A stretch of 64,000 bases of DNA from a virus. Shown one piece after another: positions 1 to 64,000 of the stretch. Both the position numbers and the translations under genes were made by a program. The DNA is taken from positions 1 through 64,000 of IMG/VR virus record IMGVR_UViG_3300027836_000011. One strand, 5' to 3'. The notes under the pieces are model-generated. The model had not been told where the DNA came from, made no database searches, and saw nothing but the letters and a program-made list of their open reading frames with translations. Every line of letters starts with the position of its first letter. The stretch's first letter is position 1.

Positions 1-384
1 TATGATGTCATTGCTTCCTTGTTTTTGTTTTCTATAAAATTTTGATGTCATTGATGTTAGGTTTAAAAAAGATATAATTGATGGTAAAAACCATAACCAA
101 TGCGTAGGATTGTGCATTACATCTCTAAATGTAAATGCTAAAACTATAAAAATGGAGAAAATAAATGAACCGTAAGCTAGAGTCTTTCTTACTTTAATTG
201 GGTGAGAACAAGTTGCTTTGATCATAGTTAAACCCAATAACATACTTGGGATTATGATGAATAAGTTACAAGAAAATTCAAAGCACCATATAACTGGTAG
301 CATGATAAACCAAATTATACCAATAAGAATTTCCATTGGTTCAGTATCATAGTAACTGAAAATATTAAGTAATCTCTTTTTCAT
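1..384 (-). CDS. Small multi-pass membrane protein, 3' end outside the window
   Basis: An open frame runs from an ATG at 384 to the left edge without a stop, giving 128 visible residues. Four hydrophobic stretches are visible at about residues 17-36, 40-56, 68-86 and 95-110, with Lys/Arg-rich ends and a basic segment (MTSKFYRKQKQG) near the edge. That pattern is an inner-membrane protein. I recognise no family. The start is supported by an AT-rich promoter-like element at 428-452, whose 43-nt distance to this ATG matches the spacing of the same element from other genes here. A 9-codon open frame ends in TAA overlapping this ATG (TAATG). The gene diverges from the ribonucleotide reductase operon. 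Possible roles include superinfection exclusion or lysis support, but nothing in the sequence decides this. Confidence 0.7.
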   Translation of the reverse strand, partial: MKKRLLNIFSYYDTEPMEILIGIIWFIMLPVIWCFEFSCNLFIIIPSMLLGLTMIKATCSHPIKVRKTLAYGSFIFSIFIVLAFTFRDVMHNPTHWLWFLPSIISFLNLTSMTSKFYRKQKQGSNDII

Positions 385-413
385 TATACATATATATATC
401 TTATATTTGCCAT
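384..413 (-). other. Nine-codon leader ORF overlapping the membrane-protein start
   Basis: ATG at 413 opens a 9-codon frame (MANIRYIYV) ending in a TAA whose last A is the A of the next gene's ATG. It lies between the promoter-like element at 428-452 and the membrane-protein gene. It could couple translation to the downstream gene or be chance; A/T-rich DNA makes short frames cheap. Confidence 0.25.
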
Positions 414-427
414 GGTTATTCCCTTGA

Positions 428-452
428 CTATACACTTATAATATACAAAAAT
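428..452 (-). promoter_or_regulatory. AT-rich promoter-like element (class 1), leftward
   Basis: Read on the minus strand this holds TTTTTGTATATTATAA followed by GTGTATAG. It matches the element at 47505-47529 at 23 or 24 of 25 positions, although the two are 47 kb apart and precede unrelated genes. It sits 43 nt upstream of the membrane-protein ATG. The polymerase that reads it is unknown. Confidence 0.6.
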
Positions 453-489
453 AATTTTATAAATTAATCTTTTAAACCAAAAATTCATT

Positions 490-684
490 ATGAATAAAAT
501 CAATCCTTTGATCTTTAGAAACAGATTTAATGTGGAGTTTCTACCAACAGAGCCTATACTTGGGCTTAAGCTTATAAACTGTGAAGTAATGTGTGAAGAT
601 AATGAGTACCGTCTTGTTACAGGAATAGAAATAGGCTTCATATTCTTTACCCTTAGTTATGCAAATATGCAAAATAGTAACTAA
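490..684 (+). CDS. Small hypothetical protein (64 aa)
   Basis: A 64-residue frame starting with MNKINPLIF and ending with TAA. It lies 77 bases upstream of nrdB on the same strand, so it may be the first gene of the nucleotide-metabolism operon. The composition looks protein-like (a mix of charged and hydrophobic residues, a central acidic CEDNE, a hydrophobic IGFIFFTLSY near the end), but no domain is recognised. An overlapping minus-strand frame of 85 codons covers nearly the same bases. I prefer the plus-strand frame because its composition is more typical of a soluble protein and it is collinear with nrdB. Function unknown. Confidence 0.5.
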   Translation: MNKINPLIFRNRFNVEFLPTEPILGLKLINCEVMCEDNEYRLVTGIEIGFIFFTLSYANMQNSN

Positions 685-720
685 AAATTGCTTTATTTTT
701 AGTAAATTATATATACATTC

Positions 721-739
721 AAGTTCTCTGATAGAACTT
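721..739. promoter_or_regulatory. Small hairpin ahead of nrdB
   Basis: AAGTTC (721-726) pairs perfectly with GAACTT (734-739) around a 7-base loop, 22 bases before the nrdB ATG. There is no long T-run after it, so it is a weak terminator candidate. It could be an mRNA structure in the nrdB leader or an operator. Confidence 0.3.
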
Positions 740-761
740 TAAATTCAAAAACACAAATTTC

Positions 762-1742
762 ATGAACAAAAACATTTTTTTACCACGGGTAAATATACTT
801 CCGTATGAATACCCGCAGCTCTTAGCATATAAAGATGCCATTAGACACTCATATTGGATACATACTGAGTTCAATTTTACTGAAGATATCCAAGATTTTA
901 AGATTACAATAGACTCTAAAGAAAGAGAAGTAATTAAAAGATCAATGTTAGCAATTGCACAAATTGAAGTTAATGTGAAAACATTCTGGGCTGACCTTTA
1001 TAAAAGAATGCCAATCACTGAAATTGGAGATGTGGGTATGACCTTTGCTGAGTCAGAAGTAAGACACAAAGATGCCTATGCACAACTGCTTAGAATCTTG
1101 GGTCTTGAAAAAGAGTTCCAACATGTAGTGGAAATTCCTGCTATCAAAGATAGAATAGCATACCTTACTAAATACTTAGATGGCACCAGAAGTAAAGACA
1201 ATAAAATGTACACTAAATCAGTACTATTATTTTCTCTATTTATTGAGCACGTAAGTTTGTTTAGTCAATTCTTAATTATGATGTCTTTCAACAAAGAAAA
1301 GAACCTGTTTAAAGGTATCTCAAATGTAGTTGAAGCAACAAGTAAAGAAGAAGAAATCCACGGTAACTTTGGAGCTGAAGTAATTAACATTATTAAGAAA
1401 GAAAATCCTGAATGGTTTGATGCAGAATTTGAACAACTGATAGACTCAGCATGTCAAAAAGCTTATGAAGCTGAATGCAAAATACTAGACTGGATCTTTG
1501 AAAAAGGTGAGTTATCTTTCTTATCTAAAGAAACAATTCAACATTTTATTAAAGACAGATTCAATAATTCATTACAAAACATAGGTATGAAATCTTTGTT
1601 TGTTGTTGATAATGAACTACTTGAGAAAACACAATGGTTTAATATTGAAATTCTTTCAACAAAAGAGGGTGATTTCTTCTACAAAAAATCAATTGACTAC
1701 AACAAAAAAGGAAAGAGTATAACTGAAGATGATTTATTTTAA
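762..1742 (+). CDS. nrdB: Class I ribonucleotide reductase, beta (small) subunit
   Basis: NrdB carries the di-metal centre and tyrosyl radical that start ribonucleotide reduction with NrdA, producing dNTPs for phage replication in the host cytoplasm. The 326-residue length fits the family. Metal-ligand motifs are in order: a carboxylate at E69, E99-x-x-H102, E162 in FIEHVSLF, and E197-x-x-H200 in EEEIHGNF. Y106, four residues after H102, is at the radical-tyrosine position (E. coli Y122). The first ligand appears to be Glu where E. coli has Asp84; I infer this from the spacing to E99 (30 residues, against 31 in E. coli). It lies just upstream of nrdA, so the order is beta then alpha. The start ATG follows an A-rich leader without a Shine-Dalgarno site. 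Confidence 0.93.
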   Translation: MNKNIFLPRVNILPYEYPQLLAYKDAIRHSYWIHTEFNFTEDIQDFKITIDSKEREVIKRSMLAIAQIEVNVKTFWADLYKRMPITEIGDVGMTFAESEVRHKDAYAQLLRILGLEKEFQHVVEIPAIKDRIAYLTKYLDGTRSKDNKMYTKSVLLFSLFIEHVSLFSQFLIMMSFNKEKNLFKGISNVVEATSKEEEIHGNFGAEVINIIKKENPEWFDAEFEQLIDSACQKAYEAECKILDWIFEKGELSFLSKETIQHFIKDRFNNSLQNIGMKSLFVVDNELLEKTQWFNIEILSTKEGDFFYKKSIDYNKKGKSITEDDLF

Positions 1743-1752
1743 TAACAACACT

Positions 1753-3378
1753 ATGGAATACAAAAAATACTATTGGCTCAATGAAGATAGCCGTACCTTT
1801 TTATCAAGAGGTTATATAACAGAAACTCCGGAACAAAGAATTAAAGATATGTCAACAATTGCTGAAAAGTATTTGAAGATTGAAGGGTTTGCTCAGAAGT
1901 TTGAAGGCTACATGGCCAGAGGTTTTTATAGTTTGTCTACTCCTGTATGGATTAACTTTGGTAAACAAAAAGGTTTACCTATTAGTTGTTATGGTTCTAA
2001 TGTAGATGATTCATTAGATAGTATCCTGAATGGTGGGCGTGAAATAGGTTTAATGTCAAAGTATGGCGGAGGGACCAGTGTATATTTGGGTAACATCAGA
2101 CCAAGAGGTGCTGTCATTTCAACCGGGGGCCATGCAGATGGACCAATACATTATGCTAAATTATATGATACCACAGTAGATGTGTGTAAACAATCAGAAG
2201 CAAGAAGAGGAGCATGCGCGGTATGGTTACCGTTAGAGCATGCAGATGCTTTAGAGTTCTTGGATATTGGTACTGAGGGAAACCCAATACAAAATTTACA
2301 ATATGGTGTTACAGTAACTGACAAGTGGCTTGAAGAAATGAAAGCTGGTGATGGGGACAAACGTAAAATCTGGGCCAAGGTAATCCAAAGACGTAATGAA
2401 TTTGGTTTTCCATACATCATGTTCAAAGACAATTCAAATAACAATACTCCTTATAAAGAGTTGGGTCTAGAAATTACTGCTAGCAATTTATGTTCTGAAA
2501 TTCAGTTACCAACTGATTCATTTAATTCATTTGTTTGTTGTTTAGGATCTATCAATCTACTACACTGGGATGAGATACAAAATACAGACGCTATTGAAAC
2601 TTACACATTATTCTTAAATGCTGTAATGGATGAGTTCATTAAGAAGGCTGCTGTAATGCCTGGTATGAAAAGAGCATATAGATTTGCAAGTCAACACAGA
2701 GCAATTGGTTTAGGTGTGCTAGGATATCATTCCCTATTCCAATCTAAATTAATTGAGTTTGATTCCTTGGAAGCTAAGATGTTAAACTCTCAGATCTTTA
2801 AAACACTTAAAGATAAAAGTGAGGCGGCCTCTAAATGGTTACATGATTCTAAAGGTGTTGAGTCAATTAGAAAAGGTTATGCCAATTCAACATTGATTGC
2901 AATTGCTCCAACTAAATCAAGCTCATTCATCTTGGGACAAGTGAGTATGGGAATTGAACCAATCAAGTCTAATTACTTTATTAAAGATCTGGCCAAGTCT
3001 AAGACTATCTATAAGAATCCTTTATTAGAGCGTGAGTTAGATAAGTATGATATGAATACCCCGGAAGTATGGAAAAGCATCTTGAAAAAGGATGGCTCAG
3101 TTCAACACTTAGATTTCCCTACAAAAGCAGTATTCAAGTCATTCATTGAGATCACTCCTAAAGAGTTAATCTTGCAGGCAGCTCAAAGACAAAAGTTTAT
3201 TGATCAGTCTCAGTCACTTAACTTAATGATTCACCCGTCTGTTCCAGCTAAAGATATTAATCAATTGTATTTATATGCACACGAAGAAGGAGTAAAAACT
3301 TTATACTACCAATTTAGTCAAAGTTCAGCTCAAGAATTTGCCAGAAATATTTTAGATTGTGCAAGTTGTGAAGGATAA
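1753..3378 (+). CDS. nrdA: Class I ribonucleotide reductase, alpha (large) subunit, short form
   Basis: The catalytic subunit converting ribonucleotides to deoxyribonucleotides with NrdB. Numbered from an alternative upstream ATG at 1729, the motifs are SCYGS with C87, the active-site triad N253-x-C255-x-E257 (SNLCSEI), the partner cysteine at C270 or C271 (VCCLGS), paired tyrosines Y526-Y527 of the radical path, and a C-terminal C544-x-x-C547 used for re-reduction. All catalytic parts are present. It is much shorter than E. coli NrdA (about 760 aa) because the N-terminal ATP-cone is missing, so dATP feedback inhibition through that domain should be absent. I place the start at 1753 (MEYKKYYWLNED), 10 bases after nrdB. 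The in-frame ATG at 1729 would overlap nrdB by 14 bases and remains possible. Confidence 0.93.
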   Translation: MEYKKYYWLNEDSRTFLSRGYITETPEQRIKDMSTIAEKYLKIEGFAQKFEGYMARGFYSLSTPVWINFGKQKGLPISCYGSNVDDSLDSILNGGREIGLMSKYGGGTSVYLGNIRPRGAVISTGGHADGPIHYAKLYDTTVDVCKQSEARRGACAVWLPLEHADALEFLDIGTEGNPIQNLQYGVTVTDKWLEEMKAGDGDKRKIWAKVIQRRNEFGFPYIMFKDNSNNNTPYKELGLEITASNLCSEIQLPTDSFNSFVCCLGSINLLHWDEIQNTDAIETYTLFLNAVMDEFIKKAAVMPGMKRAYRFASQHRAIGLGVLGYHSLFQSKLIEFDSLEAKMLNSQIFKTLKDKSEAASKWLHDSKGVESIRKGYANSTLIAIAPTKSSSFILGQVSMGIEPIKSNYFIKDLAKSKTIYKNPLLERELDKYDMNTPEVWKSILKKDGSVQHLDFPTKAVFKSFIEITPKELILQAAQRQKFIDQSQSLNLMIHPSVPAKDINQLYLYAHEEGVKTLYYQFSQSSAQEFARNILDCASCEG

Positions 3379-3409
3379 AATCAACCTGTAGGTTTATTTA
3401 ATGTATGTT

Positions 3410-3454
3410 AAAGCCATCACTAAGTCCTTTTTTAGGGTTTAATGATGGCTTTTT
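3410..3454 (+). terminator. Hairpin terminator of the nrd operon, convergent junction
   Basis: AAAGCCATCA (3410-3419) pairs with TGATGGCTTT (3443-3452); beyond one mismatch TAA/TTA adds three pairs. The right arm runs into TTTTT on the plus strand. It sits 31 bases after nrdA and between convergent genes. The minus-strand T-run is short, so it serves mainly the plus strand. Confidence 0.8.
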
Positions 3455-3496
3455 CATTCATTATATGTTTCTACATATAGTATTGGTAATATTGCG

Positions 3497-3519
3497 TATT
3501 GCAATATGCAATTGCATAT
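3497..3519. repeat. Overlapping palindromes next to the end of the cargo operon
   Basis: ATATGCAATTGCATAT (3504-3519) is a perfect 16-base palindrome and overlaps a second palindrome TATTGCAATA (3497-3506). It lies 2 bases beyond the stop of the 1,925-residue gene and past the nrd terminator. It could bind a dimeric protein. No T-run follows, so it is not an ordinary terminator. Confidence 0.5.
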
Positions 3520-3521
3520 AA

Positions 3522-6500
3522 TTACTTAATGTAAAACTCTTGTTCTTTAATCATATTATCCCATTTTTGTATTGAATATAAAAGAGGAACTACATCTGCC
3601 CAGTTTTTGTATACTTTTAATTTACCTTTATTAGGTTTGTTTTGATATACATATTCTGAATCAGCATAAAATTCTTCATCACTCTTATACAAATATGCTA
3701 ACGGTGTCATATAACTTAATGATATTGCTTCACCTAATTCACCTAATGTTCTTGTAGTTGCTATTGGTGATTTCATCAATGCATACTGTTGTTTTAAACC
3801 TTCTGGTGTTGGTGTAAATAAAAGCATCTCTTTATATGTTCTATCACCTTGTAATCTTATAAGGTTTTTTAATCTTGTTTCTAATTCAGAATCATCATCA
3901 TCACCTGCAAGCACACTTGATAGCACTGAGTTTAATACAAAAACACTCAACATAATTCCTAGTTCACCTGTTGTTCTATAGAAACCTCTAAGTTTATCTT
4001 CAGCTCTTTGATCTAAATTTCCACCTTGACCTGTAAATCCATATGCTTCTTTGAAACTTTCAGCATAGTTTTTTGGGTTCATGCTAATATTACCTCTTAC
4101 CATTTCACCTTTGACGTGGTTTAAAAATTTAAAGAAAGATCTGTATCTACCTTCTAACCAACCTAAATTTTGATCAAAGTATTCTCTTCTTAATCTAGAT
4201 CTAATTGCAGGTGCAACCCACTTGTGAAATTGTGTTGCTAAGTTACCAAGAGTATGTCCTTGAATAACCATTCTATCTTCTTTAGCGTAGTTACCGTGGA
4301 TTTGTTTATTAACCTCTCTAATCTCATTTCTTAAATCATATCTAAACTGATCTGAATAAGGTTGTTCAGTTCCATTTTTAGAAATTACTGTATCATACCC
4401 ATCAAGTAATTCATTTTTATGAGTATCTGCATTGTAATTAAATGCATCATACAATGATAATGTTTCACCGGTCTTACTGTTTTTAATTGTAGTATCCATA
4501 AGTATAGCCATACCAACTTTACTCTGTACGTTATATTCAGCAGCATCTTGTATAACATAACCCCATTCTTTAAACCTTGACCAGATAGATTTGCTATCAA
4601 ACTCAGAAGCATTTTCACGTATATCTGTAGCTTTATCCATCATTCTAAACATGTCAACAAAAGCTTCATATTTAGAATTAGGTTTATCTGCATCATAATC
4701 TGATTTTTTCAATCCTGTTTTCCCTAATGTAGCAATATCAGCAATATCAGTTATAGCAGCACTTGTTCGTGAAAGTAATCCAGGAATACCCTGAGTATTA
4801 TATTCTCTTGTTGCTCTAGCATAATTCTTTTTACTAAAATATCTGCTACCCAGAACCTCAATACCATTATTGATTCTACCCATAACGTAGTTATTAAGGT
4901 TACCAAATGGGTTAAATGCTACATATGATAATGAAGATAGACCAATAAGTTCATCAAAGAATTTATCAGCCATTCCTTTACTAATAAGTTCATTGTCATA
5001 ATAAATCATTGACATATACTTCTTAGCTCTTTTTAAGGCATTTGAATCGGGACCTTTAATGACACCTGTCTTTTTAAATTTACCATTGATTGTGGTTCCC
5101 ATATTAACCATAGGATCAGAAGAAGTATAAGTTCTATTTTCTATAACTTTTACCATAGCAGTAAGAGTATCTTCAATTTCACCCATTACTTCATAGTGTT
5201 CTGCCATTGCACTAAACTTAATCAAAGCTGAAGTCATATCTTTATTAAGTTCACCCAATGATGGTTGACTTCTAAGTTGTGCGGCCTTACCATTAAGTAA
5301 TGCTAATTCTGTTTTGTATGCTTCAGGATTAATCAATCCTTTTTTCTTTTTATCTTGTAATGCTGTGATCTCTGTCTCAACATTTTTAAGTTCTTCATCA
5401 ACTCTTATCTTACCTGTATAAAATATAGGAAGTGAATTTACAAAGTTACCTTGTTCATCAAGTAAAACATTTTTCTGTGTTGCTGTTTCTTGAGTAAAAT
5501 TCTTAATAGATCTAACAGTACCAGCATACATTTTTGATACAATGTTTGGTTTATCTTTTAGACTATCTAAAATATTATTTTTAACAATAGGAACGCGGCC
5601 AGACATTTGATCTTTGATTCCTTGTGGTAATTTATTTAGTAATTCTGTTTCATAGTATTTTACAAATAGATTGTAAAAGTTTCTTTGAGAAACACTTAGG
5701 GCATCTGTTTTAGTAGGATCCATTAGTGCTCTATATTTCTCACTACGCATATCCTTACCAGATTCAGTTCTTTCTCTAGCTTCTCTAAATTGAACTTTTG
5801 GTGCGCGCAATACTTGCTCTTTAGCAATTACTCCAGTTGGTTCACCATTAACTCTTAGTGCTTTAGTATATGTGCTGAAATTATAATATTTAGCTTCATA
5901 TATAGCATAATCTCTATCTGATATTCTAGGCTTTCTATACCAAGTACCATATTGTTTATTTTTAGAAGGCACCCAAAACTCATATCTTTTTCTGGCATTT
6001 ATAAATTCATCAGTATATTTATGATATTCACCATCAGCTAATTCACCATTAGCATCTACTGATTCAGCTTGAAAAAACTTACTGAAAGCGGCTTTGTTTT
6101 TAGCTAATTCAATATTGTATTTGATATCTTCAGGTTTTGCTTTATCTAAATTACTTACATCTTTATATTCATATGGCACACCATTATCATCATAAAGTTT
6201 ACTTCTTAATGAGTCTTGTATATTGTAGTATTCTTGGCCAATCTTTTGAATATAAAAGCCTGTGAAGTCACCGTTCTTATCATATTCTAACATGAAATCA
6301 TAAAGCTTTTGAGTATCAACATTGCCTGAAAGTTTTAACAACTCATTACCGGCATTTCTAATTAACCCTTCTCTTTCAGCTATCTTATCTAATAACTCTT
6401 GCTTTTTACTTTTATATATCTTGTCCATTACAGCAAGGATAGTATCCTTTTGAGTAGCCATATCTTGTACAAATAATTCATCCATTGATATATCAGTAGA

Positions 6501-9299
6501 CATTTGCATAAGATCATCTAACATATCTTCTGTGAACATACTTCCTTGACCACCCCAATCATTAGTTGATCTAGTTCTGATAACCTCTTTTACATAATCT
6601 GTGATAGCATCATTTATCAAACCTTCTTTACCATTAGTACCAATAAGTTTGTTTTGCTCAAGTTGCATCTGAAGAACCAATGTTCTTTGAGTTGCATTTA
6701 ATTCTTTAGAATCTTTAATTGAGTATAAAGCTTCAAATGTATTTAAAAATCTATTGAAGTTTAAAGCATACGTAATATACTCAGGTTTATTTATATTAGC
6801 CGGATCTTGAACATATGATGTAAATTTTTGCATCTGATTCAAAGAACTTCTTAATAGATTTGTATATGTTTGAGATCTTGCTATTGGACCAGTATTCATA
6901 TTGCTGGCAATGTAAGCTAACGTACTAGCAATATCATCACGCGTTTGTTCCTTAGTTCTATCTCTGAAAACATTATTCTTAAGTTTATCTAATGCTTTGT
7001 CTTGCTCTATTAAAGCAACACTATAATTTTGTAAGGCATCAAAAATAACATTGTACTCAGGATATTGTTGGGCATCTATTGTATCTGCAATTTGTTCTAG
7101 TGCTTCTATATCTTGATCACCACGGTATATAGCATCTTCTGCAGTATTGATTGCTCTATCAAGATTTTCCTTTTCAGTATTATTCATTACTGATGGGACA
7201 AGCATATCAACATAAAGTAAGTTTTGTGATATAGGGTGTTCAACTCTACCATCTAATCTAAACTTATTATTAAATACTTGTTCTTTCCCTTTACCTGTTA
7301 TATCTGCTTGTATATGAAATGTAATGGCACCACCGTCTCCTTCATAAACAGTATAGCCCATGTTTTCAAACATACGTCTATAAAGATTTACTTGAAGATT
7401 GTGTTGAGCCATGGTTGATAACTTATCAACTCCATGTATTTTTTTAAGATCACTACCAAGATAAATCTTTGGTGTACCATCAGGATTTAAAATAGGTTTT
7501 CCTTCAGCATCTAATGCAGGAACATCTTCTTTTAACTCATATTCTTTTATTTCATAAGTTGAACCTTGTGTTCTACCTGGTATTTTGTTTTTAACTGCGT
7601 CAACAAAAGTTTTATCATAGATAGAATTTTTACTTGTCTTTAAATCAACAATTCTTATTTTACCATTCTTATCTATAACAACTAAGTCTGCTGTACCAGC
7701 AAGTTTTGTTGCTTCATCAAATACAACTACTTGAGAAATACCAACAGCACCTTGTGGAATTAACTGAGTAAGTTGTTCTTCTAACATATCAAACATCTTA
7801 CCTGCTAATTCTTTATCTAAAACTTTCATTTGAGGGAAAGCTTCATCAAAAGATTGCTCAGAAATTATAGCATCTAGTAAGGCATCTATATCATTTCCAA
7901 TTGCCAGATTAAGTTGTACATCTTCTTCATTAGCAAGTTGACCTTTAATTGCTGTAGTAACTGATTTATAGATTTCACGGTTAGTAATATCTACATAGGT
8001 ATGATCTTCTTTATTAAGGACCACAATTGTATTAGCAGAAGCTGTGTCACTTAAATTTGCAGACAAAGAATCTATCTCTTCTTTTGAACTAATGGCAACA
8101 TGAAATAGTTTTTTGATTATTTCTTGTTGAATGCTGTTAGATTTATCTAATGCTTTATTAACTATCTTTTGTTTTTCAGGAGACAGTGAATATCTTACCT
8201 TTCCATTAGCTCTGCTTTCAAGTTTAAAACGTATTCCTTCTGTATTTAAAAGTTTAGCAATATCACTAAATTTAGTTTTGCTATTAATGTCTTTTACAGA
8301 TAAAGGATTACCTGTAATATATTCATTTAAATTATTGATAACATTTGCAAACCAATCTAAAGCTTCCTTAATTCTATCCAAGAATTTTTTAGTTGGACTT
8401 TTCTCATACTCATTATTGAAATGTCTAGACAAAGCTTGAGTAACAATCTCAAGATCTCTTTCCAATTGGCTAAAGTTTTTATTATTGCCATATGCTTCTG
8501 CAATAGACTGAGCCATTTCAGGAAAGTTAGCTTTAGCTTCAGCAAGTAAACCATTAAACAATTCAGGGTTGTCCATTTTAATTGCATCAATAAATGGATG
8601 AAGTATTTCTTCAATTGCTGTTTCATCTGTTACTCTTCCTCTAATTAAATAAGCAACACCATCAACGTAAAAAGAGTTTATGTTTTTAAATTTAACATCA
8701 CCTTTTTGCCATTTTGGTAATGAATTATAAAGAGTCTCTGCCTCAGTAACACTTAGCATTTTAACTCTTATCTGAGGAAACATTCTTAATAAATGAGTTA
8801 CAACTGCTCTAGCTCTTGGTGTATCCCATGATCTAGAAGATTCCAACATATCTTTTGGAGTAAATACATTTTGATTTACTTCTATCTTATATGTTTTATC
8901 AGTTGCTATAATTGAAACAGAATCCAAAGGAATATTATTTGCCTTTAAGTATTCAATGATTTTATTTTTATTACTTTCTACAACTGTTTTATCATATACT
9001 CTATCAGTATAGAAAAGATTTGGGTTAGAAACATTGATCAAGTTTAACCCAAACTCAGTATGTATAAGTTTTTTATCTCTTAAATTAGACAGCAAACTAT
9101 CAGCAAAACTTTTTTGTTTTATTGAAAAGGCAACTTTATTTAATTTTTCAAATTGCTTTGCTTCAACTATAGTTGGAAAAACATCTGTATTATTAACACT
9201 TTGCCAAGCATTGATAATATTGTTTGTTGCAATTTCACTTTTATAAACTTCTTGTAAAGCTTTATATTCTTCCGTGTTTTTATTAGGACATTTTGCCAT
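3522..9299 (-). CDS. Giant virion (cargo-type) protein with PD-(D/E)XK nuclease motif
   Basis: A 1,925-residue protein and the last gene of the virion module. Around residues 525-557 it carries a RecB/Cas4-like PD-(D/E)XK nuclease signature: E529, then GTADLVV with D538, then IVDLKTSK with D552 and K554. Near residues 225-240 it has EEILHPF (230-234), which resembles an HExxH metallopeptidase motif with the first His replaced by Glu, so probably inactive. Long helical, Asn/Lys/Glu-rich stretches and a hydrophobic segment (ELGIMLSVFVLNSVLSSVLA, followed by DDDD) near the C-terminus fit a protein delivered from the capsid. Start: ATG at 9299 (MAKCPNKN); an in-frame TTG at 9305 is less likely. 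Only 6 bases separate it from the polymerase gene, implying co-transcription. Whether the nuclease cuts host or phage DNA is unknown. Confidence 0.75.
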   Translation of the reverse strand: MAKCPNKNTEEYKALQEVYKSEIATNNIINAWQSVNNTDVFPTIVEAKQFEKLNKVAFSIKQKSFADSLLSNLRDKKLIHTEFGLNLINVSNPNLFYTDRVYDKTVVESNKNKIIEYLKANNIPLDSVSIIATDKTYKIEVNQNVFTPKDMLESSRSWDTPRARAVVTHLLRMFPQIRVKMLSVTEAETLYNSLPKWQKGDVKFKNINSFYVDGVAYLIRGRVTDETAIEEILHPFIDAIKMDNPELFNGLLAEAKANFPEMAQSIAEAYGNNKNFSQLERDLEIVTQALSRHFNNEYEKSPTKKFLDRIKEALDWFANVINNLNEYITGNPLSVKDINSKTKFSDIAKLLNTEGIRFKLESRANGKVRYSLSPEKQKIVNKALDKSNSIQQEIIKKLFHVAISSKEEIDSLSANLSDTASANTIVVLNKEDHTYVDITNREIYKSVTTAIKGQLANEEDVQLNLAIGNDIDALLDAIISEQSFDEAFPQMKVLDKELAGKMFDMLEEQLTQLIPQGAVGISQVVVFDEATKLAGTADLVVIDKNGKIRIVDLKTSKNSIYDKTFVDAVKNKIPGRTQGSTYEIKEYELKEDVPALDAEGKPILNPDGTPKIYLGSDLKKIHGVDKLSTMAQHNLQVNLYRRMFENMGYTVYEGDGGAITFHIQADITGKGKEQVFNNKFRLDGRVEHPISQNLLYVDMLVPSVMNNTEKENLDRAINTAEDAIYRGDQDIEALEQIADTIDAQQYPEYNVIFDALQNYSVALIEQDKALDKLKNNVFRDRTKEQTRDDIASTLAYIASNMNTGPIARSQTYTNLLRSSLNQMQKFTSYVQDPANINKPEYITYALNFNRFLNTFEALYSIKDSKELNATQRTLVLQMQLEQNKLIGTNGKEGLINDAITDYVKEVIRTRSTNDWGGQGSMFTEDMLDDLMQMSTDISMDELFVQDMATQKDTILAVMDKIYKSKKQELLDKIAEREGLIRNAGNELLKLSGNVDTQKLYDFMLEYDKNGDFTGFYIQKIGQEYYNIQDSLRSKLYDDNGVPYEYKDVSNLDKAKPEDIKYNIELAKNKAAFSKFFQAESVDANGELADGEYHKYTDEFINARKRYEFWVPSKNKQYGTWYRKPRISDRDYAIYEAKYYNFSTYTKALRVNGEPTGVIAKEQVLRAPKVQFREARERTESGKDMRSEKYRALMDPTKTDALSVSQRNFYNLFVKYYETELLNKLPQGIKDQMSGRVPIVKNNILDSLKDKPNIVSKMYAGTVRSIKNFTQETATQKNVLLDEQGNFVNSLPIFYTGKIRVDEELKNVETEITALQDKKKKGLINPEAYKTELALLNGKAAQLRSQPSLGELNKDMTSALIKFSAMAEHYEVMGEIEDTLTAMVKVIENRTYTSSDPMVNMGTTINGKFKKTGVIKGPDSNALKRAKKYMSMIYYDNELISKGMADKFFDELIGLSSLSYVAFNPFGNLNNYVMGRINNGIEVLGSRYFSKKNYARATREYNTQGIPGLLSRTSAAITDIADIATLGKTGLKKSDYDADKPNSKYEAFVDMFRMMDKATDIRENASEFDSKSIWSRFKEWGYVIQDAAEYNVQSKVGMAILMDTTIKNSKTGETLSLYDAFNYNADTHKNELLDGYDTVISKNGTEQPYSDQFRYDLRNEIREVNKQIHGNYAKEDRMVIQGHTLGNLATQFHKWVAPAIRSRLRREYFDQNLGWLEGRYRSFFKFLNHVKGEMVRGNISMNPKNYAESFKEAYGFTGQGGNLDQRAEDKLRGFYRTTGELGIMLSVFVLNSVLSSVLAGDDDDSELETRLKNLIRLQGDRTYKEMLLFTPTPEGLKQQYALMKSPIATTRTLGELGEAISLSYMTPLAYLYKSDEEFYADSEYVYQNKPNKGKLKVYKNWADVVPLLYSIQKWDNMIKEQEFYIK

Positions 9300-9305
9300 A
9301 GTCAA

Positions 9306-12300
9306 TTATAGATTACATTTTTTTATTTGATCAATAAATTCTTCTTGGTCTTTATAGATACCTTTATCATACATTTCTATAAGATCTTCCAAAGATAATA
9401 CATTATTATTTACTCTCAAGTTTTCTTTAGCTTCTGTATTCTTTTGAATATTTTCATCCCAGAAATTCTCAATTGCAGAATAATCACTTTCTACTTCAGC
9501 TGCAAACTCTTCATACAACTCTCTTTCAAGATCACTCATAGAATCAAGTAATGTAGTTTGTAAACCAGTCTCAACAATATCTGACTCAACTTCTTCTTCT
9601 ACTTTTGTTTTTGGTTCAGCAGTAAGCATAGCCTCTAGCGCGCTGATGTTAGCAATGTTATTACCATTGACATTAACACCAAATTCAGTTGCATCAATAG
9701 TGGCATCTTCATCTTGTAAAGCTGCTGTTTGAACTCCTTGCGCAAAAGACATCTCATCAAATTGAATACTATCAGTAAATGAATCTTGTTCAGCTCCTAA
9801 GTTTTTAGTTTTAAGAGATTGTCTTATAGCTTTGTATGTAGGTCTTTCACCAAACATAAACCCAATTGGATTTTGTTGATTAGAACCTTGCGTTTCTACT
9901 TCTTCATAAACTTTTGTTGTTGCTTCATCTTCAGTTGTAGACATATAAGTTTTATATGTAACAAACCCAGTAGCAATATCCTCAAGTTTCAGTCTTACAA
10001 AGCTTTTAGGATTTGCCCCATACATATCTTCCCACTTAATTGTGATTTTGTTTTCTTTAATACTTACACCTTTAGGTAAAGCACCTGTTTCACTTCTGTT
10101 AAGGGTATATAATAATGGACCATTAATATTTGATTGTAAATAATTATTAACAAAATCAGATTCTAATTCTGCTTTATTTAAACCAAACACTTTTTTAATG
10201 TTTGCATCATCATCAGTTCTTAATGCTTTATTAGCAGTTTCAATTTGACTCAAATAAGAATCCATAGTAAATGGACTAACAGCTTCTAGTAAAGATGCAT
10301 AACCTGTTTGCAAACCATCTTTAACCATTATATAATTGATTATAGATAAAGCATCATTCTTAGTCTCTAATGAACCATATAGTTTAGCAAATGAATTTTG
10401 TAAGTCAACTTTTTGACCAGCATTCAAACTTCTAAATGTATTAGCGTTAAGCAAATTCAAGCCAGATTGATTTTTAGCATCTGTTGCTTTAACACTTACC
10501 ACAAAGTTATCTAAAAAGAAATTATTTTGACCTGCATCTGTAGTACGTAATCTATCAACTATATCATTAATTGATTGATATCCGCCACCTGGATAAATTA
10601 AATTGTTATTTAATGTTGCTACAGATTGAGAATCATTATTTAATTTAGTTTGTTGATATGCTTTAATAGTCAAGTATGATAATAAATCTCTTGAAATTTT
10701 TGCTTTAATCTCCTCAGTAAATTCAATTGAATCAGAGTTTACATTTTCAAATACTTTATTTAATATCAATTGAAAATTTTCACTTGCTGATAAAAAGGTA
10801 ACCGGTAACAAATCATTTTTGATTTGGTTAAATATCTCAAGATATTTTGATTGCCAAGTCTTGCTTTTGTATATAGGATTTAAATCCATCATAGCATCTT
10901 TATCAAATAGCTTATCTATTTGCTCAGACTTTTCATTAATTGAAGCAATATCTTTACCCAAACCATTTGTCAAACCTGCAACTGCAGACATGTTACTTGT
11001 AAAGTCTTTAACTTTTACAGAGTTTGAAAATAAATTTAATATGGCAATTTTTTCTTTATCAGTAACTTCTTCAGGATTATTGAATGCATCTATTAAAAGA
11101 TTATCATTAACCTTAATAAACTCTGTAGCTTTAGCATCATCTTTTTTACTTGCTTTAGTTTTTTCAACTAAACCTGATAACACTGCATTCAATATACCAT
11201 TAACACCTGGATCTAATTTCTCTTTCTTATTAAATGCTTGAGAATATATATCTTGTATCATTGGATTATTAATCAACAATAAAGATGTTTTAATAGGAAC
11301 ACCCAAAGCAGTTAAGTTAGCAACTACACCAAGAGCATGTTTATTCAAACCAAGTTTAGCAACAAGACGTTCTTTAGCATTATCAGTAGCCATTGTAATT
11401 AATGATGATATGATATCTTGCTTACGTAACCCTTCTATACCATTTGCTAATTGCTCTCTAGTTACACCAAAGTCATCATAAGTAATACCATTGATACTAA
11501 TTGCGGGTCCTTTTTCATTTATTGTAATACCATACTCAGTTAGTAAACTCAAGTATACATTAGGTAATACAATGGCCCCAATAGCAGCACCTTTGTTATT
11601 TGTAAATGCTTTTATTTTACCAATGATATTATTGATATCAATATTGTCTTCTCTAGAACGTTCAAGTAAACCTGGTAACACTTGCTCTAATGCTTTCAAT
11701 TCATCAGTTAATATTTGTAAACTAGCAGATGTATATGAAATAGGTGTTTCATTTTCATTTGTTGTTTCTGTAACACCAGTATTACCCATCAAAGCATACT
11801 TATAATCTAATATAGCATTGCTCATAGGTGCCTCATATGGCTCACGGAATTTCTTTTTGTATTCTAAGTATTGATCTTTTGTAATAGGTAAACCTAAAAT
11901 TTGTAAAGCTTTAATACCATTTTCTGATAACCCAGCATCTGAAGCAACTTCTTGTTCTATATCAGTTACAGAATTTTGTACACTTGCTGCTTGAAAATCA
12001 TTTTTATATAATTGTAATGCTTCAGCATAAACAGTTCCAGACTTGTTAACTTTTTCAGATACATATTTTAAGTAGTCAGTATACTTACCATTGTCTGTAG
12101 TTTGTTTACCATACTCATAGAATTTTCCTTTATCCTCATAGAACTCTTTAATTTGCATGTAAACTTTATCAATATCAAAATCCGCTCCTGATATTTCAAT
12201 AAGCTCTTGAGCAAACATTGCAGATGAACCATAGAACGCAGGTAAGAAGTCAACATGTTTAATGTTTATTGTTGAGTGATTATCTTGAGATGGAATACGT

Positions 12301-15300
12301 ACACCAAACATTTTTGATAATACATCCGGGAATGCTGAATCAGTATTCTCAACTAAATCCATTACAGATTTAAAGTGAGCTGGCATAAGCATCTCAGTAT
12401 ATCTTTCACCTGTAAAGTTTCCATCTTTATCATATTCTTTTACACCAGATCTTAAACGGTCAAGTATAACAACACCATTTTTATTATCTTTAAGTGTAAC
12501 AGATAAAGTATCATACGCACCTAGTTCAGGTTTGTTGGCCATACTATTCCAAACATTCTCTCTAATGATTTCTGATCTATCAGGTACACCATTTTCATCT
12601 ACACTAAATACTCTTCTATAAACTTTGGTACCAAAATCAGATACTAAAGCTACAGCATGACCTGGTGCTTTTTCAGCAAGCGCGCCTTTACTTAAATAAC
12701 TTAAGAACAACTGTTCAAATTTATTTAAAGTAATAGGATTATTTAAATCATATTTTTGTTCTCCATCTTGAGTTGAAAAGAACTCTAACAAGTTACTACT
12801 TGCTTGAGATGCTTTAAGACCCTCAGTAGCATATCTTAAAAATGCCATTAAGTTTGGAGTTACTTTATTATTTTGTTTAGAGATTGCAAGTTCTTGCATT
12901 CCTTTTTCAAAACTGAAAATTAAGTTTCTTTTATTCTTGTATTTTAATTCAACTTTAGCTGAGGTAGCAAGATTATAAGCAGTTCTAATTTGACCTACAG
13001 TCATATTCAAAGCTTCAACAAAGACATCATCTTTTTGCTCAGAAGTAACAATATTTTTTACTTGTGTTGGATCAATAACTTCTGTCTTATTTGACGGTGT
13101 TAAAACCTGAAGACCCATGTATTTTGCACTCAATGTACTATGACCATTTGTAAATGAATTAGTATTACCCAAGTCACTAAGTGGATTTACACGTTGCTTT
13201 AACATTTTAAGTGCAGTCAATGGTGCCGCTATACTAATTGTTTCTTTAGTTTTTTCAATAGCTTCAAGTTTAACTCTTAAGTTATGCAAGTCAACTTTAT
13301 TTTCTTTAGGTACAAAAGTTACATTTCCATTTTCATCTACAATTTTATTAGATGTAAGTTGTGGAGTTAAAACAAAAGCAGACATTTTGATAAATGTTTT
13401 ACCATCACCATACACTAATTTCTTAGAGTTAAGCATACTATCCATATCTACATAACCATCTTGACCAAATATTTCTTCTGATGATATATCTTCACCAGCT
13501 TCAATTTTATCAATCAGTCTTGCTTGAGCAGGATTAAGTTTACCAAATCCAAACCACATATATCTAAATGCTTTTGTAGTCATCCACATTTGAGCATCTG
13601 ATCTATCAATGTTACTACCAGTTAAAGCAGATACACCAATTGGTTCCTCTAAAGCAACTAAACTAATATCATCAACTGTATGCATTACACCCATATCTTC
13701 TGCAGATATAGAAGTATAAGCACTATAGTATGCAGCATTCTGCATCTTAGCTCTTTTAACAGCATCAACTCCATCTTTTAATGTAACAGCCTGGTCACCT
13801 AAAAGAACTTCGTTTATAGCTGATGTATTGATCCAGTCATTAAAGAATATTTGTTTTAAGTTATATTCTTTATCATAAGTAAGATTAAGCAATTCAGCTG
13901 ACTCAACTAAATTTTGATTAGGTTTTGTTGTAGCTGCTAAACCTTCAGTTATATTTTTACTTAATTGATCTTCTATTTGTAATTCTTTTATGCCTTCAGA
14001 AAATTTATTGTATTGACTTTCTAATTGTGCATTTACTATAGATTTAAATGCCTTATCAGTTATATTTAATTCTTTCAAAGCATCTGCTAAAGATGGAGCA
14101 TTTTCACGTTTTGCAATTTCTTCTAAAGAAGCTTTTAATTCTGGAGTAAGTAATAATCCTGAATTAATTAATTTAAATGCTCTACCATTATTAGTATTGT
14201 ATCCAAGTTGAATTTCTTGAGTTTTAGTTTCAGGATTTGATTCTCTTCTGATTCTATCATACTCAGTTTCAATGTTGGTTGCAAAAGCATTTATTGTTTC
14301 ATCAGTCAATACAACTTTGCCACCACCCGGTTTATCAAACTTAACAGCTTTAATTACAGGTAGATAAGTTAAATCCCCAGTATTAGATGCTTCCAATACT
14401 CTAAGTAATACAGGAGCCAATGCGGCTTTAACTGTTTTATTTAACACATTATCAAAGTATTCAACTGAGTCAACCTTATTACTTTTGGTATTTAATAGAG
14501 CAGTGTATGTATTAAGTATACTTAATGCAAATTCTTGTGGTGTATAATTACCATAAGATGCTTTATTAGAGACACCTGAAATCTTATCATTAAGTTCTTC
14601 TTCAGTACTATTAATTTTACCAACACTACTTCCAGCAATTCTTAATACTTTCTGTCTGTTTTCTGCAGACATTTGTATAAATGCTTCACTATTTAAAAGA
14701 AAGTTATTTCTTAAATATGGATCAGAATCTTTAAGACGCTCAAGTTCTGCTACATCATTTAATTCTTGTATTCTTTTTAAATGGAATGTAGGAAGTTGAT
14801 GTGCATATACCAAGTTACCTTCAGGGTTTTTGAATACAGATGCTCCAATTGTTTCATCAAATGGCGCATTTTGAATTGCTAATGTTCTAATTCTAGAACT
14901 AGCTCCTGTTTCTCCTTCACTAAAGATATCATTACCCTGTTGGATTAATTTATTTATTTCAAGAATATCACTATAGCTTATAGGCGTTTGTTCAGAATTA
15001 GCATTTACTAATGCTGCCTGTGGAACTGTAGGATTATTTCTAGATGATGCAATACTAAATGCAATAAATTGCTTGCTTAATTTAATACCAGTAAGTCTAA
15101 AAATATCTTGTGAATATTTAGAAGATAACTCAGATAATTTTGGATCTGAAATTTCTGTATCACTAGGTTTTAAATAACTTGCAAAATCTTCCAATGTTCT
15201 AACAGTTTCATTCTTAACTTTTACATCAGATTTAATTTTCTTTTCAGCTTGTCCCCAAGCTTGAGACCATGATTCTAATTGTGAATTAATATCATCTCTT

Positions 15301-18300
15301 TGTGCTGCAGAATAAATTAATACTGCACCGGCATTATCTCTTTGTACAAATAAGTAATCTACTCTAAATGTTGTGAATCCTTTTACAACAGATTGAAATA
15401 AAGCAGCATTCTTAATCTTAGTAGGTAATGGACCTGACTCTAATAATGTATCTACAGATATACCAAAGTCTTGTAATAATCTTGTTACAACAGCACCAGT
15501 CTGTGGATTATCTAATCCAAAGAAGTACATATTCTGTAACATCTTTTTAGGATCATCAATATTCTTAACAGCTTTTAATAATCCATTATAAGCAGATGTA
15601 AAGTTAATTGGAACAATTAGTTTTACTCCAGGCTTTAATTCTGTATTACCAAAGTAATCTGTTTCTTCTATAGTTGTTGTAGCCAAATAACTTCTTAGCC
15701 CTTCAGATAAGGAACCAAAACCACCAATCATAGACGCATCCATGTTGTATTGTTCTACATTTCTTAAACCAACTTGCTCTTCAAAATATTCATTATTATA
15801 TTCTTCTTCTTGAGTTTGCTTAGTTATAATGTTTAATACTTTAAATACTTCAGATTTTAATTCATCAGAAAAATTATAAAATACCTCATTGATTTGTGGT
15901 AAAAATTTCTTTTGTTCATCTGAAAGTTTTTGATTTGATTCTGTTTCTTCATCATATAAAGCAGCAAAATCATTCATCACGTTCTCAAGTATGTCCCCAC
16001 GCTTAACATTAGGGTCTCTTACTTTTTGTATTTCTTGAATATACATAGCAGCTATACTTGAAACTAAAGGTTCAGCAATAGCACTATCTAAGAAATAGTA
16101 TCCAATTTTGTTATTAGCATTTTGTTCAGTATCATATGGTAATAATGCATTAGCTTCTAATGATACACCAGTCATTAAACTGTTGACAAATTGATTTGAA
16201 TTTATTGACGCATTTTTAAACTTGCCCGCATCAATGTTTTCATATAACGTAAGTAATTGATTCTTAGTAAAGGACTGGAATACAGACTTAATCCACTCCA
16301 TAATTCTAGTGAATAAAGACTTAACAGAAGAATCTGTTTGAGTTGATTTTGCATTTGTTTTAAATTTTTCAAATTCATCAGCCAGGTATTCTTCATAATA
16401 TTCTTGTTCTAATCTTTCACGGCTCATGTTAGAATAAGTATCTGCTGAATTTCTGAATCTTTCTAATTCAGCTTCAAAGCTTTTTCCTTCTGCTCTTAAC
16501 TTAGCTCTTACTTCTTTTCTTGCAATTGCTAAATATTTTGTAATTTCTGCATCAGTTAATAGCATTCTAAACACACCATGAAATGCTTCATGATATCTAA
16601 ATGGAGATCTAGCTCCAGTAAACAATGTTCCATTAACAGTTAATCCTCCACCAAGATCATTAAGGTTTAATACAAAAGCACCAACGCGTACACCAGCATT
16701 CTTAAGATTATTACCTAATGTTTCAATATCAGCTATAGATATAAAACTAGGAAGATTGTTTCCGGCCCACTCTGTAAATACATCAATGTCTTCAACATCA
16801 GCGGCAGCATCTTCAACAGAAACTATTTTGTTAGCTTCACTTTCTAATTTTTTTCTTTCAGCTAAAAGATCTTGATACTCTTTGCTTTCCTTAACAGCTT
16901 TAATTTTAGCAGCTCCAACTAACCCTTGAGTAAGTTGTGCTTTAAGAATTTCAAGTTGTTGTTTAACACCTTCTAGTTTATTTAATCTAACACCATTTCT
17001 TAAAGCATTAATATCATCTACATTAATGTCTTCAGGATTTATGCTATCAGTATTTATTCTATCTGCTTTTTCTTCTGGAGTTACTACATTAGATACATCC
17101 GCTTTAGTAGAAACTAATACAGGTAACTTAATTATAACAGAACCATCTGCTTGGTTAAACAATAATTGTACACCAGGCATTAAAGATGTTACTTGTTCTT
17201 TAATTTTATTAAATTCATCTTGAGTAATACCTGTTTGTCTTTCATATAAATCTTGAATCTCATCTTCTGTTTTTGCATTTTTAAGTTTCTCTAATGTTGC
17301 TTTATTTAATTCAACATTATTAGTTACTGGATTACCATTAACCGTAAGAACCTCATAATCTCTTTTTAGATTATTTGCATAAACTCTTAGACCATCTAAA
17401 GATATATTTGTTTTCTCTGTATATTCATGACCAGCAGGTAATAGTTTTTGAACCTCAGTCATCATACTTTTAAATGAAGCCTTATCACCTGATTTGTTTT
17501 CCATTTTGGATGTCCACCTATTTGAAGGAGTAATAACAACATTACCATTGACAATAGATTTAGTATAGATTCTGATATAACCCACATAATCATTATCAGA
17601 TTTACCTGTCATTATAACATCAACAAGACCATTTTCAGGATTAGTGTATTCAGCAATACCAACCCCATTAACTTCTTTATAAGAAGATATATTAGAATTT
17701 TTATTACTACCACCAACTACATCAGCAAATTCAGATTGATCAGGAAATAAATCCTTACGTCTATCTTGCATAGGGTCAGCAGCTGTTCTTAATTCAGGTC
17801 CTTTAGGAATTGGATTTCCTTGCGCATCTGTAAACATTTCTGTTGGTGTAAATACACCTTGTGTAACTACAGGAATATTTTTAGCAGCTTGAATAGCTCC
17901 AGAATCAGCAGATAATTGAATTGCACTAACTGATGAAACTTGAGGTGCTACTTCAGTTGTAGTTTTTTCAATTATTTCTTGAACACCCGCTTCTCTAGAA
18001 TATGAAGCTCTAAAGTTTGCAGCTGTAAGATTTACATCAGAAGCAACCACTGCTGGTAATTCATTAAACTGATCTAATAAAAGTTTAAGTTTTTGATCAA
18101 CAGATAAATCTTTATTTAAAATATCAGCTTTGTTTAGTCTAACTATACCTATTTGTTTATTATTTGAATCAGAAATTTCCAATTCAATTTTACCCCATGG
18201 ACTTACTTGTAATGAAAGTCTGAATCCTGGTTTAGCACTAATAAATAATTCACTTCTTAAAGCTTTATTGTAATCAACATTAAATCTTTTATCAAATTTC

Positions 18301-21300
18301 TCAACATTTTTTTCAGGATTTTCAGATAAAGTTAATTGAGCTCTATCCAATAATTCAAGAAACTTAGTATTTAAATCAATTGATTTAGCTTTTAAATTTA
18401 CTAAAGCATAACTACCATCTTGCAATAATACTGCAGCTACATAAGCATCTGTTAAACTTGTAATGCTATCAAGCATTCCTTGTTTAGTTAAACTTTCTTC
18501 AACTCTATCTATAAGCTCTCTTCTTTCTTCACCTTCAAGATTTGATATAGCAACTTTAGTTCTTGAACCTCCTTTGTTATTTTCTAATTGATAAATTAAA
18601 TAATTACCATTTTCATCAGCAGATTTAAATTCTAAATCATTTAATGACTTAGGTGTTTTATCATAAACAGTTATACCTGGTTTAGAAATAAAAGATAAAC
18701 CACTAGGTAATTTTGAAATTGATATAACTCCATCAGGATTATTTGCTATTAACTCAGGTAGTGCAGAACTTAATAAATTATTTAAAGCAAAATTATTTTG
18801 AGCACGCTTTAAATCTTCTTCAGTATTTACACTCATTCCTGCAGGAACATAGATTAAATTTTTATAATCTTCTGCTGTCATAGTAGAAGGATTAATAACA
18901 GTACCTTGAGAATTGGTTATTACAAAATTTGTATTTTGCATAAAACCAAAAACACCATTTGAGGAATTACTTTTATTTAATCCACTTGCTTCAATAGCAG
19001 CATCAATCTTAGCTTGAGTTTCTGGATTAGAAGTTCTTATTCCCACTGAATATTTTGCTCTTACAGTTTGAATGTAAGGGTTTGCTTCTTTAAAACCAGG
19101 AATAATTAAATTACCATTGTTTACTCCACCTTCAGGGTCTAATGTAACAACTAATTCTAGTTGGCTTAGTTCTTCAGGACTTAGCACTGACATAACTAAG
19201 TTATATCTTGCAGTTGCTTGTTCAGGACTTTCTAACCATTGATTAGTTACAACATCTTTGTTTCTATAAGCATATGGTTGAATAGGCTCATTTATATTAA
19301 GTCTGCTGACATTTTGTGGTAAGACTTTAAGATCTAAAGCTTGAACTGTAAAAGATGCTTTAAATTCACCCTGTGCAATTTTAAATGAAGCATTTGTTGT
19401 TTCATCTATTGATGGGCTAATATCATCAGATGCTATTAACATTAATTTACGTTCTGTACCTACTTGTTTAGGTTGACTTAATACAATAAACTCTTTACCT
19501 GATAAATCATAAACTAACTGTCCATAATTTAAAGTTACATCATCAAAAATAAATTGTGTTGAATCCGGTGCAGCATTGTCTAATGTTTTTTGCATAGACA
19601 AAGCTTTTGCTTTATCACCTTCAGCAAATATACCAAAGGTAGGAATACCATATCTAGTTAAAGTTTCCTCATCAATTGGTTGTTTAGATTGATCTACTAA
19701 CTGATATGATATAACAGTATTACCTTCTGAGTCAAGAGTTTTTAATTCAACTAATGAAACTGTGTTTCCTTTTTTAACTGTTGTTATATTTTTGTTTCCT
19801 TCTACAGCTTCTCCTTCATTAGGTAACAATTCTGTTTGACCAGTAACATCATCAATAGTTAAACCCAATGCATTAACAACAGATTCTACCAAGTCATTTG
19901 TTTTACCTTCCTGACTTTGCAACCATGGGATTAATCCAGCTTCAGTTCTGATTTCTTCTTCAGTTAATGGATTATTAGGATTTATTAATTTGTCATTACT
20001 AATCCATATTTTTTTAACTGCAATGAAAGCAGCTCTATGATTTTTACCAGACTCACTATTAACCCACTTATCAAATGTTACAGGTTTTCTTCCTGCAGTA
20101 GTTTCTTTAACTGCATATTTAGCATAAGCTTTTTTCATTGTGTTTTCTAACACAACTGAATCTTTAACTGATACTTCAACATCAATAATTACATTATCCA
20201 ATATATCATCTACTTCATCTCTGCTTTCTTCTGCTGTTTCCTCTTCAGTTTTAACTTCTTCTACTTTTTTATCAGGTCTTGTTTGTTCATAGTCAGATAA
20301 TAATCCCTGAATATCTTCCAATGCTTCTTTGTCAAAAGAAGTTAATTGTTCTCCTTTTTGATTATAAAATGTTTTTAAATATTTACTGTCTCCAGTTTCC
20401 AAAAACATTTTCATTTCAACATTGTTTGGAATATATCCCAACTTTGCAATTTGATTTGCTAATTCATTTCTCTCAATTACATCAGTATAATCACGTACTT
20501 GTTGTTCAAATATTGCCTTTCTGTTTTTGTATTGTTCTTGTAATACTTCAGCAGTTCTTTGAAATACAAGGTCAAACTTTTGAGGATCATTTAAATACTC
20601 AATTGTTTTATCATATACTTTAGCTCTACCCTGTAATGCATTATAATCTATAATTTGTTTTAACGCAGCATCAACAGCTTCTTTATTAACAAATGTACCA
20701 GATTGTTTAGCCATGTATTTTACATAGTTTTCAAACTCTTTTCTAAGTGCACCAATTTTTCTTTTATCAAATGAACCATCTTTAGCTTGATTCTCTTCAT
20801 TCATTAATATGTTTTTGAATGCAGATAGTCTTTCAACTTTTTCTGTCTTTTCTTTTACTCTAGCAGTATTAGTTGGATCACCTGATAATATAATAGCTTC
20901 TTCAGTTAACATTTGTATTTCTTTGTCAATAGAATTTTGATCTAACAATACTGTTAAATCATTAGCTGCCATTTTATCAAACAATGGTTCAGATACTAAA
21001 TTTTGATAAATATTATTTGATCTTTCCAATGCTCTGGTAAATCCATCTTGAGTAAACATATAAAGATATCTTGCATGTTCAAATGCAACTTTCTTTATTG
21101 TTTCTTCTGTCCATTGTCTAGAACCTTTTTCAAAAGACTCTGGCATAAATGGATTTTGATATCTATCTTTTGATTGCTCATATACAGTTTCAGTTCTATC
21201 AATTTGATTAACCAAACTCTGAAGACGCTCTCTAATTTTTCCATTTTTAATATCTTTTTTACTTGAAGGAAAAGCCGCAGCTAAATCTTCATCAGACATT

Positions 21301-23429
21301 TTCATATAATCTTTTAACTGATCTTCAAATAAATTAGCACCACCTGTAGTTAATACAGTATGTATTTGTTGAAATTTAGCAAAGTCAGTTTCATCAACAA
21401 AATCAAATTGATCATTAGCTATAGAAGCTAATGTCTTTCCTTGAGCTGCTGCTTTTTGTTGTAAAAAATTATATTTCTTAGGATCAAAAATTGCACCTGG
21501 ATCTTCAGCTTGTGCATTCCAAACAGCATTGTATGTATCAACTACAGATTTTATGTAGTTCTCTTTATTTTGTTTATACTCAGCATACTTCTCAGGATTA
21601 GAAACTCTTTGGTATAGAGCAGGTACTCCTTGAAAGAATAATTTTTGTGGTCCGGAAACCACACCACCCATTAAAAATCCTGACATAAATGTATCAAAAC
21701 CTTGAGCAGAGAATTGTTCTCCAATTCCAGCTTTAACTGAAGCATTAAATAATTCAGGACCACCACTCATTGGATCCTTTAATAGAGCTGTATAATAATT
21801 CTTTGTTCCTACTGATATAGCTTCTTGAGAAATTTCTTGAATACCTTCACCAAAGTTAGCAGCAAAATATCTCAATGAACCTTGACCTACTTTTGTTAGA
21901 TTACCTTTAACTCCTGCATTAGCAATTGTTGTAGCTAAACCTTTAAGTCCTGTACCAGCATCTTTAAATGGGCTCAATGCTTTTACACCATCTTTCCCAA
22001 CTGTTCTTGCAGTTTTAATAATTCTACTACCAACACCTTTTGCTTCTTCATTGAATATTCTACCCAATGATTTATTAAACCCTCCTAATGAATTGCCTAA
22101 AACTAATTTGTTTGTCAAAAATATAACAGGCATGTTTGTCATTGTAGTTGCAAATGCAGCTTTGTGTGCATTGTTTTGAATATCAGCAACTTGTTCTGTA
22201 GTAACGGGACTTCCATTATTTTCAGCAAACTTAATATCCATACCGTCTTTAACCATTTGATTATAGACCATACCACCTTCAAGTTTACTTTCTGATAGTG
22301 CTAAATTTAAACCTCTTAAATCTCTATAAAATGAACCAGCATACTCTGATGCTTTGGCCATGTTAGTTAAATTTTGTGCAACTGATTCTGTAGTTTTTAA
22401 TCTTCTAACGGCAGCCATTGTCTCAGGTGCAAAAATACCAGCTGTCATTTTAGCTCCAGCTTTACTTACTGCCCAAAAATCTTTTGCTGCATCAATACCT
22501 TTTAAGGTATTCATCATTGTTCTTCCGGCACCATACATTCTACCAACAGTAGTTGCTTGACCAATAGCTCTTCCTAATCTTACAGCATTAGCTCCAGTTC
22601 TTGCCGCTACTAAACCAGATGCACCACCTAATGTTACAACTTCTAAAGCAGCTAAAGCAACTTCCTCTAAGGCAATAGAACTAATAATACCCACCGTATA
22701 TGCAGAGTTCAATAATAAATTATTAGTCCAAGCCATTGCACCACCTCTACTTGAATTACCAATTGCCATGGCATCTTCAAATTCATTGGCAGATTTTAAA
22801 TCTGTTGTCATGGATTCACCTGTAAACATAGATCCAATTGATCTATAACCACTAACAAAACCAGTTCCAGCTAGACTTCCAAATTGACCCCACATTCTAC
22901 TCATGTCATCATAGATGGTAGAGTTTGCATTATAGTATGCTTCATTATCTGAAAAGGGTTTCCATCCTAATTCTTGAAATTTAGGATGCTCATAGTAACG
23001 TTTAAAATTAGTTTGAACCATTCCTGCAAAATCAGGAGAAGCTATACCAGTTCCGGGTTTTATATTTTTTTTAAAGTTTTGAACAGTAGATTGTAAACTT
23101 TGATCCATCATTCTTTCAAATCCACCAGGCTCTCTTAAATTTGGTGGATTTTGTTGAAGAACAGGATCAAATGTATTAGAAGACAACGTTGGTCTTCTTG
23201 CAGCAGCATTTCCATTTGATCTAATTCCAGTACTATCTATCAATGGTTTTAGTGCATCAAGCTGTTGTAATTGTGCCAAATCCATTCTACTCATAAGAGC
23301 ATTATTTTCTGGAGTGTCAAACATATCCATTACAGGTTGGAAAGAATTATCTTTTGGGATAACACTTTCTGTAACTTGATTATTTAAAATTGTTTGATCT
23401 AAACTGTTATTTTCAATTTGATTTTCCAT
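9306..23429 (-). CDS. Giant virion RNA polymerase polyprotein (4,707 aa) with HExxH peptidase motif
   Basis: This is the crAss-like virion RNA polymerase, expected to enter the host with the DNA and transcribe early genes. The catalytic motif DFDID is at residues 3750-3754 (bases 12168-12182), within SGADFDIDKVY and preceded by GVRIPSQ and HVDFLP, the context I know from this family; the three Asp bind catalytic Mg. Far upstream, YHEAFHGVF gives HExxH at 2280-2284 (bases 16578-16592), with EEYLADEFE about 66 residues later as a possible third zinc ligand: a metallopeptidase-like domain. Residues about 235-300 hold hydrophobic helices that may help membrane passage. An acidic linker lies near 1060. 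The protein is more than twice as long as the phi14:2 enzyme (about 2,180 aa), so it probably fuses several cargo proteins. It sits between the 1,058-residue gene and the nuclease gene in one transcription unit. Confidence 0.88.
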   Translation of the reverse strand: MENQIENNSLDQTILNNQVTESVIPKDNSFQPVMDMFDTPENNALMSRMDLAQLQQLDALKPLIDSTGIRSNGNAAARRPTLSSNTFDPVLQQNPPNLREPGGFERMMDQSLQSTVQNFKKNIKPGTGIASPDFAGMVQTNFKRYYEHPKFQELGWKPFSDNEAYYNANSTIYDDMSRMWGQFGSLAGTGFVSGYRSIGSMFTGESMTTDLKSANEFEDAMAIGNSSRGGAMAWTNNLLLNSAYTVGIISSIALEEVALAALEVVTLGGASGLVAARTGANAVRLGRAIGQATTVGRMYGAGRTMMNTLKGIDAAKDFWAVSKAGAKMTAGIFAPETMAAVRRLKTTESVAQNLTNMAKASEYAGSFYRDLRGLNLALSESKLEGGMVYNQMVKDGMDIKFAENNGSPVTTEQVADIQNNAHKAAFATTMTNMPVIFLTNKLVLGNSLGGFNKSLGRIFNEEAKGVGSRIIKTARTVGKDGVKALSPFKDAGTGLKGLATTIANAGVKGNLTKVGQGSLRYFAANFGEGIQEISQEAISVGTKNYYTALLKDPMSGGPELFNASVKAGIGEQFSAQGFDTFMSGFLMGGVVSGPQKLFFQGVPALYQRVSNPEKYAEYKQNKENYIKSVVDTYNAVWNAQAEDPGAIFDPKKYNFLQQKAAAQGKTLASIANDQFDFVDETDFAKFQQIHTVLTTGGANLFEDQLKDYMKMSDEDLAAAFPSSKKDIKNGKIRERLQSLVNQIDRTETVYEQSKDRYQNPFMPESFEKGSRQWTEETIKKVAFEHARYLYMFTQDGFTRALERSNNIYQNLVSEPLFDKMAANDLTVLLDQNSIDKEIQMLTEEAIILSGDPTNTARVKEKTEKVERLSAFKNILMNEENQAKDGSFDKRKIGALRKEFENYVKYMAKQSGTFVNKEAVDAALKQIIDYNALQGRAKVYDKTIEYLNDPQKFDLVFQRTAEVLQEQYKNRKAIFEQQVRDYTDVIERNELANQIAKLGYIPNNVEMKMFLETGDSKYLKTFYNQKGEQLTSFDKEALEDIQGLLSDYEQTRPDKKVEEVKTEEETAEESRDEVDDILDNVIIDVEVSVKDSVVLENTMKKAYAKYAVKETTAGRKPVTFDKWVNSESGKNHRAAFIAVKKIWISNDKLINPNNPLTEEEIRTEAGLIPWLQSQEGKTNDLVESVVNALGLTIDDVTGQTELLPNEGEAVEGNKNITTVKKGNTVSLVELKTLDSEGNTVISYQLVDQSKQPIDEETLTRYGIPTFGIFAEGDKAKALSMQKTLDNAAPDSTQFIFDDVTLNYGQLVYDLSGKEFIVLSQPKQVGTERKLMLIASDDISPSIDETTNASFKIAQGEFKASFTVQALDLKVLPQNVSRLNINEPIQPYAYRNKDVVTNQWLESPEQATARYNLVMSVLSPEELSQLELVVTLDPEGGVNNGNLIIPGFKEANPYIQTVRAKYSVGIRTSNPETQAKIDAAIEASGLNKSNSSNGVFGFMQNTNFVITNSQGTVINPSTMTAEDYKNLIYVPAGMSVNTEEDLKRAQNNFALNNLLSSALPELIANNPDGVISISKLPSGLSFISKPGITVYDKTPKSLNDLEFKSADENGNYLIYQLENNKGGSRTKVAISNLEGEERRELIDRVEESLTKQGMLDSITSLTDAYVAAVLLQDGSYALVNLKAKSIDLNTKFLELLDRAQLTLSENPEKNVEKFDKRFNVDYNKALRSELFISAKPGFRLSLQVSPWGKIELEISDSNNKQIGIVRLNKADILNKDLSVDQKLKLLLDQFNELPAVVASDVNLTAANFRASYSREAGVQEIIEKTTTEVAPQVSSVSAIQLSADSGAIQAAKNIPVVTQGVFTPTEMFTDAQGNPIPKGPELRTAADPMQDRRKDLFPDQSEFADVVGGSNKNSNISSYKEVNGVGIAEYTNPENGLVDVIMTGKSDNDYVGYIRIYTKSIVNGNVVITPSNRWTSKMENKSGDKASFKSMMTEVQKLLPAGHEYTEKTNISLDGLRVYANNLKRDYEVLTVNGNPVTNNVELNKATLEKLKNAKTEDEIQDLYERQTGITQDEFNKIKEQVTSLMPGVQLLFNQADGSVIIKLPVLVSTKADVSNVVTPEEKADRINTDSINPEDINVDDINALRNGVRLNKLEGVKQQLEILKAQLTQGLVGAAKIKAVKESKEYQDLLAERKKLESEANKIVSVEDAAADVEDIDVFTEWAGNNLPSFISIADIETLGNNLKNAGVRVGAFVLNLNDLGGGLTVNGTLFTGARSPFRYHEAFHGVFRMLLTDAEITKYLAIARKEVRAKLRAEGKSFEAELERFRNSADTYSNMSRERLEQEYYEEYLADEFEKFKTNAKSTQTDSSVKSLFTRIMEWIKSVFQSFTKNQLLTLYENIDAGKFKNASINSNQFVNSLMTGVSLEANALLPYDTEQNANNKIGYYFLDSAIAEPLVSSIAAMYIQEIQKVRDPNVKRGDILENVMNDFAALYDEETESNQKLSDEQKKFLPQINEVFYNFSDELKSEVFKVLNIITKQTQEEEYNNEYFEEQVGLRNVEQYNMDASMIGGFGSLSEGLRSYLATTTIEETDYFGNTELKPGVKLIVPINFTSAYNGLLKAVKNIDDPKKMLQNMYFFGLDNPQTGAVVTRLLQDFGISVDTLLESGPLPTKIKNAALFQSVVKGFTTFRVDYLFVQRDNAGAVLIYSAAQRDDINSQLESWSQAWGQAEKKIKSDVKVKNETVRTLEDFASYLKPSDTEISDPKLSELSSKYSQDIFRLTGIKLSKQFIAFSIASSRNNPTVPQAALVNANSEQTPISYSDILEINKLIQQGNDIFSEGETGASSRIRTLAIQNAPFDETIGASVFKNPEGNLVYAHQLPTFHLKRIQELNDVAELERLKDSDPYLRNNFLLNSEAFIQMSAENRQKVLRIAGSSVGKINSTEEELNDKISGVSNKASYGNYTPQEFALSILNTYTALLNTKSNKVDSVEYFDNVLNKTVKAALAPVLLRVLEASNTGDLTYLPVIKAVKFDKPGGGKVVLTDETINAFATNIETEYDRIRRESNPETKTQEIQLGYNTNNGRAFKLINSGLLLTPELKASLEEIAKRENAPSLADALKELNITDKAFKSIVNAQLESQYNKFSEGIKELQIEDQLSKNITEGLAATTKPNQNLVESAELLNLTYDKEYNLKQIFFNDWINTSAINEVLLGDQAVTLKDGVDAVKRAKMQNAAYYSAYTSISAEDMGVMHTVDDISLVALEEPIGVSALTGSNIDRSDAQMWMTTKAFRYMWFGFGKLNPAQARLIDKIEAGEDISSEEIFGQDGYVDMDSMLNSKKLVYGDGKTFIKMSAFVLTPQLTSNKIVDENGNVTFVPKENKVDLHNLRVKLEAIEKTKETISIAAPLTALKMLKQRVNPLSDLGNTNSFTNGHSTLSAKYMGLQVLTPSNKTEVIDPTQVKNIVTSEQKDDVFVEALNMTVGQIRTAYNLATSAKVELKYKNKRNLIFSFEKGMQELAISKQNNKVTPNLMAFLRYATEGLKASQASSNLLEFFSTQDGEQKYDLNNPITLNKFEQLFLSYLSKGALAEKAPGHAVALVSDFGTKVYRRVFSVDENGVPDRSEIIRENVWNSMANKPELGAYDTLSVTLKDNKNGVVILDRLRSGVKEYDKDGNFTGERYTEMLMPAHFKSVMDLVENTDSAFPDVLSKMFGVRIPSQDNHSTINIKHVDFLPAFYGSSAMFAQELIEISGADFDIDKVYMQIKEFYEDKGKFYEYGKQTTDNGKYTDYLKYVSEKVNKSGTVYAEALQLYKNDFQAASVQNSVTDIEQEVASDAGLSENGIKALQILGLPITKDQYLEYKKKFREPYEAPMSNAILDYKYALMGNTGVTETTNENETPISYTSASLQILTDELKALEQVLPGLLERSREDNIDINNIIGKIKAFTNNKGAAIGAIVLPNVYLSLLTEYGITINEKGPAISINGITYDDFGVTREQLANGIEGLRKQDIISSLITMATDNAKERLVAKLGLNKHALGVVANLTALGVPIKTSLLLINNPMIQDIYSQAFNKKEKLDPGVNGILNAVLSGLVEKTKASKKDDAKATEFIKVNDNLLIDAFNNPEEVTDKEKIAILNLFSNSVKVKDFTSNMSAVAGLTNGLGKDIASINEKSEQIDKLFDKDAMMDLNPIYKSKTWQSKYLEIFNQIKNDLLPVTFLSASENFQLILNKVFENVNSDSIEFTEEIKAKISRDLLSYLTIKAYQQTKLNNDSQSVATLNNNLIYPGGGYQSINDIVDRLRTTDAGQNNFFLDNFVVSVKATDAKNQSGLNLLNANTFRSLNAGQKVDLQNSFAKLYGSLETKNDALSIINYIMVKDGLQTGYASLLEAVSPFTMDSYLSQIETANKALRTDDDANIKKVFGLNKAELESDFVNNYLQSNINGPLLYTLNRSETGALPKGVSIKENKITIKWEDMYGANPKSFVRLKLEDIATGFVTYKTYMSTTEDEATTKVYEEVETQGSNQQNPIGFMFGERPTYKAIRQSLKTKNLGAEQDSFTDSIQFDEMSFAQGVQTAALQDEDATIDATEFGVNVNGNNIANISALEAMLTAEPKTKVEEEVESDIVETGLQTTLLDSMSDLERELYEEFAAEVESDYSAIENFWDENIQKNTEAKENLRVNNNVLSLEDLIEMYDKGIYKDQEEFIDQIKKCNL

Positions 23430-23470
23430 GTATAAGTACCTGAATTATTTTTTGTAAATGTAGTGATTTT

Positions 23471-26400
23471 TTATTTTTTCTTTCCGTTAGTAGCAGAGTT
23501 TTTATTATAATCTTCCAAGTTTAACTGCCTTTGACTTTCAAAATTTGCTTTCATTCTTTTAACTTGAGCATCAATTAATTCACCACTATTAAAAGATCCT
23601 ACTTCTATTGGAGATTGTTGCCAATCACTTGTTCTATAGGTTCCATCAGGTTGATAAGTATTATATTTGTATGTAGCATAATATTGATCTGTTCCTGTTT
23701 TAACAATTCTATATGTTGCAGTAGGTGTCATACCATCTACTCCCGGATAATCATATTGTACAAATTTATCAGGACTAGCTTCAATAGCAGATAATGTTCT
23801 TGAGTAATATTGATTACGGCTAGATCTTGGATTAATATCTTTTGCTTTATCAAATACCATACTAATACCATCTTTTAATGCTATTACTTCTTTTGTGGAG
23901 AATAACCCATATTCACCGGAGCCATCATCTTTTGCACTACCCGCAGTTTTACTAGATAACCATTCATTAAATCCATCAATAGTATAACCAGCTGTAGTTT
24001 TTTTACCTTCCCCTGCTGCCCCAAATGTTTCACTATAAGTGATTGTTCCCCTTGGTGCAATACCTGCTGTATTACTACGTTTAGGATTACCCAACCATGT
24101 TGTCATATCAGCTATATAAGCATTGTATGCTTTAAGAGCTAATGCATCATTACTTATAGATTTAGTATCTTTTTTATCAGATAAATTACCAAGTACCATT
24201 GTATAACTACCGCCTTGTCCATCTAACATATTTTTTTGAGTCATCATTTGAGCTAAAGTAGTTTGACCTTCCATTGTATTAGATAAGGGATCTACAGGAG
24301 CTTTATATACTTTGGCTATATCCATCTCAGTTACACCGGTTTTTCCATACAATGTACCTTTAAAAGTTCCTGTTTCAAATTTACCATATTTACCATCAAT
24401 ATGACCTGTCAAAGCACTATTAGTTTTTTGTTTGATCTTATCATATACTAAACCAGCTTCAGCTTCAATAGCTTCCATATCTAAAACTTTTTTGCCAGTT
24501 TTTACTGTAGTACCTGCATCATATGGACCACCATATGTTGTAGTTATTTCTTCATCTTTTAAATATTTTGAATCATTGGTACCTGTATCTATAGTCCAAG
24601 ATAAATTAACATTCTTTACTTTTCCTTTTTTAACAAGTTCAGCAACATACTTAATATATGCGGGCTTAGACATTTGTTGAGATACCCCAGATGGTAAAGT
24701 TTGATATATACCTGGCATACCACCATTTTCCATTAAATCTTTTACATCTGAGTCTTCACCTTTAACAAGTGCAACTGCAGCATCATGTGTCTTTTTATAA
24801 GTATTACTTAAAGTTTTGAACGTTTGTTTTTGCACCTGAACTTGCGTATTAATTCCTTGATCAGAATATACTTGTTGGTATAAATCATTATACGTTTTTT
24901 GTTTAGCTTTACCCGGATACTTAGCCATTTGTTTTGGATCATTCAATATTTTAGATTGTTGATCATATAAAGCATCTATATCATTCTGATATGTATAAGC
25001 TCCAGTTTTATCTTTTGTACCAAGTTTATTTTTTATTTGCTCAATACTTCCTGTAAAATTTTGACCAGCAACTTTAACTGTATATTTTTGAGTTGGTTTA
25101 CCAGCATTGTCTATTTCACCAGCAGGTTGTAAAAATGTTAATATACCAGTAGCAACACTAAGTTGTTTGTCTCCAGTTTCAGTTCTTGCTGCAGTATAAT
25201 CAGTATATAACTTAGCATACATATTTGTATTTTCATCAGGTCTTCCTTCTTCATCAACAGGATATTCAGCATTTACAGCAGTTCCTGCAGCAGCAGCAGC
25301 CGCTTGAGCAACTGTCAATACAGGACTAACAGGTACAATTTCTCCTTTTGCTTTAGCTAAGTCATAATCAATTTGACCCTTAACATTAGCTAACTCAATT
25401 GCATTTTCATGTTGTTGGCCAATTTTAGCCATATCAAATTGAAATTGTTTTTGTTGTTTAGCATACTCATTAACTTTCATTGTATACTCCATATCTCTGG
25501 CACCATATGCTTGAGCAGCAGCTTGCATATCTTTAGATATGTTATTCTGCATTAAAAGATTATATGCTTTATTCAATGTACCATCAAAATCTTTTACAGG
25601 TGCACTAGATGTTTTTTGAACATTTAGTTTTGCATCTAGTGCAGCTTTAGTTGCTTCATAAGATGAACGTTCTCCAAGCATTGCTTTCTCATCATCTGAA
25701 CCAGGAACAATTCCATTATCAGCTTGATAATTATCCCATCTAACATTTGCGTCTTTAGCTAATGCTAAAGCTTTAATATCTTTTTTTAGATAGTATTCAT
25801 TTTGTTGAGTTATTCTATTGATTGTTTCAGATGCCCAAGCTGCTTGACCTTCTTCTTTAGTTGTAAACATTCCATTGGCCATACCTTCTGCAGCAAAATC
25901 TCTACCTCTTACAAAAGCTTGATTCTGATAATGTCTCACAACTCTTGGATCATCAAGCAAAGCTTTTTGAATATATTGTAATGCAGGACCAGTAACTAGA
26001 TTACCATTTTGTTCTGTAATAATCCAATCAGTATTTACTGAACCATCTGGATTTGTACCATAGTGATCAACCTTCATTTTCAAAGGTGGCTTCATTGCAC
26101 CTAAAGTCTCTTGTGCTAATTCAATTAAATCAGCATCTTCAACAAATTTAGGTAACCCCATCTTCATTGCTTTATTAGGGTCAGCATTTATAAAGTCTTC
26201 CATATGGTATTGTAAACCTTTTACACCATCTTGAGAATACTTTTCTCTTTGCTTTTGATCTGGAGAATCTATAAGTCTATTAGCATAATCCATTTCTTTT
26301 CTATAGTTAGAAGTATGCATTATATCACTAACTATTAAATCATCTTCAAAGAATGGAGCAAACACTGCTTTAGCAGAGTCTGCATTTTGTACCATTGATA

Positions 26401-26647
26401 AATCCATCCCTGAGATTTTCTCTAAAGATGGAGCTATTTGATTTATATATTGGTCTCTTTGTTCTTTGGTATCTTTTCTAGACAAATCTGCATAGACAAC
26501 TTTATTGTAAAGGTCATTAGTTGCCTTCCAATTTGTATTGTATTTATCCGTTCTTACATCAAGAACAGCAGACAAAAATTTATAGTCTGGTGTAAATGGT
26601 TTGATATCCGGTAAATATGTTTCTGCTCCTGGTACGTATGTTGCCAT
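23471..26647 (-). CDS. Large virion protein, probable cargo/ejection protein (1,058 aa)
   Basis: I recognise no enzymatic motif. The sequence is soluble and helical in the first 330 residues. A Gln/Ala-rich helical stretch lies near 400-475 (AKQQKQFQFDMAK to AQAAAAAAG), and the second half is Thr/Gly/Tyr-rich and probably beta-structured. The C-terminus is basic (NSATNGKKK). It lies immediately upstream of the virion RNA polymerase gene and 59 bases after the 836-residue gene, in the run of large genes that in crAss-like phages encodes proteins stored in the capsid and tail. A cargo or ejection role is inferred from that position only. Confidence 0.6.
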   Translation of the reverse strand: MATYVPGAETYLPDIKPFTPDYKFLSAVLDVRTDKYNTNWKATNDLYNKVVYADLSRKDTKEQRDQYINQIAPSLEKISGMDLSMVQNADSAKAVFAPFFEDDLIVSDIMHTSNYRKEMDYANRLIDSPDQKQREKYSQDGVKGLQYHMEDFINADPNKAMKMGLPKFVEDADLIELAQETLGAMKPPLKMKVDHYGTNPDGSVNTDWIITEQNGNLVTGPALQYIQKALLDDPRVVRHYQNQAFVRGRDFAAEGMANGMFTTKEEGQAAWASETINRITQQNEYYLKKDIKALALAKDANVRWDNYQADNGIVPGSDDEKAMLGERSSYEATKAALDAKLNVQKTSSAPVKDFDGTLNKAYNLLMQNNISKDMQAAAQAYGARDMEYTMKVNEYAKQQKQFQFDMAKIGQQHENAIELANVKGQIDYDLAKAKGEIVPVSPVLTVAQAAAAAAGTAVNAEYPVDEEGRPDENTNMYAKLYTDYTAARTETGDKQLSVATGILTFLQPAGEIDNAGKPTQKYTVKVAGQNFTGSIEQIKNKLGTKDKTGAYTYQNDIDALYDQQSKILNDPKQMAKYPGKAKQKTYNDLYQQVYSDQGINTQVQVQKQTFKTLSNTYKKTHDAAVALVKGEDSDVKDLMENGGMPGIYQTLPSGVSQQMSKPAYIKYVAELVKKGKVKNVNLSWTIDTGTNDSKYLKDEEITTTYGGPYDAGTTVKTGKKVLDMEAIEAEAGLVYDKIKQKTNSALTGHIDGKYGKFETGTFKGTLYGKTGVTEMDIAKVYKAPVDPLSNTMEGQTTLAQMMTQKNMLDGQGGSYTMVLGNLSDKKDTKSISNDALALKAYNAYIADMTTWLGNPKRSNTAGIAPRGTITYSETFGAAGEGKKTTAGYTIDGFNEWLSSKTAGSAKDDGSGEYGLFSTKEVIALKDGISMVFDKAKDINPRSSRNQYYSRTLSAIEASPDKFVQYDYPGVDGMTPTATYRIVKTGTDQYYATYKYNTYQPDGTYRTSDWQQSPIEVGSFNSGELIDAQVKRMKANFESQRQLNLEDYNKNSATNGKKK

Positions 26648-26706
26648 AATTGTAAATTACTAAAATTTATTAAGTTTAACAAGATAAATCATAAAACTTT
26701 TAAAGT

Positions 26707-29217
26707 TTATGCACCCATCTTTCCTGTATAGAATGGTACTATCATTCTTTTTATTTCTTTTCCTGATTTACTCTGAGTCTGTGGATAACCTTGTGGTGCA
26801 CCTCTTCTCTGCATTTCTAATTGAGCATTGCTTATATCAGGAGTTGCTGAAGGACTCATACCCATATATAATTTTAAGAAATCCATATCAACCTTTTGAT
26901 CTGGTCCTAAATTTTTCTTTAGTTCAGCATATGAATCTAATATCATTTTTTGTCTATCAGGTTCTTTTCCAACTTTTTGTAAAGCTTTACCACCTTTAAA
27001 TCCAATAGGCCCACCTGTTGTAGGATCTATAGCATAGTAATCATAAATTGAATTTAGATTATAGGTATTAGCTCTATTAGTAAGAGCAGTATTAAACAGT
27101 TCAGCTTCTTTACCTATCTTCCAATTTTGGAAATTATCAGCAGCTTGCAATGTTTTTTGTGTATCATCATATACTTTAATGTTTCTACCTTGATTAATTG
27201 CATCAGTCTGCATATTCAATTGTGCTTGCATTGGAGCTACCTGATTCATTATACCAACATTATTCATATTAGTTCTATTGATAGCTTGTGCATTTGCATC
27301 TATTGTTTGACCTTGAATATTTGAAGTAGCCACAGCTTGTGGTCCACCAACAGCCCCTAAAGCTTGAGCCATAGTATTTGCAGCTGCTGAATTTGCATTA
27401 GCAGCTCCTCTCCAATCATCTAGTACATAATCTATTTTAGCTGGTCCAGCATCTGGTGCCCATGGTAAATACAAATTATCATCAACTAAACTTAATGCAT
27501 TCAAGTTATTTCTATCTTGTGCCCACCATTCAGGTTGAGGTGCAATATATTCTTCAACTGGAGGAATTTCCAAAGGAGGTCTTGGTTCTGGCGGTACATC
27601 AACAGTAAATGTTGCATCAGCTGGTTCAGCAGGAGTAAGTTTAAAACGTGGAGCATTATAAGTATGCAATCCTAATTTACTATCAAATCCTTGTCCCTTA
27701 ACATAACCTTTAGTTCCTTTTTCTTTCCAATATGGTACATATTCTTTATCATCACCAAATGCGGCAATGTGTTCTTTTCTTCTTGTATCTTCAGCCTTTC
27801 TTTGAAACTGTGCCCATTGAGGATCATCAGGTGCTTTGTCATAATCAAATCCAGGAATAGTTGCCGCAACATCTCCCCATCTAGCTTCAAAATCAGCTCT
27901 TGATTCTGCACTTTTAATATCTTCAGAACCATATGCACCACCTGCAGTATTTTGAAATTCAGGTCTAGTACCTTGTGATAATCTACCAAATTGATAAACA
28001 CCAATTGGACTTTCATTTATTGCTTTTTCTTGACCTGCAATGTCTTCACCATAAATAGATACAGAACCCTGACCTTTTTGATTTTGACCAGCAATTTTTT
28101 CTTTAGCTAATTGTGCTTCTTTTTCTGCTTTAAATTTTGGATCTTCAGCTGCAATCTTTTTAAAGTTATAAGTTTGTTTCCCGTCTACAACAGAACCTTT
28201 CACAACTTCAAATTTACCAGAGTCAATCATTTTTTGAGCTTCTGCATATTTAGGATGATCTTTAGGAAGTGGGTTGACAGGTTTTTCTTTACCATCTTGA
28301 TACATTGCTATTTCTCTACCATATCTTGCCATGCCTTCATTACCCATAGCCATAACATCTTCATCAGCCATAGCCAATTGTTGTTCTTGCATTGAAGGAT
28401 CTTCAAATGATTGTTCTTGTTGTTGAGGTTGTTGTCCATCAACTTGAGCCATCATCTCTTGCAATTGTAATAACTGTTGTTGTTGTTCAGGAGATAATGC
28501 ATTAAACGCTTTCATCTGAGCTTGCTTCTTAGTGATGTTTTCTACTTTAGCAGTAAACTCAATTGGATCTTCTCCAATAGAAACTAAGTATGGATGAGCA
28601 GCTAATGGCACACCATCTTCAAATTTCTTTTTAAGTTCTTGACCAAATGCTAATTTAGATAATCCCATCATATTTTTCTTCAACATCATTTCAGAACTAC
28701 GTGCTGTTATCTCATCTGCAAATTGATCTTTCATTGCACCATAGTACTTATTAAGATCATATTTTTTAGATACTTGTGCAGGAGTCATTCTTGATTTAGT
28801 TTCTATACCATACTCAGCTAATTCTTCTTGATTAAATCTCATTTTATCTGTATCAGAATAAATAAAAGATTGTTCTGGTAAAAACATTGGCACACCACCT
28901 TTAGAGTGTCTTGGTCCATTTATATTATATAAACCAAATTGATTGTCATTGTTTAAATCAGTTAATACAGTTTCACCACCTTCAGCTTCAATGTTTGCTT
29001 TGTCCCTAGGTACACCAGATAAACTGTATCTAACAGATTCATCTCTTGTAGTATTCATGCTAGCATTATTGTAATAGTCTTGAGGTAAAGTAACTAAACC
29101 ATAACCAGCTTGATCACCAGTCACATAGCCACCCTCTCTCATCATTTGATCTTCTTCTATTTTACCATTAACTAATTTGAAGCCTGCAGGTAAACTATTT
29201 ATTTTAATTTTTGCCAT
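26707..29217 (-). CDS. Large virion protein of unknown function (836 aa)
   Basis: The N-terminal 160 residues contain GGETVLTDLNNDNQFG, then NGPRHSKGGVPM and LPEQSFIYSDT, a conserved-looking block I associate with crAss-like and related Bacteroidota phages but cannot assign a function. A Gln-rich low-complexity stretch follows at about 235-290, a Pro-rich linker at about 540-575 (PPEPRPPLEIPPVEEY), and an Ala/Asn/Gln-rich helical region at about 600-690. The C-terminus ends in MIVPFYTGKMGA. It is 2 bases from the 704-residue gene, so they are co-translated. Internal virion protein is the best inference. Confidence 0.6.
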   Translation of the reverse strand: MAKIKINSLPAGFKLVNGKIEEDQMMREGGYVTGDQAGYGLVTLPQDYYNNASMNTTRDESVRYSLSGVPRDKANIEAEGGETVLTDLNNDNQFGLYNINGPRHSKGGVPMFLPEQSFIYSDTDKMRFNQEELAEYGIETKSRMTPAQVSKKYDLNKYYGAMKDQFADEITARSSEMMLKKNMMGLSKLAFGQELKKKFEDGVPLAAHPYLVSIGEDPIEFTAKVENITKKQAQMKAFNALSPEQQQQLLQLQEMMAQVDGQQPQQQEQSFEDPSMQEQQLAMADEDVMAMGNEGMARYGREIAMYQDGKEKPVNPLPKDHPKYAEAQKMIDSGKFEVVKGSVVDGKQTYNFKKIAAEDPKFKAEKEAQLAKEKIAGQNQKGQGSVSIYGEDIAGQEKAINESPIGVYQFGRLSQGTRPEFQNTAGGAYGSEDIKSAESRADFEARWGDVAATIPGFDYDKAPDDPQWAQFQRKAEDTRRKEHIAAFGDDKEYVPYWKEKGTKGYVKGQGFDSKLGLHTYNAPRFKLTPAEPADATFTVDVPPEPRPPLEIPPVEEYIAPQPEWWAQDRNNLNALSLVDDNLYLPWAPDAGPAKIDYVLDDWRGAANANSAAANTMAQALGAVGGPQAVATSNIQGQTIDANAQAINRTNMNNVGIMNQVAPMQAQLNMQTDAINQGRNIKVYDDTQKTLQAADNFQNWKIGKEAELFNTALTNRANTYNLNSIYDYYAIDPTTGGPIGFKGGKALQKVGKEPDRQKMILDSYAELKKNLGPDQKVDMDFLKLYMGMSPSATPDISNAQLEMQRRGAPQGYPQTQSKSGKEIKRMIVPFYTGKMGA

Positions 29218-29219
29218 AG

Positions 29220-31334
29220 TTATAATATTTCAATGTCAGCTCCCGCTGCAATTAATTTTGCTAATAAATTTGAATCAACATTTATGGTATTGTTTTCACC
29301 ACCATATTTGCTCATATATAAACCGGTTGTTCTATCACCTTCACTACCAGCCGTACCAGTATTAACATCCCACATTCCTCTTTTGTTAAAAGGATCTTCA
29401 GCAGTAGCATATTGATAATCTGCGCCTAACTTATTAAAGTTATCTTCTCTTGCTTGATTAATGTTCTTATCTCTAAACCAATCATTAACAACATCTGCAC
29501 CTTTGACTGCAAAGTTAGACAATTTTGCATAACCTTGTACACCAGGACTATCCATAAATCTATTTAAGTTACCTTCAGCTTTATTTGTTATGTCAACAGT
29601 TGGCTGTTGAAATGCAGGTGCAGCGGGAACAGCCGGTTGTACTGGAGTACTAAATGTAGTTACATCTGGTTGTTTAGTATATCCTGCTGTATCAGCATAA
29701 TTAGCAGTCTGTCCAAATCTTGGATCATTCATACCAAAAGGATCATTGAAATTAAAATTTGGAGGAAGTCCAAATTGAGCTTTATCTAAGTCACCACCGT
29801 ATTTAAATCCTTGTTTAAGATAAGCGTCATATTCAGATTTAAGTTGTTCTTCATTTTTACCTTGATTTCTTACTGCATCTCCTGTAGCATACCAATCTTT
29901 AAATGATTTTTGTGGAGTATCAGTAACTTTATTATCCATCATTGATGACATTACCGGTGGAGTTTTAAACATACCAGGTAAAGGTTGACCTGTATTTCCT
30001 GTAGGTATCATTGCATTTTGATTAACACCTAATTTATTATTACCCATATAAGTATCATATTCATAAGGATTATCAGCACCAGGTCTATAAGATGAAGCTT
30101 GACCATATCTATCAATACCAAGTCTGGTTCCCGTAGGATCATCCTTAGTATCCATTATCATAGCCTTAGTATCTTTATCCATATTACTTAAGTAATTATA
30201 ATCTTGACCAGCTATTGCATTTTTTTGAGCATCTGAATTATAAACTCTTTCATCTATTGGTCTACTGCTAGTAATAAAATTATAATCATTTGAAGCAGTA
30301 TCATAATTAAATCTAGAGTTTGCCGCTACATCTTTACCATATTGATCAACAGTTCTTAAGTTACCTTTACCTTTTGCAGTATTGTATAGATCTGTATTAT
30401 CAGCCATGTATTTATTTGGGTCATTTACATCTTGAGTTATTTTGTAATTATAATAATCACCTTTAGTTGCATCTCTTATTCCTGCTTTCTTAGAACCATC
30501 TCTAAAGAAACCATCTTTAACACCATCTTTATCAGCATCATCACCACTTAAAAATTCTTTATAACCACCATAAGCTACAGCAGCTGCTTTACCCAAACTA
30601 AAATTATCATTGGTATATTCAAATTCCATTGGATTAATATACAAAGGAGCTCTTTGCCAATTGGTTTGTTTTTTTACATAAGCATTATTGACTGCCCCTA
30701 CTTTACCTTGAGGAGTGCCACCCATATCATATTTCTCACCACCATCTTCTTTTTTCCAACCAGCAGCATTTTTAGCAAAGTTTGCCATCTTAACTACAGA
30801 TGTAGGATATTCATCAGTATTAGCCATAACCTTACTTGCAGCTTCTTGTACAGACATACCCCGTGCTTCAGCCCATCTAGTAAACTTACCTTCATTCTCA
30901 GGTTTAATTTCTATACCTGATTTACCCATAGACATTCCTGGTTCTTGAGTTTCTTCTTCTGACATATCATCAGAATGCATACTCTCATCTTCAGTTAATT
31001 GTTGTGAGGTTTGATCTAATTGATCAACAGGCATTGGTTCACCACCAACTTGTTCTTCTGGTTGTTGACCTTCACTCATTTGTTCAAACAATGACATAAT
31101 ATCATTTTCCTCAAAACCATTCATCATTAGAGCTTGACCAATAGTCTGTTGATCAACTTGTTGTTCAATCAAAGACATAACTACTTCTGCAGCATTTTGT
31201 CCTTGACCTATTGCTTGAGAAATAAAATCTGAAATTTGTTGTACAGCAGGATCTACTGCTTGTTGTGGTTGTGCCTCAACTTGTTCAGTAGTTTGTCCTC
31301 CTTCTTGCTTTAAACTTATTTTGTTTACTTTCAC
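29220..31334 (-). CDS. Virion protein with GMSVQ-type module (704 aa), GTG start
   Basis: Residues about 30-90 form a Gln-rich helical bundle (IGQGQNAAEVVMSLIEQQ), followed by an acidic Gln/Glu linker. Residues 141-194 carry a compact module (GKFTRWAEARGMSVQEAA then VVKMANFAKNAAGW) that I recall from many large phages and some giant viruses, with no known function. The remainder is Asn/Asp/Gly/Tyr-rich and lacks motifs. The only start that keeps the N-terminus is GTG at 31334; an in-frame TAA lies five codons upstream and no ATG lies between, so this gene appears to use a non-ATG start. It is followed after 2 bases by the 836-residue gene. Probably an internal virion component. Confidence 0.6.
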   Translation of the reverse strand: MKVNKISLKQEGGQTTEQVEAQPQQAVDPAVQQISDFISQAIGQGQNAAEVVMSLIEQQVDQQTIGQALMMNGFEENDIMSLFEQMSEGQQPEEQVGGEPMPVDQLDQTSQQLTEDESMHSDDMSEEETQEPGMSMGKSGIEIKPENEGKFTRWAEARGMSVQEAASKVMANTDEYPTSVVKMANFAKNAAGWKKEDGGEKYDMGGTPQGKVGAVNNAYVKKQTNWQRAPLYINPMEFEYTNDNFSLGKAAAVAYGGYKEFLSGDDADKDGVKDGFFRDGSKKAGIRDATKGDYYNYKITQDVNDPNKYMADNTDLYNTAKGKGNLRTVDQYGKDVAANSRFNYDTASNDYNFITSSRPIDERVYNSDAQKNAIAGQDYNYLSNMDKDTKAMIMDTKDDPTGTRLGIDRYGQASSYRPGADNPYEYDTYMGNNKLGVNQNAMIPTGNTGQPLPGMFKTPPVMSSMMDNKVTDTPQKSFKDWYATGDAVRNQGKNEEQLKSEYDAYLKQGFKYGGDLDKAQFGLPPNFNFNDPFGMNDPRFGQTANYADTAGYTKQPDVTTFSTPVQPAVPAAPAFQQPTVDITNKAEGNLNRFMDSPGVQGYAKLSNFAVKGADVVNDWFRDKNINQAREDNFNKLGADYQYATAEDPFNKRGMWDVNTGTAGSEGDRTTGLYMSKYGGENNTINVDSNLLAKLIAAGADIEIL

Positions 31335-31340
31335 GGTGTC

Positions 31341-31379
31341 TACATTATATTATTAATATACAAATAAATCTATAGATTT
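31341..31379 (-). promoter_or_regulatory. Possible promoter element plus 14-base palindrome
   Basis: The minus-strand reading contains TTTGTATATTAATATAATA, related to the class 1 element, directly before the GTG start of the 704-residue gene. Just upstream is the perfect palindrome AAATCTATAGATTT (31366-31379). The very short distance to the GTG would give an almost leaderless mRNA, which weakens the promoter call. Confidence 0.35.
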
Positions 31380-31394
31380 ACTAATTTTTAAGGT

Positions 31395-34300
31395 TTAAGA
31401 ATTGCCTACAATATAAGTCATTATATAATTTGCAGTAGTCATTCCTAACTCTTTTGCTTTACTATAGTAAATTCTATTTAATTTATCATAGTTTTTTATT
31501 GCTAGTTCTTCATTACCAATATTACCTTTTATGTAATCTTTATACATAGTAATATTAGTAGAATTTAATTGCCCACCAAATTGTTTTTTATTTAAAGATT
31601 CAAGTATACGTGGATCTAAATTAGCCTTTGGTATTGAATCAGCAACTCTTGTTCTTGATCTTGCATCTACCAATTCTCTTGAAAAATTATAATCTGGTGA
31701 TTTAGCTTGATAATATCTTGGGCCATTTGGTGTATCAACTTTTTTTGTAGTTACAACCACTTTACCATTTTGTTCTGAATATTTATTTTCACCACCTTGT
31801 TGTTTCATATACTCAACAGATCCTCCCATTTTCTTTTCTGCTGGTAGTCTATTGTATGCTTGCATTAATGGTCCCGGTTTTGATTCACCACCATCTCTAA
31901 AACCATATAATGTTTTTATTGGTTTATTTTTTTGATTACCTAATGCTTTAGAAAAATCAGTGTTAAAGGTAGTGTTTTTTTGTAATAAAATATCATTTAT
32001 ATAATCTCTTGGTTCTTTGGGTAATTTACTTATCCAATCTAAATTATTATAAATGTCAACACCTTCTTCTTTTAAATCATTCAATAAGTTCATAACATTA
32101 CCACGGCCCCAATTATAAGAAGCTAATGTTTTAGCTAATCTTACATCTTCTGATTGACCGGGTTTATTAATAAAACTTGAATTATATAATTCATTCATTG
32201 AATATTTTTGGACATCTGCATTTTGTTTCATATTAAAAGGATCAACATTACCTTTAATATTGTTTGCCTTTTTATAATCTTTAATCACAGCATCTCCAAT
32301 TTGACCCAAACCTTTATATCCTGCAGGTGAAACTGCTTTAGGATTAAATGCAGATTCTCTATATGCTTGTCTTACTAAAAGCTCTGGAGTTATTCCTTTA
32401 GGTTTAGCAGATGTTTTTGCTGGTTCAGCTTTTAATTCAGTAGAATACCTTTCCCCTTTCCATAAGAAATCAGAATCACCCTCATTGCGCGCTGCCCTAA
32501 AAGCTTCTTTAAATGTAGATTTATCATCATATCTAGAAGTACCCCAATTTGCTGGATTTAAATATGCAGTCCAAGAAGTATCTTCTTTCTCACCACCATC
32601 TTGCCTTCTAGTTAATTTATTTGTATACTTGTTTATATGAGCGCGTGAAGTATTTTCCCAAGCTTCAGGATTTACTTTAATTGATTTTAAAGTTTCTAAA
32701 ACTTTTTCACCTTCTTGTCCTTTAATTGCATAATGTGAAAAAGGATCTAATTCACCAAAAAGATTTTTACCAAAAGCTTTCCATACATCAGAATCACCAT
32801 AAACACCTTTTGCTATATCTTTTAAAGGTAAAACATCATAATACTTTTGTGTTAAATCTTTTTTATTTTCTAAATACTTTAACTGCATTTTATCAAAAAA
32901 GTTAGGAGCATCCCTTACAAAAGGATCATCACTTATTATATTATTTCTGTAGTTTGCATCAGTTCTATATTTTAAATCACTAATTAAATTATTATGTTTT
33001 CTCCAAGAGTCCTCTGCTAACTGATTATATAAAGCTTCTTTTTCTTTTACTGCAACTTGTAATTCTGTCATTTTATTAGGATCTCCTGTAATAGCAAGAG
33101 TTTCTCTAACATTTGTTGGAAATCTTTTTATGTAATCATTTTTAACAATACCTTCTCCAAAAGGTGAACCTTTAAAACCAAAACTTGGATCAAAGTCATT
33201 AGTTGTCAACCAGTCTTGTCTATTTCCTGATGAAAAATCTGTTGGTCTTTTTGCTTTAACAATATATCCATTTCCATATGTATATCCTTCTGCAGTTGGA
33301 ACTGAGTTTGATAAATATAATGCATTCTCACCTTCCTTTAAACCAAACCTACCATAACCCGTATTCATAGGTATATGTGTTGACATATATTCTGCTGCTG
33401 CTTTAGAACCTTCTTCCGTTGTAAGATTAAACCCTTGACCTTCAAGATACTTTATTATTTCTGGATTTTTTTGACCAAGAATATCCCAATTAGTACTTAC
33501 ACCTCTAACAAAAGTATTGTGTCTATCAGCTAATCCTCTTATAGTTCTATTGGTAAGTTCATCAGATTGTGCGATTCTTTCTAAATTTTCTGGTAATTTA
33601 TATCCATATTTTTTTGCCCAATCTTTTGCATAAGTTAAATCATTTAAATTATTTGATACAATACCAGTTTTATTTACAGAAGAACCAAAAGATGGTCCTG
33701 CTGTTTTTAAGCCTTGTCTTAACTCAGGAGCTATACTTGTATTAATATTTTTTAATGAGCTGTAACCTTCCCCAATAGTTTTTGTAGCAGGACCAAGTAC
33801 AGGTAGACTTTCAGCTACGTCCATTGCTACATTAAAAGCATTTTCCCAAGATGGATTTTTATACATTTCTGCAGTATCAGGTCCAATATGAGTTAAACCA
33901 TGTCCTGCAAATCCTGCAGTAATAGCATTACCAACAGTAGCTCCAGGAACAGTTGCCATACCAGGTAGTTGAGTAGCTAATGCAGTTGAAACATATGGCG
34001 CAGCTGCGGTACCTACTGCTGTTAAACCAGCAGCAGCAATTGGAGCAAGAGCAATTGCACCGGGTGCATAGAATAAAGGATTCTTTACAGCATCTTGCAT
34101 GTTATTATAAACCACTCTTTTTCTACGCTTTGTGTTCTCTGCATTAAGCATATCCTGTTGCCATTCAGGTAACTTTTCAATTTGTGCTTGTTGAGATTCA
34201 CTTGTAAATCCTTCAGGTGCTCTTAAATCATGATACTGTTTAGTTGCCATGAACTGATCTTCTTTACTCAATCCCTTTACAGGTTTCTTTAAAGGAAATG

Positions 34301-34898
34301 TAGCATTTGTTTTAGGATCAAAACCAAACTTACCAGTATCAATTTGTTTATTGATCCACTCATCTGATCTTTGGTTACCTGTAAAAGAAATATAGTTTCC
34401 ACCTTTAGTTGTAGATGTTACCCATCCTTCAGGAGTTAATGTATTACCTAACCATTTTGTTTCTTTCCCTTTCTGAGCTTTCATTAAACCTTTACCACCA
34501 CACTTATGACAATCCATAACATCAGATCCACCATCAGCAGCTTTCCATTTCCAACCGCAGTTACCACACTCAATAGTTTTATCTAATAGAGCACCTCCCA
34601 TTTTGGCTATTAATGTTTCTGTTACTTCTGTACCTGGAAATTCATAATCATATCCTGGATACATTACTTGCTCATTACCTAAGTTATCTACACCGTGGAT
34701 TGGTCCCTTTCTCAAAGGGCTACCATCTTTTTCTTTCATAGTAATAGAACCAGATGGAATAATGTTTTGATAATTATTTACATCTGGGCTATCCATTCTA
34801 AATCCTTCTGTAGAGAATACTCCTGTAGTATAACTAAACATTTCATTTGGGCCACCCGGTAATCCTCTACGTTCTGTATGTTGTATCTTTTTCTCCAT
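31395..34898 (-). CDS. Multidomain virion protein: zinc ribbon, ADP-ribosyltransferase-like region, lytic transglycosylase
   Basis: A 1,167-residue protein of several parts. Residues 111-133 form a zinc ribbon (C111-x2-C114, C130-x2-C133). Residues about 278-345 are Ala/Gly/Pro-rich and hydrophobic. Residues about 460-590 resemble an ADP-ribosyltransferase fold: R465 in FVRGVSTN, S530 in LYLSNSVPTAEGY, then GNGYIVKAKRP, with E582 a candidate catalytic Glu; this assignment is tentative. Residues about 840-980 are an SLT-type lytic transglycosylase: catalytic E848 in YRESAFNP, then AGYKGLGQIG and SYNWGRGN. The transglycosylase should cut peptidoglycan during DNA entry. The start ATG overlaps the stop of the 2,036-residue tail gene (TAATG), so translation is coupled. 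It is the first of the cargo-type genes. Confidence 0.78.
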   Translation of the reverse strand: MEKKIQHTERRGLPGGPNEMFSYTTGVFSTEGFRMDSPDVNNYQNIIPSGSITMKEKDGSPLRKGPIHGVDNLGNEQVMYPGYDYEFPGTEVTETLIAKMGGALLDKTIECGNCGWKWKAADGGSDVMDCHKCGGKGLMKAQKGKETKWLGNTLTPEGWVTSTTKGGNYISFTGNQRSDEWINKQIDTGKFGFDPKTNATFPLKKPVKGLSKEDQFMATKQYHDLRAPEGFTSESQQAQIEKLPEWQQDMLNAENTKRRKRVVYNNMQDAVKNPLFYAPGAIALAPIAAAGLTAVGTAAAPYVSTALATQLPGMATVPGATVGNAITAGFAGHGLTHIGPDTAEMYKNPSWENAFNVAMDVAESLPVLGPATKTIGEGYSSLKNINTSIAPELRQGLKTAGPSFGSSVNKTGIVSNNLNDLTYAKDWAKKYGYKLPENLERIAQSDELTNRTIRGLADRHNTFVRGVSTNWDILGQKNPEIIKYLEGQGFNLTTEEGSKAAAEYMSTHIPMNTGYGRFGLKEGENALYLSNSVPTAEGYTYGNGYIVKAKRPTDFSSGNRQDWLTTNDFDPSFGFKGSPFGEGIVKNDYIKRFPTNVRETLAITGDPNKMTELQVAVKEKEALYNQLAEDSWRKHNNLISDLKYRTDANYRNNIISDDPFVRDAPNFFDKMQLKYLENKKDLTQKYYDVLPLKDIAKGVYGDSDVWKAFGKNLFGELDPFSHYAIKGQEGEKVLETLKSIKVNPEAWENTSRAHINKYTNKLTRRQDGGEKEDTSWTAYLNPANWGTSRYDDKSTFKEAFRAARNEGDSDFLWKGERYSTELKAEPAKTSAKPKGITPELLVRQAYRESAFNPKAVSPAGYKGLGQIGDAVIKDYKKANNIKGNVDPFNMKQNADVQKYSMNELYNSSFINKPGQSEDVRLAKTLASYNWGRGNVMNLLNDLKEEGVDIYNNLDWISKLPKEPRDYINDILLQKNTTFNTDFSKALGNQKNKPIKTLYGFRDGGESKPGPLMQAYNRLPAEKKMGGSVEYMKQQGGENKYSEQNGKVVVTTKKVDTPNGPRYYQAKSPDYNFSRELVDARSRTRVADSIPKANLDPRILESLNKKQFGGQLNSTNITMYKDYIKGNIGNEELAIKNYDKLNRIYYSKAKELGMTTANYIMTYIVGNS

Positions 34899-37800
34899 TA
34901 TCTCATTGATAAAAGTAATTTAGTGTTATTCAATCTCAATAACATCTTTCTATTTTCTGATTTAACTCTTCTTAAAATAACATTGTTATAATAATGTCTA
35001 AACTTTTTATGTTGTAACGGAGCCTTATTATAATTTAAATTTGTAGTATTTAAAACTTTAATGTATCCATTAGGTTGAGTATCCCATATTGATTGTTCAA
35101 CGTTTGTAAATTCACCTCTATCATTAGTGATATCATAAAACTGATTGAACCTATACTTCTGTTCAACTTTAGAACATAATATGTTTATGTTATTCAAATT
35201 GACTATTGGATAACTTAACTCTAAGATAGGATTGTTATATGGTGTTGGAGTCAATTGTAATAACCCAGACACTTGCTCATTATTATAAATAATAGATTGG
35301 TCAAAGTTAAAGTTTAAATCTTCCCATCTATCATCATTACAAGCATAACCCATATCACCTTTGTATACATAAGTCTCTAATTGATATTCCATACTTCTAA
35401 CAGTATTAACCATCTGTCCAGTATTAGAAACTAATTCTACTTCCCAAGGATAATCAACACCATAGAAATTAGCAAAACTATCACATCTAACATTATGTCT
35501 CCAAAATGAACCAACTTTGTAATTAGCTGGTGTAGACTCATATTTATAAAAATTACAAATTTGAGGATTTGGATTTACATATGTTGGATCTCCTAGTAAA
35601 TAAACATCATCACAATTTCCTGTTGTTGTTGTAACACTTCCTGGAGGAGATGTTGGACATGCGCAACTTACTTTTCTACATACAGGTGGAGTAATGTTAT
35701 TACATGTACCTGTTGGTGATGTATAAAGACTTGTTGCTGTATTAAAAAATACTTTTGTATAACCTGGAGCACAAGTACAAACAAATGGAACTGAACAAAC
35801 AGATCCTGCAATAGCTGTTGCTACAGCAGCAAATGTTGCAGGCACAGCCGCATTAATTCCAAATTGGAATCCATCAACATTTACAGGACCTGGCGTACAA
35901 GATATATTACCTAATACATTACCACTTGGTATAGCAGTATTTGCACCACAAAATAATGCATATACTCTTTGGTTTGTTGGACCACTTGCACTTGGTGAAA
36001 CACCAGTACCTTGAAATGGACAACCTATATTTCCCGGATCACTTGTTGTATCTGTAACTAATATTATTATTTGTCTAAAAAATGGTTGTGTACTTCTATT
36101 ACCTAATTGACTAGCTGCTTTATTATTTAACAATGTTTGACCAGAAGTCATTCCTAAAGAAACATTTGTACCACCACCAATCCAGTTACCATTATACCAT
36201 GCAGCAGCTTGAGCTGGAGTAACAGTATTACTCATAGACCAAGTACCCCCTGCAGGATTTGGTATATTATAATTTATATTATTACCACTCCATGAAGTAA
36301 AACCTATCTGCATTGTACCTGCAGCCATTGGTGTTGTTATATTAGAATCACTTAAAAATGCATTTAACCATGCTAATTGTGCTTGTCTGCGTCCTCCTGA
36401 ATTAGTTGATCCAGATGTATCCATTGCAATAACAATATCTATTAAACAATTAACTGGTCCACCATTAACAACAGAGTTAATTTGATCTACTGTAACAAAA
36501 GCAGGTTCATTAATATTAATAGATCTTTCACATAATCCATTAGTAGAATTAAAATTATATCCCGGAGGGCATTGCGGTATAGTAGTAGCCATAGTCTTAG
36601 TAGTAAAGAAATGGTTAATACTTGGCAATGCAAATTCCGGATGCCAGTCATGGAATGATATCCAAGCTTTAGCTTTAGGATCATAACTTACAGTCCAAGA
36701 ACAATCATCAAAATACACTGGATCACCTAATGTAATAGGGCTCTCTAATAATGCAAAGCCTCTTTTTTCACTATATGTTACATTTGCAATATACTGAGCT
36801 TTTACTCTGTAATCTTTTTTCATAAAGTAAACTACATCATCATTAGGATCATAGATTGTTTGACAACCAACACCAACTACAGGATTATCTGATAATGGTG
36901 AATCTTCTAATTGAGGAAACTGTTTAACAAGTTGAGATGGTAAATATTTATTAAACCACCATTTCATTCCTGCATTAGATATTGGATCTAGTGTTTGACC
37001 AGTAAAATGAAATATTTTCCCTTGAGCTTGAGATATAAAAAATAAACCTACAGGTGTATTCATAACACTTCTCAAACTTTCACATGAACCATATTCATTT
37101 GATATGTCTGAGTTAACAATATTTTGAAATGGTTGACTAAACAATCCTCCATCACCAATAGTAAGTTTAGTATCTAGTTGTGTTTGCAAAGTATCTAAAC
37201 CTTGAAACATCTGAGGAGATAAATAAGGAAAGAATATAATAGCACCGCTTTTATTAATTGGTTTTATAACACTCACTTCATTTATAAAATCCTTATAGTT
37301 TAATGGTAAGAATACTCTCCAAAAATCTTTTTTAGATTCTTCTTGAGCTTGTAATGAATAGATTAATCTTTTTGGATAACTGACATAACAATTTTCTGCA
37401 ACATACGGATCATAGTATCTTGGTTGTATTTCACCAAAACTACTCAACTGAGTTACAAACTTAGATGGACTTAATGATTCATCATATTTATAAAAGTTAT
37501 CTTTCTTTTCTATTTGAGCATGGAACAATTCATCAATATCATTATAACCATATACATCATATATTCTTGCATCAGCTCTATCTTCCCAATCTCTATTAGC
37601 TAAGTTAACTTCAGACTCAACAAAGAAATCTAATATACCATTAACATGCGTATACATATAAGCATATCTCATGGCAAATTTAGGATTAGGATCACCACTA
37701 GCACCAAAGATTGCACTTAAACCAGTAGCACAACTATTTGATCCTCTATCTAAATAAAACAAATCACTAGGAAAAACAGCATCTAATTGACTAGAACTTG

Positions 37801-40800
37801 TAAGACTTAAACTAGCAATTTCCCCAGCCAAAGTACTCATATCAAATTTTTGAGAATTTAACCAAAATCTTGGATAAGGTATATTGACATGCTGAGAATA
37901 ATCATATGTAAATTCATCTGGTTGACCTAATAAGTATTGTGCAAATATAGGCATGATAACTTTTTCAGTATATCTAGTAATAAATATATCACCATTAAAT
38001 ATAGCTGAACTAGAATACTTAAATGCCATTGGTTTAGTTGGATCTAAATATTCTACGCAACCTCTCATTTGAATTTGCTTAATACCATCTAATTGACCAT
38101 ACTGATTATCAAAATTAAACTTAAGTGCACCATAGTAAGCAGATATAGTTCTTTTTTGTTTTGTTGATGGATTAGTTAAATAATCATCACTATAAACATT
38201 AACTGTACCATTAGCATTTACATCACCCCCTATGGTAAATCTAGACACATCAATTACAGTAGGTTCTGTTATAGGTTTATCTAATGAAACAGCTACGGTA
38301 GATGGTCTAAATAAATTATTAATTTTATAACTTCCATTATCAAATGATTGAAATGATTGACCTAAGTAATTTGAATCTGTATTCTTGATTCTAAATAACC
38401 CTGTATTAATTTTAGTAAATGAATTAAAAAATCCATAAGAATTATATTTAAATGCAAAATCAGATTTATTAATTAAGTTATAAATCAATTCTAATATTTC
38501 ATTTCCACCAATTGCTATATTAGTTCTAGACATTGTAAAAGAAACAAAAGCTCTTACAATTAAAGGTAAAGATGATTCTGATGAATCATTTGATTGTGCA
38601 TTATTTATTGTACCACCTAACATACCAGGTGCATTACCAGCATTGGTTTGAATAACAGCATTTGCCATATCTAATGCATATGTTGCAGCACCACCAACAT
38701 AAAGATCTGCTAAACCTGCAGCATTATTTAATAATGTATTTAAAGCTATTTGACCAACAGTACCTACATTTGCAGCAGCAGCAACAGCAACTGAATAAGC
38801 TGCTTGTGCTACACCCGGTGAATTTAAATAACCTGAAGATTTTCCAAGCCATGCACCAGTTGCACTTGCAGAAGTCATATTTGCTTTAGCACCATCTACA
38901 GTTTTAGTTCTTGTACCTAACATTTTATGTATAGCATATCCCACACCAATAATAGAAGCTATAATAGCTGCACCATTTCTTAGTAATTTAAATTGAGGAT
39001 GATCTTCAGATGCTTTAAAATAACCACTTGAATTACCACTTACTTGTCCATAAAGTCTTGTCTCATAAGCATTTAAAAAAGGTTTAGTAAACATTAAATC
39101 TGGTGAAGAAAACGTAAATACATTTCTAGAATAACCTGAAGGTTCACCTGCTATTGCAGGAGCAGAACCTAAAGGTCTATAACTACCAATTGATATACTA
39201 TAATTATCACAACCTTCAGTTCTATGAATAGAGTTTGCATTACCATCATGAAAGTAAACATCAGGTCTTAAATCATTGTATGGATAGTTTGGATATAAAC
39301 CTTGAACAGAACCACCAATTAAATTTTCAGCATTAGGAATAGTATACTTACGCATATTTCTAAACAATCCTTTTGCTAAAATAGATTTGGCACCAGCTCT
39401 AGTTCCTCTTAATATTTCATAACCAACTATATTTGTTATATATGTTCCATCATTATTTTTTGGTCTACCAATATTAGTAAATTCAACACCAAGAATATTA
39501 ATTAAATCTCCTTGTGTTGTACTTATATGCAAAGGTGAATTTGCACCCCCTACTTCTTCAGTAGGAAACTTATGGTGTCTAATTGGTTTACCACAAAGGT
39601 CTCCCCAAATATCAGGTCTATTAGCAGGATATCTTTCTGTTGATTCCCAATATCCCATTTTACCTCTAGCAATAACTAATGATCCATCTGCTTGCACTTC
39701 AGTTAAATTCTGAGCTGTAATGTTTCCTGTATTATAAACCTTAAATAAAGGATCTCCTGCAACATCTAATACATTATCACCATAGATAACATCATTTTCT
39801 AAATAAGTCCCTGAAGGGGTTGTAAATGGCTCAGGAGCTCTTCCTGGTATATGATATGAAGAAGATCTTTCTCCTGTGTTATAAATCCATCTAATAAAAA
39901 AAGCATATTGCTCATCTCTCATGAAACCCATTTTATTACCACCTAAATGATAATAAGTAGAATCTATTTGATTTGCTACCCAGTTAACTTTAATATCATT
40001 TGCTATTGGTTGATAATTAAAATCAAATTGACTAACAGGTCCTTGTCTAATTAACCAATCATTTACAACATACATTGCATTTGATTTTTCATAAGCAGGA
40101 CTTCTTTGAGGTATAGTTTTTAAACTTATAGCTACTAGAGCATCATCAATATAGTCAATGTTTATATCTTCCTGTTGCGTACTATAAAGACCTATGCGTT
40201 TTGCATATACTTGACCTTGATTTCTTACAAGTAAAACCAATTCATAATAATCAAAATCTTTATCTAAATTAGTAACTTTAACATTTAATGATCCTCCTGT
40301 ACCGGCATGTGACCATAATGTTTGAATGTTAGATACACCAATATAATCAGTAACCTTTTGCTCATTTTCAGTATATGCAATAAATGCTTGATAAGCACCA
40401 TTTTGTAACATACCACCATCTATTGATTTACTTAAATCAACACAAGGAGTATCAAGTAAAGGAGCTAATCTTATCTTTTCACAATTTAATTGTGTTGTAT
40501 CAGCATATGTAATACATGGATCACCAACTGCAGATGTTACAGTTTGAATCCACGGTACCTTATCAATGTTTAATGAACGGGATGGATTGTTTCCATCATC
40601 CCAATATGTTTGCCATGTACAATCAAAATTTTCTTTTGCTGCACCAGTTATTAAATACTTTCTATTAAAGTTTAAGCAAGGATCATTTACAATAACTTCA
40701 TACTTACATTGGCTATCATCAAATCTTCCAATTTCTGAATTTACATCATCTGTAGAAAATACAACCCATTGATCACCATATCTATGTATAGCTCCAATAA

Positions 40801-41008
40801 TTGTATAAGGAATTACACCACATTGTAAATTAGATGGTTCATTACCAATTACACCTAGATCTCCATCAGTAGAATTATTTGCAGCATTACGCGCATGCCA
40901 CCAACTTTCTTTTGGTTCCATTGACTGCGTAATATCTTTATTCATTCCTTTTATGAATGAATTAGTATTTACAGAAGATGTTCCTGGATTTTCATTTTGC
41001 TGTGCCAT
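34898..41008 (-). CDS. Giant tail protein (muzzle/stabilisation type) with inserted vWA domain (2,036 aa)
   Basis: The N-terminus (SFIKGMNKDITQ, PKESWWHARNAANNS) matches the start of crAss-like and P22-like tail stabilisation or muzzle proteins, which close the tail tip. A hydrophobic helix lies at about 677-697 (AAIIASIIGVGYAI), followed by an Ala-rich stretch. A complete von Willebrand A domain is inserted at about 1520-1700, with MIDAS residues D1530-x-S-x-S (DTSGS), T1614 (GGGTN) and D1653 (LVTDTTSD); it should bind a divalent metal and possibly a surface ligand. A short Cys-rich segment follows (CTCAPGY, CRKVSCACPTSP). The C-terminal 250 residues return to tail-protein-like sequence. It is encoded after the two ring-type genes and overlaps the transglycosylase gene by one base. 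Confidence 0.72.
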   Translation of the reverse strand: MAQQNENPGTSSVNTNSFIKGMNKDITQSMEPKESWWHARNAANNSTDGDLGVIGNEPSNLQCGVIPYTIIGAIHRYGDQWVVFSTDDVNSEIGRFDDSQCKYEVIVNDPCLNFNRKYLITGAAKENFDCTWQTYWDDGNNPSRSLNIDKVPWIQTVTSAVGDPCITYADTTQLNCEKIRLAPLLDTPCVDLSKSIDGGMLQNGAYQAFIAYTENEQKVTDYIGVSNIQTLWSHAGTGGSLNVKVTNLDKDFDYYELVLLVRNQGQVYAKRIGLYSTQQEDINIDYIDDALVAISLKTIPQRSPAYEKSNAMYVVNDWLIRQGPVSQFDFNYQPIANDIKVNWVANQIDSTYYHLGGNKMGFMRDEQYAFFIRWIYNTGERSSSYHIPGRAPEPFTTPSGTYLENDVIYGDNVLDVAGDPLFKVYNTGNITAQNLTEVQADGSLVIARGKMGYWESTERYPANRPDIWGDLCGKPIRHHKFPTEEVGGANSPLHISTTQGDLINILGVEFTNIGRPKNNDGTYITNIVGYEILRGTRAGAKSILAKGLFRNMRKYTIPNAENLIGGSVQGLYPNYPYNDLRPDVYFHDGNANSIHRTEGCDNYSISIGSYRPLGSAPAIAGEPSGYSRNVFTFSSPDLMFTKPFLNAYETRLYGQVSGNSSGYFKASEDHPQFKLLRNGAAIIASIIGVGYAIHKMLGTRTKTVDGAKANMTSASATGAWLGKSSGYLNSPGVAQAAYSVAVAAAANVGTVGQIALNTLLNNAAGLADLYVGGAATYALDMANAVIQTNAGNAPGMLGGTINNAQSNDSSESSLPLIVRAFVSFTMSRTNIAIGGNEILELIYNLINKSDFAFKYNSYGFFNSFTKINTGLFRIKNTDSNYLGQSFQSFDNGSYKINNLFRPSTVAVSLDKPITEPTVIDVSRFTIGGDVNANGTVNVYSDDYLTNPSTKQKRTISAYYGALKFNFDNQYGQLDGIKQIQMRGCVEYLDPTKPMAFKYSSSAIFNGDIFITRYTEKVIMPIFAQYLLGQPDEFTYDYSQHVNIPYPRFWLNSQKFDMSTLAGEIASLSLTSSSQLDAVFPSDLFYLDRGSNSCATGLSAIFGASGDPNPKFAMRYAYMYTHVNGILDFFVESEVNLANRDWEDRADARIYDVYGYNDIDELFHAQIEKKDNFYKYDESLSPSKFVTQLSSFGEIQPRYYDPYVAENCYVSYPKRLIYSLQAQEESKKDFWRVFLPLNYKDFINEVSVIKPINKSGAIIFFPYLSPQMFQGLDTLQTQLDTKLTIGDGGLFSQPFQNIVNSDISNEYGSCESLRSVMNTPVGLFFISQAQGKIFHFTGQTLDPISNAGMKWWFNKYLPSQLVKQFPQLEDSPLSDNPVVGVGCQTIYDPNDDVVYFMKKDYRVKAQYIANVTYSEKRGFALLESPITLGDPVYFDDCSWTVSYDPKAKAWISFHDWHPEFALPSINHFFTTKTMATTIPQCPPGYNFNSTNGLCERSININEPAFVTVDQINSVVNGGPVNCLIDIVIAMDTSGSTNSGGRRQAQLAWLNAFLSDSNITTPMAAGTMQIGFTSWSGNNINYNIPNPAGGTWSMSNTVTPAQAAAWYNGNWIGGGTNVSLGMTSGQTLLNNKAASQLGNRSTQPFFRQIIILVTDTTSDPGNIGCPFQGTGVSPSASGPTNQRVYALFCGANTAIPSGNVLGNISCTPGPVNVDGFQFGINAAVPATFAAVATAIAGSVCSVPFVCTCAPGYTKVFFNTATSLYTSPTGTCNNITPPVCRKVSCACPTSPPGSVTTTTGNCDDVYLLGDPTYVNPNPQICNFYKYESTPANYKVGSFWRHNVRCDSFANFYGVDYPWEVELVSNTGQMVNTVRSMEYQLETYVYKGDMGYACNDDRWEDLNFNFDQSIIYNNEQVSGLLQLTPTPYNNPILELSYPIVNLNNINILCSKVEQKYRFNQFYDITNDRGEFTNVEQSIWDTQPNGYIKVLNTTNLNYNKAPLQHKKFRHYYNNVILRRVKSENRKMLLRLNNTKLLLSMR

Positions 41009-41026
41009 AGTTATTTAATTCTTTTA

Positions 41027-41968
41027 TTAATGTGTAGGATTGTTAATACTACTGGATGTATTAATTCCTTTATGAAGTCTTGGATTATAAGGAGCATGAC
41101 TCATGAACATATTATAATAATTATGATATTGAGCTCTTCTATTCATAACAAAGACTTTTTGCATTTCAGCAAAATCTGGTGTATTTACAAATGACAATGC
41201 ATTATTTCTTGCAGGTCTTAAACGTGCTTCAACCAATTGCAATTGAGGAGACATTTGTTCACCTTGCCAAATCATATTCTCTAATATTCTTTGTTTCAAT
41301 GCATATTCATAATACTCATTACAAAGAGGTTGATCAAGAACTAATAAATCTCCATCAGGTGATTCCATGGCTCCTTGATAACTTATATAAACTCTACCAC
41401 TAGTAAAATTAGTAATTAAAAAACCATCAACTATTTGTGCAATGTCTGGAGCTTGTGCTGCCAAATCAGGACAAAAACAACTCTTCTGATTTATATCTTG
41501 AATTTTTAATTCAGTCCAAGTACTATAAGTTCTATATTGATTTGGAGAAATCCTTTGAACTAACTGATAGCTATTTTTATCTTCACATGTTTTAACTACA
41601 CATACATCAGCACACCCTTCTCCTGTACTACATGCTGCAACTTCTCCAGGTGCTGGTACATAAGGTACATCATTGAATGTTTCAACATGTGTACCAGAAG
41701 GCATTGTTGCATTAACATGATATTCACCACAAAGAAATGCATAATTAATATATGCAAAATCTCTAGGTAATTGAGCTCTACCATGCTCTACATCAATTAT
41801 AGTTTCTTTAGTTCTATGTATTTTTAAACCAAGTTCATAATTAATTCTAGTAGCAACTTTAATTAATTGCTGTGGTTCAATCATTCCTTCTAATGAATAG
41901 GTTGTAAAGTCAACCGCAACATCTTCATATAATTGACTGAATGTTCTATATTTATGTGATACGCTCAT
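41027..41968 (-). CDS. Ring/connector-type tail protein (313 aa)
   Basis: A conserved-looking 313-residue protein without enzymatic motifs. The N-terminus (SVSHKYRTFSQLYEDV) and the helical C-terminal part (YEYALKQRILENMIW, VEARLRPARNNAL) are typical of a structural subunit. A Cys-rich insert is at about 128-145 (ACSTGEGCADVCVV). Its position directly before the giant tail protein and after the 225-residue gene, sharing a TAATG junction with the latter, fits the ring proteins between portal and tail tip in crAss-like virions. The family assignment is by position and general resemblance; confidence that it is virion structural is higher than for the exact role. Confidence 0.6.
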   Translation of the reverse strand: MSVSHKYRTFSQLYEDVAVDFTTYSLEGMIEPQQLIKVATRINYELGLKIHRTKETIIDVEHGRAQLPRDFAYINYAFLCGEYHVNATMPSGTHVETFNDVPYVPAPGEVAACSTGEGCADVCVVKTCEDKNSYQLVQRISPNQYRTYSTWTELKIQDINQKSCFCPDLAAQAPDIAQIVDGFLITNFTSGRVYISYQGAMESPDGDLLVLDQPLCNEYYEYALKQRILENMIWQGEQMSPQLQLVEARLRPARNNALSFVNTPDFAEMQKVFVMNRRAQYHNYYNMFMSHAPYNPRLHKGINTSSSINNPTH

Positions 41969-42645
41969 TATCTATTTATGTTTTGTTTATTATCAGAATC
42001 TTCACTTGGTACCTTCATTGTATTCATCATAATATTTATGATTTGAGATTCAATTTCTGCAAACATTGCTTCAGGTATATACATTGGTTGTTTATATCTA
42101 GGAGTACAATCATCTTTTTCATCACAATTCCATTTTGTAATATCATCATTATATACACCTTCAACTTTAATGGCATCCCATTCAATATTAGGTGAATAAA
42201 TATATCCATCCAACCACCAAAAATATTTTGTTCTGTTGTATTTAAAAGATGTTGTTTTAGTCATGGATGTATATGTTCCAGGATATGTTGCTTGAAGTTC
42301 TTGTGAACCATCTATTGAAGTTACAGTACGTATAAGTGGACCCCAATAACCTTCAATCATAGAAGGTAATCTTAGTTTTGTACGTTTGATTGTACATCCA
42401 CTAGTTATTCCAGAACAGCCTGCTTCTACTTTATCAACATCAATTAATTCTACATATGGAAGTGCTTTCCATACTGAATTAAATTTCATCAATTTATTTA
42501 ATGAGTCTTGTCTTCTCATTAAAACTTGAGCAAACTTTTCTATTAAACTGTAGATGTATCTGTCTGTTACAAAAGAATCTTGGACTTCAGCTTTAACCTG
42601 TCCTCTTATTCTTGATATTGCCTCTCCTATTATTATCTGTGACAT
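41968..42645 (-). CDS. Ring/head-tail connector-type protein (225 aa)
   Basis: A 225-residue protein starting MSQIIIGEAISRIRGQVK, with a helical N-terminal region (RYIYSLIEKFAQVLMRRQDSL) and a mixed beta C-terminal part containing C-x(5)-C (AGCSGITSGC) and CDEKDDC. This length and layout fit connector proteins of podoviruses (P22 gp4-like), which the crAss-like ring proteins resemble. Its stop overlaps the next gene's start by one base (TAATG), so the two subunits are probably made in matched amounts. Assignment rests on neighbours and layout. Confidence 0.55.
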   Translation of the reverse strand: MSQIIIGEAISRIRGQVKAEVQDSFVTDRYIYSLIEKFAQVLMRRQDSLNKLMKFNSVWKALPYVELIDVDKVEAGCSGITSGCTIKRTKLRLPSMIEGYWGPLIRTVTSIDGSQELQATYPGTYTSMTKTTSFKYNRTKYFWWLDGYIYSPNIEWDAIKVEGVYNDDITKWNCDEKDDCTPRYKQPMYIPEAMFAEIESQIINIMMNTMKVPSEDSDNKQNINR

Positions 42646-42650
42646 TTTCT

Positions 42651-43217
42651 TTATGTTTCAAATTCATTATAAAATTCTAATTCTTTTTTGGTTTCTTCTG
42701 TATTTACATCATATAAATGAGCAACTCTATATTTGTTTTTCATAACCACATACTTAGTCCAATTCTCAGGATAAGTTTTAGCTACTGCTCTTTTAAATTC
42801 TCTGCATGCTACAAATCCCCATAACTCTCTATTTTTAAATCTATACTTTGTTGACCAGTTGGTATAAAATATCTTTCCTAAATTACCATCAGTTTCCCAA
42901 TTTTTGTTTTGCAAGACTTTACCATATTGTTGAGATAATGCATAATTTGTATTTACCGTTTTAGAAGAAGGACATGTTCCAATAAACAAGTATCCTAATG
43001 AATCAGGTAATTCTACACCATCTCTATTTTTTATTACTGCTTGCCATAAATTTATATTATAAAGCTTTATTATCTTTTTTAATTTATCATTATCTATACT
43101 AGAATATAAAGGTTTTTTTTCTTTAAACTCTTTTATTGTTTCCTCATTTAATATGCCCAATCTTTTTTCTCTGTATCTTGCTGCTTTTAAATCTGGTTTT
43201 TTAAAATTATTAATCAT
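42651..43217 (-). CDS. Conserved hypothetical protein (188 aa)
   Basis: A basic 188-residue protein. The N-terminal 40 residues (ARYREKRLGILNEETIKEF) look like a helix-turn-helix-type segment and resemble the N-terminus of the phosphoesterase encoded just upstream (CASRLGISEEEYIKV). The C-terminal half is Lys/Arg/Trp-rich (NWETDGNLGKIFYTNWS, FVACREFKRAVAKTYPENW). I cannot name the family. It lies between the phosphoesterase and the ring genes and has an AT-rich class 1-like element immediately upstream. A DNA-contacting role is possible from composition, no more. Confidence 0.55.
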   Translation of the reverse strand: MINNFKKPDLKAARYREKRLGILNEETIKEFKEKKPLYSSIDNDKLKKIIKLYNINLWQAVIKNRDGVELPDSLGYLFIGTCPSSKTVNTNYALSQQYGKVLQNKNWETDGNLGKIFYTNWSTKYRFKNRELWGFVACREFKRAVAKTYPENWTKYVVMKNKYRVAHLYDVNTEETKKELEFYNEFET

Positions 43218-43219
43218 AT

Positions 43220-43244
43220 GGTTATATTTATAATTTACAAAAAA
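43220..43244 (-). promoter_or_regulatory. AT-rich promoter-like element (class 1 variant)
   Basis: The minus-strand reading gives TTTTTTGTAAATTATAAATA, about 19 of 25 positions shared with the element at 47505-47529. It ends only two bases before the ATG of the 188-residue gene, so if active the mRNA would start at or inside the coding region. Lower confidence for that reason. Confidence 0.35.
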
Positions 43245-43275
43245 AAGACCACTTAATGAAATTTAAGTTGCCTCT

Positions 43276-44481
43276 TTATATTGATTGATGAGTTAATTCA
43301 CATATATTCCCTAAAAGTGGATCCTGTAGTTCAAGTTTTCCTGATCTTCTGTTGCCAACATACTTATTACTATAATGATAGTAATCTGTTTTTCCTAAAC
43401 TAGGAAGTGTCTTTTCTATAAATCCTGCTGTCTCATTAGATGTCATATATTCCACTTTTCTATCAGTATGGATATGACCCTTATACAAAGTTCTATTTGT
43501 AGTAACACCCCATTCTTTTGGATATTCTGATGCATATATTAATGGATTGTTCTTACTGGTTTTATCACCGTGTTCAAATGCATTAAAGTTATTATGCCAT
43601 ACATGCACTTTTCTTTCTTCATACTTTATATCCCATACTATATCTCCTTCATTATAAATAGATTTAGATAAGGCATGTACCAAATGGTGTGAGGATAATC
43701 TATCATGATTACCGGGTACATACACAACTACAAGTTTTTCACAGTATTGTTTGATATAACCTATAGCCCAATGCATTGCATCAAAGGCTTGCATGTAAGC
43801 ATCTGTTGCAGACATACAATTATCAACAGGCGTTCCACTTGTTGTTGTGCCAGCAAAAGTATCCATATTGATTAAGTCTCCTCCAACAACAAAATATAAT
43901 ACTTTAATATTATGTGAGGCAGAACCTTTAGCTAATAAGTTTTTAATGGTATCTTCAAAATCTTTATCAATAGTTTCATTTCCTTGTTTTCCAAAATGTA
44001 TGTCTTGTAAAGATATTATTCCACATACATCTTCTTTATCAGAACTATAGAATTTATTTGTAGTAGGTATTTTGTAAACCTTTGGTTTCCAATTGTTTAA
44101 CAAATGTAATAGTAAATCTTCCTTTGTATTTTCTTTAATTTTAGATATTAAAGCTGAAACTCTCCAATGGTCTCCCATTTGTTTATTCCAATATTGTGAT
44201 AGCTTCCAAACTTTTGTATCAATTTTCAAAAGTTTAATTATCTCTTCTGCAGTTTTTGGTTCATAGGTAAAAGAACCTGAAATTGTTGATTGACCTTTTT
44301 CTAAATCTACTGATTCTGTTATCTTTGAATCCTGTTTTGTATTAACTTTTTTAAATTTATTTAGAATTTGACCTTTAACTTTTATGTATTCTTCTTCTGA
44401 TATACCTAATCTTGACGCGCAATAAGCTGGTGATTTTTTCCATTTTAATGACTCAAGTATTTTATTTTTTAAATAACTCAT
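43276..44481 (-). CDS. Calcineurin-like metallophosphoesterase with N-terminal helix-turn-helix-like segment
   Basis: A 401-residue protein with every signature of the two-metal phosphoesterase family in order: D160-x-H162 (SLQDIHFGK), GGD202LIN, GNHD (N258-H259-D260), EH304GD and GH336IH338. It should hydrolyse phosphate mono- or diesters, possibly nucleic acid ends or nucleotides. The first 50 residues carry an HTH-like segment (SPAYCASRLGISEEEY), which suggests a DNA-related substrate. It sits inside the virion operon, after a terminator and before the ring genes, an odd place for a housekeeping enzyme; it may be packaged or act in assembly or DNA processing. Substrate unknown. Confidence 0.85.
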   Translation of the reverse strand: MSYLKNKILESLKWKKSPAYCASRLGISEEEYIKVKGQILNKFKKVNTKQDSKITESVDLEKGQSTISGSFTYEPKTAEEIIKLLKIDTKVWKLSQYWNKQMGDHWRVSALISKIKENTKEDLLLHLLNNWKPKVYKIPTTNKFYSSDKEDVCGIISLQDIHFGKQGNETIDKDFEDTIKNLLAKGSASHNIKVLYFVVGGDLINMDTFAGTTTSGTPVDNCMSATDAYMQAFDAMHWAIGYIKQYCEKLVVVYVPGNHDRLSSHHLVHALSKSIYNEGDIVWDIKYEERKVHVWHNNFNAFEHGDKTSKNNPLIYASEYPKEWGVTTNRTLYKGHIHTDRKVEYMTSNETAGFIEKTLPSLGKTDYYHYSNKYVGNRRSGKLELQDPLLGNICELTHQSI

Positions 44482-44545
44482 AGAATCTTTTTTAAAATTA
44501 ATTATGTAAATGTAAAATTTTTTTTATAATATTAGAGGTTTATTT

Positions 44546-44578
44546 AAAAAAAAAAGAGACTGAGTTACCCCAGCCTCT
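44546..44578 (-). terminator. Hairpin terminator after the adhesion operon
   Basis: On the minus strand AGAGGCTG pairs with CAGTCTCT (one G-T wobble) around an 8-base loop, followed by a run of about ten T. It lies 56 bases beyond the stop of the 186-residue FN3 gene, within the 152-base gap before the phosphoesterase gene. The rest of that gap shows only AT-rich sequence. Confidence 0.85.
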
Positions 44579-44633
44579 TTCAACTCCTGTGACAGAAAAC
44601 CAACAAACTATCACTCTTGTTGTTTTTTTAATC

Positions 44634-45194
44634 TTATACTGCTAGTGTAGAAAATAAAATTTCTATTGGCTCACATGATCCTGAATTACCAGCATCAACC
44701 ACTTTTACTTTATATGCTGTACTAGCTAAAAGGTTTGTTATTGTATAATTAAATATTGTTGTTACTATAGGTGTTGGATTAGCTAAAATCCATGCACCAG
44801 GAGCAATCTGTGTATTATAATAAATGTTAACTCCGGTGCTTCCGCTCCAAGTACCATTCCATAATACTGATGCTGTACTGCTTGTGATAATACCTGCATA
44901 TACATTGAATGGATCATGTTGTACATCATTAGAAGTACATGCACCCAAACCATTTGATAATATCATAGCAAATTTTTGTATAATAGAATCAAGTCTTTCA
45001 CCTTTAGATATTTGCAATAATGATCCTGGGTTACCTATTTGAAAAGAAGTTCCACAATAGCTAACACATTCTGCACATTGTACATCATCACATCTTTCAC
45101 TACCAACACTACAGTCAGTATATGTACATGGGTTTGTTAATGCTGTATCAGCACAACCACATTTACTACTACATTTTGAACAATTACATGCCAT
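44634..45194 (-). CDS. Cys-rich virion protein with C-terminal fibronectin-III-like domain (186 aa)
   Basis: The first 47 residues contain eleven cysteines (C3, 5, 8, 12, 14, 23, 28, 35, 40, 43, 47), a density expected of a metal- or disulfide-stabilised knob. Residues 55-78 (SLLQISKGERLDSIIQKFA) form a helix resembling a segment near the N-terminus of the neighbouring 752-residue vWA protein (CNGDTISDVTAKLAEL), perhaps a shared virion-anchoring unit. Residues about 95-186 form a fibronectin-III-like beta domain (SSTASVLWNGTWSG, NYTITNLLASTAYKVKVV). It is the last gene before a strong terminator. A surface decoration or adhesion role is likely; the host ligand is unknown. Confidence 0.6.
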   Translation of the reverse strand: MACNCSKCSSKCGCADTALTNPCTYTDCSVGSERCDDVQCAECVSYCGTSFQIGNPGSLLQISKGERLDSIIQKFAMILSNGLGACTSNDVQHDPFNVYAGIITSSTASVLWNGTWSGSTGVNIYYNTQIAPGAWILANPTPIVTTIFNYTITNLLASTAYKVKVVDAGNSGSCEPIEILFSTLAV

Positions 45195-45206
45195 CTTTAT
45201 ATTTTA

Positions 45207-47465
45207 TTAAGGTTGAGCACAACCATTAGTAATTAATGAATTTACAGTTGCTGTTGAATAAGATGCATTCCATGCACCATTAGTTGTTGTTGCAAATGTT
45301 CTCCAAGGATAAACCACATTTCCAGCAGAAACTGTATAAGTAGCATTAACACCTGCACCTAATACAAAACATTTGATACCTTCTAATAAACAAGTTTGAG
45401 CTAAAGAGTTTAATCTTGTTATATCAGTAGCCGTAAAGTTATCATCATCTCCACTAGGTAAAACATCTGTGTAAATCAATAAATATCTTGCAACATTAGC
45501 TCTAAATGCTCCAGCAAATTGTAATGATTCTACAACAAATCCAATTGCCATATCTGTAGGTTCTGGTGTACCACCACCTTCACCTAATGGCCAATATACA
45601 GGAGCAGGTCCACCGGCAGCATCTGGACCATTATCAATTTTATTTAATTGAGCTGTAAATGATGTATTATTATTTGTTGCAAATTTCTCTACTGCAGTAA
45701 TATATTGCCATCTACTAGCCCCTGTATTTATAACTCTTTGATCAGCAGGTAATGCTACATAATCATTTGAAGTAAGATACGTAGGTGTAGCATCATAACC
45801 TTCATCTGCTAAAACTAAAGCTAATCTATAATCATTAGCTCCAGATGCTGATTGTATTGTAGTTATTGTAGATGGTATACCGGCTTTGATTGTATCAATT
45901 GTTCCACTCATACTACCTGTAAAGTCTACTAAAAATACAACATCTAATCCATTACTACATGGAGCAGCTGCTGTTTCTGTATCAAATGCTACTGTTGCTG
46001 TACATACTTTAGTTACTCCACCTACTTGAATAGTTATTCTAGTAGTATAATTTGTACCTGCAACTAAACCTGTAAAGGCATGTGTAACTGTAGGTCCAGG
46101 AGAATTTTGTGTAAATGTACCCGCAACAACACTTGTTGTTGTATTAAGAATATCTATAATATAAACTGGTGTTACACCCAACATATTTGAAAATGTAACT
46201 GTAGCTCCTGTAGTTGTAATTGAACTTATCACTGGTAATGGGCATGGTATAACTCCGTCAACTGATTTAACTATTGTATCATTACAAGTATCTCTGCCAT
46301 CTGTAACACAGAAGGCAACACTTGTAGTTAATCCACCATATGTATTTAAACCTGGTAAAGATATAGTAACTCCTGATGCTGAATTTTGTAAAGATGAAAC
46401 ACTTACGGTACTTGTTACTGAAACGTTTAAACTATCTGTAATAGTAATAATTGTACTACCAGCACAATCATTAAATGTTGCAGGTATAACAGAACCATTT
46501 CCTGTTGTATTTTGAAAATTAAAATTAAGACCTGCTATAGTACCTTCACCACTTAATACATTTGATGTATTATATCCAAAGGTTACGTTTTCACAACCTG
46601 AAGGACAGCAGTTAGTTTGAATACTTGAAACAGCTTCATACATATCACATAACACAGCCCATATATTTTGTGTGCTTTGTGCTAAATTTATTGGAGTATT
46701 ATTCCATCCTGGTATTGAACCATATGATACTGAAGGATCAGCTAATGTAGTTGTAGTTGATAATATGCAAGAACCTTGACTAATAGCAGCATTAATTGCA
46801 GCAGGTAAACCTACTGCTGTTTCTAAAGCGCAAAATCTTGCTTCTAAAGCAAGTAGTAAAACAGACACATCTGTTAATTGACCAACATTAATTATACATG
46901 TTGGAACAACTTGTGTTTCTGCTGCAGCACCTGAACATGGTAATACACATGCTTCTAGTACTGATATTCTAGTATTATAATTAGTTAATGTTGTTTCAAT
47001 ATAAACTATTGCAACAAGTATATCACAAACTTTATTTGCTATTAAAAGAGTAAAGTCATCTAAACGTAATTGTGTAACTGGATTTCCTGATGGGTCATTA
47101 TAAACCAAACATGCAGGTAAAGTCATTACGGGAAGATTCTGTTTAATGTATGTTGCACTAGGATCTGATGGTCCATTATCTGCACATATTGCATTAATCA
47201 TTTCCTGTAAAACAGGAACTAACGTAGTAGGTGTAGTACCTGGTATATTAAGACAAGTCATGTCTAATCCAGTTAAATTAGGATTAGCGGTTACACCTTC
47301 CTCAATTAATGAACATACCAGTTCAGCTAACTTAGCAGTTACATCACTAATTGTATCTCCATTACAAAGATTTATACAACTGATATCTGGACCCTGCCAA
47401 ATGACACAATTGGATGAAATGCTATCACAGCCGTTTGTAGTATTGCTTGAATTTGTTGGTATCAT
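45207..47465 (-). CDS. Virion adhesin with FN3-like and von Willebrand A domains (752 aa)
   Basis: The N-terminal 260 residues are helical with scattered Cys (CVIWQGPDISCINLCNGD) and probably anchor the protein in the particle. Residues about 280-410 are Thr/Ser-rich beta sequence, about 410-500 an FN3-like domain (VTFSNMLGVTPVYIIDIL, TGLVAGTNYTTRITI), and 508-752 a von Willebrand A domain: D514-x-T516-x-S518 (DFTGSMSG), T at 633 or 637 (GGGTPEPT) and D667 (IYTDVLPSGDDD). The MIDAS first Ser is replaced by Thr. The architecture resembles bacterial and viral adhesins. It has its own promoter-like element 39 bases upstream and is followed after 12 bases by the FN3 gene. Probably binds a host surface glycan or protein in a metal-dependent way (inference). 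Confidence 0.7.
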   Translation of the reverse strand: MIPTNSSNTTNGCDSISSNCVIWQGPDISCINLCNGDTISDVTAKLAELVCSLIEEGVTANPNLTGLDMTCLNIPGTTPTTLVPVLQEMINAICADNGPSDPSATYIKQNLPVMTLPACLVYNDPSGNPVTQLRLDDFTLLIANKVCDILVAIVYIETTLTNYNTRISVLEACVLPCSGAAAETQVVPTCIINVGQLTDVSVLLLALEARFCALETAVGLPAAINAAISQGSCILSTTTTLADPSVSYGSIPGWNNTPINLAQSTQNIWAVLCDMYEAVSSIQTNCCPSGCENVTFGYNTSNVLSGEGTIAGLNFNFQNTTGNGSVIPATFNDCAGSTIITITDSLNVSVTSTVSVSSLQNSASGVTISLPGLNTYGGLTTSVAFCVTDGRDTCNDTIVKSVDGVIPCPLPVISSITTTGATVTFSNMLGVTPVYIIDILNTTTSVVAGTFTQNSPGPTVTHAFTGLVAGTNYTTRITIQVGGVTKVCTATVAFDTETAAAPCSNGLDVVFLVDFTGSMSGTIDTIKAGIPSTITTIQSASGANDYRLALVLADEGYDATPTYLTSNDYVALPADQRVINTGASRWQYITAVEKFATNNNTSFTAQLNKIDNGPDAAGGPAPVYWPLGEGGGTPEPTDMAIGFVVESLQFAGAFRANVARYLLIYTDVLPSGDDDNFTATDITRLNSLAQTCLLEGIKCFVLGAGVNATYTVSAGNVVYPWRTFATTTNGAWNASYSTATVNSLITNGCAQP

Positions 47466-47504
47466 AAATATTTTTTTTACTATAATGTAATAGTTTGTTG
47501 TGCT

Positions 47505-47529
47505 CTATACAATTATAATATACAAAAAA
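47505..47529 (-). promoter_or_regulatory. AT-rich promoter-like element (class 1), reference copy
   Basis: The minus-strand reading is TTTTTTGTATATTATAA followed by TTGTATAG. It is nearly identical to 452-428 and related to 57286-57262, 62979-62955 and 55668-55648. It lies 39 bases before the ATG of the 752-residue gene, immediately after the hairpin at 47524-47570, so a transcription unit ends and a new one begins here. Confidence 0.6.
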
Positions 47530-47570
47530 TTTTATAACCAAACAAGAAAAGTTCAGTTATAAAATTTTTT
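47524..47570 (-). terminator. Perfect 15-bp AT-rich hairpin, overlapping a promoter element
   Basis: AAAAAATTTTATAAC (47524-47538) and GTTATAAAATTTTTT (47556-47570) are exact reverse complements around a 17-base loop. In the minus direction the stem ends in TTTTTT, which also forms the start of the class 1 element. It is 25 bases past the stop of the 94-residue gene. The low GC content is unusual for a terminator; an operator or RNA-processing site is an alternative. Confidence 0.6.
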
Positions 47571-47594
47571 ATAAAATATTTATGTATATAGGAC

Positions 47595-47879
47595 TTATCC
47601 TAATGGATTAGCAGAAGGATCAATTGGAGAAATAGTTCCGTCAGCTAAATTTACATTTACTTGACCATACTTATCTTCCAATGATTTTGCAATAACATCC
47701 CATTCTGCTTTTACTTGAGAGTAATGAGCAATCATAGATTGTTTTGCTAATTCAGCATTACCTAAGTTTAAAGTAACATTGTTAATTCTTTGCTGAACAT
47801 CAACTAGGTTTTCTAGTTCTTCTACTGTAAGCTTAATTACTTCAGTATTTTCTGCTTGTGGTAATTTTGTCTTTGCCAT
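47595..47879 (-). CDS. Small coiled-coil protein (94 aa)
   Basis: Residues 16-72 form one long helix with heptad character (LTVEELENLVDVQQRINNV, then HYSQVKAEWDVIAKSLEDKYG), ending in a short Asn/Asp/Pro tail (NLADGTISPID). No enzyme motif. Similar small coiled-coil proteins are common in Bacteroidota phages near tail-fibre genes, but I cannot name a function; fibre assembly or trimer support is a guess. It has a TAnnTTTG box 26 bases upstream of its start and is the last gene before the AT-rich hairpin. Confidence 0.6.
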   Translation of the reverse strand: MAKTKLPQAENTEVIKLTVEELENLVDVQQRINNVTLNLGNAELAKQSMIAHYSQVKAEWDVIAKSLEDKYGQVNVNLADGTISPIDPSANPLG

Positions 47880-47905
47880 TTTTATTGGTTTTTTAAATTG
47901 TTTTA

Positions 47906-47913
47906 CAAATATA
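47906..47913 (-). promoter_or_regulatory. Bacteroidota-type -7 box (TATATTTG)
   Basis: The minus-strand reading TATATTTG fits the TAnnTTTG consensus of the Bacteroidota housekeeping sigma factor, with a TTG about 18-19 bases upstream as a possible -33 element, inside the end of the 149-residue gene. It lies 26 bases before the ATG of the 94-residue gene. Confidence 0.45.
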
Positions 47914-47924
47914 TAACTTATTTA

Positions 47925-48374
47925 CTATTTCCAAAATGATTTATCAATTATTTTATTTCCATTAAAATTTTGAATAACCATATTTTTCATTACATCAATA
48001 TGTCTTTGAGATACTTTGCTTATAATATAATCTATAATATCTTGTTTTGTTAAAGTGTTATAGTCACTTGTTTCTACTTTATTAGGAGTATCTGGAGTTT
48101 TAGATATTAGTACTGTACCACTTACACTATGTGTTTGATCAATAAGAGCACCTGTAAATTCATAGGTTATTTGAGAAATAACATTAGTTAGGTTATTGAT
48201 TTCAATACTTTCAATATCCCAGCTATAATTAATCTCAATAATTGGTTCCTCTATAAATACAGGTTTCACAATCTTACTTATTGTTTTAACTTTCTTAACG
48301 GGAGTTTTAACAACAGGTTTCTTTTCTAACACTTCTTTTTTTACAGAAGTTTTCTTAACAGTTGATTTTCTCAT
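47925..48374 (-). CDS. Small protein with Lys-rich N-terminal tail, paralogous to the 106-aa gene (149 aa)
   Basis: Residues 1-45 are a basic repeat-like tail (KKTSVKKEVLEKKPVV, TPVKKVKTISK), reminiscent of histone-type tails. Residues about 48-140 match the 106-residue protein encoded at 48956-49276: YSWDIESIEI against YTWFIASLDC, an N-L-x-[DN]-V core, and DYNTLTKQDIIDY against PYDQLTKEQIISW. The two look like duplicated copies of one small domain, with the tail added here. It ends in TAG directly followed by TAA, the only gene in the window whose first stop is not TAA. Location among fibre genes suggests a fibre-associated role. Confidence 0.65.
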   Translation of the reverse strand: MRKSTVKKTSVKKEVLEKKPVVKTPVKKVKTISKIVKPVFIEEPIIEINYSWDIESIEINNLTNVISQITYEFTGALIDQTHSVSGTVLISKTPDTPNKVETSDYNTLTKQDIIDYIISKVSQRHIDVMKNMVIQNFNGNKIIDKSFWK

Positions 48375-48389
48375 AATTTTATTATTTTA

Positions 48390-48947
48390 TTAAAAAAAGC
48401 AATTACCTAAATCAGTTACTACACCAGGATTTTTTCCATCTAAGAAAAACCAATTTTCTGCCGCTCCACATTCTATATTTGACATACCATAAAAACCACC
48501 AACAAAAGGTTGTAAAGGATCTGTACCTGCAGCATCATTATATACTGTATCTCCAAATGTAGGTAAAGGGTCAAAACCAGTATGCCATGCTGGTATACAA
48601 CATTCAATACCACATGTTTTTAATTCTCTATTAGTTTCATTATTTCTAAAGAACAAAGTTAAGTTTGATCCGCAACCACAATTAGGTGAGTTATAATTAA
48701 CAATTTCCGTATACTCTCCACAACTACCATTAGCATAATGATAAATCTCTTCACATCCATTACATGATGAATATAAAAATGTTCCATATGGTGGACAAGA
48801 AGGACCATAACCATAAAAATCAGATACACTATCTGGTGTATTAAATCCGGCATTACTTGACATGTTACGTAATGAAAAAGGTGTACCTACACCTAATTCA
48901 GCACCTATCATTGAAAGACTTAATGGTCCGCTAGTTGGTAATGCCAT
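48390..48947 (-). CDS. Cys-rich tail-fibre-associated protein (185 aa)
   Basis: The N-terminal 45 residues (ALPTSGPLSLSMIGAELG, FSLRNMSSNAGF) resemble the short particle-attachment segment found at the start of many phage fibre and receptor-binding proteins. The rest is Cys/Gly/Asn/Tyr-rich (CPPYGTFLYSSCNGCEEIYH, NSPNCGCGSNLTLFF, CGIECC) and likely forms a disulfide- or metal-stabilised beta domain. It is encoded 8 bases after the 106-residue gene in the fibre operon. Receptor contact is plausible; no ligand can be named. Confidence 0.6.
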   Translation of the reverse strand: MALPTSGPLSLSMIGAELGVGTPFSLRNMSSNAGFNTPDSVSDFYGYGPSCPPYGTFLYSSCNGCEEIYHYANGSCGEYTEIVNYNSPNCGCGSNLTLFFRNNETNRELKTCGIECCIPAWHTGFDPLPTFGDTVYNDAAGTDPLQPFVGGFYGMSNIECGAAENWFFLDGKNPGVVTDLGNCFF

Positions 48948-48955
48948 GTTTTATA

Positions 48956-49276
48956 TTAATTTTCAAATGGTAAAGGTGGTGTAACGTCTACAGGATTTAC
49001 AATCAAGTTTATTTGATTATCCAAATCAGCAGTTAATGCTGGAACATCTAAACCAGCCTCTAACCAACTAATTATTTGTTCTTTAGTTAATTGATCATAA
49101 GGTGTAAAATCTTCTAAACTTGGTAGTGCTACAAGTAAACCACCATAAGTTAAAGCCATTACCCCATCTTCATTAACAGCACTGTATTTCCAATTTACTT
49201 TGTATACAACATCTTGTAAGTTGTCTTCATTTATTTTGCAATCTAATGATGCAATAAACCAAGTATATGTGTTCAT
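48956..49276 (-). CDS. Small fibre-associated protein (106 aa)
   Basis: A 106-residue acidic protein (TYTWFIASLDC, PYDQLTKEQIISWLEAGLD, ending TPPLPFEN). The pattern Y-x-W-x-I-x-x-L-x-C, a tyrosine-rich middle, LTxExxIxWL and a PLPxE ending recalls a small protein widespread in marine phages next to tail-fibre genes; I cannot state its function. It is one base after the S74 fibre gene, so it is probably translated with it and could be a fibre chaperone or cap. It has a paralogue at 47925-48374. Confidence 0.65.
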   Translation of the reverse strand: MNTYTWFIASLDCKINEDNLQDVVYKVNWKYSAVNEDGVMALTYGGLLVALPSLEDFTPYDQLTKEQIISWLEAGLDVPALTADLDNQINLIVNPVDVTPPLPFEN

Positions 49277-49277
49277 A

Positions 49278-51932
49278 TTATTTTATTAATTTAGTTATTA
49301 ATTCTTTTAGCTCATCTATTTGTTTTTGCTGTTCTTTGATAGCTTCAAACATTACAGCTACAGCATTTTGATATTTAACGGCTTTAGTTCCATCTTGATT
49401 AGTAACAACTAATTCAGGAAAAGCAACTTCTAATTCTTGTGCAATAAATCCAATATTATCTTTACTTCCACTATCAGTTCTATCATACAATACACCTCTT
49501 GATTTTTGTACTCTTTCAATTACATTTTCAATTGGTCTAATATTTTCTTTTACAGATTGATCTGAGTATGCTACAATATCATAATCAGCATAAATAGATA
49601 TACTACCTACTTGTGTAGTAATTCTTAATGGATAGGATGATGTATTACTTGCACCAATGGTAATATAACCATTATTATCAATCCACATTCTAGGTAAAGG
49701 GTTTGTACCATAACCTGTAGAAGAAGTCATTAGTTTTAATATACCACCACCATTTGAACCACTACTAGTACTACCTGCTGAAATAGCTTCAATAGCTGCA
49801 CTTGTATATCCAACAGTTGAATCATCTTTTCCAGTAAATTGTATTCTACCCAATGATGTACCAGATACAACATTTGTGTTAAGACTTCTTATATCTAAAA
49901 CACCACCAGAAGCATTTGCTACTGTTAATTGTGGAAGAAGTCCATAATTAGGTGTACCAACATCTGTTGTACCAATTGTTACTTGACCTGCATTACTAAA
50001 AAACACATGACCAGCACTACTAACTATAAGATTTTTTGTACTTACTGTATCATCAATAACTAAATCTGAAGTACCATTTAATGACATAGTCCATTCAGGT
50101 ACTGTTGATCCAGCTAATACTCCAAAATATACTGCATTTCTAACAAATACATTACCTTGTACATCTAATTTTGCACCTACACTAGTTCCTCCAATTGATA
50201 TTTGTGTACCGTTTTGATATATCTGACTACTTGCAAGAGTTGTTGCAGCTGAAAAAACTGGAATATAATTAGTTGCACCAGATCCACCAATACCTCCACC
50301 ACCAGAACCATTTGAAGCTGCTGTAATTCTACCTTGAGCATCTACAGTAATATTAGTATTAGTATAAGATCCTGCAGTAACTGCTGTATTAGCTAAAGCA
50401 ATAGTTCCTGAAGATGTTATTGTTCCACCGCTTAACCCTGTACCCGCTACAATACTTGTAACTGTTCCTGCATTTCCTGTTAGTAAAACACCATTAGCTG
50501 TAATAGAACCTGCAGTTCTAAAAGAAGAGGAATTGAAAGCTACCCATGCGCCACTCATTACTCCTGCAAAACCTGATGTTGCAGTACCAAACCAAAATGA
50601 ATTTGCACCAAGGCTTAATGCTCCATTGGTTCCTGTTATTCCAAATCCTGCTCCTATGTTTCCTGCTCTAGTTAAACCATAATAACTATAGTTCAAAGCA
50701 CTAGCTGGTTCAGTAACAGCTACTGTTCCATATGGATCCGCACCTGAACCGTTACCTGCTATATTAAGAATATTTCCTGTAAAACCATTTGCAGTCATAT
50801 TTCCATTAGAAGGATTTATTTTTACAGAACCTATAGTATAAAGAAATTCAGATGTTGGAGATCCATTATTAGAATCCACAAAAGTTAAATAATAATCAGC
50901 ATTAGTAGAAACAAAAGTTGTATTAACAGAAGATGCATTACCTGTTATGTTAATACCCCAAGTACCACTTGCATTACCACCTGTTAAAGTTGGAGAATAA
51001 GAATTATAGTTACTTGAAGAAAGCATTGTTTGCCAACTATTCCATGTAGTATCAATACCATTTCTTAATAATAACTGAGCCGGACCTGATGCATTTACAC
51101 CACTTTGGTTAGCAAAAGCTAATTGATAAGATGAGTCACCAGTACTTGCACTAGTGCCATCCCACGGTCTATAAGTCATTACACCTGCATAATTACCCGT
51201 AGCTCCTGTAATTGATCCTGCACCAGCAAAATCAAATTGTACAGCACGTGGTGGATTACCATTAGGTAATTTATTACCCGCAATTCTATCACCATCAGGT
51301 GAAGATACATATAAAGAAATATTTGAACTACCCGAACTTCCTGTAACACTAATTGGCCATGTACCTGTTGCACCTGAACCATTATTTTCAGGATATCTTC
51401 CATCTAAATCTACAGTTAAAGAAGATAATCCATTTCTACCTAAAGTTAAAATACCTGTTGCAGTATCCCAACCTAAACTTGTTGGGTAATTATTACTATC
51501 AACATAACTTGATGCTATGGTAATTGTATCTGTAGTTGCATTTGTTGTAATGGTTACGTTTGAACCAGCAACCAAAGTAAGTGTATCATTATTAGTATCA
51601 GCAACAACTGTTGACTGACCAGATACAGCAAAGTTTTTAAATATAGCTTGAGAGGATCCTAAGTCAGTATTTGTAATTGTAATGTTTGGTGTTGTAGTAG
51701 CATTGGCAACTGATGCAGAAATACCAGTACCATTGGTTACCGCAACACTAGTTACTGTGCCACTACCTGTGCCTGCTCCAATATCAGAACGCACTTGAGC
51801 GGCAGTTCTATATTTAACTAAACCTCCATCTGAAACTAAAAATGTGTTTGATGCTGTGGCTAAATTAGCTATAGTTGATACAGTTAATGTACCCGCTTGT
51901 ATATTTTGACTGGTTAAAAATCTTATTGCCAT
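49278..51932 (-). CDS. Tail fibre with C-terminal S74 self-cleaving chaperone domain (884 aa)
   Basis: The N-terminus (MAIRFLTSQNIQAGTL) resembles that of the next fibre upstream (MAIKYLNSINLNQNEL) and probably attaches to the particle. The middle is Gly/Thr/Ser/Asn-rich beta-repeat sequence, including GTVTSIVAGTGLSGGTITSS near residue 490. The last 95 residues are a Peptidase_S74 intramolecular chaperone: SDQSVKENIRPI starting at S790, NIGFIAQELEVAFPEL, then a C-terminal coiled coil (FEAIKEQQKQIDELKELI). In this family the chaperone drives trimerisation and then cuts itself off before the Ser, so mature fibre should end near residue 789. It is the likely main host-binding fibre. Confidence 0.88.
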   Translation of the reverse strand: MAIRFLTSQNIQAGTLTVSTIANLATASNTFLVSDGGLVKYRTAAQVRSDIGAGTGSGTVTSVAVTNGTGISASVANATTTPNITITNTDLGSSQAIFKNFAVSGQSTVVADTNNDTLTLVAGSNVTITTNATTDTITIASSYVDSNNYPTSLGWDTATGILTLGRNGLSSLTVDLDGRYPENNGSGATGTWPISVTGSSGSSNISLYVSSPDGDRIAGNKLPNGNPPRAVQFDFAGAGSITGATGNYAGVMTYRPWDGTSASTGDSSYQLAFANQSGVNASGPAQLLLRNGIDTTWNSWQTMLSSSNYNSYSPTLTGGNASGTWGINITGNASSVNTTFVSTNADYYLTFVDSNNGSPTSEFLYTIGSVKINPSNGNMTANGFTGNILNIAGNGSGADPYGTVAVTEPASALNYSYYGLTRAGNIGAGFGITGTNGALSLGANSFWFGTATSGFAGVMSGAWVAFNSSSFRTAGSITANGVLLTGNAGTVTSIVAGTGLSGGTITSSGTIALANTAVTAGSYTNTNITVDAQGRITAASNGSGGGGIGGSGATNYIPVFSAATTLASSQIYQNGTQISIGGTSVGAKLDVQGNVFVRNAVYFGVLAGSTVPEWTMSLNGTSDLVIDDTVSTKNLIVSSAGHVFFSNAGQVTIGTTDVGTPNYGLLPQLTVANASGGVLDIRSLNTNVVSGTSLGRIQFTGKDDSTVGYTSAAIEAISAGSTSSGSNGGGILKLMTSSTGYGTNPLPRMWIDNNGYITIGASNTSSYPLRITTQVGSISIYADYDIVAYSDQSVKENIRPIENVIERVQKSRGVLYDRTDSGSKDNIGFIAQELEVAFPELVVTNQDGTKAVKYQNAVAVMFEAIKEQQKQIDELKELITKLIK

Positions 51933-51957
51933 CTATAATTTTATTTTATATTGGTAC

Positions 51958-51965
51958 CAAAAGTA
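51958..51965 (-). promoter_or_regulatory. Bacteroidota-type -7 box (TACTTTTG) for the S74 fibre gene
   Basis: The minus-strand reading TACTTTTG fits TAnnTTTG, lies 25 bases before the fibre ATG and directly follows a terminator. The flanking TTGTACTTTTG is close to ATGTACTTTTG at 59604-59613. The -33 region is T-rich but without a clean TTG. Confidence 0.45.
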
Positions 51966-51983
51966 CAATTTTTAATTTATAAA

Positions 51984-52019
51984 AAAGGGGGAAACCATGA
52001 CTTTATGAAATCCCCCTTT
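51984..52019 (-). terminator. Strong hairpin terminator between the two fibre genes
   Basis: GGGGGA pairs with TCCCCC (51987-51992 with 52011-52016) with a few further pairs inside, and the minus-strand arm runs into TTTTTT. It lies 17 bases past the stop of the 745-residue fibre gene. This is the clearest terminator in the window. Confidence 0.92.
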
Positions 52020-52035
52020 CATATAAACTTATTGT

Positions 52036-54273
52036 TTATCCTATTTTTGTAATCAATACTCTAATAGGGTTTGTAGGAACTGCTCCAAATGTAACAGTTA
52101 CGGCATTCACACTTGTTCTTACTACATCAGCAAAAACAGTATCAAAAGTTACTGTATCATATAATTGAACTATAACATCCAATGAATTTAAGTTATGTGT
52201 TACAGCACCTGTTGCACTAATAGTTGCTGCGCGTTCTCTATTTGTTATAGTATTAGTAATGTTAGTAATCAACTGTGCTGGAGTAACAGCTTTAGTAGTT
52301 ACAGTACCTGCACTAGCTTCAAGGTCAGTTGCAATTAAAATTACCCCAGGAGTACCTGTACTTGATGCTTGAATATTCTCAGTGGTAAATGCTGTAATAA
52401 CACCATTTGTTAATGAAACAGTATTAAATATTGCAACACCAGATGTATTATTATTTCCAATATCAATAGTTTGTGTTAAACCAACAGTAGGGTTATAAGA
52501 TCCTGTAGTTTCAGTACCTAATATAATACCACCATCTTTAACGGTTACTTGACCTGCAGCACTTACTGCAAAATTATCAGAACTAAATGATGCAATACCT
52601 ACTGTAGTAGTAGAAGCTAAATCAATATTATTTTGAACTCTTGTCCAATCTGCTAATGTAGTTGGAGTATTAATATTTGCAATAAGCAAATCACCTACTC
52701 TAACTTGTTCTGTAAAGAACAAACCTTCAACTGTAACAGTATATGTAAATCCTTTATTAATAGTACCTGTAGGTGGGACATCTAAATCCGGTGTATTAGT
52801 TGCAGCATCATATCCTCCTTGGTAAATTAAAGCACCTGAACCAGCAAATGTACTATCTACATAAGCTTTAGTAGCAGCATCTTGAGCTAATGTTGGATTA
52901 ACAACATTTTGTAATTTAAAAGTACCAATATTTAAGTCTGCGGTAGGTAAGCCTAATTGACTTAATGAAATACTTGAAATTAATGCTTTAGCTGCATTAC
53001 CAGATGAAAAATCATGAATTAAAATTGAATCACCACCTAATGCAGTTACAGATGTAGGTGCAGAATTTACAATGTTGGATGCTCCAGTATAGTTAACAGC
53101 AATAGTACCAGTAGAAGTAATTGTACCACCTGTTAAACCAGTTCCTGCAGTAACACTTGTTACGGTACCTGCATTTGTAGCATTAATAGTTACAGTAGTT
53201 CCCGATACTGAAGTTGTGATTCCAGTACCTCCGGTAAATGTAAATGTACCACTTGATGTAATTGCAGTACCAGTTCCTGATCCAGCAGCTAATGTAATAG
53301 ATGTAACTGTACCTTGATATTGGTCAGTTGAATTAATAGTTAAATTTGAATTAGTACCTGTGATAGAAATATTAGTACCTGCAGTAAGTGCAAGAACTCC
53401 TGTATTTACAATACTTAAATATGCTACACCTAATGATGTAGAAGCTGTAGTAGTAATACCTGCACCAGCATTAAAATTAACAGCTACACCATTTGTAATG
53501 GTTTGAGGTGTTCCAGCAGTTCCTTGCAATGTCCAACTATATATACCTGATATTGGTGACCATGTATTATCACCTCTTAAATATGTTGTTGAACTTGGTG
53601 TACCCGTTGCACTCAAACTAACTGTAATTGCAGGAGTTGTTGATCCAGTAGCTACAGAAGTTGAAACAAATGTAGAGTTAACACCAGTAACGTTTGTTAC
53701 AGTACCATCTGCACCAAATCCAGGAAATGAAGAAAGCAATGCTTTTTTAATTGTGCTATCTGTAGCATCACTAAACCATAATGTATCAGCACCAACCGGA
53801 GTAGCTGCTGTTGCAGCTAAAATTGCATTTGAAGCACCAGCATAAAGAATACTTACAGTAGGATTTATTGTTGCTGTACCTGTAACTGATATACCTGTTC
53901 CTGCTGATACTGATGTTACTGTACCTGCAGCAGAATCAGTCCCTGTAATAGTTAATGTATTAGCACTTGTTCTTGTAACAACAACTGTACCCGCACCAGT
54001 TAAAGTAACATCATTAGTAGTAGAATCACTACCTGTTAATCTAATTGCAGTTCCTGTTGGAGCTGTAGCTAATGTATACGTTGTATTAGCATCTGGTCCT
54101 GATTGAATTGGTACCCAACCAGCAGCTGTTTTTAATTGTAATTTGTCCGTTACTGTATCATAATAGATTTGACCTTCCGTGGACGTAGAAGGAACAGTAC
54201 CTAAATTCTGAATAACTGCATATTGCAATTCATTCTGATTCAGGTTAATACTATTTAAATATTTAATTGCCAT
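52036..54273 (-). CDS. Tail fibre, repeat-rich (745 aa)
   Basis: The N-terminus MAIKYLNSINLNQNEL plus a short beta segment (EGQIYYDTVTDKLQLKTAAG) is a typical particle-proximal fibre start. The centre is a long Thr/Gly/Ser/Val beta-repeat region with at least three copies of a GTVTSVxAGTGxxxT-like unit, one (GTVTSVTAGTGLTGGTITST) nearly identical to a unit in the S74 fibre. The C-terminal 55 residues (VTHNLNSLDVIVQLYD to IRVLITKIG) match the fold-like pattern of the C-terminus of the adjacent 166-residue protein. No S74 domain. A second host-binding fibre, ended by a strong terminator. Confidence 0.75.
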   Translation of the reverse strand: MAIKYLNSINLNQNELQYAVIQNLGTVPSTSTEGQIYYDTVTDKLQLKTAAGWVPIQSGPDANTTYTLATAPTGTAIRLTGSDSTTNDVTLTGAGTVVVTRTSANTLTITGTDSAAGTVTSVSAGTGISVTGTATINPTVSILYAGASNAILAATAATPVGADTLWFSDATDSTIKKALLSSFPGFGADGTVTNVTGVNSTFVSTSVATGSTTPAITVSLSATGTPSSTTYLRGDNTWSPISGIYSWTLQGTAGTPQTITNGVAVNFNAGAGITTTASTSLGVAYLSIVNTGVLALTAGTNISITGTNSNLTINSTDQYQGTVTSITLAAGSGTGTAITSSGTFTFTGGTGITTSVSGTTVTINATNAGTVTSVTAGTGLTGGTITSTGTIAVNYTGASNIVNSAPTSVTALGGDSILIHDFSSGNAAKALISSISLSQLGLPTADLNIGTFKLQNVVNPTLAQDAATKAYVDSTFAGSGALIYQGGYDAATNTPDLDVPPTGTINKGFTYTVTVEGLFFTEQVRVGDLLIANINTPTTLADWTRVQNNIDLASTTTVGIASFSSDNFAVSAAGQVTVKDGGIILGTETTGSYNPTVGLTQTIDIGNNNTSGVAIFNTVSLTNGVITAFTTENIQASSTGTPGVILIATDLEASAGTVTTKAVTPAQLITNITNTITNRERAATISATGAVTHNLNSLDVIVQLYDTVTFDTVFADVVRTSVNAVTVTFGAVPTNPIRVLITKIG

Positions 54274-54304
54274 GATTTTCTATTTTTGTTTTTAGTTATT
54301 GTTT

Positions 54305-54805
54305 TTAATTTAAATATGCATACCCTGCAAATGCAGAAGTAAATGTTATTGTTAATGTATTTGAATTATTGTATGATATATCACCAACAACAACGTGATT
54401 TAAATCATCAACCACTGTCACTGAAGGATAACTCCCTAGATTATGTGTTATAACCCAAACTGCTAATGGCACATCTTGAGTATGTATGTATGTTCCTGTA
54501 TTGCATAAAATAGATTCTAAATCTATTATTGTACAAACATTAGTTGGTATAACTGGGCAAGACATACTTGCTTCCGTATTGATAGTTGCTAATGGTTCAA
54601 TAAAGACACCTGTTTGACCACTATCAATAATTATTTTGTTAGAAGCACTGTTTTGCCAGTCACACAAATACTTATTTAAAGTTGCTGTTTCAAAATCAAC
54701 ATAACAACAAGGTTCTATACCAAATTTAATTTCTTTAAAATTTGTATATGCCTGTGTTGCAAAAGTTTGCTCAGTCTTAATTCTTTTAATAAGTGTTTGT
54801 TCCAT
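54305..54805 (-). CDS. Small fibre-related protein with HNLG C-terminal domain (166 aa)
   Basis: The N-terminal 110 residues contain Cys pairs (EPCCYVDF, CDWQN, CTIIDLESILC). Residues 112-166 (VWVITHNLGSYPSVTVVDD, NTLTITFTSAFAGYAYLN) form a small beta domain seen at the C-termini of many phage fibre and head-fibre proteins and similar to the end of the neighbouring 745-residue fibre. It is encoded 2 bases after a 67-residue zinc-ribbon gene and 31 bases before the fibre gene, so it probably works with the fibre as adaptor or cap. Confidence 0.6.
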   Translation of the reverse strand: MEQTLIKRIKTEQTFATQAYTNFKEIKFGIEPCCYVDFETATLNKYLCDWQNSASNKIIIDSGQTGVFIEPLATINTEASMSCPVIPTNVCTIIDLESILCNTGTYIHTQDVPLAVWVITHNLGSYPSVTVVDDLNHVVVGDISYNNSNTLTITFTSAFAGYAYLN

Positions 54806-54807
54806 AG

Positions 54808-55011
54808 TTATTTATTTCTGAAATCTCTAATTTGTTGAGCAGCTAATTCTAAATTTAAATCTCTTGTAGGTAGCACTTGTGTAGGTGCTTCACCACTTAA
54901 TCTTTTATTAGCCCATTCATTTACACATGTTTTACATATGGCTGTTCCTTGATCATCAAATGCTTTTTGACAACCACAGGTAAACGTCTTATTACAATTT
55001 GCACAATTCAT
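54808..55011 (-). CDS. Small zinc-ribbon protein (67 aa)
   Basis: Residues 3-29 hold C3-x2-C6, C12-x-C14 and C26-x2-C29, enough for one or two zinc sites. The C-terminal half is helical and charged (DLNLELAAQQIRDFRNK). It sits in the fibre operon between the 190-residue and 166-residue genes with 2-base spacing to the latter. Whether it is a virion part or a regulator of late genes cannot be told from sequence. Confidence 0.6.
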   Translation of the reverse strand: MNCANCNKTFTCGCQKAFDDQGTAICKTCVNEWANKRLSGEAPTQVLPTRDLNLELAAQQIRDFRNK

Positions 55012-55053
55012 ATTAATTTATTTTTGGTTTATAAAATCTGTATTGTTATTTCA

Positions 55054-55626
55054 TTAGTATAAGTATGTTTTTCCACCACAATTTCCTGATGGACAAATTA
55101 CTTTATCTAATCTATCTTTTGCATAATTATATAGCTGCATTCCTTGAGCTGGAGATTGACAATATTCAACATTAGCTACAGCAGCATCAATCATAATTTT
55201 AATATACCCCATTTCATCTAACAATTGTTGTTTATATGTTTGAGGTTGGCATGCTTGAATATCTAGATCGCATAATACTTGATAGTATTTTGTCATTAAT
55301 CTAGTAACCCTTAAGTGGTTATATTCAACATAAACTTTTGAATTAGGAGATACACTATATCTAATAACATAAATTCCATCAGGAATTTCTTGTTGTATAG
55401 TCCCACAATTAACTTTTTGTATTGCAAGAGCACATGCAGTTAAGCACATGTCAAAACCTTTTGTTACTTTAAGTAATACAGGAACAGTAAATCCTGGAAG
55501 TGTGATTAATAATTCTTCACAATCAACAGCAAGTTCTGAAGAATACTGACTAGTATCTTTAATACATAAAAGATTACAGTTAGATACTGTTGGTATTTCT
55601 AAGCTTAATATATGTTTGTCAGCCAT
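55054..55626 (-). CDS. Cys-containing conserved virion-region protein (190 aa)
   Basis: Starts MADKHILSLEIPTVSNCNLL; the first half is beta-type with conserved-looking Cys (CIKDTSQYS, MCLTACALAIQKVNCG), the second half helical (RVTRLMTKYYQVLCDLDIQA, KQQLLDEMGYIKIMI), ending CPSGNCGGKTYLY. I recall similar proteins in Flavobacteriia phages next to fibre genes but cannot assign a function. It is the first gene of the unit that begins at the promoter element 55648-55668 and follows a terminator. Confidence 0.6.
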   Translation of the reverse strand: MADKHILSLEIPTVSNCNLLCIKDTSQYSSELAVDCEELLITLPGFTVPVLLKVTKGFDMCLTACALAIQKVNCGTIQQEIPDGIYVIRYSVSPNSKVYVEYNHLRVTRLMTKYYQVLCDLDIQACQPQTYKQQLLDEMGYIKIMIDAAVANVEYCQSPAQGMQLYNYAKDRLDKVICPSGNCGGKTYLY

Positions 55627-55647
55627 TTTGATATTTATTTTAATACA

Positions 55648-55668
55648 CTATATATACAATATACAAAA
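55648..55668 (-). promoter_or_regulatory. AT-rich promoter-like element (class 1, two bases shorter)
   Basis: The minus-strand reading TTTTTTGTATATTGTATATA then TAG matches the reference element over its first half and lacks two bases in the second. It lies 21 bases before the ATG of the 190-residue gene and just after the terminator 55683-55718. Confidence 0.5.
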
Positions 55669-55682
55669 AAATTAGAATAAAG

Positions 55683-55718
55683 AAAAAAAAAAGAGTAGGA
55701 GTTTTTGGCCCCTACTCT
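55683..55718 (-). terminator. Hairpin terminator after the 487-aa virion gene
   Basis: AGAGTAGG (55692-55699) pairs perfectly with CCTACTCT (55711-55718) around an 11-base loop, and the minus-strand product continues into ten T. It lies 36 bases past the stop of the 487-residue gene. Confidence 0.9.
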
Positions 55719-55753
55719 AAATTTTAAAAAATCAACCTCTTAAGGTATATTGA

Positions 55754-57217
55754 TTACCAGTAAAGATTAGTTTCTAATGCAATGTTATTACCAGCAGCAT
55801 TTGCTAATGCAACTACTTTGTTAACCAATGCTAATACAGCAGTGTTAGCAGCAGTGTCAGAACATTTAACATATACTTGGTAAACATATTGATCATTATC
55901 AAACACACCACTTGGATTGTTAAATCTTGGAACAGTATGTTGGATATAGTATGCTTTATAAGTAGCAGCTCTATCAACAGCACCTAAGATTTCATCTGAC
56001 ATTTCAATTTGTCTGATTCTTGCACTGTCAGCATTCCCTTGGTTGAAAGGAGATTGTCTGTATCTTTCAGATAAGATTAAATCTCTAACTACTTGTTCAC
56101 CTTGAGTTTGTTGCATTTGACCTGGAGTGCTAGTAGCAACACCACAATCATTACAAGGATTTCCAGTTTCATCTAGAATAGAAGCAATGATAACAACTGG
56201 TTCAGCGTTATAATGATCTCTAGTATCAAAAGAACAGTTACCAAATTGAGTATCTACATAAGCACCAACAAAATTAACTGTAGCAGTTACTTTAGTTGTA
56301 CCATTAGGATCAAGTGAAGGAGTATAGTTTCCAGCAGAAGCAGTACCTAAAGCTTGTTCAATAGTGTAAACAGATTGTACAGCTACAGCACCAGTAGTTG
56401 CAGTAACTACAACACCACCTGCAGTAAGAGCAGTAACTGTTAAAGTTCCAGCAGTACCACCAGCAACAGCCAATACATCACCTACAGTATAACCAGCACC
56501 AACAGAAGCAACGCTATAAGTAGCAATAGCACCAGAAGATACAGTTAAAATATTAATTTTAAATCCTGAACCAGTACCACCAGTTGTAGCAACAGCGTTA
56601 GCAACAGAATATCCAGAACCACCAACTAATGTAGCAGTTTGAACACCGTTAACATCACCTTCAGCAACAAATGGTTTAATTAATGGATCACCAAGAACCA
56701 TTTGAGCCATAGCAGCAGAAACCAAAGTTGGATCTAAAAATTCTTGATCACCTACACAACAAATGTTAGCTGAATCACCAATTGCATAAGCATTGTGATT
56801 TAAGAAACGTAATGTTGGAGAACCTTTAACATCAATTCTCATGAATTGAGTTTTTCCACATGGTGCACAATCAGAACCTAAAGACAAAGAAGCTGTAGCT
56901 TGTTGAGCTGATAAACAGTTAGTTACCCAAGCTCTTGAGATAAATTTAGGGTTGATACCTTTTGATTTAACTGATTCTTTGTAACCACCATTACCAGGAT
57001 TGTTTCCAATGGTATCTTTAGTGTAATAACTTCCTTGTACAAGGTAAGCTAATGAGTTAGCTGGTAAAGCACCTCCAGACACAGCAATAGTTTGCCATGT
57101 TGCATCAGTAACTAAACCTAGCTGTCCAGCAGTCAATGCTGAAGTTGCAGTACCTGCAGCCGCTTGGGTTGAAGTAGCAACAAACGTTTTGTAAAACGCA
57201 TGATTAAAATAAGCCAT
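55754..57217 (-). CDS. Abundant virion protein (capsid-associated or head-fibre type), monocistronic (487 aa)
   Basis: A 487-residue protein with an N-terminal MAYFNHAFYKTFVAT, a Cys pair (CAPCGKTQF), and a helical C-terminal half (GEQVVRDLILSERYRQ). Residues about 191-283 look like an inserted beta domain of two similar units (VGGSGYSVANAV with GGTGSGFKI, then VGAGYTVGDVLAV with GGTAGTLTV). Codon choice is noticeably less AT-biased than in its neighbours, as in the capsid gene. It has its own promoter-like element 44 bases upstream and its own terminator, the arrangement expected for a high-copy structural protein. It may be an auxiliary capsid, head-fibre or tail protein; sequence alone does not decide. 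Confidence 0.65.
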   Translation of the reverse strand: MAYFNHAFYKTFVATSTQAAAGTATSALTAGQLGLVTDATWQTIAVSGGALPANSLAYLVQGSYYTKDTIGNNPGNGGYKESVKSKGINPKFISRAWVTNCLSAQQATASLSLGSDCAPCGKTQFMRIDVKGSPTLRFLNHNAYAIGDSANICCVGDQEFLDPTLVSAAMAQMVLGDPLIKPFVAEGDVNGVQTATLVGGSGYSVANAVATTGGTGSGFKINILTVSSGAIATYSVASVGAGYTVGDVLAVAGGTAGTLTVTALTAGGVVVTATTGAVAVQSVYTIEQALGTASAGNYTPSLDPNGTTKVTATVNFVGAYVDTQFGNCSFDTRDHYNAEPVVIIASILDETGNPCNDCGVATSTPGQMQQTQGEQVVRDLILSERYRQSPFNQGNADSARIRQIEMSDEILGAVDRAATYKAYYIQHTVPRFNNPSGVFDNDQYVYQVYVKCSDTAANTAVLALVNKVVALANAAGNNIALETNLYW

Positions 57218-57261
57218 AATTTTTGTTTTTTGTTGTTAATAAATATATATAGTTGTACTAC

Positions 57262-57286
57262 GTGTACAGATATAATATAAGAAAAA
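57262..57286 (-). promoter_or_regulatory. AT-rich promoter-like element (class 1) before the 487-aa gene
   Basis: The minus-strand reading TTTTTCTTATATTATATCTG then TACAC agrees with the reference element at about 20 of 25 positions, and stands 44 bases before the start codon, close to the 39 and 43 bases of the two best copies. Confidence 0.55.
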
Positions 57287-57301
57287 TTTTTTAATTTCCA
57301 A

Positions 57302-57823
57302 TTATGATAGGAAAATTAATTTATATTTTGTTGCATTAATAGAATCTTTTACAAGATCTAGATTATTTACAATTTCTGAGTAAGGCATCATACCTTGTAA
57401 TTTATTAACAGTATTGTATAAATCTCTTAAATATCCTACTGCATCAGCTACAGTATCTAATGTTCTAATTGGTGAATCTTTATATGATAAAAGTTTTTCA
57501 GATACACCTTGATATCCTTCAACTAGAGTATCAGCATGATCATGTAAACCTTCATAAAAACCACCCAAAGCTATATGTGCTGAATAAGAACCTTCTCCAT
57601 TTATTTTTAAATGAAGTCTATGAAAACTAATTGCAGCATTCATCATTTCAGTTGCTAAATTAGCAGTCATTGTATCTAATGAGCTTCCACCTACCCCAGT
57701 ATCTGGTACAGGTTTGGCTATATTATATTCTTCCTTTTCTTCCTTTTCTTCAACTTTTGCAGATGGTCTACTAATTGTTTTAGCTGGTTGAGAGATTGTT
57801 TTTAATGTTCTTAATTTTTCCAT
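57302..57823 (-). CDS. Small head-region protein with charged N-terminus (173 aa)
   Basis: Residues 1-45 are a flexible Lys/Ser/Glu-rich segment (SQPAKTISRPSAKVEEKEEK). Residues about 60-165 are all helical (SFHRLHLKINGEGSYSAH, GFYEGLHDHADTLVEGYQ, DTVADAVGYLRDLYNTVNKL). This 110-residue helical part, with conserved-looking His and Glu, recalls the four-helix Dps/ferritin-like proteins, but I cannot confirm a metal site. It follows the 235-residue connector-type gene by 2 bases. Confidence 0.5.
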   Translation of the reverse strand: MEKLRTLKTISQPAKTISRPSAKVEEKEEKEEYNIAKPVPDTGVGGSSLDTMTANLATEMMNAAISFHRLHLKINGEGSYSAHIALGGFYEGLHDHADTLVEGYQGVSEKLLSYKDSPIRTLDTVADAVGYLRDLYNTVNKLQGMMPYSEIVNNLDLVKDSINATKYKLIFLS

Positions 57824-57825
57824 GA

Positions 57826-58533
57826 TTAATTATTTCTTTCAGCAGAACCTTGGCCCCTTTGTTGTTGATAAATGTTTTCTATATCTCCTGCAATAAGTGA
57901 AGCTGTATCATCTAATAATACTTCTACAACATCATCTTTAAATTGACATGGTACATTAATCGGACTAACCACACCTGTATATGGATCAACACATCCTTGT
58001 ATTTGAATATAAACTGGTTTTTGGTAGTAAGTCAATACAGGATTTACAATATTAAAATCTGGTTTTCTATAGATTCTAATCTTGTTACCTAACATTGTAC
58101 AAAAAGTTTCACCCCATTCAAAGTTTGGATCCTTTAATGGATCTCTTAATAATAGAGATACATTAGCTTCTTCAGCTAAATAAACTGTCATTGATCTAGG
58201 ATCAGGACAACATTCACTAGTAGCATCAGTACTTACTCTTTTATACTCTAAATAAGTATTTACAGGAAAGTTATTTGTTTCAAAATATTGATCAGTTACA
58301 ACCCCTGTTAAAGAGAGTTCTCTCAGCAAAGGTTGTAAATCATCAATTCTTCTTTTAGATAGTTCATCACCTTCTTTATACATATTTCCCCCATGCAAAT
58401 TTCTTCTGCACCAGTCAACTTGTACTTTATTAAATGCCTCAACAAACTGCCAACATTCTATATTATCATAGTCTTGGCTATCTAGTTTATTCAGTCTTTG
58501 TTTTAATTTAATTAAGAGTGTGTTATTATCCAT
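57826..58533 (-). CDS. Head-tail connector-type protein (235 aa)
   Basis: A 235-residue protein starting with a helical segment (LLIKLKQRLNKLDSQDYDN, ECWQFVEAFNKVQVDWCRR), then EGDELSKRRIDDLQPLL, and a beta-rich second half (VYLAEEANVSLLL, GNKIRIYRKPDF). The N-terminal pattern is one I recall as highly conserved among crAss-like phages and related Bacteroidota phages in the head module. Short length, helical-then-beta layout and position near portal and capsid genes fit a connector or stopper ring. It overlaps no gene and is spaced 10 bases from the 338-residue gene upstream. Confidence 0.55.
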   Translation of the reverse strand: MDNNTLLIKLKQRLNKLDSQDYDNIECWQFVEAFNKVQVDWCRRNLHGGNMYKEGDELSKRRIDDLQPLLRELSLTGVVTDQYFETNNFPVNTYLEYKRVSTDATSECCPDPRSMTVYLAEEANVSLLLRDPLKDPNFEWGETFCTMLGNKIRIYRKPDFNIVNPVLTYYQKPVYIQIQGCVDPYTGVVSPINVPCQFKDDVVEVLLDDTASLIAGDIENIYQQQRGQGSAERNN

Positions 58534-58543
58534 TTTTTAAATT

Positions 58544-59560
58544 TTATGAGTTCCAGTATGGCTCTACTTTATTAAGTAATGACATCAACGTTTCTTCATT
58601 TTCAGGATTCTTTAAAAATTCCAAACATTCAGATGGTGACTTACCTAATCTAATTCCACTATCAATTGGTTCAATCCAACCTCCAGCTTTAGTAGTAATA
58701 AATCTATAATATAAAGAGTCTTTAATTAAAGCTCTAATTTTCAATTCTTCCATTGTCAACCCTGATACTTCTATGAATTGTGAAGCTGCTCTTTTCTTAG
58801 AAGACTCAGCACCATTACCATTAATGTAATCATCCATATTTTCATAAAGAATATCATTAGGTGTATTTTTCACATACTGTACACTATCAGCATCACAAAT
58901 CTTAGCAACATACATTAATTTTGAAGCATTTGAATCATACATTTTTTGTAGTTCAACTAATGCTTTATTTTTCAATTTGCTAAGTTCTGTTCTAGTACTT
59001 AATGTTTCTTCCATTGTATCAAGATAAAACTTAGGTGGATTACCTGCTTCTCTTGCCTCTCTTAATGATTTTGCTACAATAGAAAATCCACCAGCATGAA
59101 TAGCATATAACTTAATTAAGTCATAAGGATCTTTTTGTGGATCTAAAAATACAGGATCATTCCCACATCTTAAACTAATTTTATCCCAAAACTTTGAATT
59201 ATCTGGTCTCATTACTGTAAGCTTGTTCCAGAACTCTTTGTCATCAACAGCAACAACATTAGATGCTAATTCAGCTTCTAATTGAGCAACAACTTTTCTA
59301 ATCTCTTTTACCTTTGCTTCTTTTTCTTTAGTAGGTAACATTTTTACATCAGGTGCAAATTCATTTAAACCTGTAACATAACGTTTAACCCCATTCATTT
59401 CTAAACAAGCTAATGTTTCTTCATGAAATACTCCATCATGCAAAGCTAATCCGTAATGTTCTAAACCCATATTCTCTTTTGAAGAATTAAAATAAGGGCG
59501 TATAGCAATACTTTGATTTTTTGTTTGCTGATACTTTTCTACAATTGTGTAATCATTCAT
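58544..59560 (-). CDS. Conserved head-module protein (338 aa)
   Basis: A soluble, charged 338-residue protein. The N-terminal 50 residues include SIAIRPYFNSSKENMGLEHY; the central part is strongly helical (KEKEAKVKEIRKVVAQLEAE, SKLKNKALVELQKMYDSNAS); the C-terminal part has GLTMEELKIRALIKDSLYYR and LGKSPSECLEFL. I see no enzyme motif. Position two genes after the capsid gene suggests a structural or assembly role. A palindrome-containing promoter region of 124 bases precedes it. Confidence 0.55.
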   Translation of the reverse strand: MNDYTIVEKYQQTKNQSIAIRPYFNSSKENMGLEHYGLALHDGVFHEETLACLEMNGVKRYVTGLNEFAPDVKMLPTKEKEAKVKEIRKVVAQLEAELASNVVAVDDKEFWNKLTVMRPDNSKFWDKISLRCGNDPVFLDPQKDPYDLIKLYAIHAGGFSIVAKSLREAREAGNPPKFYLDTMEETLSTRTELSKLKNKALVELQKMYDSNASKLMYVAKICDADSVQYVKNTPNDILYENMDDYINGNGAESSKKRAASQFIEVSGLTMEELKIRALIKDSLYYRFITTKAGGWIEPIDSGIRLGKSPSECLEFLKNPENEETLMSLLNKVEPYWNS

Positions 59561-59603
59561 AATTTGGTTTTGTGTTAAAATTTAATAATTGTTTTCTCAT
59601 TGT

Positions 59604-59624
59604 CAAAAGTACATAATTATGTAC
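59604..59624 (-). promoter_or_regulatory. Promoter box with overlapping 16-base palindrome
   Basis: GTACATAATTATGTAC (59609-59624) is a perfect palindrome. On the minus strand it runs directly into TACTTTTG (59604-59611), a TAnnTTTG -7 box, 43 bases before the 338-residue gene. A protein bound to the palindrome would cover the -7 box, so this could be an operator. Confidence 0.5.
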
Positions 59625-59684
59625 AATTTATTATTATTAATATTTCTAAAGTAAGGTTTTTATTCTTACTCTAGTTTATTTGAC

Positions 59685-59885
59685 TTAAGCCGGTAAAACA
59701 ATTTTTAATGCTCCTGCTGTATGATACAAATCTCCATTACCTAATCCTGCTGCTTTTGCCGCAGCATTATCAGCATAATTTCTATCTAATATATCTTTAC
59801 CTACAGCTTTTGAAGCAATAATTTCAGAAACATTTAAGTTTGAAAACTCATATGTTTTATTTGCTTTTTTTATATCTAATGCCAT
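59685..59885 (-). CDS. Small decoration/fibre-tip-like protein (66 aa)
   Basis: A 66-residue protein. Its second half (NYADNAAAKAAGLGNGDLYH then TAGALKIVLPA) has the AAAKAAGLxxGDLYxTxGxLKIV pattern found at the ends of many phage head-fibre and tail-fibre proteins. It sits 71 bases after the capsid gene, beyond a terminator. The pattern and position suggest a small capsid decoration protein, made in large amounts by read-through or from an unseen promoter. Confidence 0.55.
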   Translation of the reverse strand: MALDIKKANKTYEFSNLNVSEIIASKAVGKDILDRNYADNAAAKAAGLGNGDLYHTAGALKIVLPA

Positions 59886-59906
59886 TTTATTTATGTTTTA
59901 AAGATT

Positions 59907-59940
59907 AAAAAAAAGGGAGGAGCTTTTACCCTGCCTCCCA
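59907..59940 (-). terminator. Hairpin terminator after the major capsid gene
   Basis: GGGAGG (59915-59920) pairs with CCTCCC (59934-59939) around a 13-base loop; the minus-strand arm continues into eight T. It begins 17 bases past the capsid stop codon. Confidence 0.85.
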
Positions 59941-59956
59941 TTTTAATTATTGATTA

Positions 59957-61573
59957 TTAGAATGAACCACCAGTGATTGGGTTTCTCATTACAATTTTCA
60001 AGACTTTAGTTGGATCTTTAACCCAAATAGCAGGCATAGTTTGTGACATCATTACACGGTATCCGTTGAAGTTACCTGTAGATGCAAAACCTTGAGTTCT
60101 TCCCATGTAATCCATAGTTCCATTTTGGTAGAACCATTTCAATTGATTATCCCAAGATAATTTCAATAAATGGATGTTATCATTTCCTTCATCTGTTACG
60201 TCAAAGATAATGAAACTGTAAGAACTTAATGGACGGCCATCAATTAATGGATTCTCAATATCATTAGTATTCAAGTTATCAAACGCAGGGTTCAATACAA
60301 ACTTAACGTTAGCTAAGAAAGGAATAGTAAATGAAGTGTAAGCAAATCCATAATCTAGATCCATTCCAGAACCTTTAACAGCTCCAATGTCACTAGCGTT
60401 TTGTACTAGACCAGAACCATATACTTCATCAGCAATAGCTTTGTTGATCAATTGCATACCACCAATACCTGTTTGAACAACAAGTGATCTTTGTGGATCT
60501 GGACCTTTGAACTCAACTTTACCTTGGTAGAAGTTATATAATTCAGATTTAAACATATCAAGTGTGAAAGAAGACTTGTTGTAAACTCTTTTGAATGAGT
60601 TATCCAACTGTGCCCATAATCCCACAGATAATCTAATATCATCTGGACCATCTTGTTTAATTCTACCACCTTTACCCCACATCAAGTAAGTTTCAATATC
60701 TGAAGCAATTTTTGATAAGTGAGCAGCTTCCATGTTAGTGATAAATGTTCTAGTAAGTTGACCATTTTCAAATGCTTCTCTTGCACCAGCTTTACCCATG
60801 TTAGCAATCAATCCTTCAATAGAAGGTACAGCTGGATCATTGTTAGCTCCAAAGTTTCTCCAGATTTCAGTTACTGGTACAGTACCATCAGCATTCAAAC
60901 CACCTTTGATCATTAAATCAGCACGGCTAGAAATAGAATAGTGTACGTGTGCTTCAGCTCCTCCTACGAAATTGTAGAACTCACGGAAACCAGAACCTGT
61001 TTCAATGTCAGAGAATCTTTCTCCATACTCACCTCTTGCAGAACCTTTTCTGAAGAATTTAGTACCTTTAGCTAAATACTTATTATCTAAGCTAGCTACG
61101 TTGTTGTTGTTTACCAATTGAACAGTATAGATAAAACCGTCACCAGCAGGGATGATATCATCAGCTGTGATGTAAAGCTCTAATCCATTGTATTTGTCAT
61201 AAGTGATAATATCACCATGTCCAAATGTTCTTTTAGAAATTTTAATTTTGAATGTTGTTCCATCAACACCTTTACCTGTGTTACCTGGTTCAATGTCTGC
61301 CACAATGTATGGAAGATCTTGTGCAATAGGAGTTTGCCATTTGTACTCACCACGAGCATTGTCTACCATGATAGTATTCTTTCCACCAAATGAAGCCATT
61401 TGATAAAGAGGCATTTCAACTTTTTGAGTCATTGCCCACAAATCAATTGGTCCCATATCCATAGGTTCTGCTGAACCTAGCATCTGAGTCAAGTGATAAG
61501 AATCAACATGAGAACTTGCTTTGTAGCTTGTATCTCTTAGGAAAATCCCATTATTTAATACTGGAGTTGCCAT
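59957..61573 (-). CDS. Major capsid protein (538 aa)
   Basis: A 538-residue protein with the composition and segments I associate with crAss-like major capsid proteins: a short extended N-terminus (ATPVLNNGIFLRDTSYKASS), then PMDMGPIDLWAMTQ and QMASFGGKNTIMV, long beta-rich central part (KGSARGEYGERFSDIETGSG), and a C-terminal end AIWVKDPTKVLKIVMRNPIT. crAss-like capsid proteins adopt the HK97 fold. Codon use is less AT-biased than around it, as expected for the most abundant protein. It lies two genes after the portal, follows the acidic scaffold-like gene by 45 bases, and is followed by a terminator. No cleaved delta domain is obvious. Confidence 0.82.
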   Translation of the reverse strand: MATPVLNNGIFLRDTSYKASSHVDSYHLTQMLGSAEPMDMGPIDLWAMTQKVEMPLYQMASFGGKNTIMVDNARGEYKWQTPIAQDLPYIVADIEPGNTGKGVDGTTFKIKISKRTFGHGDIITYDKYNGLELYITADDIIPAGDGFIYTVQLVNNNNVASLDNKYLAKGTKFFRKGSARGEYGERFSDIETGSGFREFYNFVGGAEAHVHYSISSRADLMIKGGLNADGTVPVTEIWRNFGANNDPAVPSIEGLIANMGKAGAREAFENGQLTRTFITNMEAAHLSKIASDIETYLMWGKGGRIKQDGPDDIRLSVGLWAQLDNSFKRVYNKSSFTLDMFKSELYNFYQGKVEFKGPDPQRSLVVQTGIGGMQLINKAIADEVYGSGLVQNASDIGAVKGSGMDLDYGFAYTSFTIPFLANVKFVLNPAFDNLNTNDIENPLIDGRPLSSYSFIIFDVTDEGNDNIHLLKLSWDNQLKWFYQNGTMDYMGRTQGFASTGNFNGYRVMMSQTMPAIWVKDPTKVLKIVMRNPITGGSF

Positions 61574-61618
61574 AATTTTTACTTGTTTTTAGTTATTAAT
61601 TGTTTATATATTTGATTG

Positions 61619-62929
61619 TTAAATCCTTTTGAAAATGTTATTGGTTCTTGGTAACTTTTTAGTTGGCTGTCTTCTTGTTTCTTCATCTTTATCTTGAATC
61701 CCAAGAGAACTTGAACTATGATTACCTTGTTCTGTTTTTAGTTTTCTTACTGTTTGCTCAATACTTTGTTGAGCACCTTTGTCCATTATCTTTGCTTTAT
61801 ATCCTTGTGGATCTTGTAATAACCATAATGCTTCTGAAATCAATGCATAATTTGGTTCTACAAACTGATACTTTTCTAATAGGTGTCCTAATAGATTTGT
61901 ATTTCTTCCACTTACTGAAGGATAACTAGGTTGAACTAAACCATTGTACAACATTGCTTGAGTTTTTCTATCAACTTTAATGTCTCCTAAACTACCATCT
62001 TTTAAAGTATCATATACATTTTGCATATATGCTTTAGAAGCTTGTTCTTGTTGTTTCTGTTTTAGTTGTTGCTCTTGCACTTTTTTGATAACAATTTGTT
62101 CTGCCATCTTATCCAACTTTGGTTTGAACTTAGCTGCTTGTTGTTCAAGTTTACCTAAGTCTTTCCAAATTTCAATTTCTTCTGCAATTTCTTCAGAAGT
62201 ACCATAACCAGTAGCGTTTAAATATTCTTTAATAATTAACTCCTGATCTCTTTCAGATTTAATATCTAAATCTTTAGTTTCTTCTACCTGACCTAATGTT
62301 GAAAACAATCCTTTTAAATCAGTACCACCATCTGCTACATATCTTGCGGCAATTTGTAATTCTTCAGGTAAGCTAGCAAAAAACTGTTTAGGGGTTTCAC
62401 GTCTTACTTGATTAGCTTTTTCTTCTAAGTTAGCTTCAATTAATTCTTCCCAATCTTTTGCAGTATATTCATCTAATGATTTTTCATCATCAAATGGAAC
62501 TAACTTATCTTCTTTAATCATTTTTGAAAAAACATCTGAAATTCCAGAAATAGCTTTTCTACCTCTAGTTTCTTTTTTTTCATCTTCATCTTCATCACCT
62601 AAACTATCAAGGATGCTTTTACCATCTTCTTTAGTTGCTTTAGGTGTAATGTCATCATCTTCTTCATCTTCATCATCTGCAAGAAGATCTGCATTTGATT
62701 TTGCAGCTTTACCTCTTTCAGTTAAATCATCTGCATCATCTGCATCTGGATCAGCAAATGAAAAATCTGCTTTCTTATTTATACCTGAAAAAATGTTGTT
62801 TGTAGCTTTAGTATCTTTTCCAGATGGCAAAGTCATATCATCACCGCTAGGTGCTGCATTGAATATTGTATCTAAATCAATATCTAAAGTCTCTACGTTA
62901 CTACTCATTGTGTTGTTTTTGGTACTCAT
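61619..62929 (-). CDS. Acidic scaffold-like protein (436 aa)
   Basis: The first 150 residues are very acidic and low complexity (FADPDADDADDLTERG, LLADDEDEEDDD, SLGDEDEDEKK). The centre is charged and helical, with a Gln-rich coiled coil at about 270-305 (MAEQIVIKKVQEQQLKQKQQ). The C-terminus is basic (RRQPTKKLPRTNNIFKRI). An acidic, coiled-coil protein with a basic tail between portal and capsid genes is the classic position and layout of a scaffolding protein. No protease motif is visible. Transcribed from the promoter-like element at 62955-62979 together with the capsid gene. Confidence 0.55.
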   Translation of the reverse strand: MSTKNNTMSSNVETLDIDLDTIFNAAPSGDDMTLPSGKDTKATNNIFSGINKKADFSFADPDADDADDLTERGKAAKSNADLLADDEDEEDDDITPKATKEDGKSILDSLGDEDEDEKKETRGRKAISGISDVFSKMIKEDKLVPFDDEKSLDEYTAKDWEELIEANLEEKANQVRRETPKQFFASLPEELQIAARYVADGGTDLKGLFSTLGQVEETKDLDIKSERDQELIIKEYLNATGYGTSEEIAEEIEIWKDLGKLEQQAAKFKPKLDKMAEQIVIKKVQEQQLKQKQQEQASKAYMQNVYDTLKDGSLGDIKVDRKTQAMLYNGLVQPSYPSVSGRNTNLLGHLLEKYQFVEPNYALISEALWLLQDPQGYKAKIMDKGAQQSIEQTVRKLKTEQGNHSSSSLGIQDKDEETRRQPTKKLPRTNNIFKRI

Positions 62930-62954
62930 CTTATTGTTGGTTTAATAATTAATA

Positions 62955-62979
62955 CTTTATATATATAATATAATAAATC
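62955..62979 (-). promoter_or_regulatory. AT-rich promoter-like element (class 1) before the scaffold/capsid operon
   Basis: The minus-strand reading TTTATTATATTATATATATA then AAG shares about 18 of 25 positions with the reference element and ends 25 bases before the start codon of the scaffold-like gene. The match is weaker than the best copies because the whole region is A/T. Confidence 0.4.
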
Positions 62980-62998
62980 TTTATTTGGTTTGCACTAT

Positions 62999-63037
62999 AA
63001 TAAACTTATTATATTTGATAATATTGCAAAGTTTATT
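62999..63037 (-). terminator. AT-rich hairpin after the portal gene
   Basis: AATAAACTT (62999-63007) and AAGTTTATT (63029-63037) form a 9-bp stem around a 21-base loop, 22 bases past the portal stop. There is no good T-run, so it may be a weak terminator, an RNA-processing site or an operator for the next promoter. Confidence 0.4.
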
Positions 63038-63058
63038 GCAGTATATAGCTAACGCAAA

Positions 63059-64000
63059 TTATTTATTTTCTGATTTTTTTTGATCATACTTATTTTTGTT
63101 TTGTTTTGCTATATCTAACTGTGTATTTGCTATCTGTGTTTGTGCTGCAATTCTTTCTCTTTCAACCTGAAGCTTCTGGCTTTCCATAGATGATTTGGTC
63201 ATCATTTCCTCACGTTTAATATTCATTTGCTCTCTATACTTAGTAGTTTCTTGAATATCTTTTAATGCATCTTGATAATCATTTACCTGGTTTTGATTTA
63301 TATCAACACCCGCTCCATAACCTGCAGCTCTGATTTCAGCAATAGTAATATCATTCTGTCTATCTTTCTCTGCTTCTTGTTGTTCTAACTGAGCTTTCAT
63401 TTGAGCTTCTTGCGCCTGTGCTTGTAACTGTTGTTCTTGCATTTGACGTTGTTGTTGCATATCTTCTTGTCTTTGTGCTGTTACTCTAGCTTCAGCATCT
63501 CTTAAGATATCAGTTACTTCAGAAATAGAATCTGCTTTAACAATATTACCAAGTTCAAATATACTAGCACCTGTAGTATTATTAGTTAATGCCATTTGTT
63601 TCAACTGTTCAAGAATAGCTCTATGATTTGTTTTAGTTGTGGCAAATACGTTGAAGTCTCTTAATAAAAGATCTGTACCATTAATAGTAAAGTTTACCTT
63701 TTCTGCTTCAGTAGAGATGTAACTCAATCTTACGCTAGGATTTGTACTATAATAGTATTGAGCCAAGTCTGTTCTCATCTGATGTATTCTTGGCATCAAT
63801 TGATCTGAGTGCTGTACAAAGTAAATTTCTGTTTGAGCATATGATTGTTGCATAGCATTAACAACTCCGGTAGCTGTTTCTGCTGATACAGCACCACCTA
63901 ATCTTTGAGGATTAATACCTATTGCATCAAAACATTGTTGTTTAAAGTAATTAGCTAATTGTATTCTACTCATCAATCTACTAGTCTGCTCCATGTTTAG
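63059..64000 (-). CDS. Portal protein, C-terminal part (cut by the right edge)
   Basis: The frame is open to the right edge (an in-frame ATG at 63994 is internal), so only about 313 C-terminal residues are seen; crAss-like portals are roughly 700-900 aa. Residues from MSRIQLANYFKQQCFDAIG through PQRLGGAVSAETATGV to EIYFVQHSDQLMPRIHQMRT read as the clip/wing end of a crAss-like portal. From about residue 170 on, the protein is a long Gln/Glu-rich coiled coil (QRQEDMQQQRQMQEQQLQAQ) with a basic end (NKNKYDQKKSENK), probably the crown/barrel helix pointing into the capsid. The portal forms the dodecameric DNA gate. It is followed by the scaffold-like and capsid genes. Confidence 0.72.
   Translation of the reverse strand, partial: LNMEQTSRLMSRIQLANYFKQQCFDAIGINPQRLGGAVSAETATGVVNAMQQSYAQTEIYFVQHSDQLMPRIHQMRTDLAQYYYSTNPSVRLSYISTEAEKVNFTINGTDLLLRDFNVFATTKTNHRAILEQLKQMALTNNTTGASIFELGNIVKADSISEVTDILRDAEARVTAQRQEDMQQQRQMQEQQLQAQAQEAQMKAQLEQQEAEKDRQNDITIAEIRAAGYGAGVDINQNQVNDYQDALKDIQETTKYREQMNIKREEMMTKSSMESQKLQVERERIAAQTQIANTQLDIAKQNKNKYDQKKSENK

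What the first reader, a model, noticed from the sequence alone, without database searches (positions are those of the whole stretch)
31395..34898. Possible injected ADP-ribosyltransferase fused to a zinc ribbon and a lytic transglycosylase
The middle of the 1,167-residue protein (about 460-590) has the order expected of an ADP-ribosyltransferase: R465 in FVRGVSTN, a Ser motif (S530) in LYLSNSVPTAEGY followed by a GYIVKAKRP strand, and a candidate Glu (E582). In the same chain are a four-Cys zinc ribbon (111-133) and an SLT transglycosylase (E848). T4 phage injects the ADP-ribosyltransferase Alt to modify host RNA polymerase. A crAss-like phage that brings its own virion RNA polymerase and also a modifying enzyme would be a new take-over scheme. 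The transglycosylase and ribbon are firm; the ADP-ribosyltransferase call is not.
Basis: partly seen in the sequence, partly recalled or inferred. Interest (0 to 1): 0.72.

Follow-up and report, generated by a model that had tools for sequence, protein, structure and literature searches.

The report
Swappable ART-like cassette in crass-like cargo protein
A crass-like phage encodes a modular protein, probably packed in the particle and sent into the bacterium, in which a cell-wall-cutting end is kept while the middle is exchanged between relatives; here the middle is a divergent domain that probably belongs to the ADP-ribosyltransferase superfamily, but with an unusual, unproven active site.

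Summary
The 1,167-aa ORF is real: SLT transglycosylase (E 5.6e-12), conserved four-Cys ribbon. The ADP-ribosyltransferase (ART) idea is partly supported. R465, Y528 and S530 are invariant in 13 homologues, including human crAssphage; E582 is not conserved. The domain continues past a variable helical insert into a second half (714-769) with invariant H722, where an ART would have its Glu strand; E731 is in 9 of 13. A low-confidence model (pLDDT 57) gives ART-like strand order; fold searches were uninformative. The strand-2 motif matches the ART-PolyVal profile beyond all 60 shuffles (P 0.004).

Context is stronger. The gene is the first after the muzzle gene, in the virion-cargo block. Relatives keep both ends and swap the middle: nothing, LysM-YkuD, other wall-active modules, and in one a Pfam ART-PolyVal (E 2.5e-12). 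A gut crassvirus carries ART-PolyVal (E 7e-21) on its RNA-polymerase subunit. Human crAssphages carry the same ART-like domain as an exchangeable insert in a cargo-type protein.

Best reading: a Crassvirales 'polyvalent' ejection protein with a divergent, possibly non-canonical ART cassette. ART plus virion RNA polymerase is already known (Roseovarius podovirus), so the scheme is not new; the family and its cassette exchange are.

The parts
31395..34898 (-). modular 1,167-aa protein (P0001), first gene after the muzzle gene
   Evidence: ORF; own-genome match, no internal stops; relatives in the same slot are 408 (cut by the contig end) to 2,184 aa
34455..34898 (-). residues 1-148: conserved N-terminal module (NIIPSGSITMK...DNLGNEQ...FPG), kept in the close slot orthologues
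   Evidence: 84-92% identity in 7 relatives; blastp segments end near 144-148
34500..34568 (-). residues 111-133: four-Cys ribbon CGNC..CHKC
   Evidence: Cys positions; conserved in relatives; similar ribbons occur in other architectures
33696..34454 (-). residues 149-401: first part of the exchangeable middle, with a hydrophobic stretch at about 275-300
   Evidence: shared with L002 at 62% (residues 137-408) and absent from the other close relatives; hydropathy
33183..33671 (-). residues 410-572: ART-like first half; R465 (strand 1), Y528/S530/S532 (strand 2), GYIVKAK (strand 3)
   Evidence: invariant columns in 12-13 sequences; strand order in model; strand-2 match to ART-PolyVal; dN/dS about 0.20-0.24
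32760..33182 (-). residues 573-713: poorly conserved helical insert
   Evidence: long helices in model; low conservation
32592..32759 (-). residues 714-769: ART-like second half, HYAIKGQEGEKVLE; H722, G727, G730, R752, H754 invariant, E731 in 9 of 13
   Evidence: alignment A10; hmmsearch of the crAssphage homologue
32079..32417 (-). residues 828-940: SLT transglycosylase domain, E848
   Evidence: PF01464 E 5.6e-12; catalytic motif conserved
31398..31592 (-). residues 1103-1167: conserved C-terminal anchor module
   Evidence: 82-89% identity in relatives
34898..41008 (-). upstream neighbour: crassvirus muzzle protein
   Evidence: PF25731 crAss_MUZ E 4.3e-30
29220..31334 (-). cargo-block neighbour (704 aa), shares a module with crAss001 cargo protein gp45
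   Evidence: profile comparison, prob 94.5, E 7.6e-8, gp45 profile 315-391
26707..29217 (-). cargo-block neighbour (836 aa), weak match to the portal-bound region of gp45
   Evidence: profile comparison E 1.6e-4 over 38 columns, gp45 profile 441-478
9306..23429 (-). virion RNA polymerase-like protein (4,707 aa)
   Evidence: blastp to crAss001 gp50, E 1.2e-12
3522..9305 (-). RNA polymerase-associated protein (1,927 aa)
   Evidence: blastp to crAss001 gp49, E 6e-28; PF12705 PDDEXK_1 E 1.5e-6

Best explanation
The ORF encodes a modular virion cargo (ejection) protein of a crass-like phage. Shown: its two ends are conserved in relatives (N-terminal module with a four-Cys ribbon; C-terminal SLT transglycosylase plus anchor) and the middle is an exchangeable cassette. 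Inferred: the protein is packed in the particle, leaves it before or with the DNA, the transglycosylase opens the cell wall, and the middle cassette acts inside the host. In this phage the cassette is a divergent domain of probable ADP-ribosyltransferase-superfamily origin, with Arg on strand 1, a Y-x-S-N-S motif on strand 2, and a His (plus a non-invariant Glu) where ARTs carry Glu or Asp. The most likely activity is NAD+-dependent modification of a host macromolecule early in infection, alongside the injected RNA polymerase; whether the cassette is catalytic is open.
For: Slot and cargo block: muzzle upstream; gp45-like modules in the next two genes; polymerase genes downstream. In crAss001 the genes after the muzzle encode cargo proteins found in virions by mass spectrometry (PMC10172136). 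Cassette exchange: same ends, different middles. Real ARTs in the system: PF18760 in slot orthologue L037 (E 2.5e-12) and at the end of the cr85_1 RNA polymerase subunit (E 7.3e-21). The same domain in crAssphage C0531/C0526 replaces another insert between flanks 93-95% identical to the C. communis reference. ART-like features: invariant R465, Y528, S530; strand order; strand-2 match to ART-PolyVal, score 23.6 versus at most 17.6 in 60 shuffles; purifying selection on the first half.
Against: No significant sequence or profile match to any ART family. Models too poor to confirm the fold; Foldseek found no ART. The expected catalytic Glu is not invariant: E582 is not conserved, and E731 is Thr, Gln, Gln or Lys in 4 of 13. 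The hhalign link covers only 16 columns. dN/dS of the short second half is near 1 in one pair (58 codons). One crAssphage strain (ZA) has lost the first half in frame, so the domain is dispensable. Virion presence of this protein was not observed.
Confidence: 0.57

Rival explanations
1. The cassette has the ART fold but is catalytically dead or does different chemistry (NAD+ or nucleotide binding, or a Tpt1-like transfer), because the Glu is replaced by an invariant His; it would act as a binding module on host or virion targets.
For: Invariant H722, R517, R752, H754 and non-invariant E731.
Against: Strong conservation of R465 and Y-x-S-N-S and purifying selection on the first half fit an active pocket; bona fide ARTs occupy the same slot.
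Confidence: 0.22
2. The domain is unrelated to ARTs: a crass-specific structural, docking or peptidoglycan-related module that merely shows ART-like motifs.
For: No significant ART hit in Pfam, NCBIfam, PDB sequences or fold searches. Other cassettes in the slot are wall-active (LysM, YkuD, PG_binding).
Against: Co-occurrence of R-G, Y-x-S-x-S and a later conserved strand in ART order; in-register match to ART-PolyVal beyond all 60 shuffles.
Confidence: 0.21
3. The whole protein acts in the periplasm or at lysis rather than as an injected effector: the transglycosylase only cuts a channel and the middle cassettes are adaptors to the wall of particular hosts.
For: Many alternative cassettes are peptidoglycan-related.
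Against: ART-PolyVal domains need cytosolic NAD+; one sits on an RNA polymerase subunit protein, a class of cargo that works in the cytoplasm.
Confidence: 0.12

Closest known systems
Polyvalent proteins with Tox-ART-HYD2 / ART-PolyVal (PF18760), Iyer et al. 2017, PMC5512222
   Same: Phage-encoded, multi-domain, predicted injected; ART, peptidase and transglycosylase domains swapped in one chain; an ART fused to a virion RNA polymerase in Roseovarius Plymouth podovirus 1.
   Different: This domain is not matched by PF18760, has Arg rather than His on strand 1, carries a long helical insert, and is tied to a crassvirus-specific slot with fixed ends. The paper's main text does not mention crAss phages.
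Phage T4 Alt (ADPrib_exo_Tox, PF03496)
   Same: Virion-packaged ART idea; R-S order (R465, S530).
   Different: No detectable homology; no invariant Glu in the expected place; different architecture.
crAss001 cargo protein C1 (gp45), PMC10172136
   Same: Same genomic neighbourhood after the muzzle; gp45 modules occur in the two genes that follow; the ART-like domain itself is inserted in a cargo-type protein of Carjivirus.
   Different: P0001 itself has no detectable homology to gp45; no ART or SLT domain is known in gp45.
Internal virion proteins with endolysin domain (PHROG 342, T7 gp16 type)
   Same: SLT domain matched (E 2.4e-9); ejection-protein logic.
   Different: Only the transglycosylase is shared.

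Membership tests
ADP-ribosyltransferase superfamily (R-S-E clade) | Arg on strand 1 | tested here: met
   R465 invariant in all homologues
ADP-ribosyltransferase superfamily (R-S-E clade) | Ser (S-x-S) on strand 2 | tested here: met
   Y528-x-S530-N-S532 invariant
ADP-ribosyltransferase superfamily (R-S-E clade) | catalytic Glu on strand 5 | tested here: not met
   E582 not conserved; E731 in 9 of 13 sequences; invariant H722 instead
ADP-ribosyltransferase superfamily | ART fold | tested here: inconclusive
   Models at pLDDT 57 and 51; strand order compatible, fold searches uninformative
ADP-ribosyltransferase superfamily | significant profile match to a known ART family | tested here: inconclusive
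   No Pfam hit; hhalign strand-2 match to ART-PolyVal P 0.004, above all 60 shuffles
ADP-ribosyltransferase superfamily | NAD+-dependent transfer activity | not testable with these tools
   needs a biochemical assay
ART-PolyVal PF18760 (H-Y-D type) | His on strand 1 and score over Pfam cut-off | tested here: not met
   Arg at that place; own genome has no PF18760 match
Polyvalent proteins | several domains of disparate activity in one phage polypeptide with exchange between relatives | tested here: met
Polyvalent proteins | packaged and injected with the DNA | not testable with these tools
   inferred from the cargo block and the crAss001 precedent
SLT lytic transglycosylase (PF01464) | domain match and catalytic Glu in ES.FNP | tested here: met
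   E 5.6e-12; E848 motif conserved

The most novel reading that the evidence does not exclude
Crassvirales, human crAssphage included, carry a new ART-superfamily clade with an Arg / Tyr-Ser / His site, delivered as an exchangeable cassette of virion cargo proteins whose module joints are marked by a double-glycine linker; crassviruses would thus inject a swappable set of host-modifying enzymes together with their own RNA polymerase.
Probability: 0.3. Interest if true: 0.75.

Novelty: new variant of a known kind. Interest (0 to 1): 0.52.

Why it matters
Crassviruses dominate many human gut viromes, yet little is known of what their cargo does to the host beyond early transcription. The evidence points to a slot whose enzymes change between close relatives, including bona fide ARTs, and to an ART-like insert that is present in some human crAssphage strains and replaced or partly deleted in others. 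That gives a direct route to testing strain-specific host take-over. The concept of injected ARTs and polyvalent proteins is known; its occurrence in crassvirus cargo was not found in the held papers searched.

Tried and rejected
E582 as the catalytic Glu: rejected, not conserved. Foldseek and VIA searches with the 371-aa model: matches follow the helical insert (polymerase beta flap, SMC and PI3K coils), treated as meaningless at pLDDT 57; no ART was listed, which excludes nothing. First half alone: model worse (pLDDT 51), not searched. Two genome-contig scans found no bacterial relative, so a bacterial toxin origin was not shown. hhalign to T4 Alt: nothing. Cassette L036 297-476 as a bridge: shares the motif M-x-T-x-IP-x-x-TG with the core (score 25.8, shuffles at most 22.4) and has YRGV and GEEGD, but too few relatives exist. 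Direct homology of P0001 to gp45: none by blastp. Homology of the crAssphage ART-bearing protein to gp45 rests mainly on an exchanged insert, so it is called 'cargo-type' and not C1 proper. PDB sequence hits are chance.

Full report
What is there. The ORF at 31395-34898 (-) is intact and encodes 1,167 aa. It carries an SLT transglycosylase domain (PF01464, 828-940, E 5.6e-12; PHROG matches to endolysin and internal virion proteins), and four conserved cysteines (111, 114, 130, 133). No library names residues 400-770.

Where it sits. The upstream gene is a crassvirus muzzle protein (PF25731, E 4.3e-30). Downstream come two genes that share modules with crAss001 cargo protein gp45, then polymerase-like genes related to crAss001 gp49 and gp50. 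In crAss001 the genes after the muzzle (gp44) include the cargo proteins gp45, gp46, gp47, gp49 and gp50, detected in virions by mass spectrometry (PMC10172136). The finding therefore lies in the cargo block. Its own presence in the virion is inferred.

The protein is modular. Relatives in the same slot keep residues 1-148 and the C-terminal transglycosylase and anchor at about 80-90% identity, but the middle differs completely. L003 and L007 have almost none; L001 has LysM and YkuD; L037, a more distant slot orthologue, has Pfam ART-PolyVal at E 2.5e-12; others have PG_binding or lysozyme-like modules or HExxH-type sequences (read by eye). The ART-like domain itself occurs in 13 distinct proteins with different neighbours.

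The ART-like domain. Alignments of 8 to 13 sequences show invariant R465, R517, Y528, S530, N531 and S532 in a first half, and H722, G727, G730, R752 and H754 in a second half, separated by a variable helical insert. H460 is conserved except for Asp in L054. Both halves are found in a crAssphage protein at only about 28-32% identity. E731, in a G-x-x-G-E context, is conserved in 9 of 13. AlphaFold2 on the full domain gives pLDDT 57, with strands at TFVRGVS, NALYLS, GYIVKAK, then YAIKG and a last strand, which is the ART order but is not proof. The first half alone does not fold in prediction (pLDDT 51). Fold searches were uninformative. Profile comparison with six phage ART-PolyVal sequences aligns NALYLSNSVPTAEGYT with SGIYTTPSKTTAESYT, score 23.6, P 0.0042, while 60 column shuffles reach 17.6 at most. 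This is suggestive, not significant by database standards. The first half is under purifying selection (dN/dS 0.20-0.24; no amino-acid change between two crAssphages), the insert less so.

ARTs in crassvirus cargo are real. Besides L037, the gut crassvirus cr85_1 (Kahnovirus oralis) ends its annotated RNA-polymerase subunit, in the position of crAss001 gp47, with ART-PolyVal at E 7.3e-21. In human crAssphage C0531BW4 and C0526BW15 the divergent ART-like domain lies in a 1,304-aa protein in the cargo block. Residues 245-855 replace a 164-residue insert of the Carjivirus communis reference, with flanks 93-95% identical. That shorter insert overlaps the gp45-like stretch (gp45 222-342). In strain ZA an in-frame deletion leaves only the second half.

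Interpretation. The best reading is a polyvalent-type ejection protein: the transglycosylase helps passage through the wall, and the exchangeable cassette acts in the cell. Kinship to ARTs is likely (about 0.6); catalytic ADP-ribosylation is perhaps 0.35-0.4, because the Glu is not invariant and a His takes its place. The polyvalent-protein paper already describes an ART together with a virion RNA polymerase and gives T4 Alt as the prototype of injected ARTs (PMC5512222); a survey calls ARTs the most common modifying enzymes of polyvalent proteins (PMC9503650). Neither main text mentions crAss phages, and two literature searches found no paper on an ART in crass-like phages.

Punctuation of the modules. 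Among 26 slot and ART-bearing proteins, 71 of 176 module boundaries lie within 10 residues of a [KRQ]x(0-2)GG or AQxG motif; random placement gives 19.9 on average and 33 at most in 500 trials, while four control motifs are flat. Boundaries are not independent because the proteins are related. The glycine codons are ordinary, so the motif looks like a protein-level feature such as a linker or processing site rather than a DNA joint.

Noticed in passing
P0001 residues 101, 141, 768, 1003, 1025, 1035, 1108 (window 31395-34898) and slot relatives: Cassette joints coincide with [KRQ]x(0-2)GG or AQxG linkers: 71 of 176 boundaries versus 19.9 expected, at most 33 in 500 random trials; possible protease-processing or linker punctuation.
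   Followed up: partly
L073 (MT774390.1), CDS 84-7640, residues 2329-2459: Gut crassvirus cr85_1: the annotated RNA-polymerase subunit ends with a bona fide ART-PolyVal domain (E 7.3e-21).
   Followed up: partly
L009, L060, L061, L062, L063: Human crAssphage strains differ by a cassette exchange or in-frame deletion inside one cargo-type protein; the ART-like insert is present in some strains only.
   Followed up: yes
window 35858-36439 (-), muzzle residues about 1524-1717: The muzzle gene carries an extra stretch with a MIDAS-like DTSGSTN motif (weak von Willebrand A match, E 0.073), absent from close relatives L003 and L028 but present in L015.
   Followed up: partly
window 3522-9305 (-), residues 473-566: The RNA polymerase-associated 1,927-aa protein contains a PD-(D/E)XK nuclease domain (E 1.5e-6, over cut-off).
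   Followed up: no
L002, L004, L015, L035, L038, L054 slot or ART-bearing proteins: A recurrent unidentified cassette with YR.IG..GY.DAI.SG ... DWL.GYK motifs, without a Pfam name, often next to the ART-like or wall-active modules (read by eye).
   Followed up: no
L036 (slot protein residues 297-476): A compact cassette with YRGV, MGTQIPGSTG and a GEEGD strand that may be an ART-like relative without the helical insert; only one close relative was found.
   Followed up: partly
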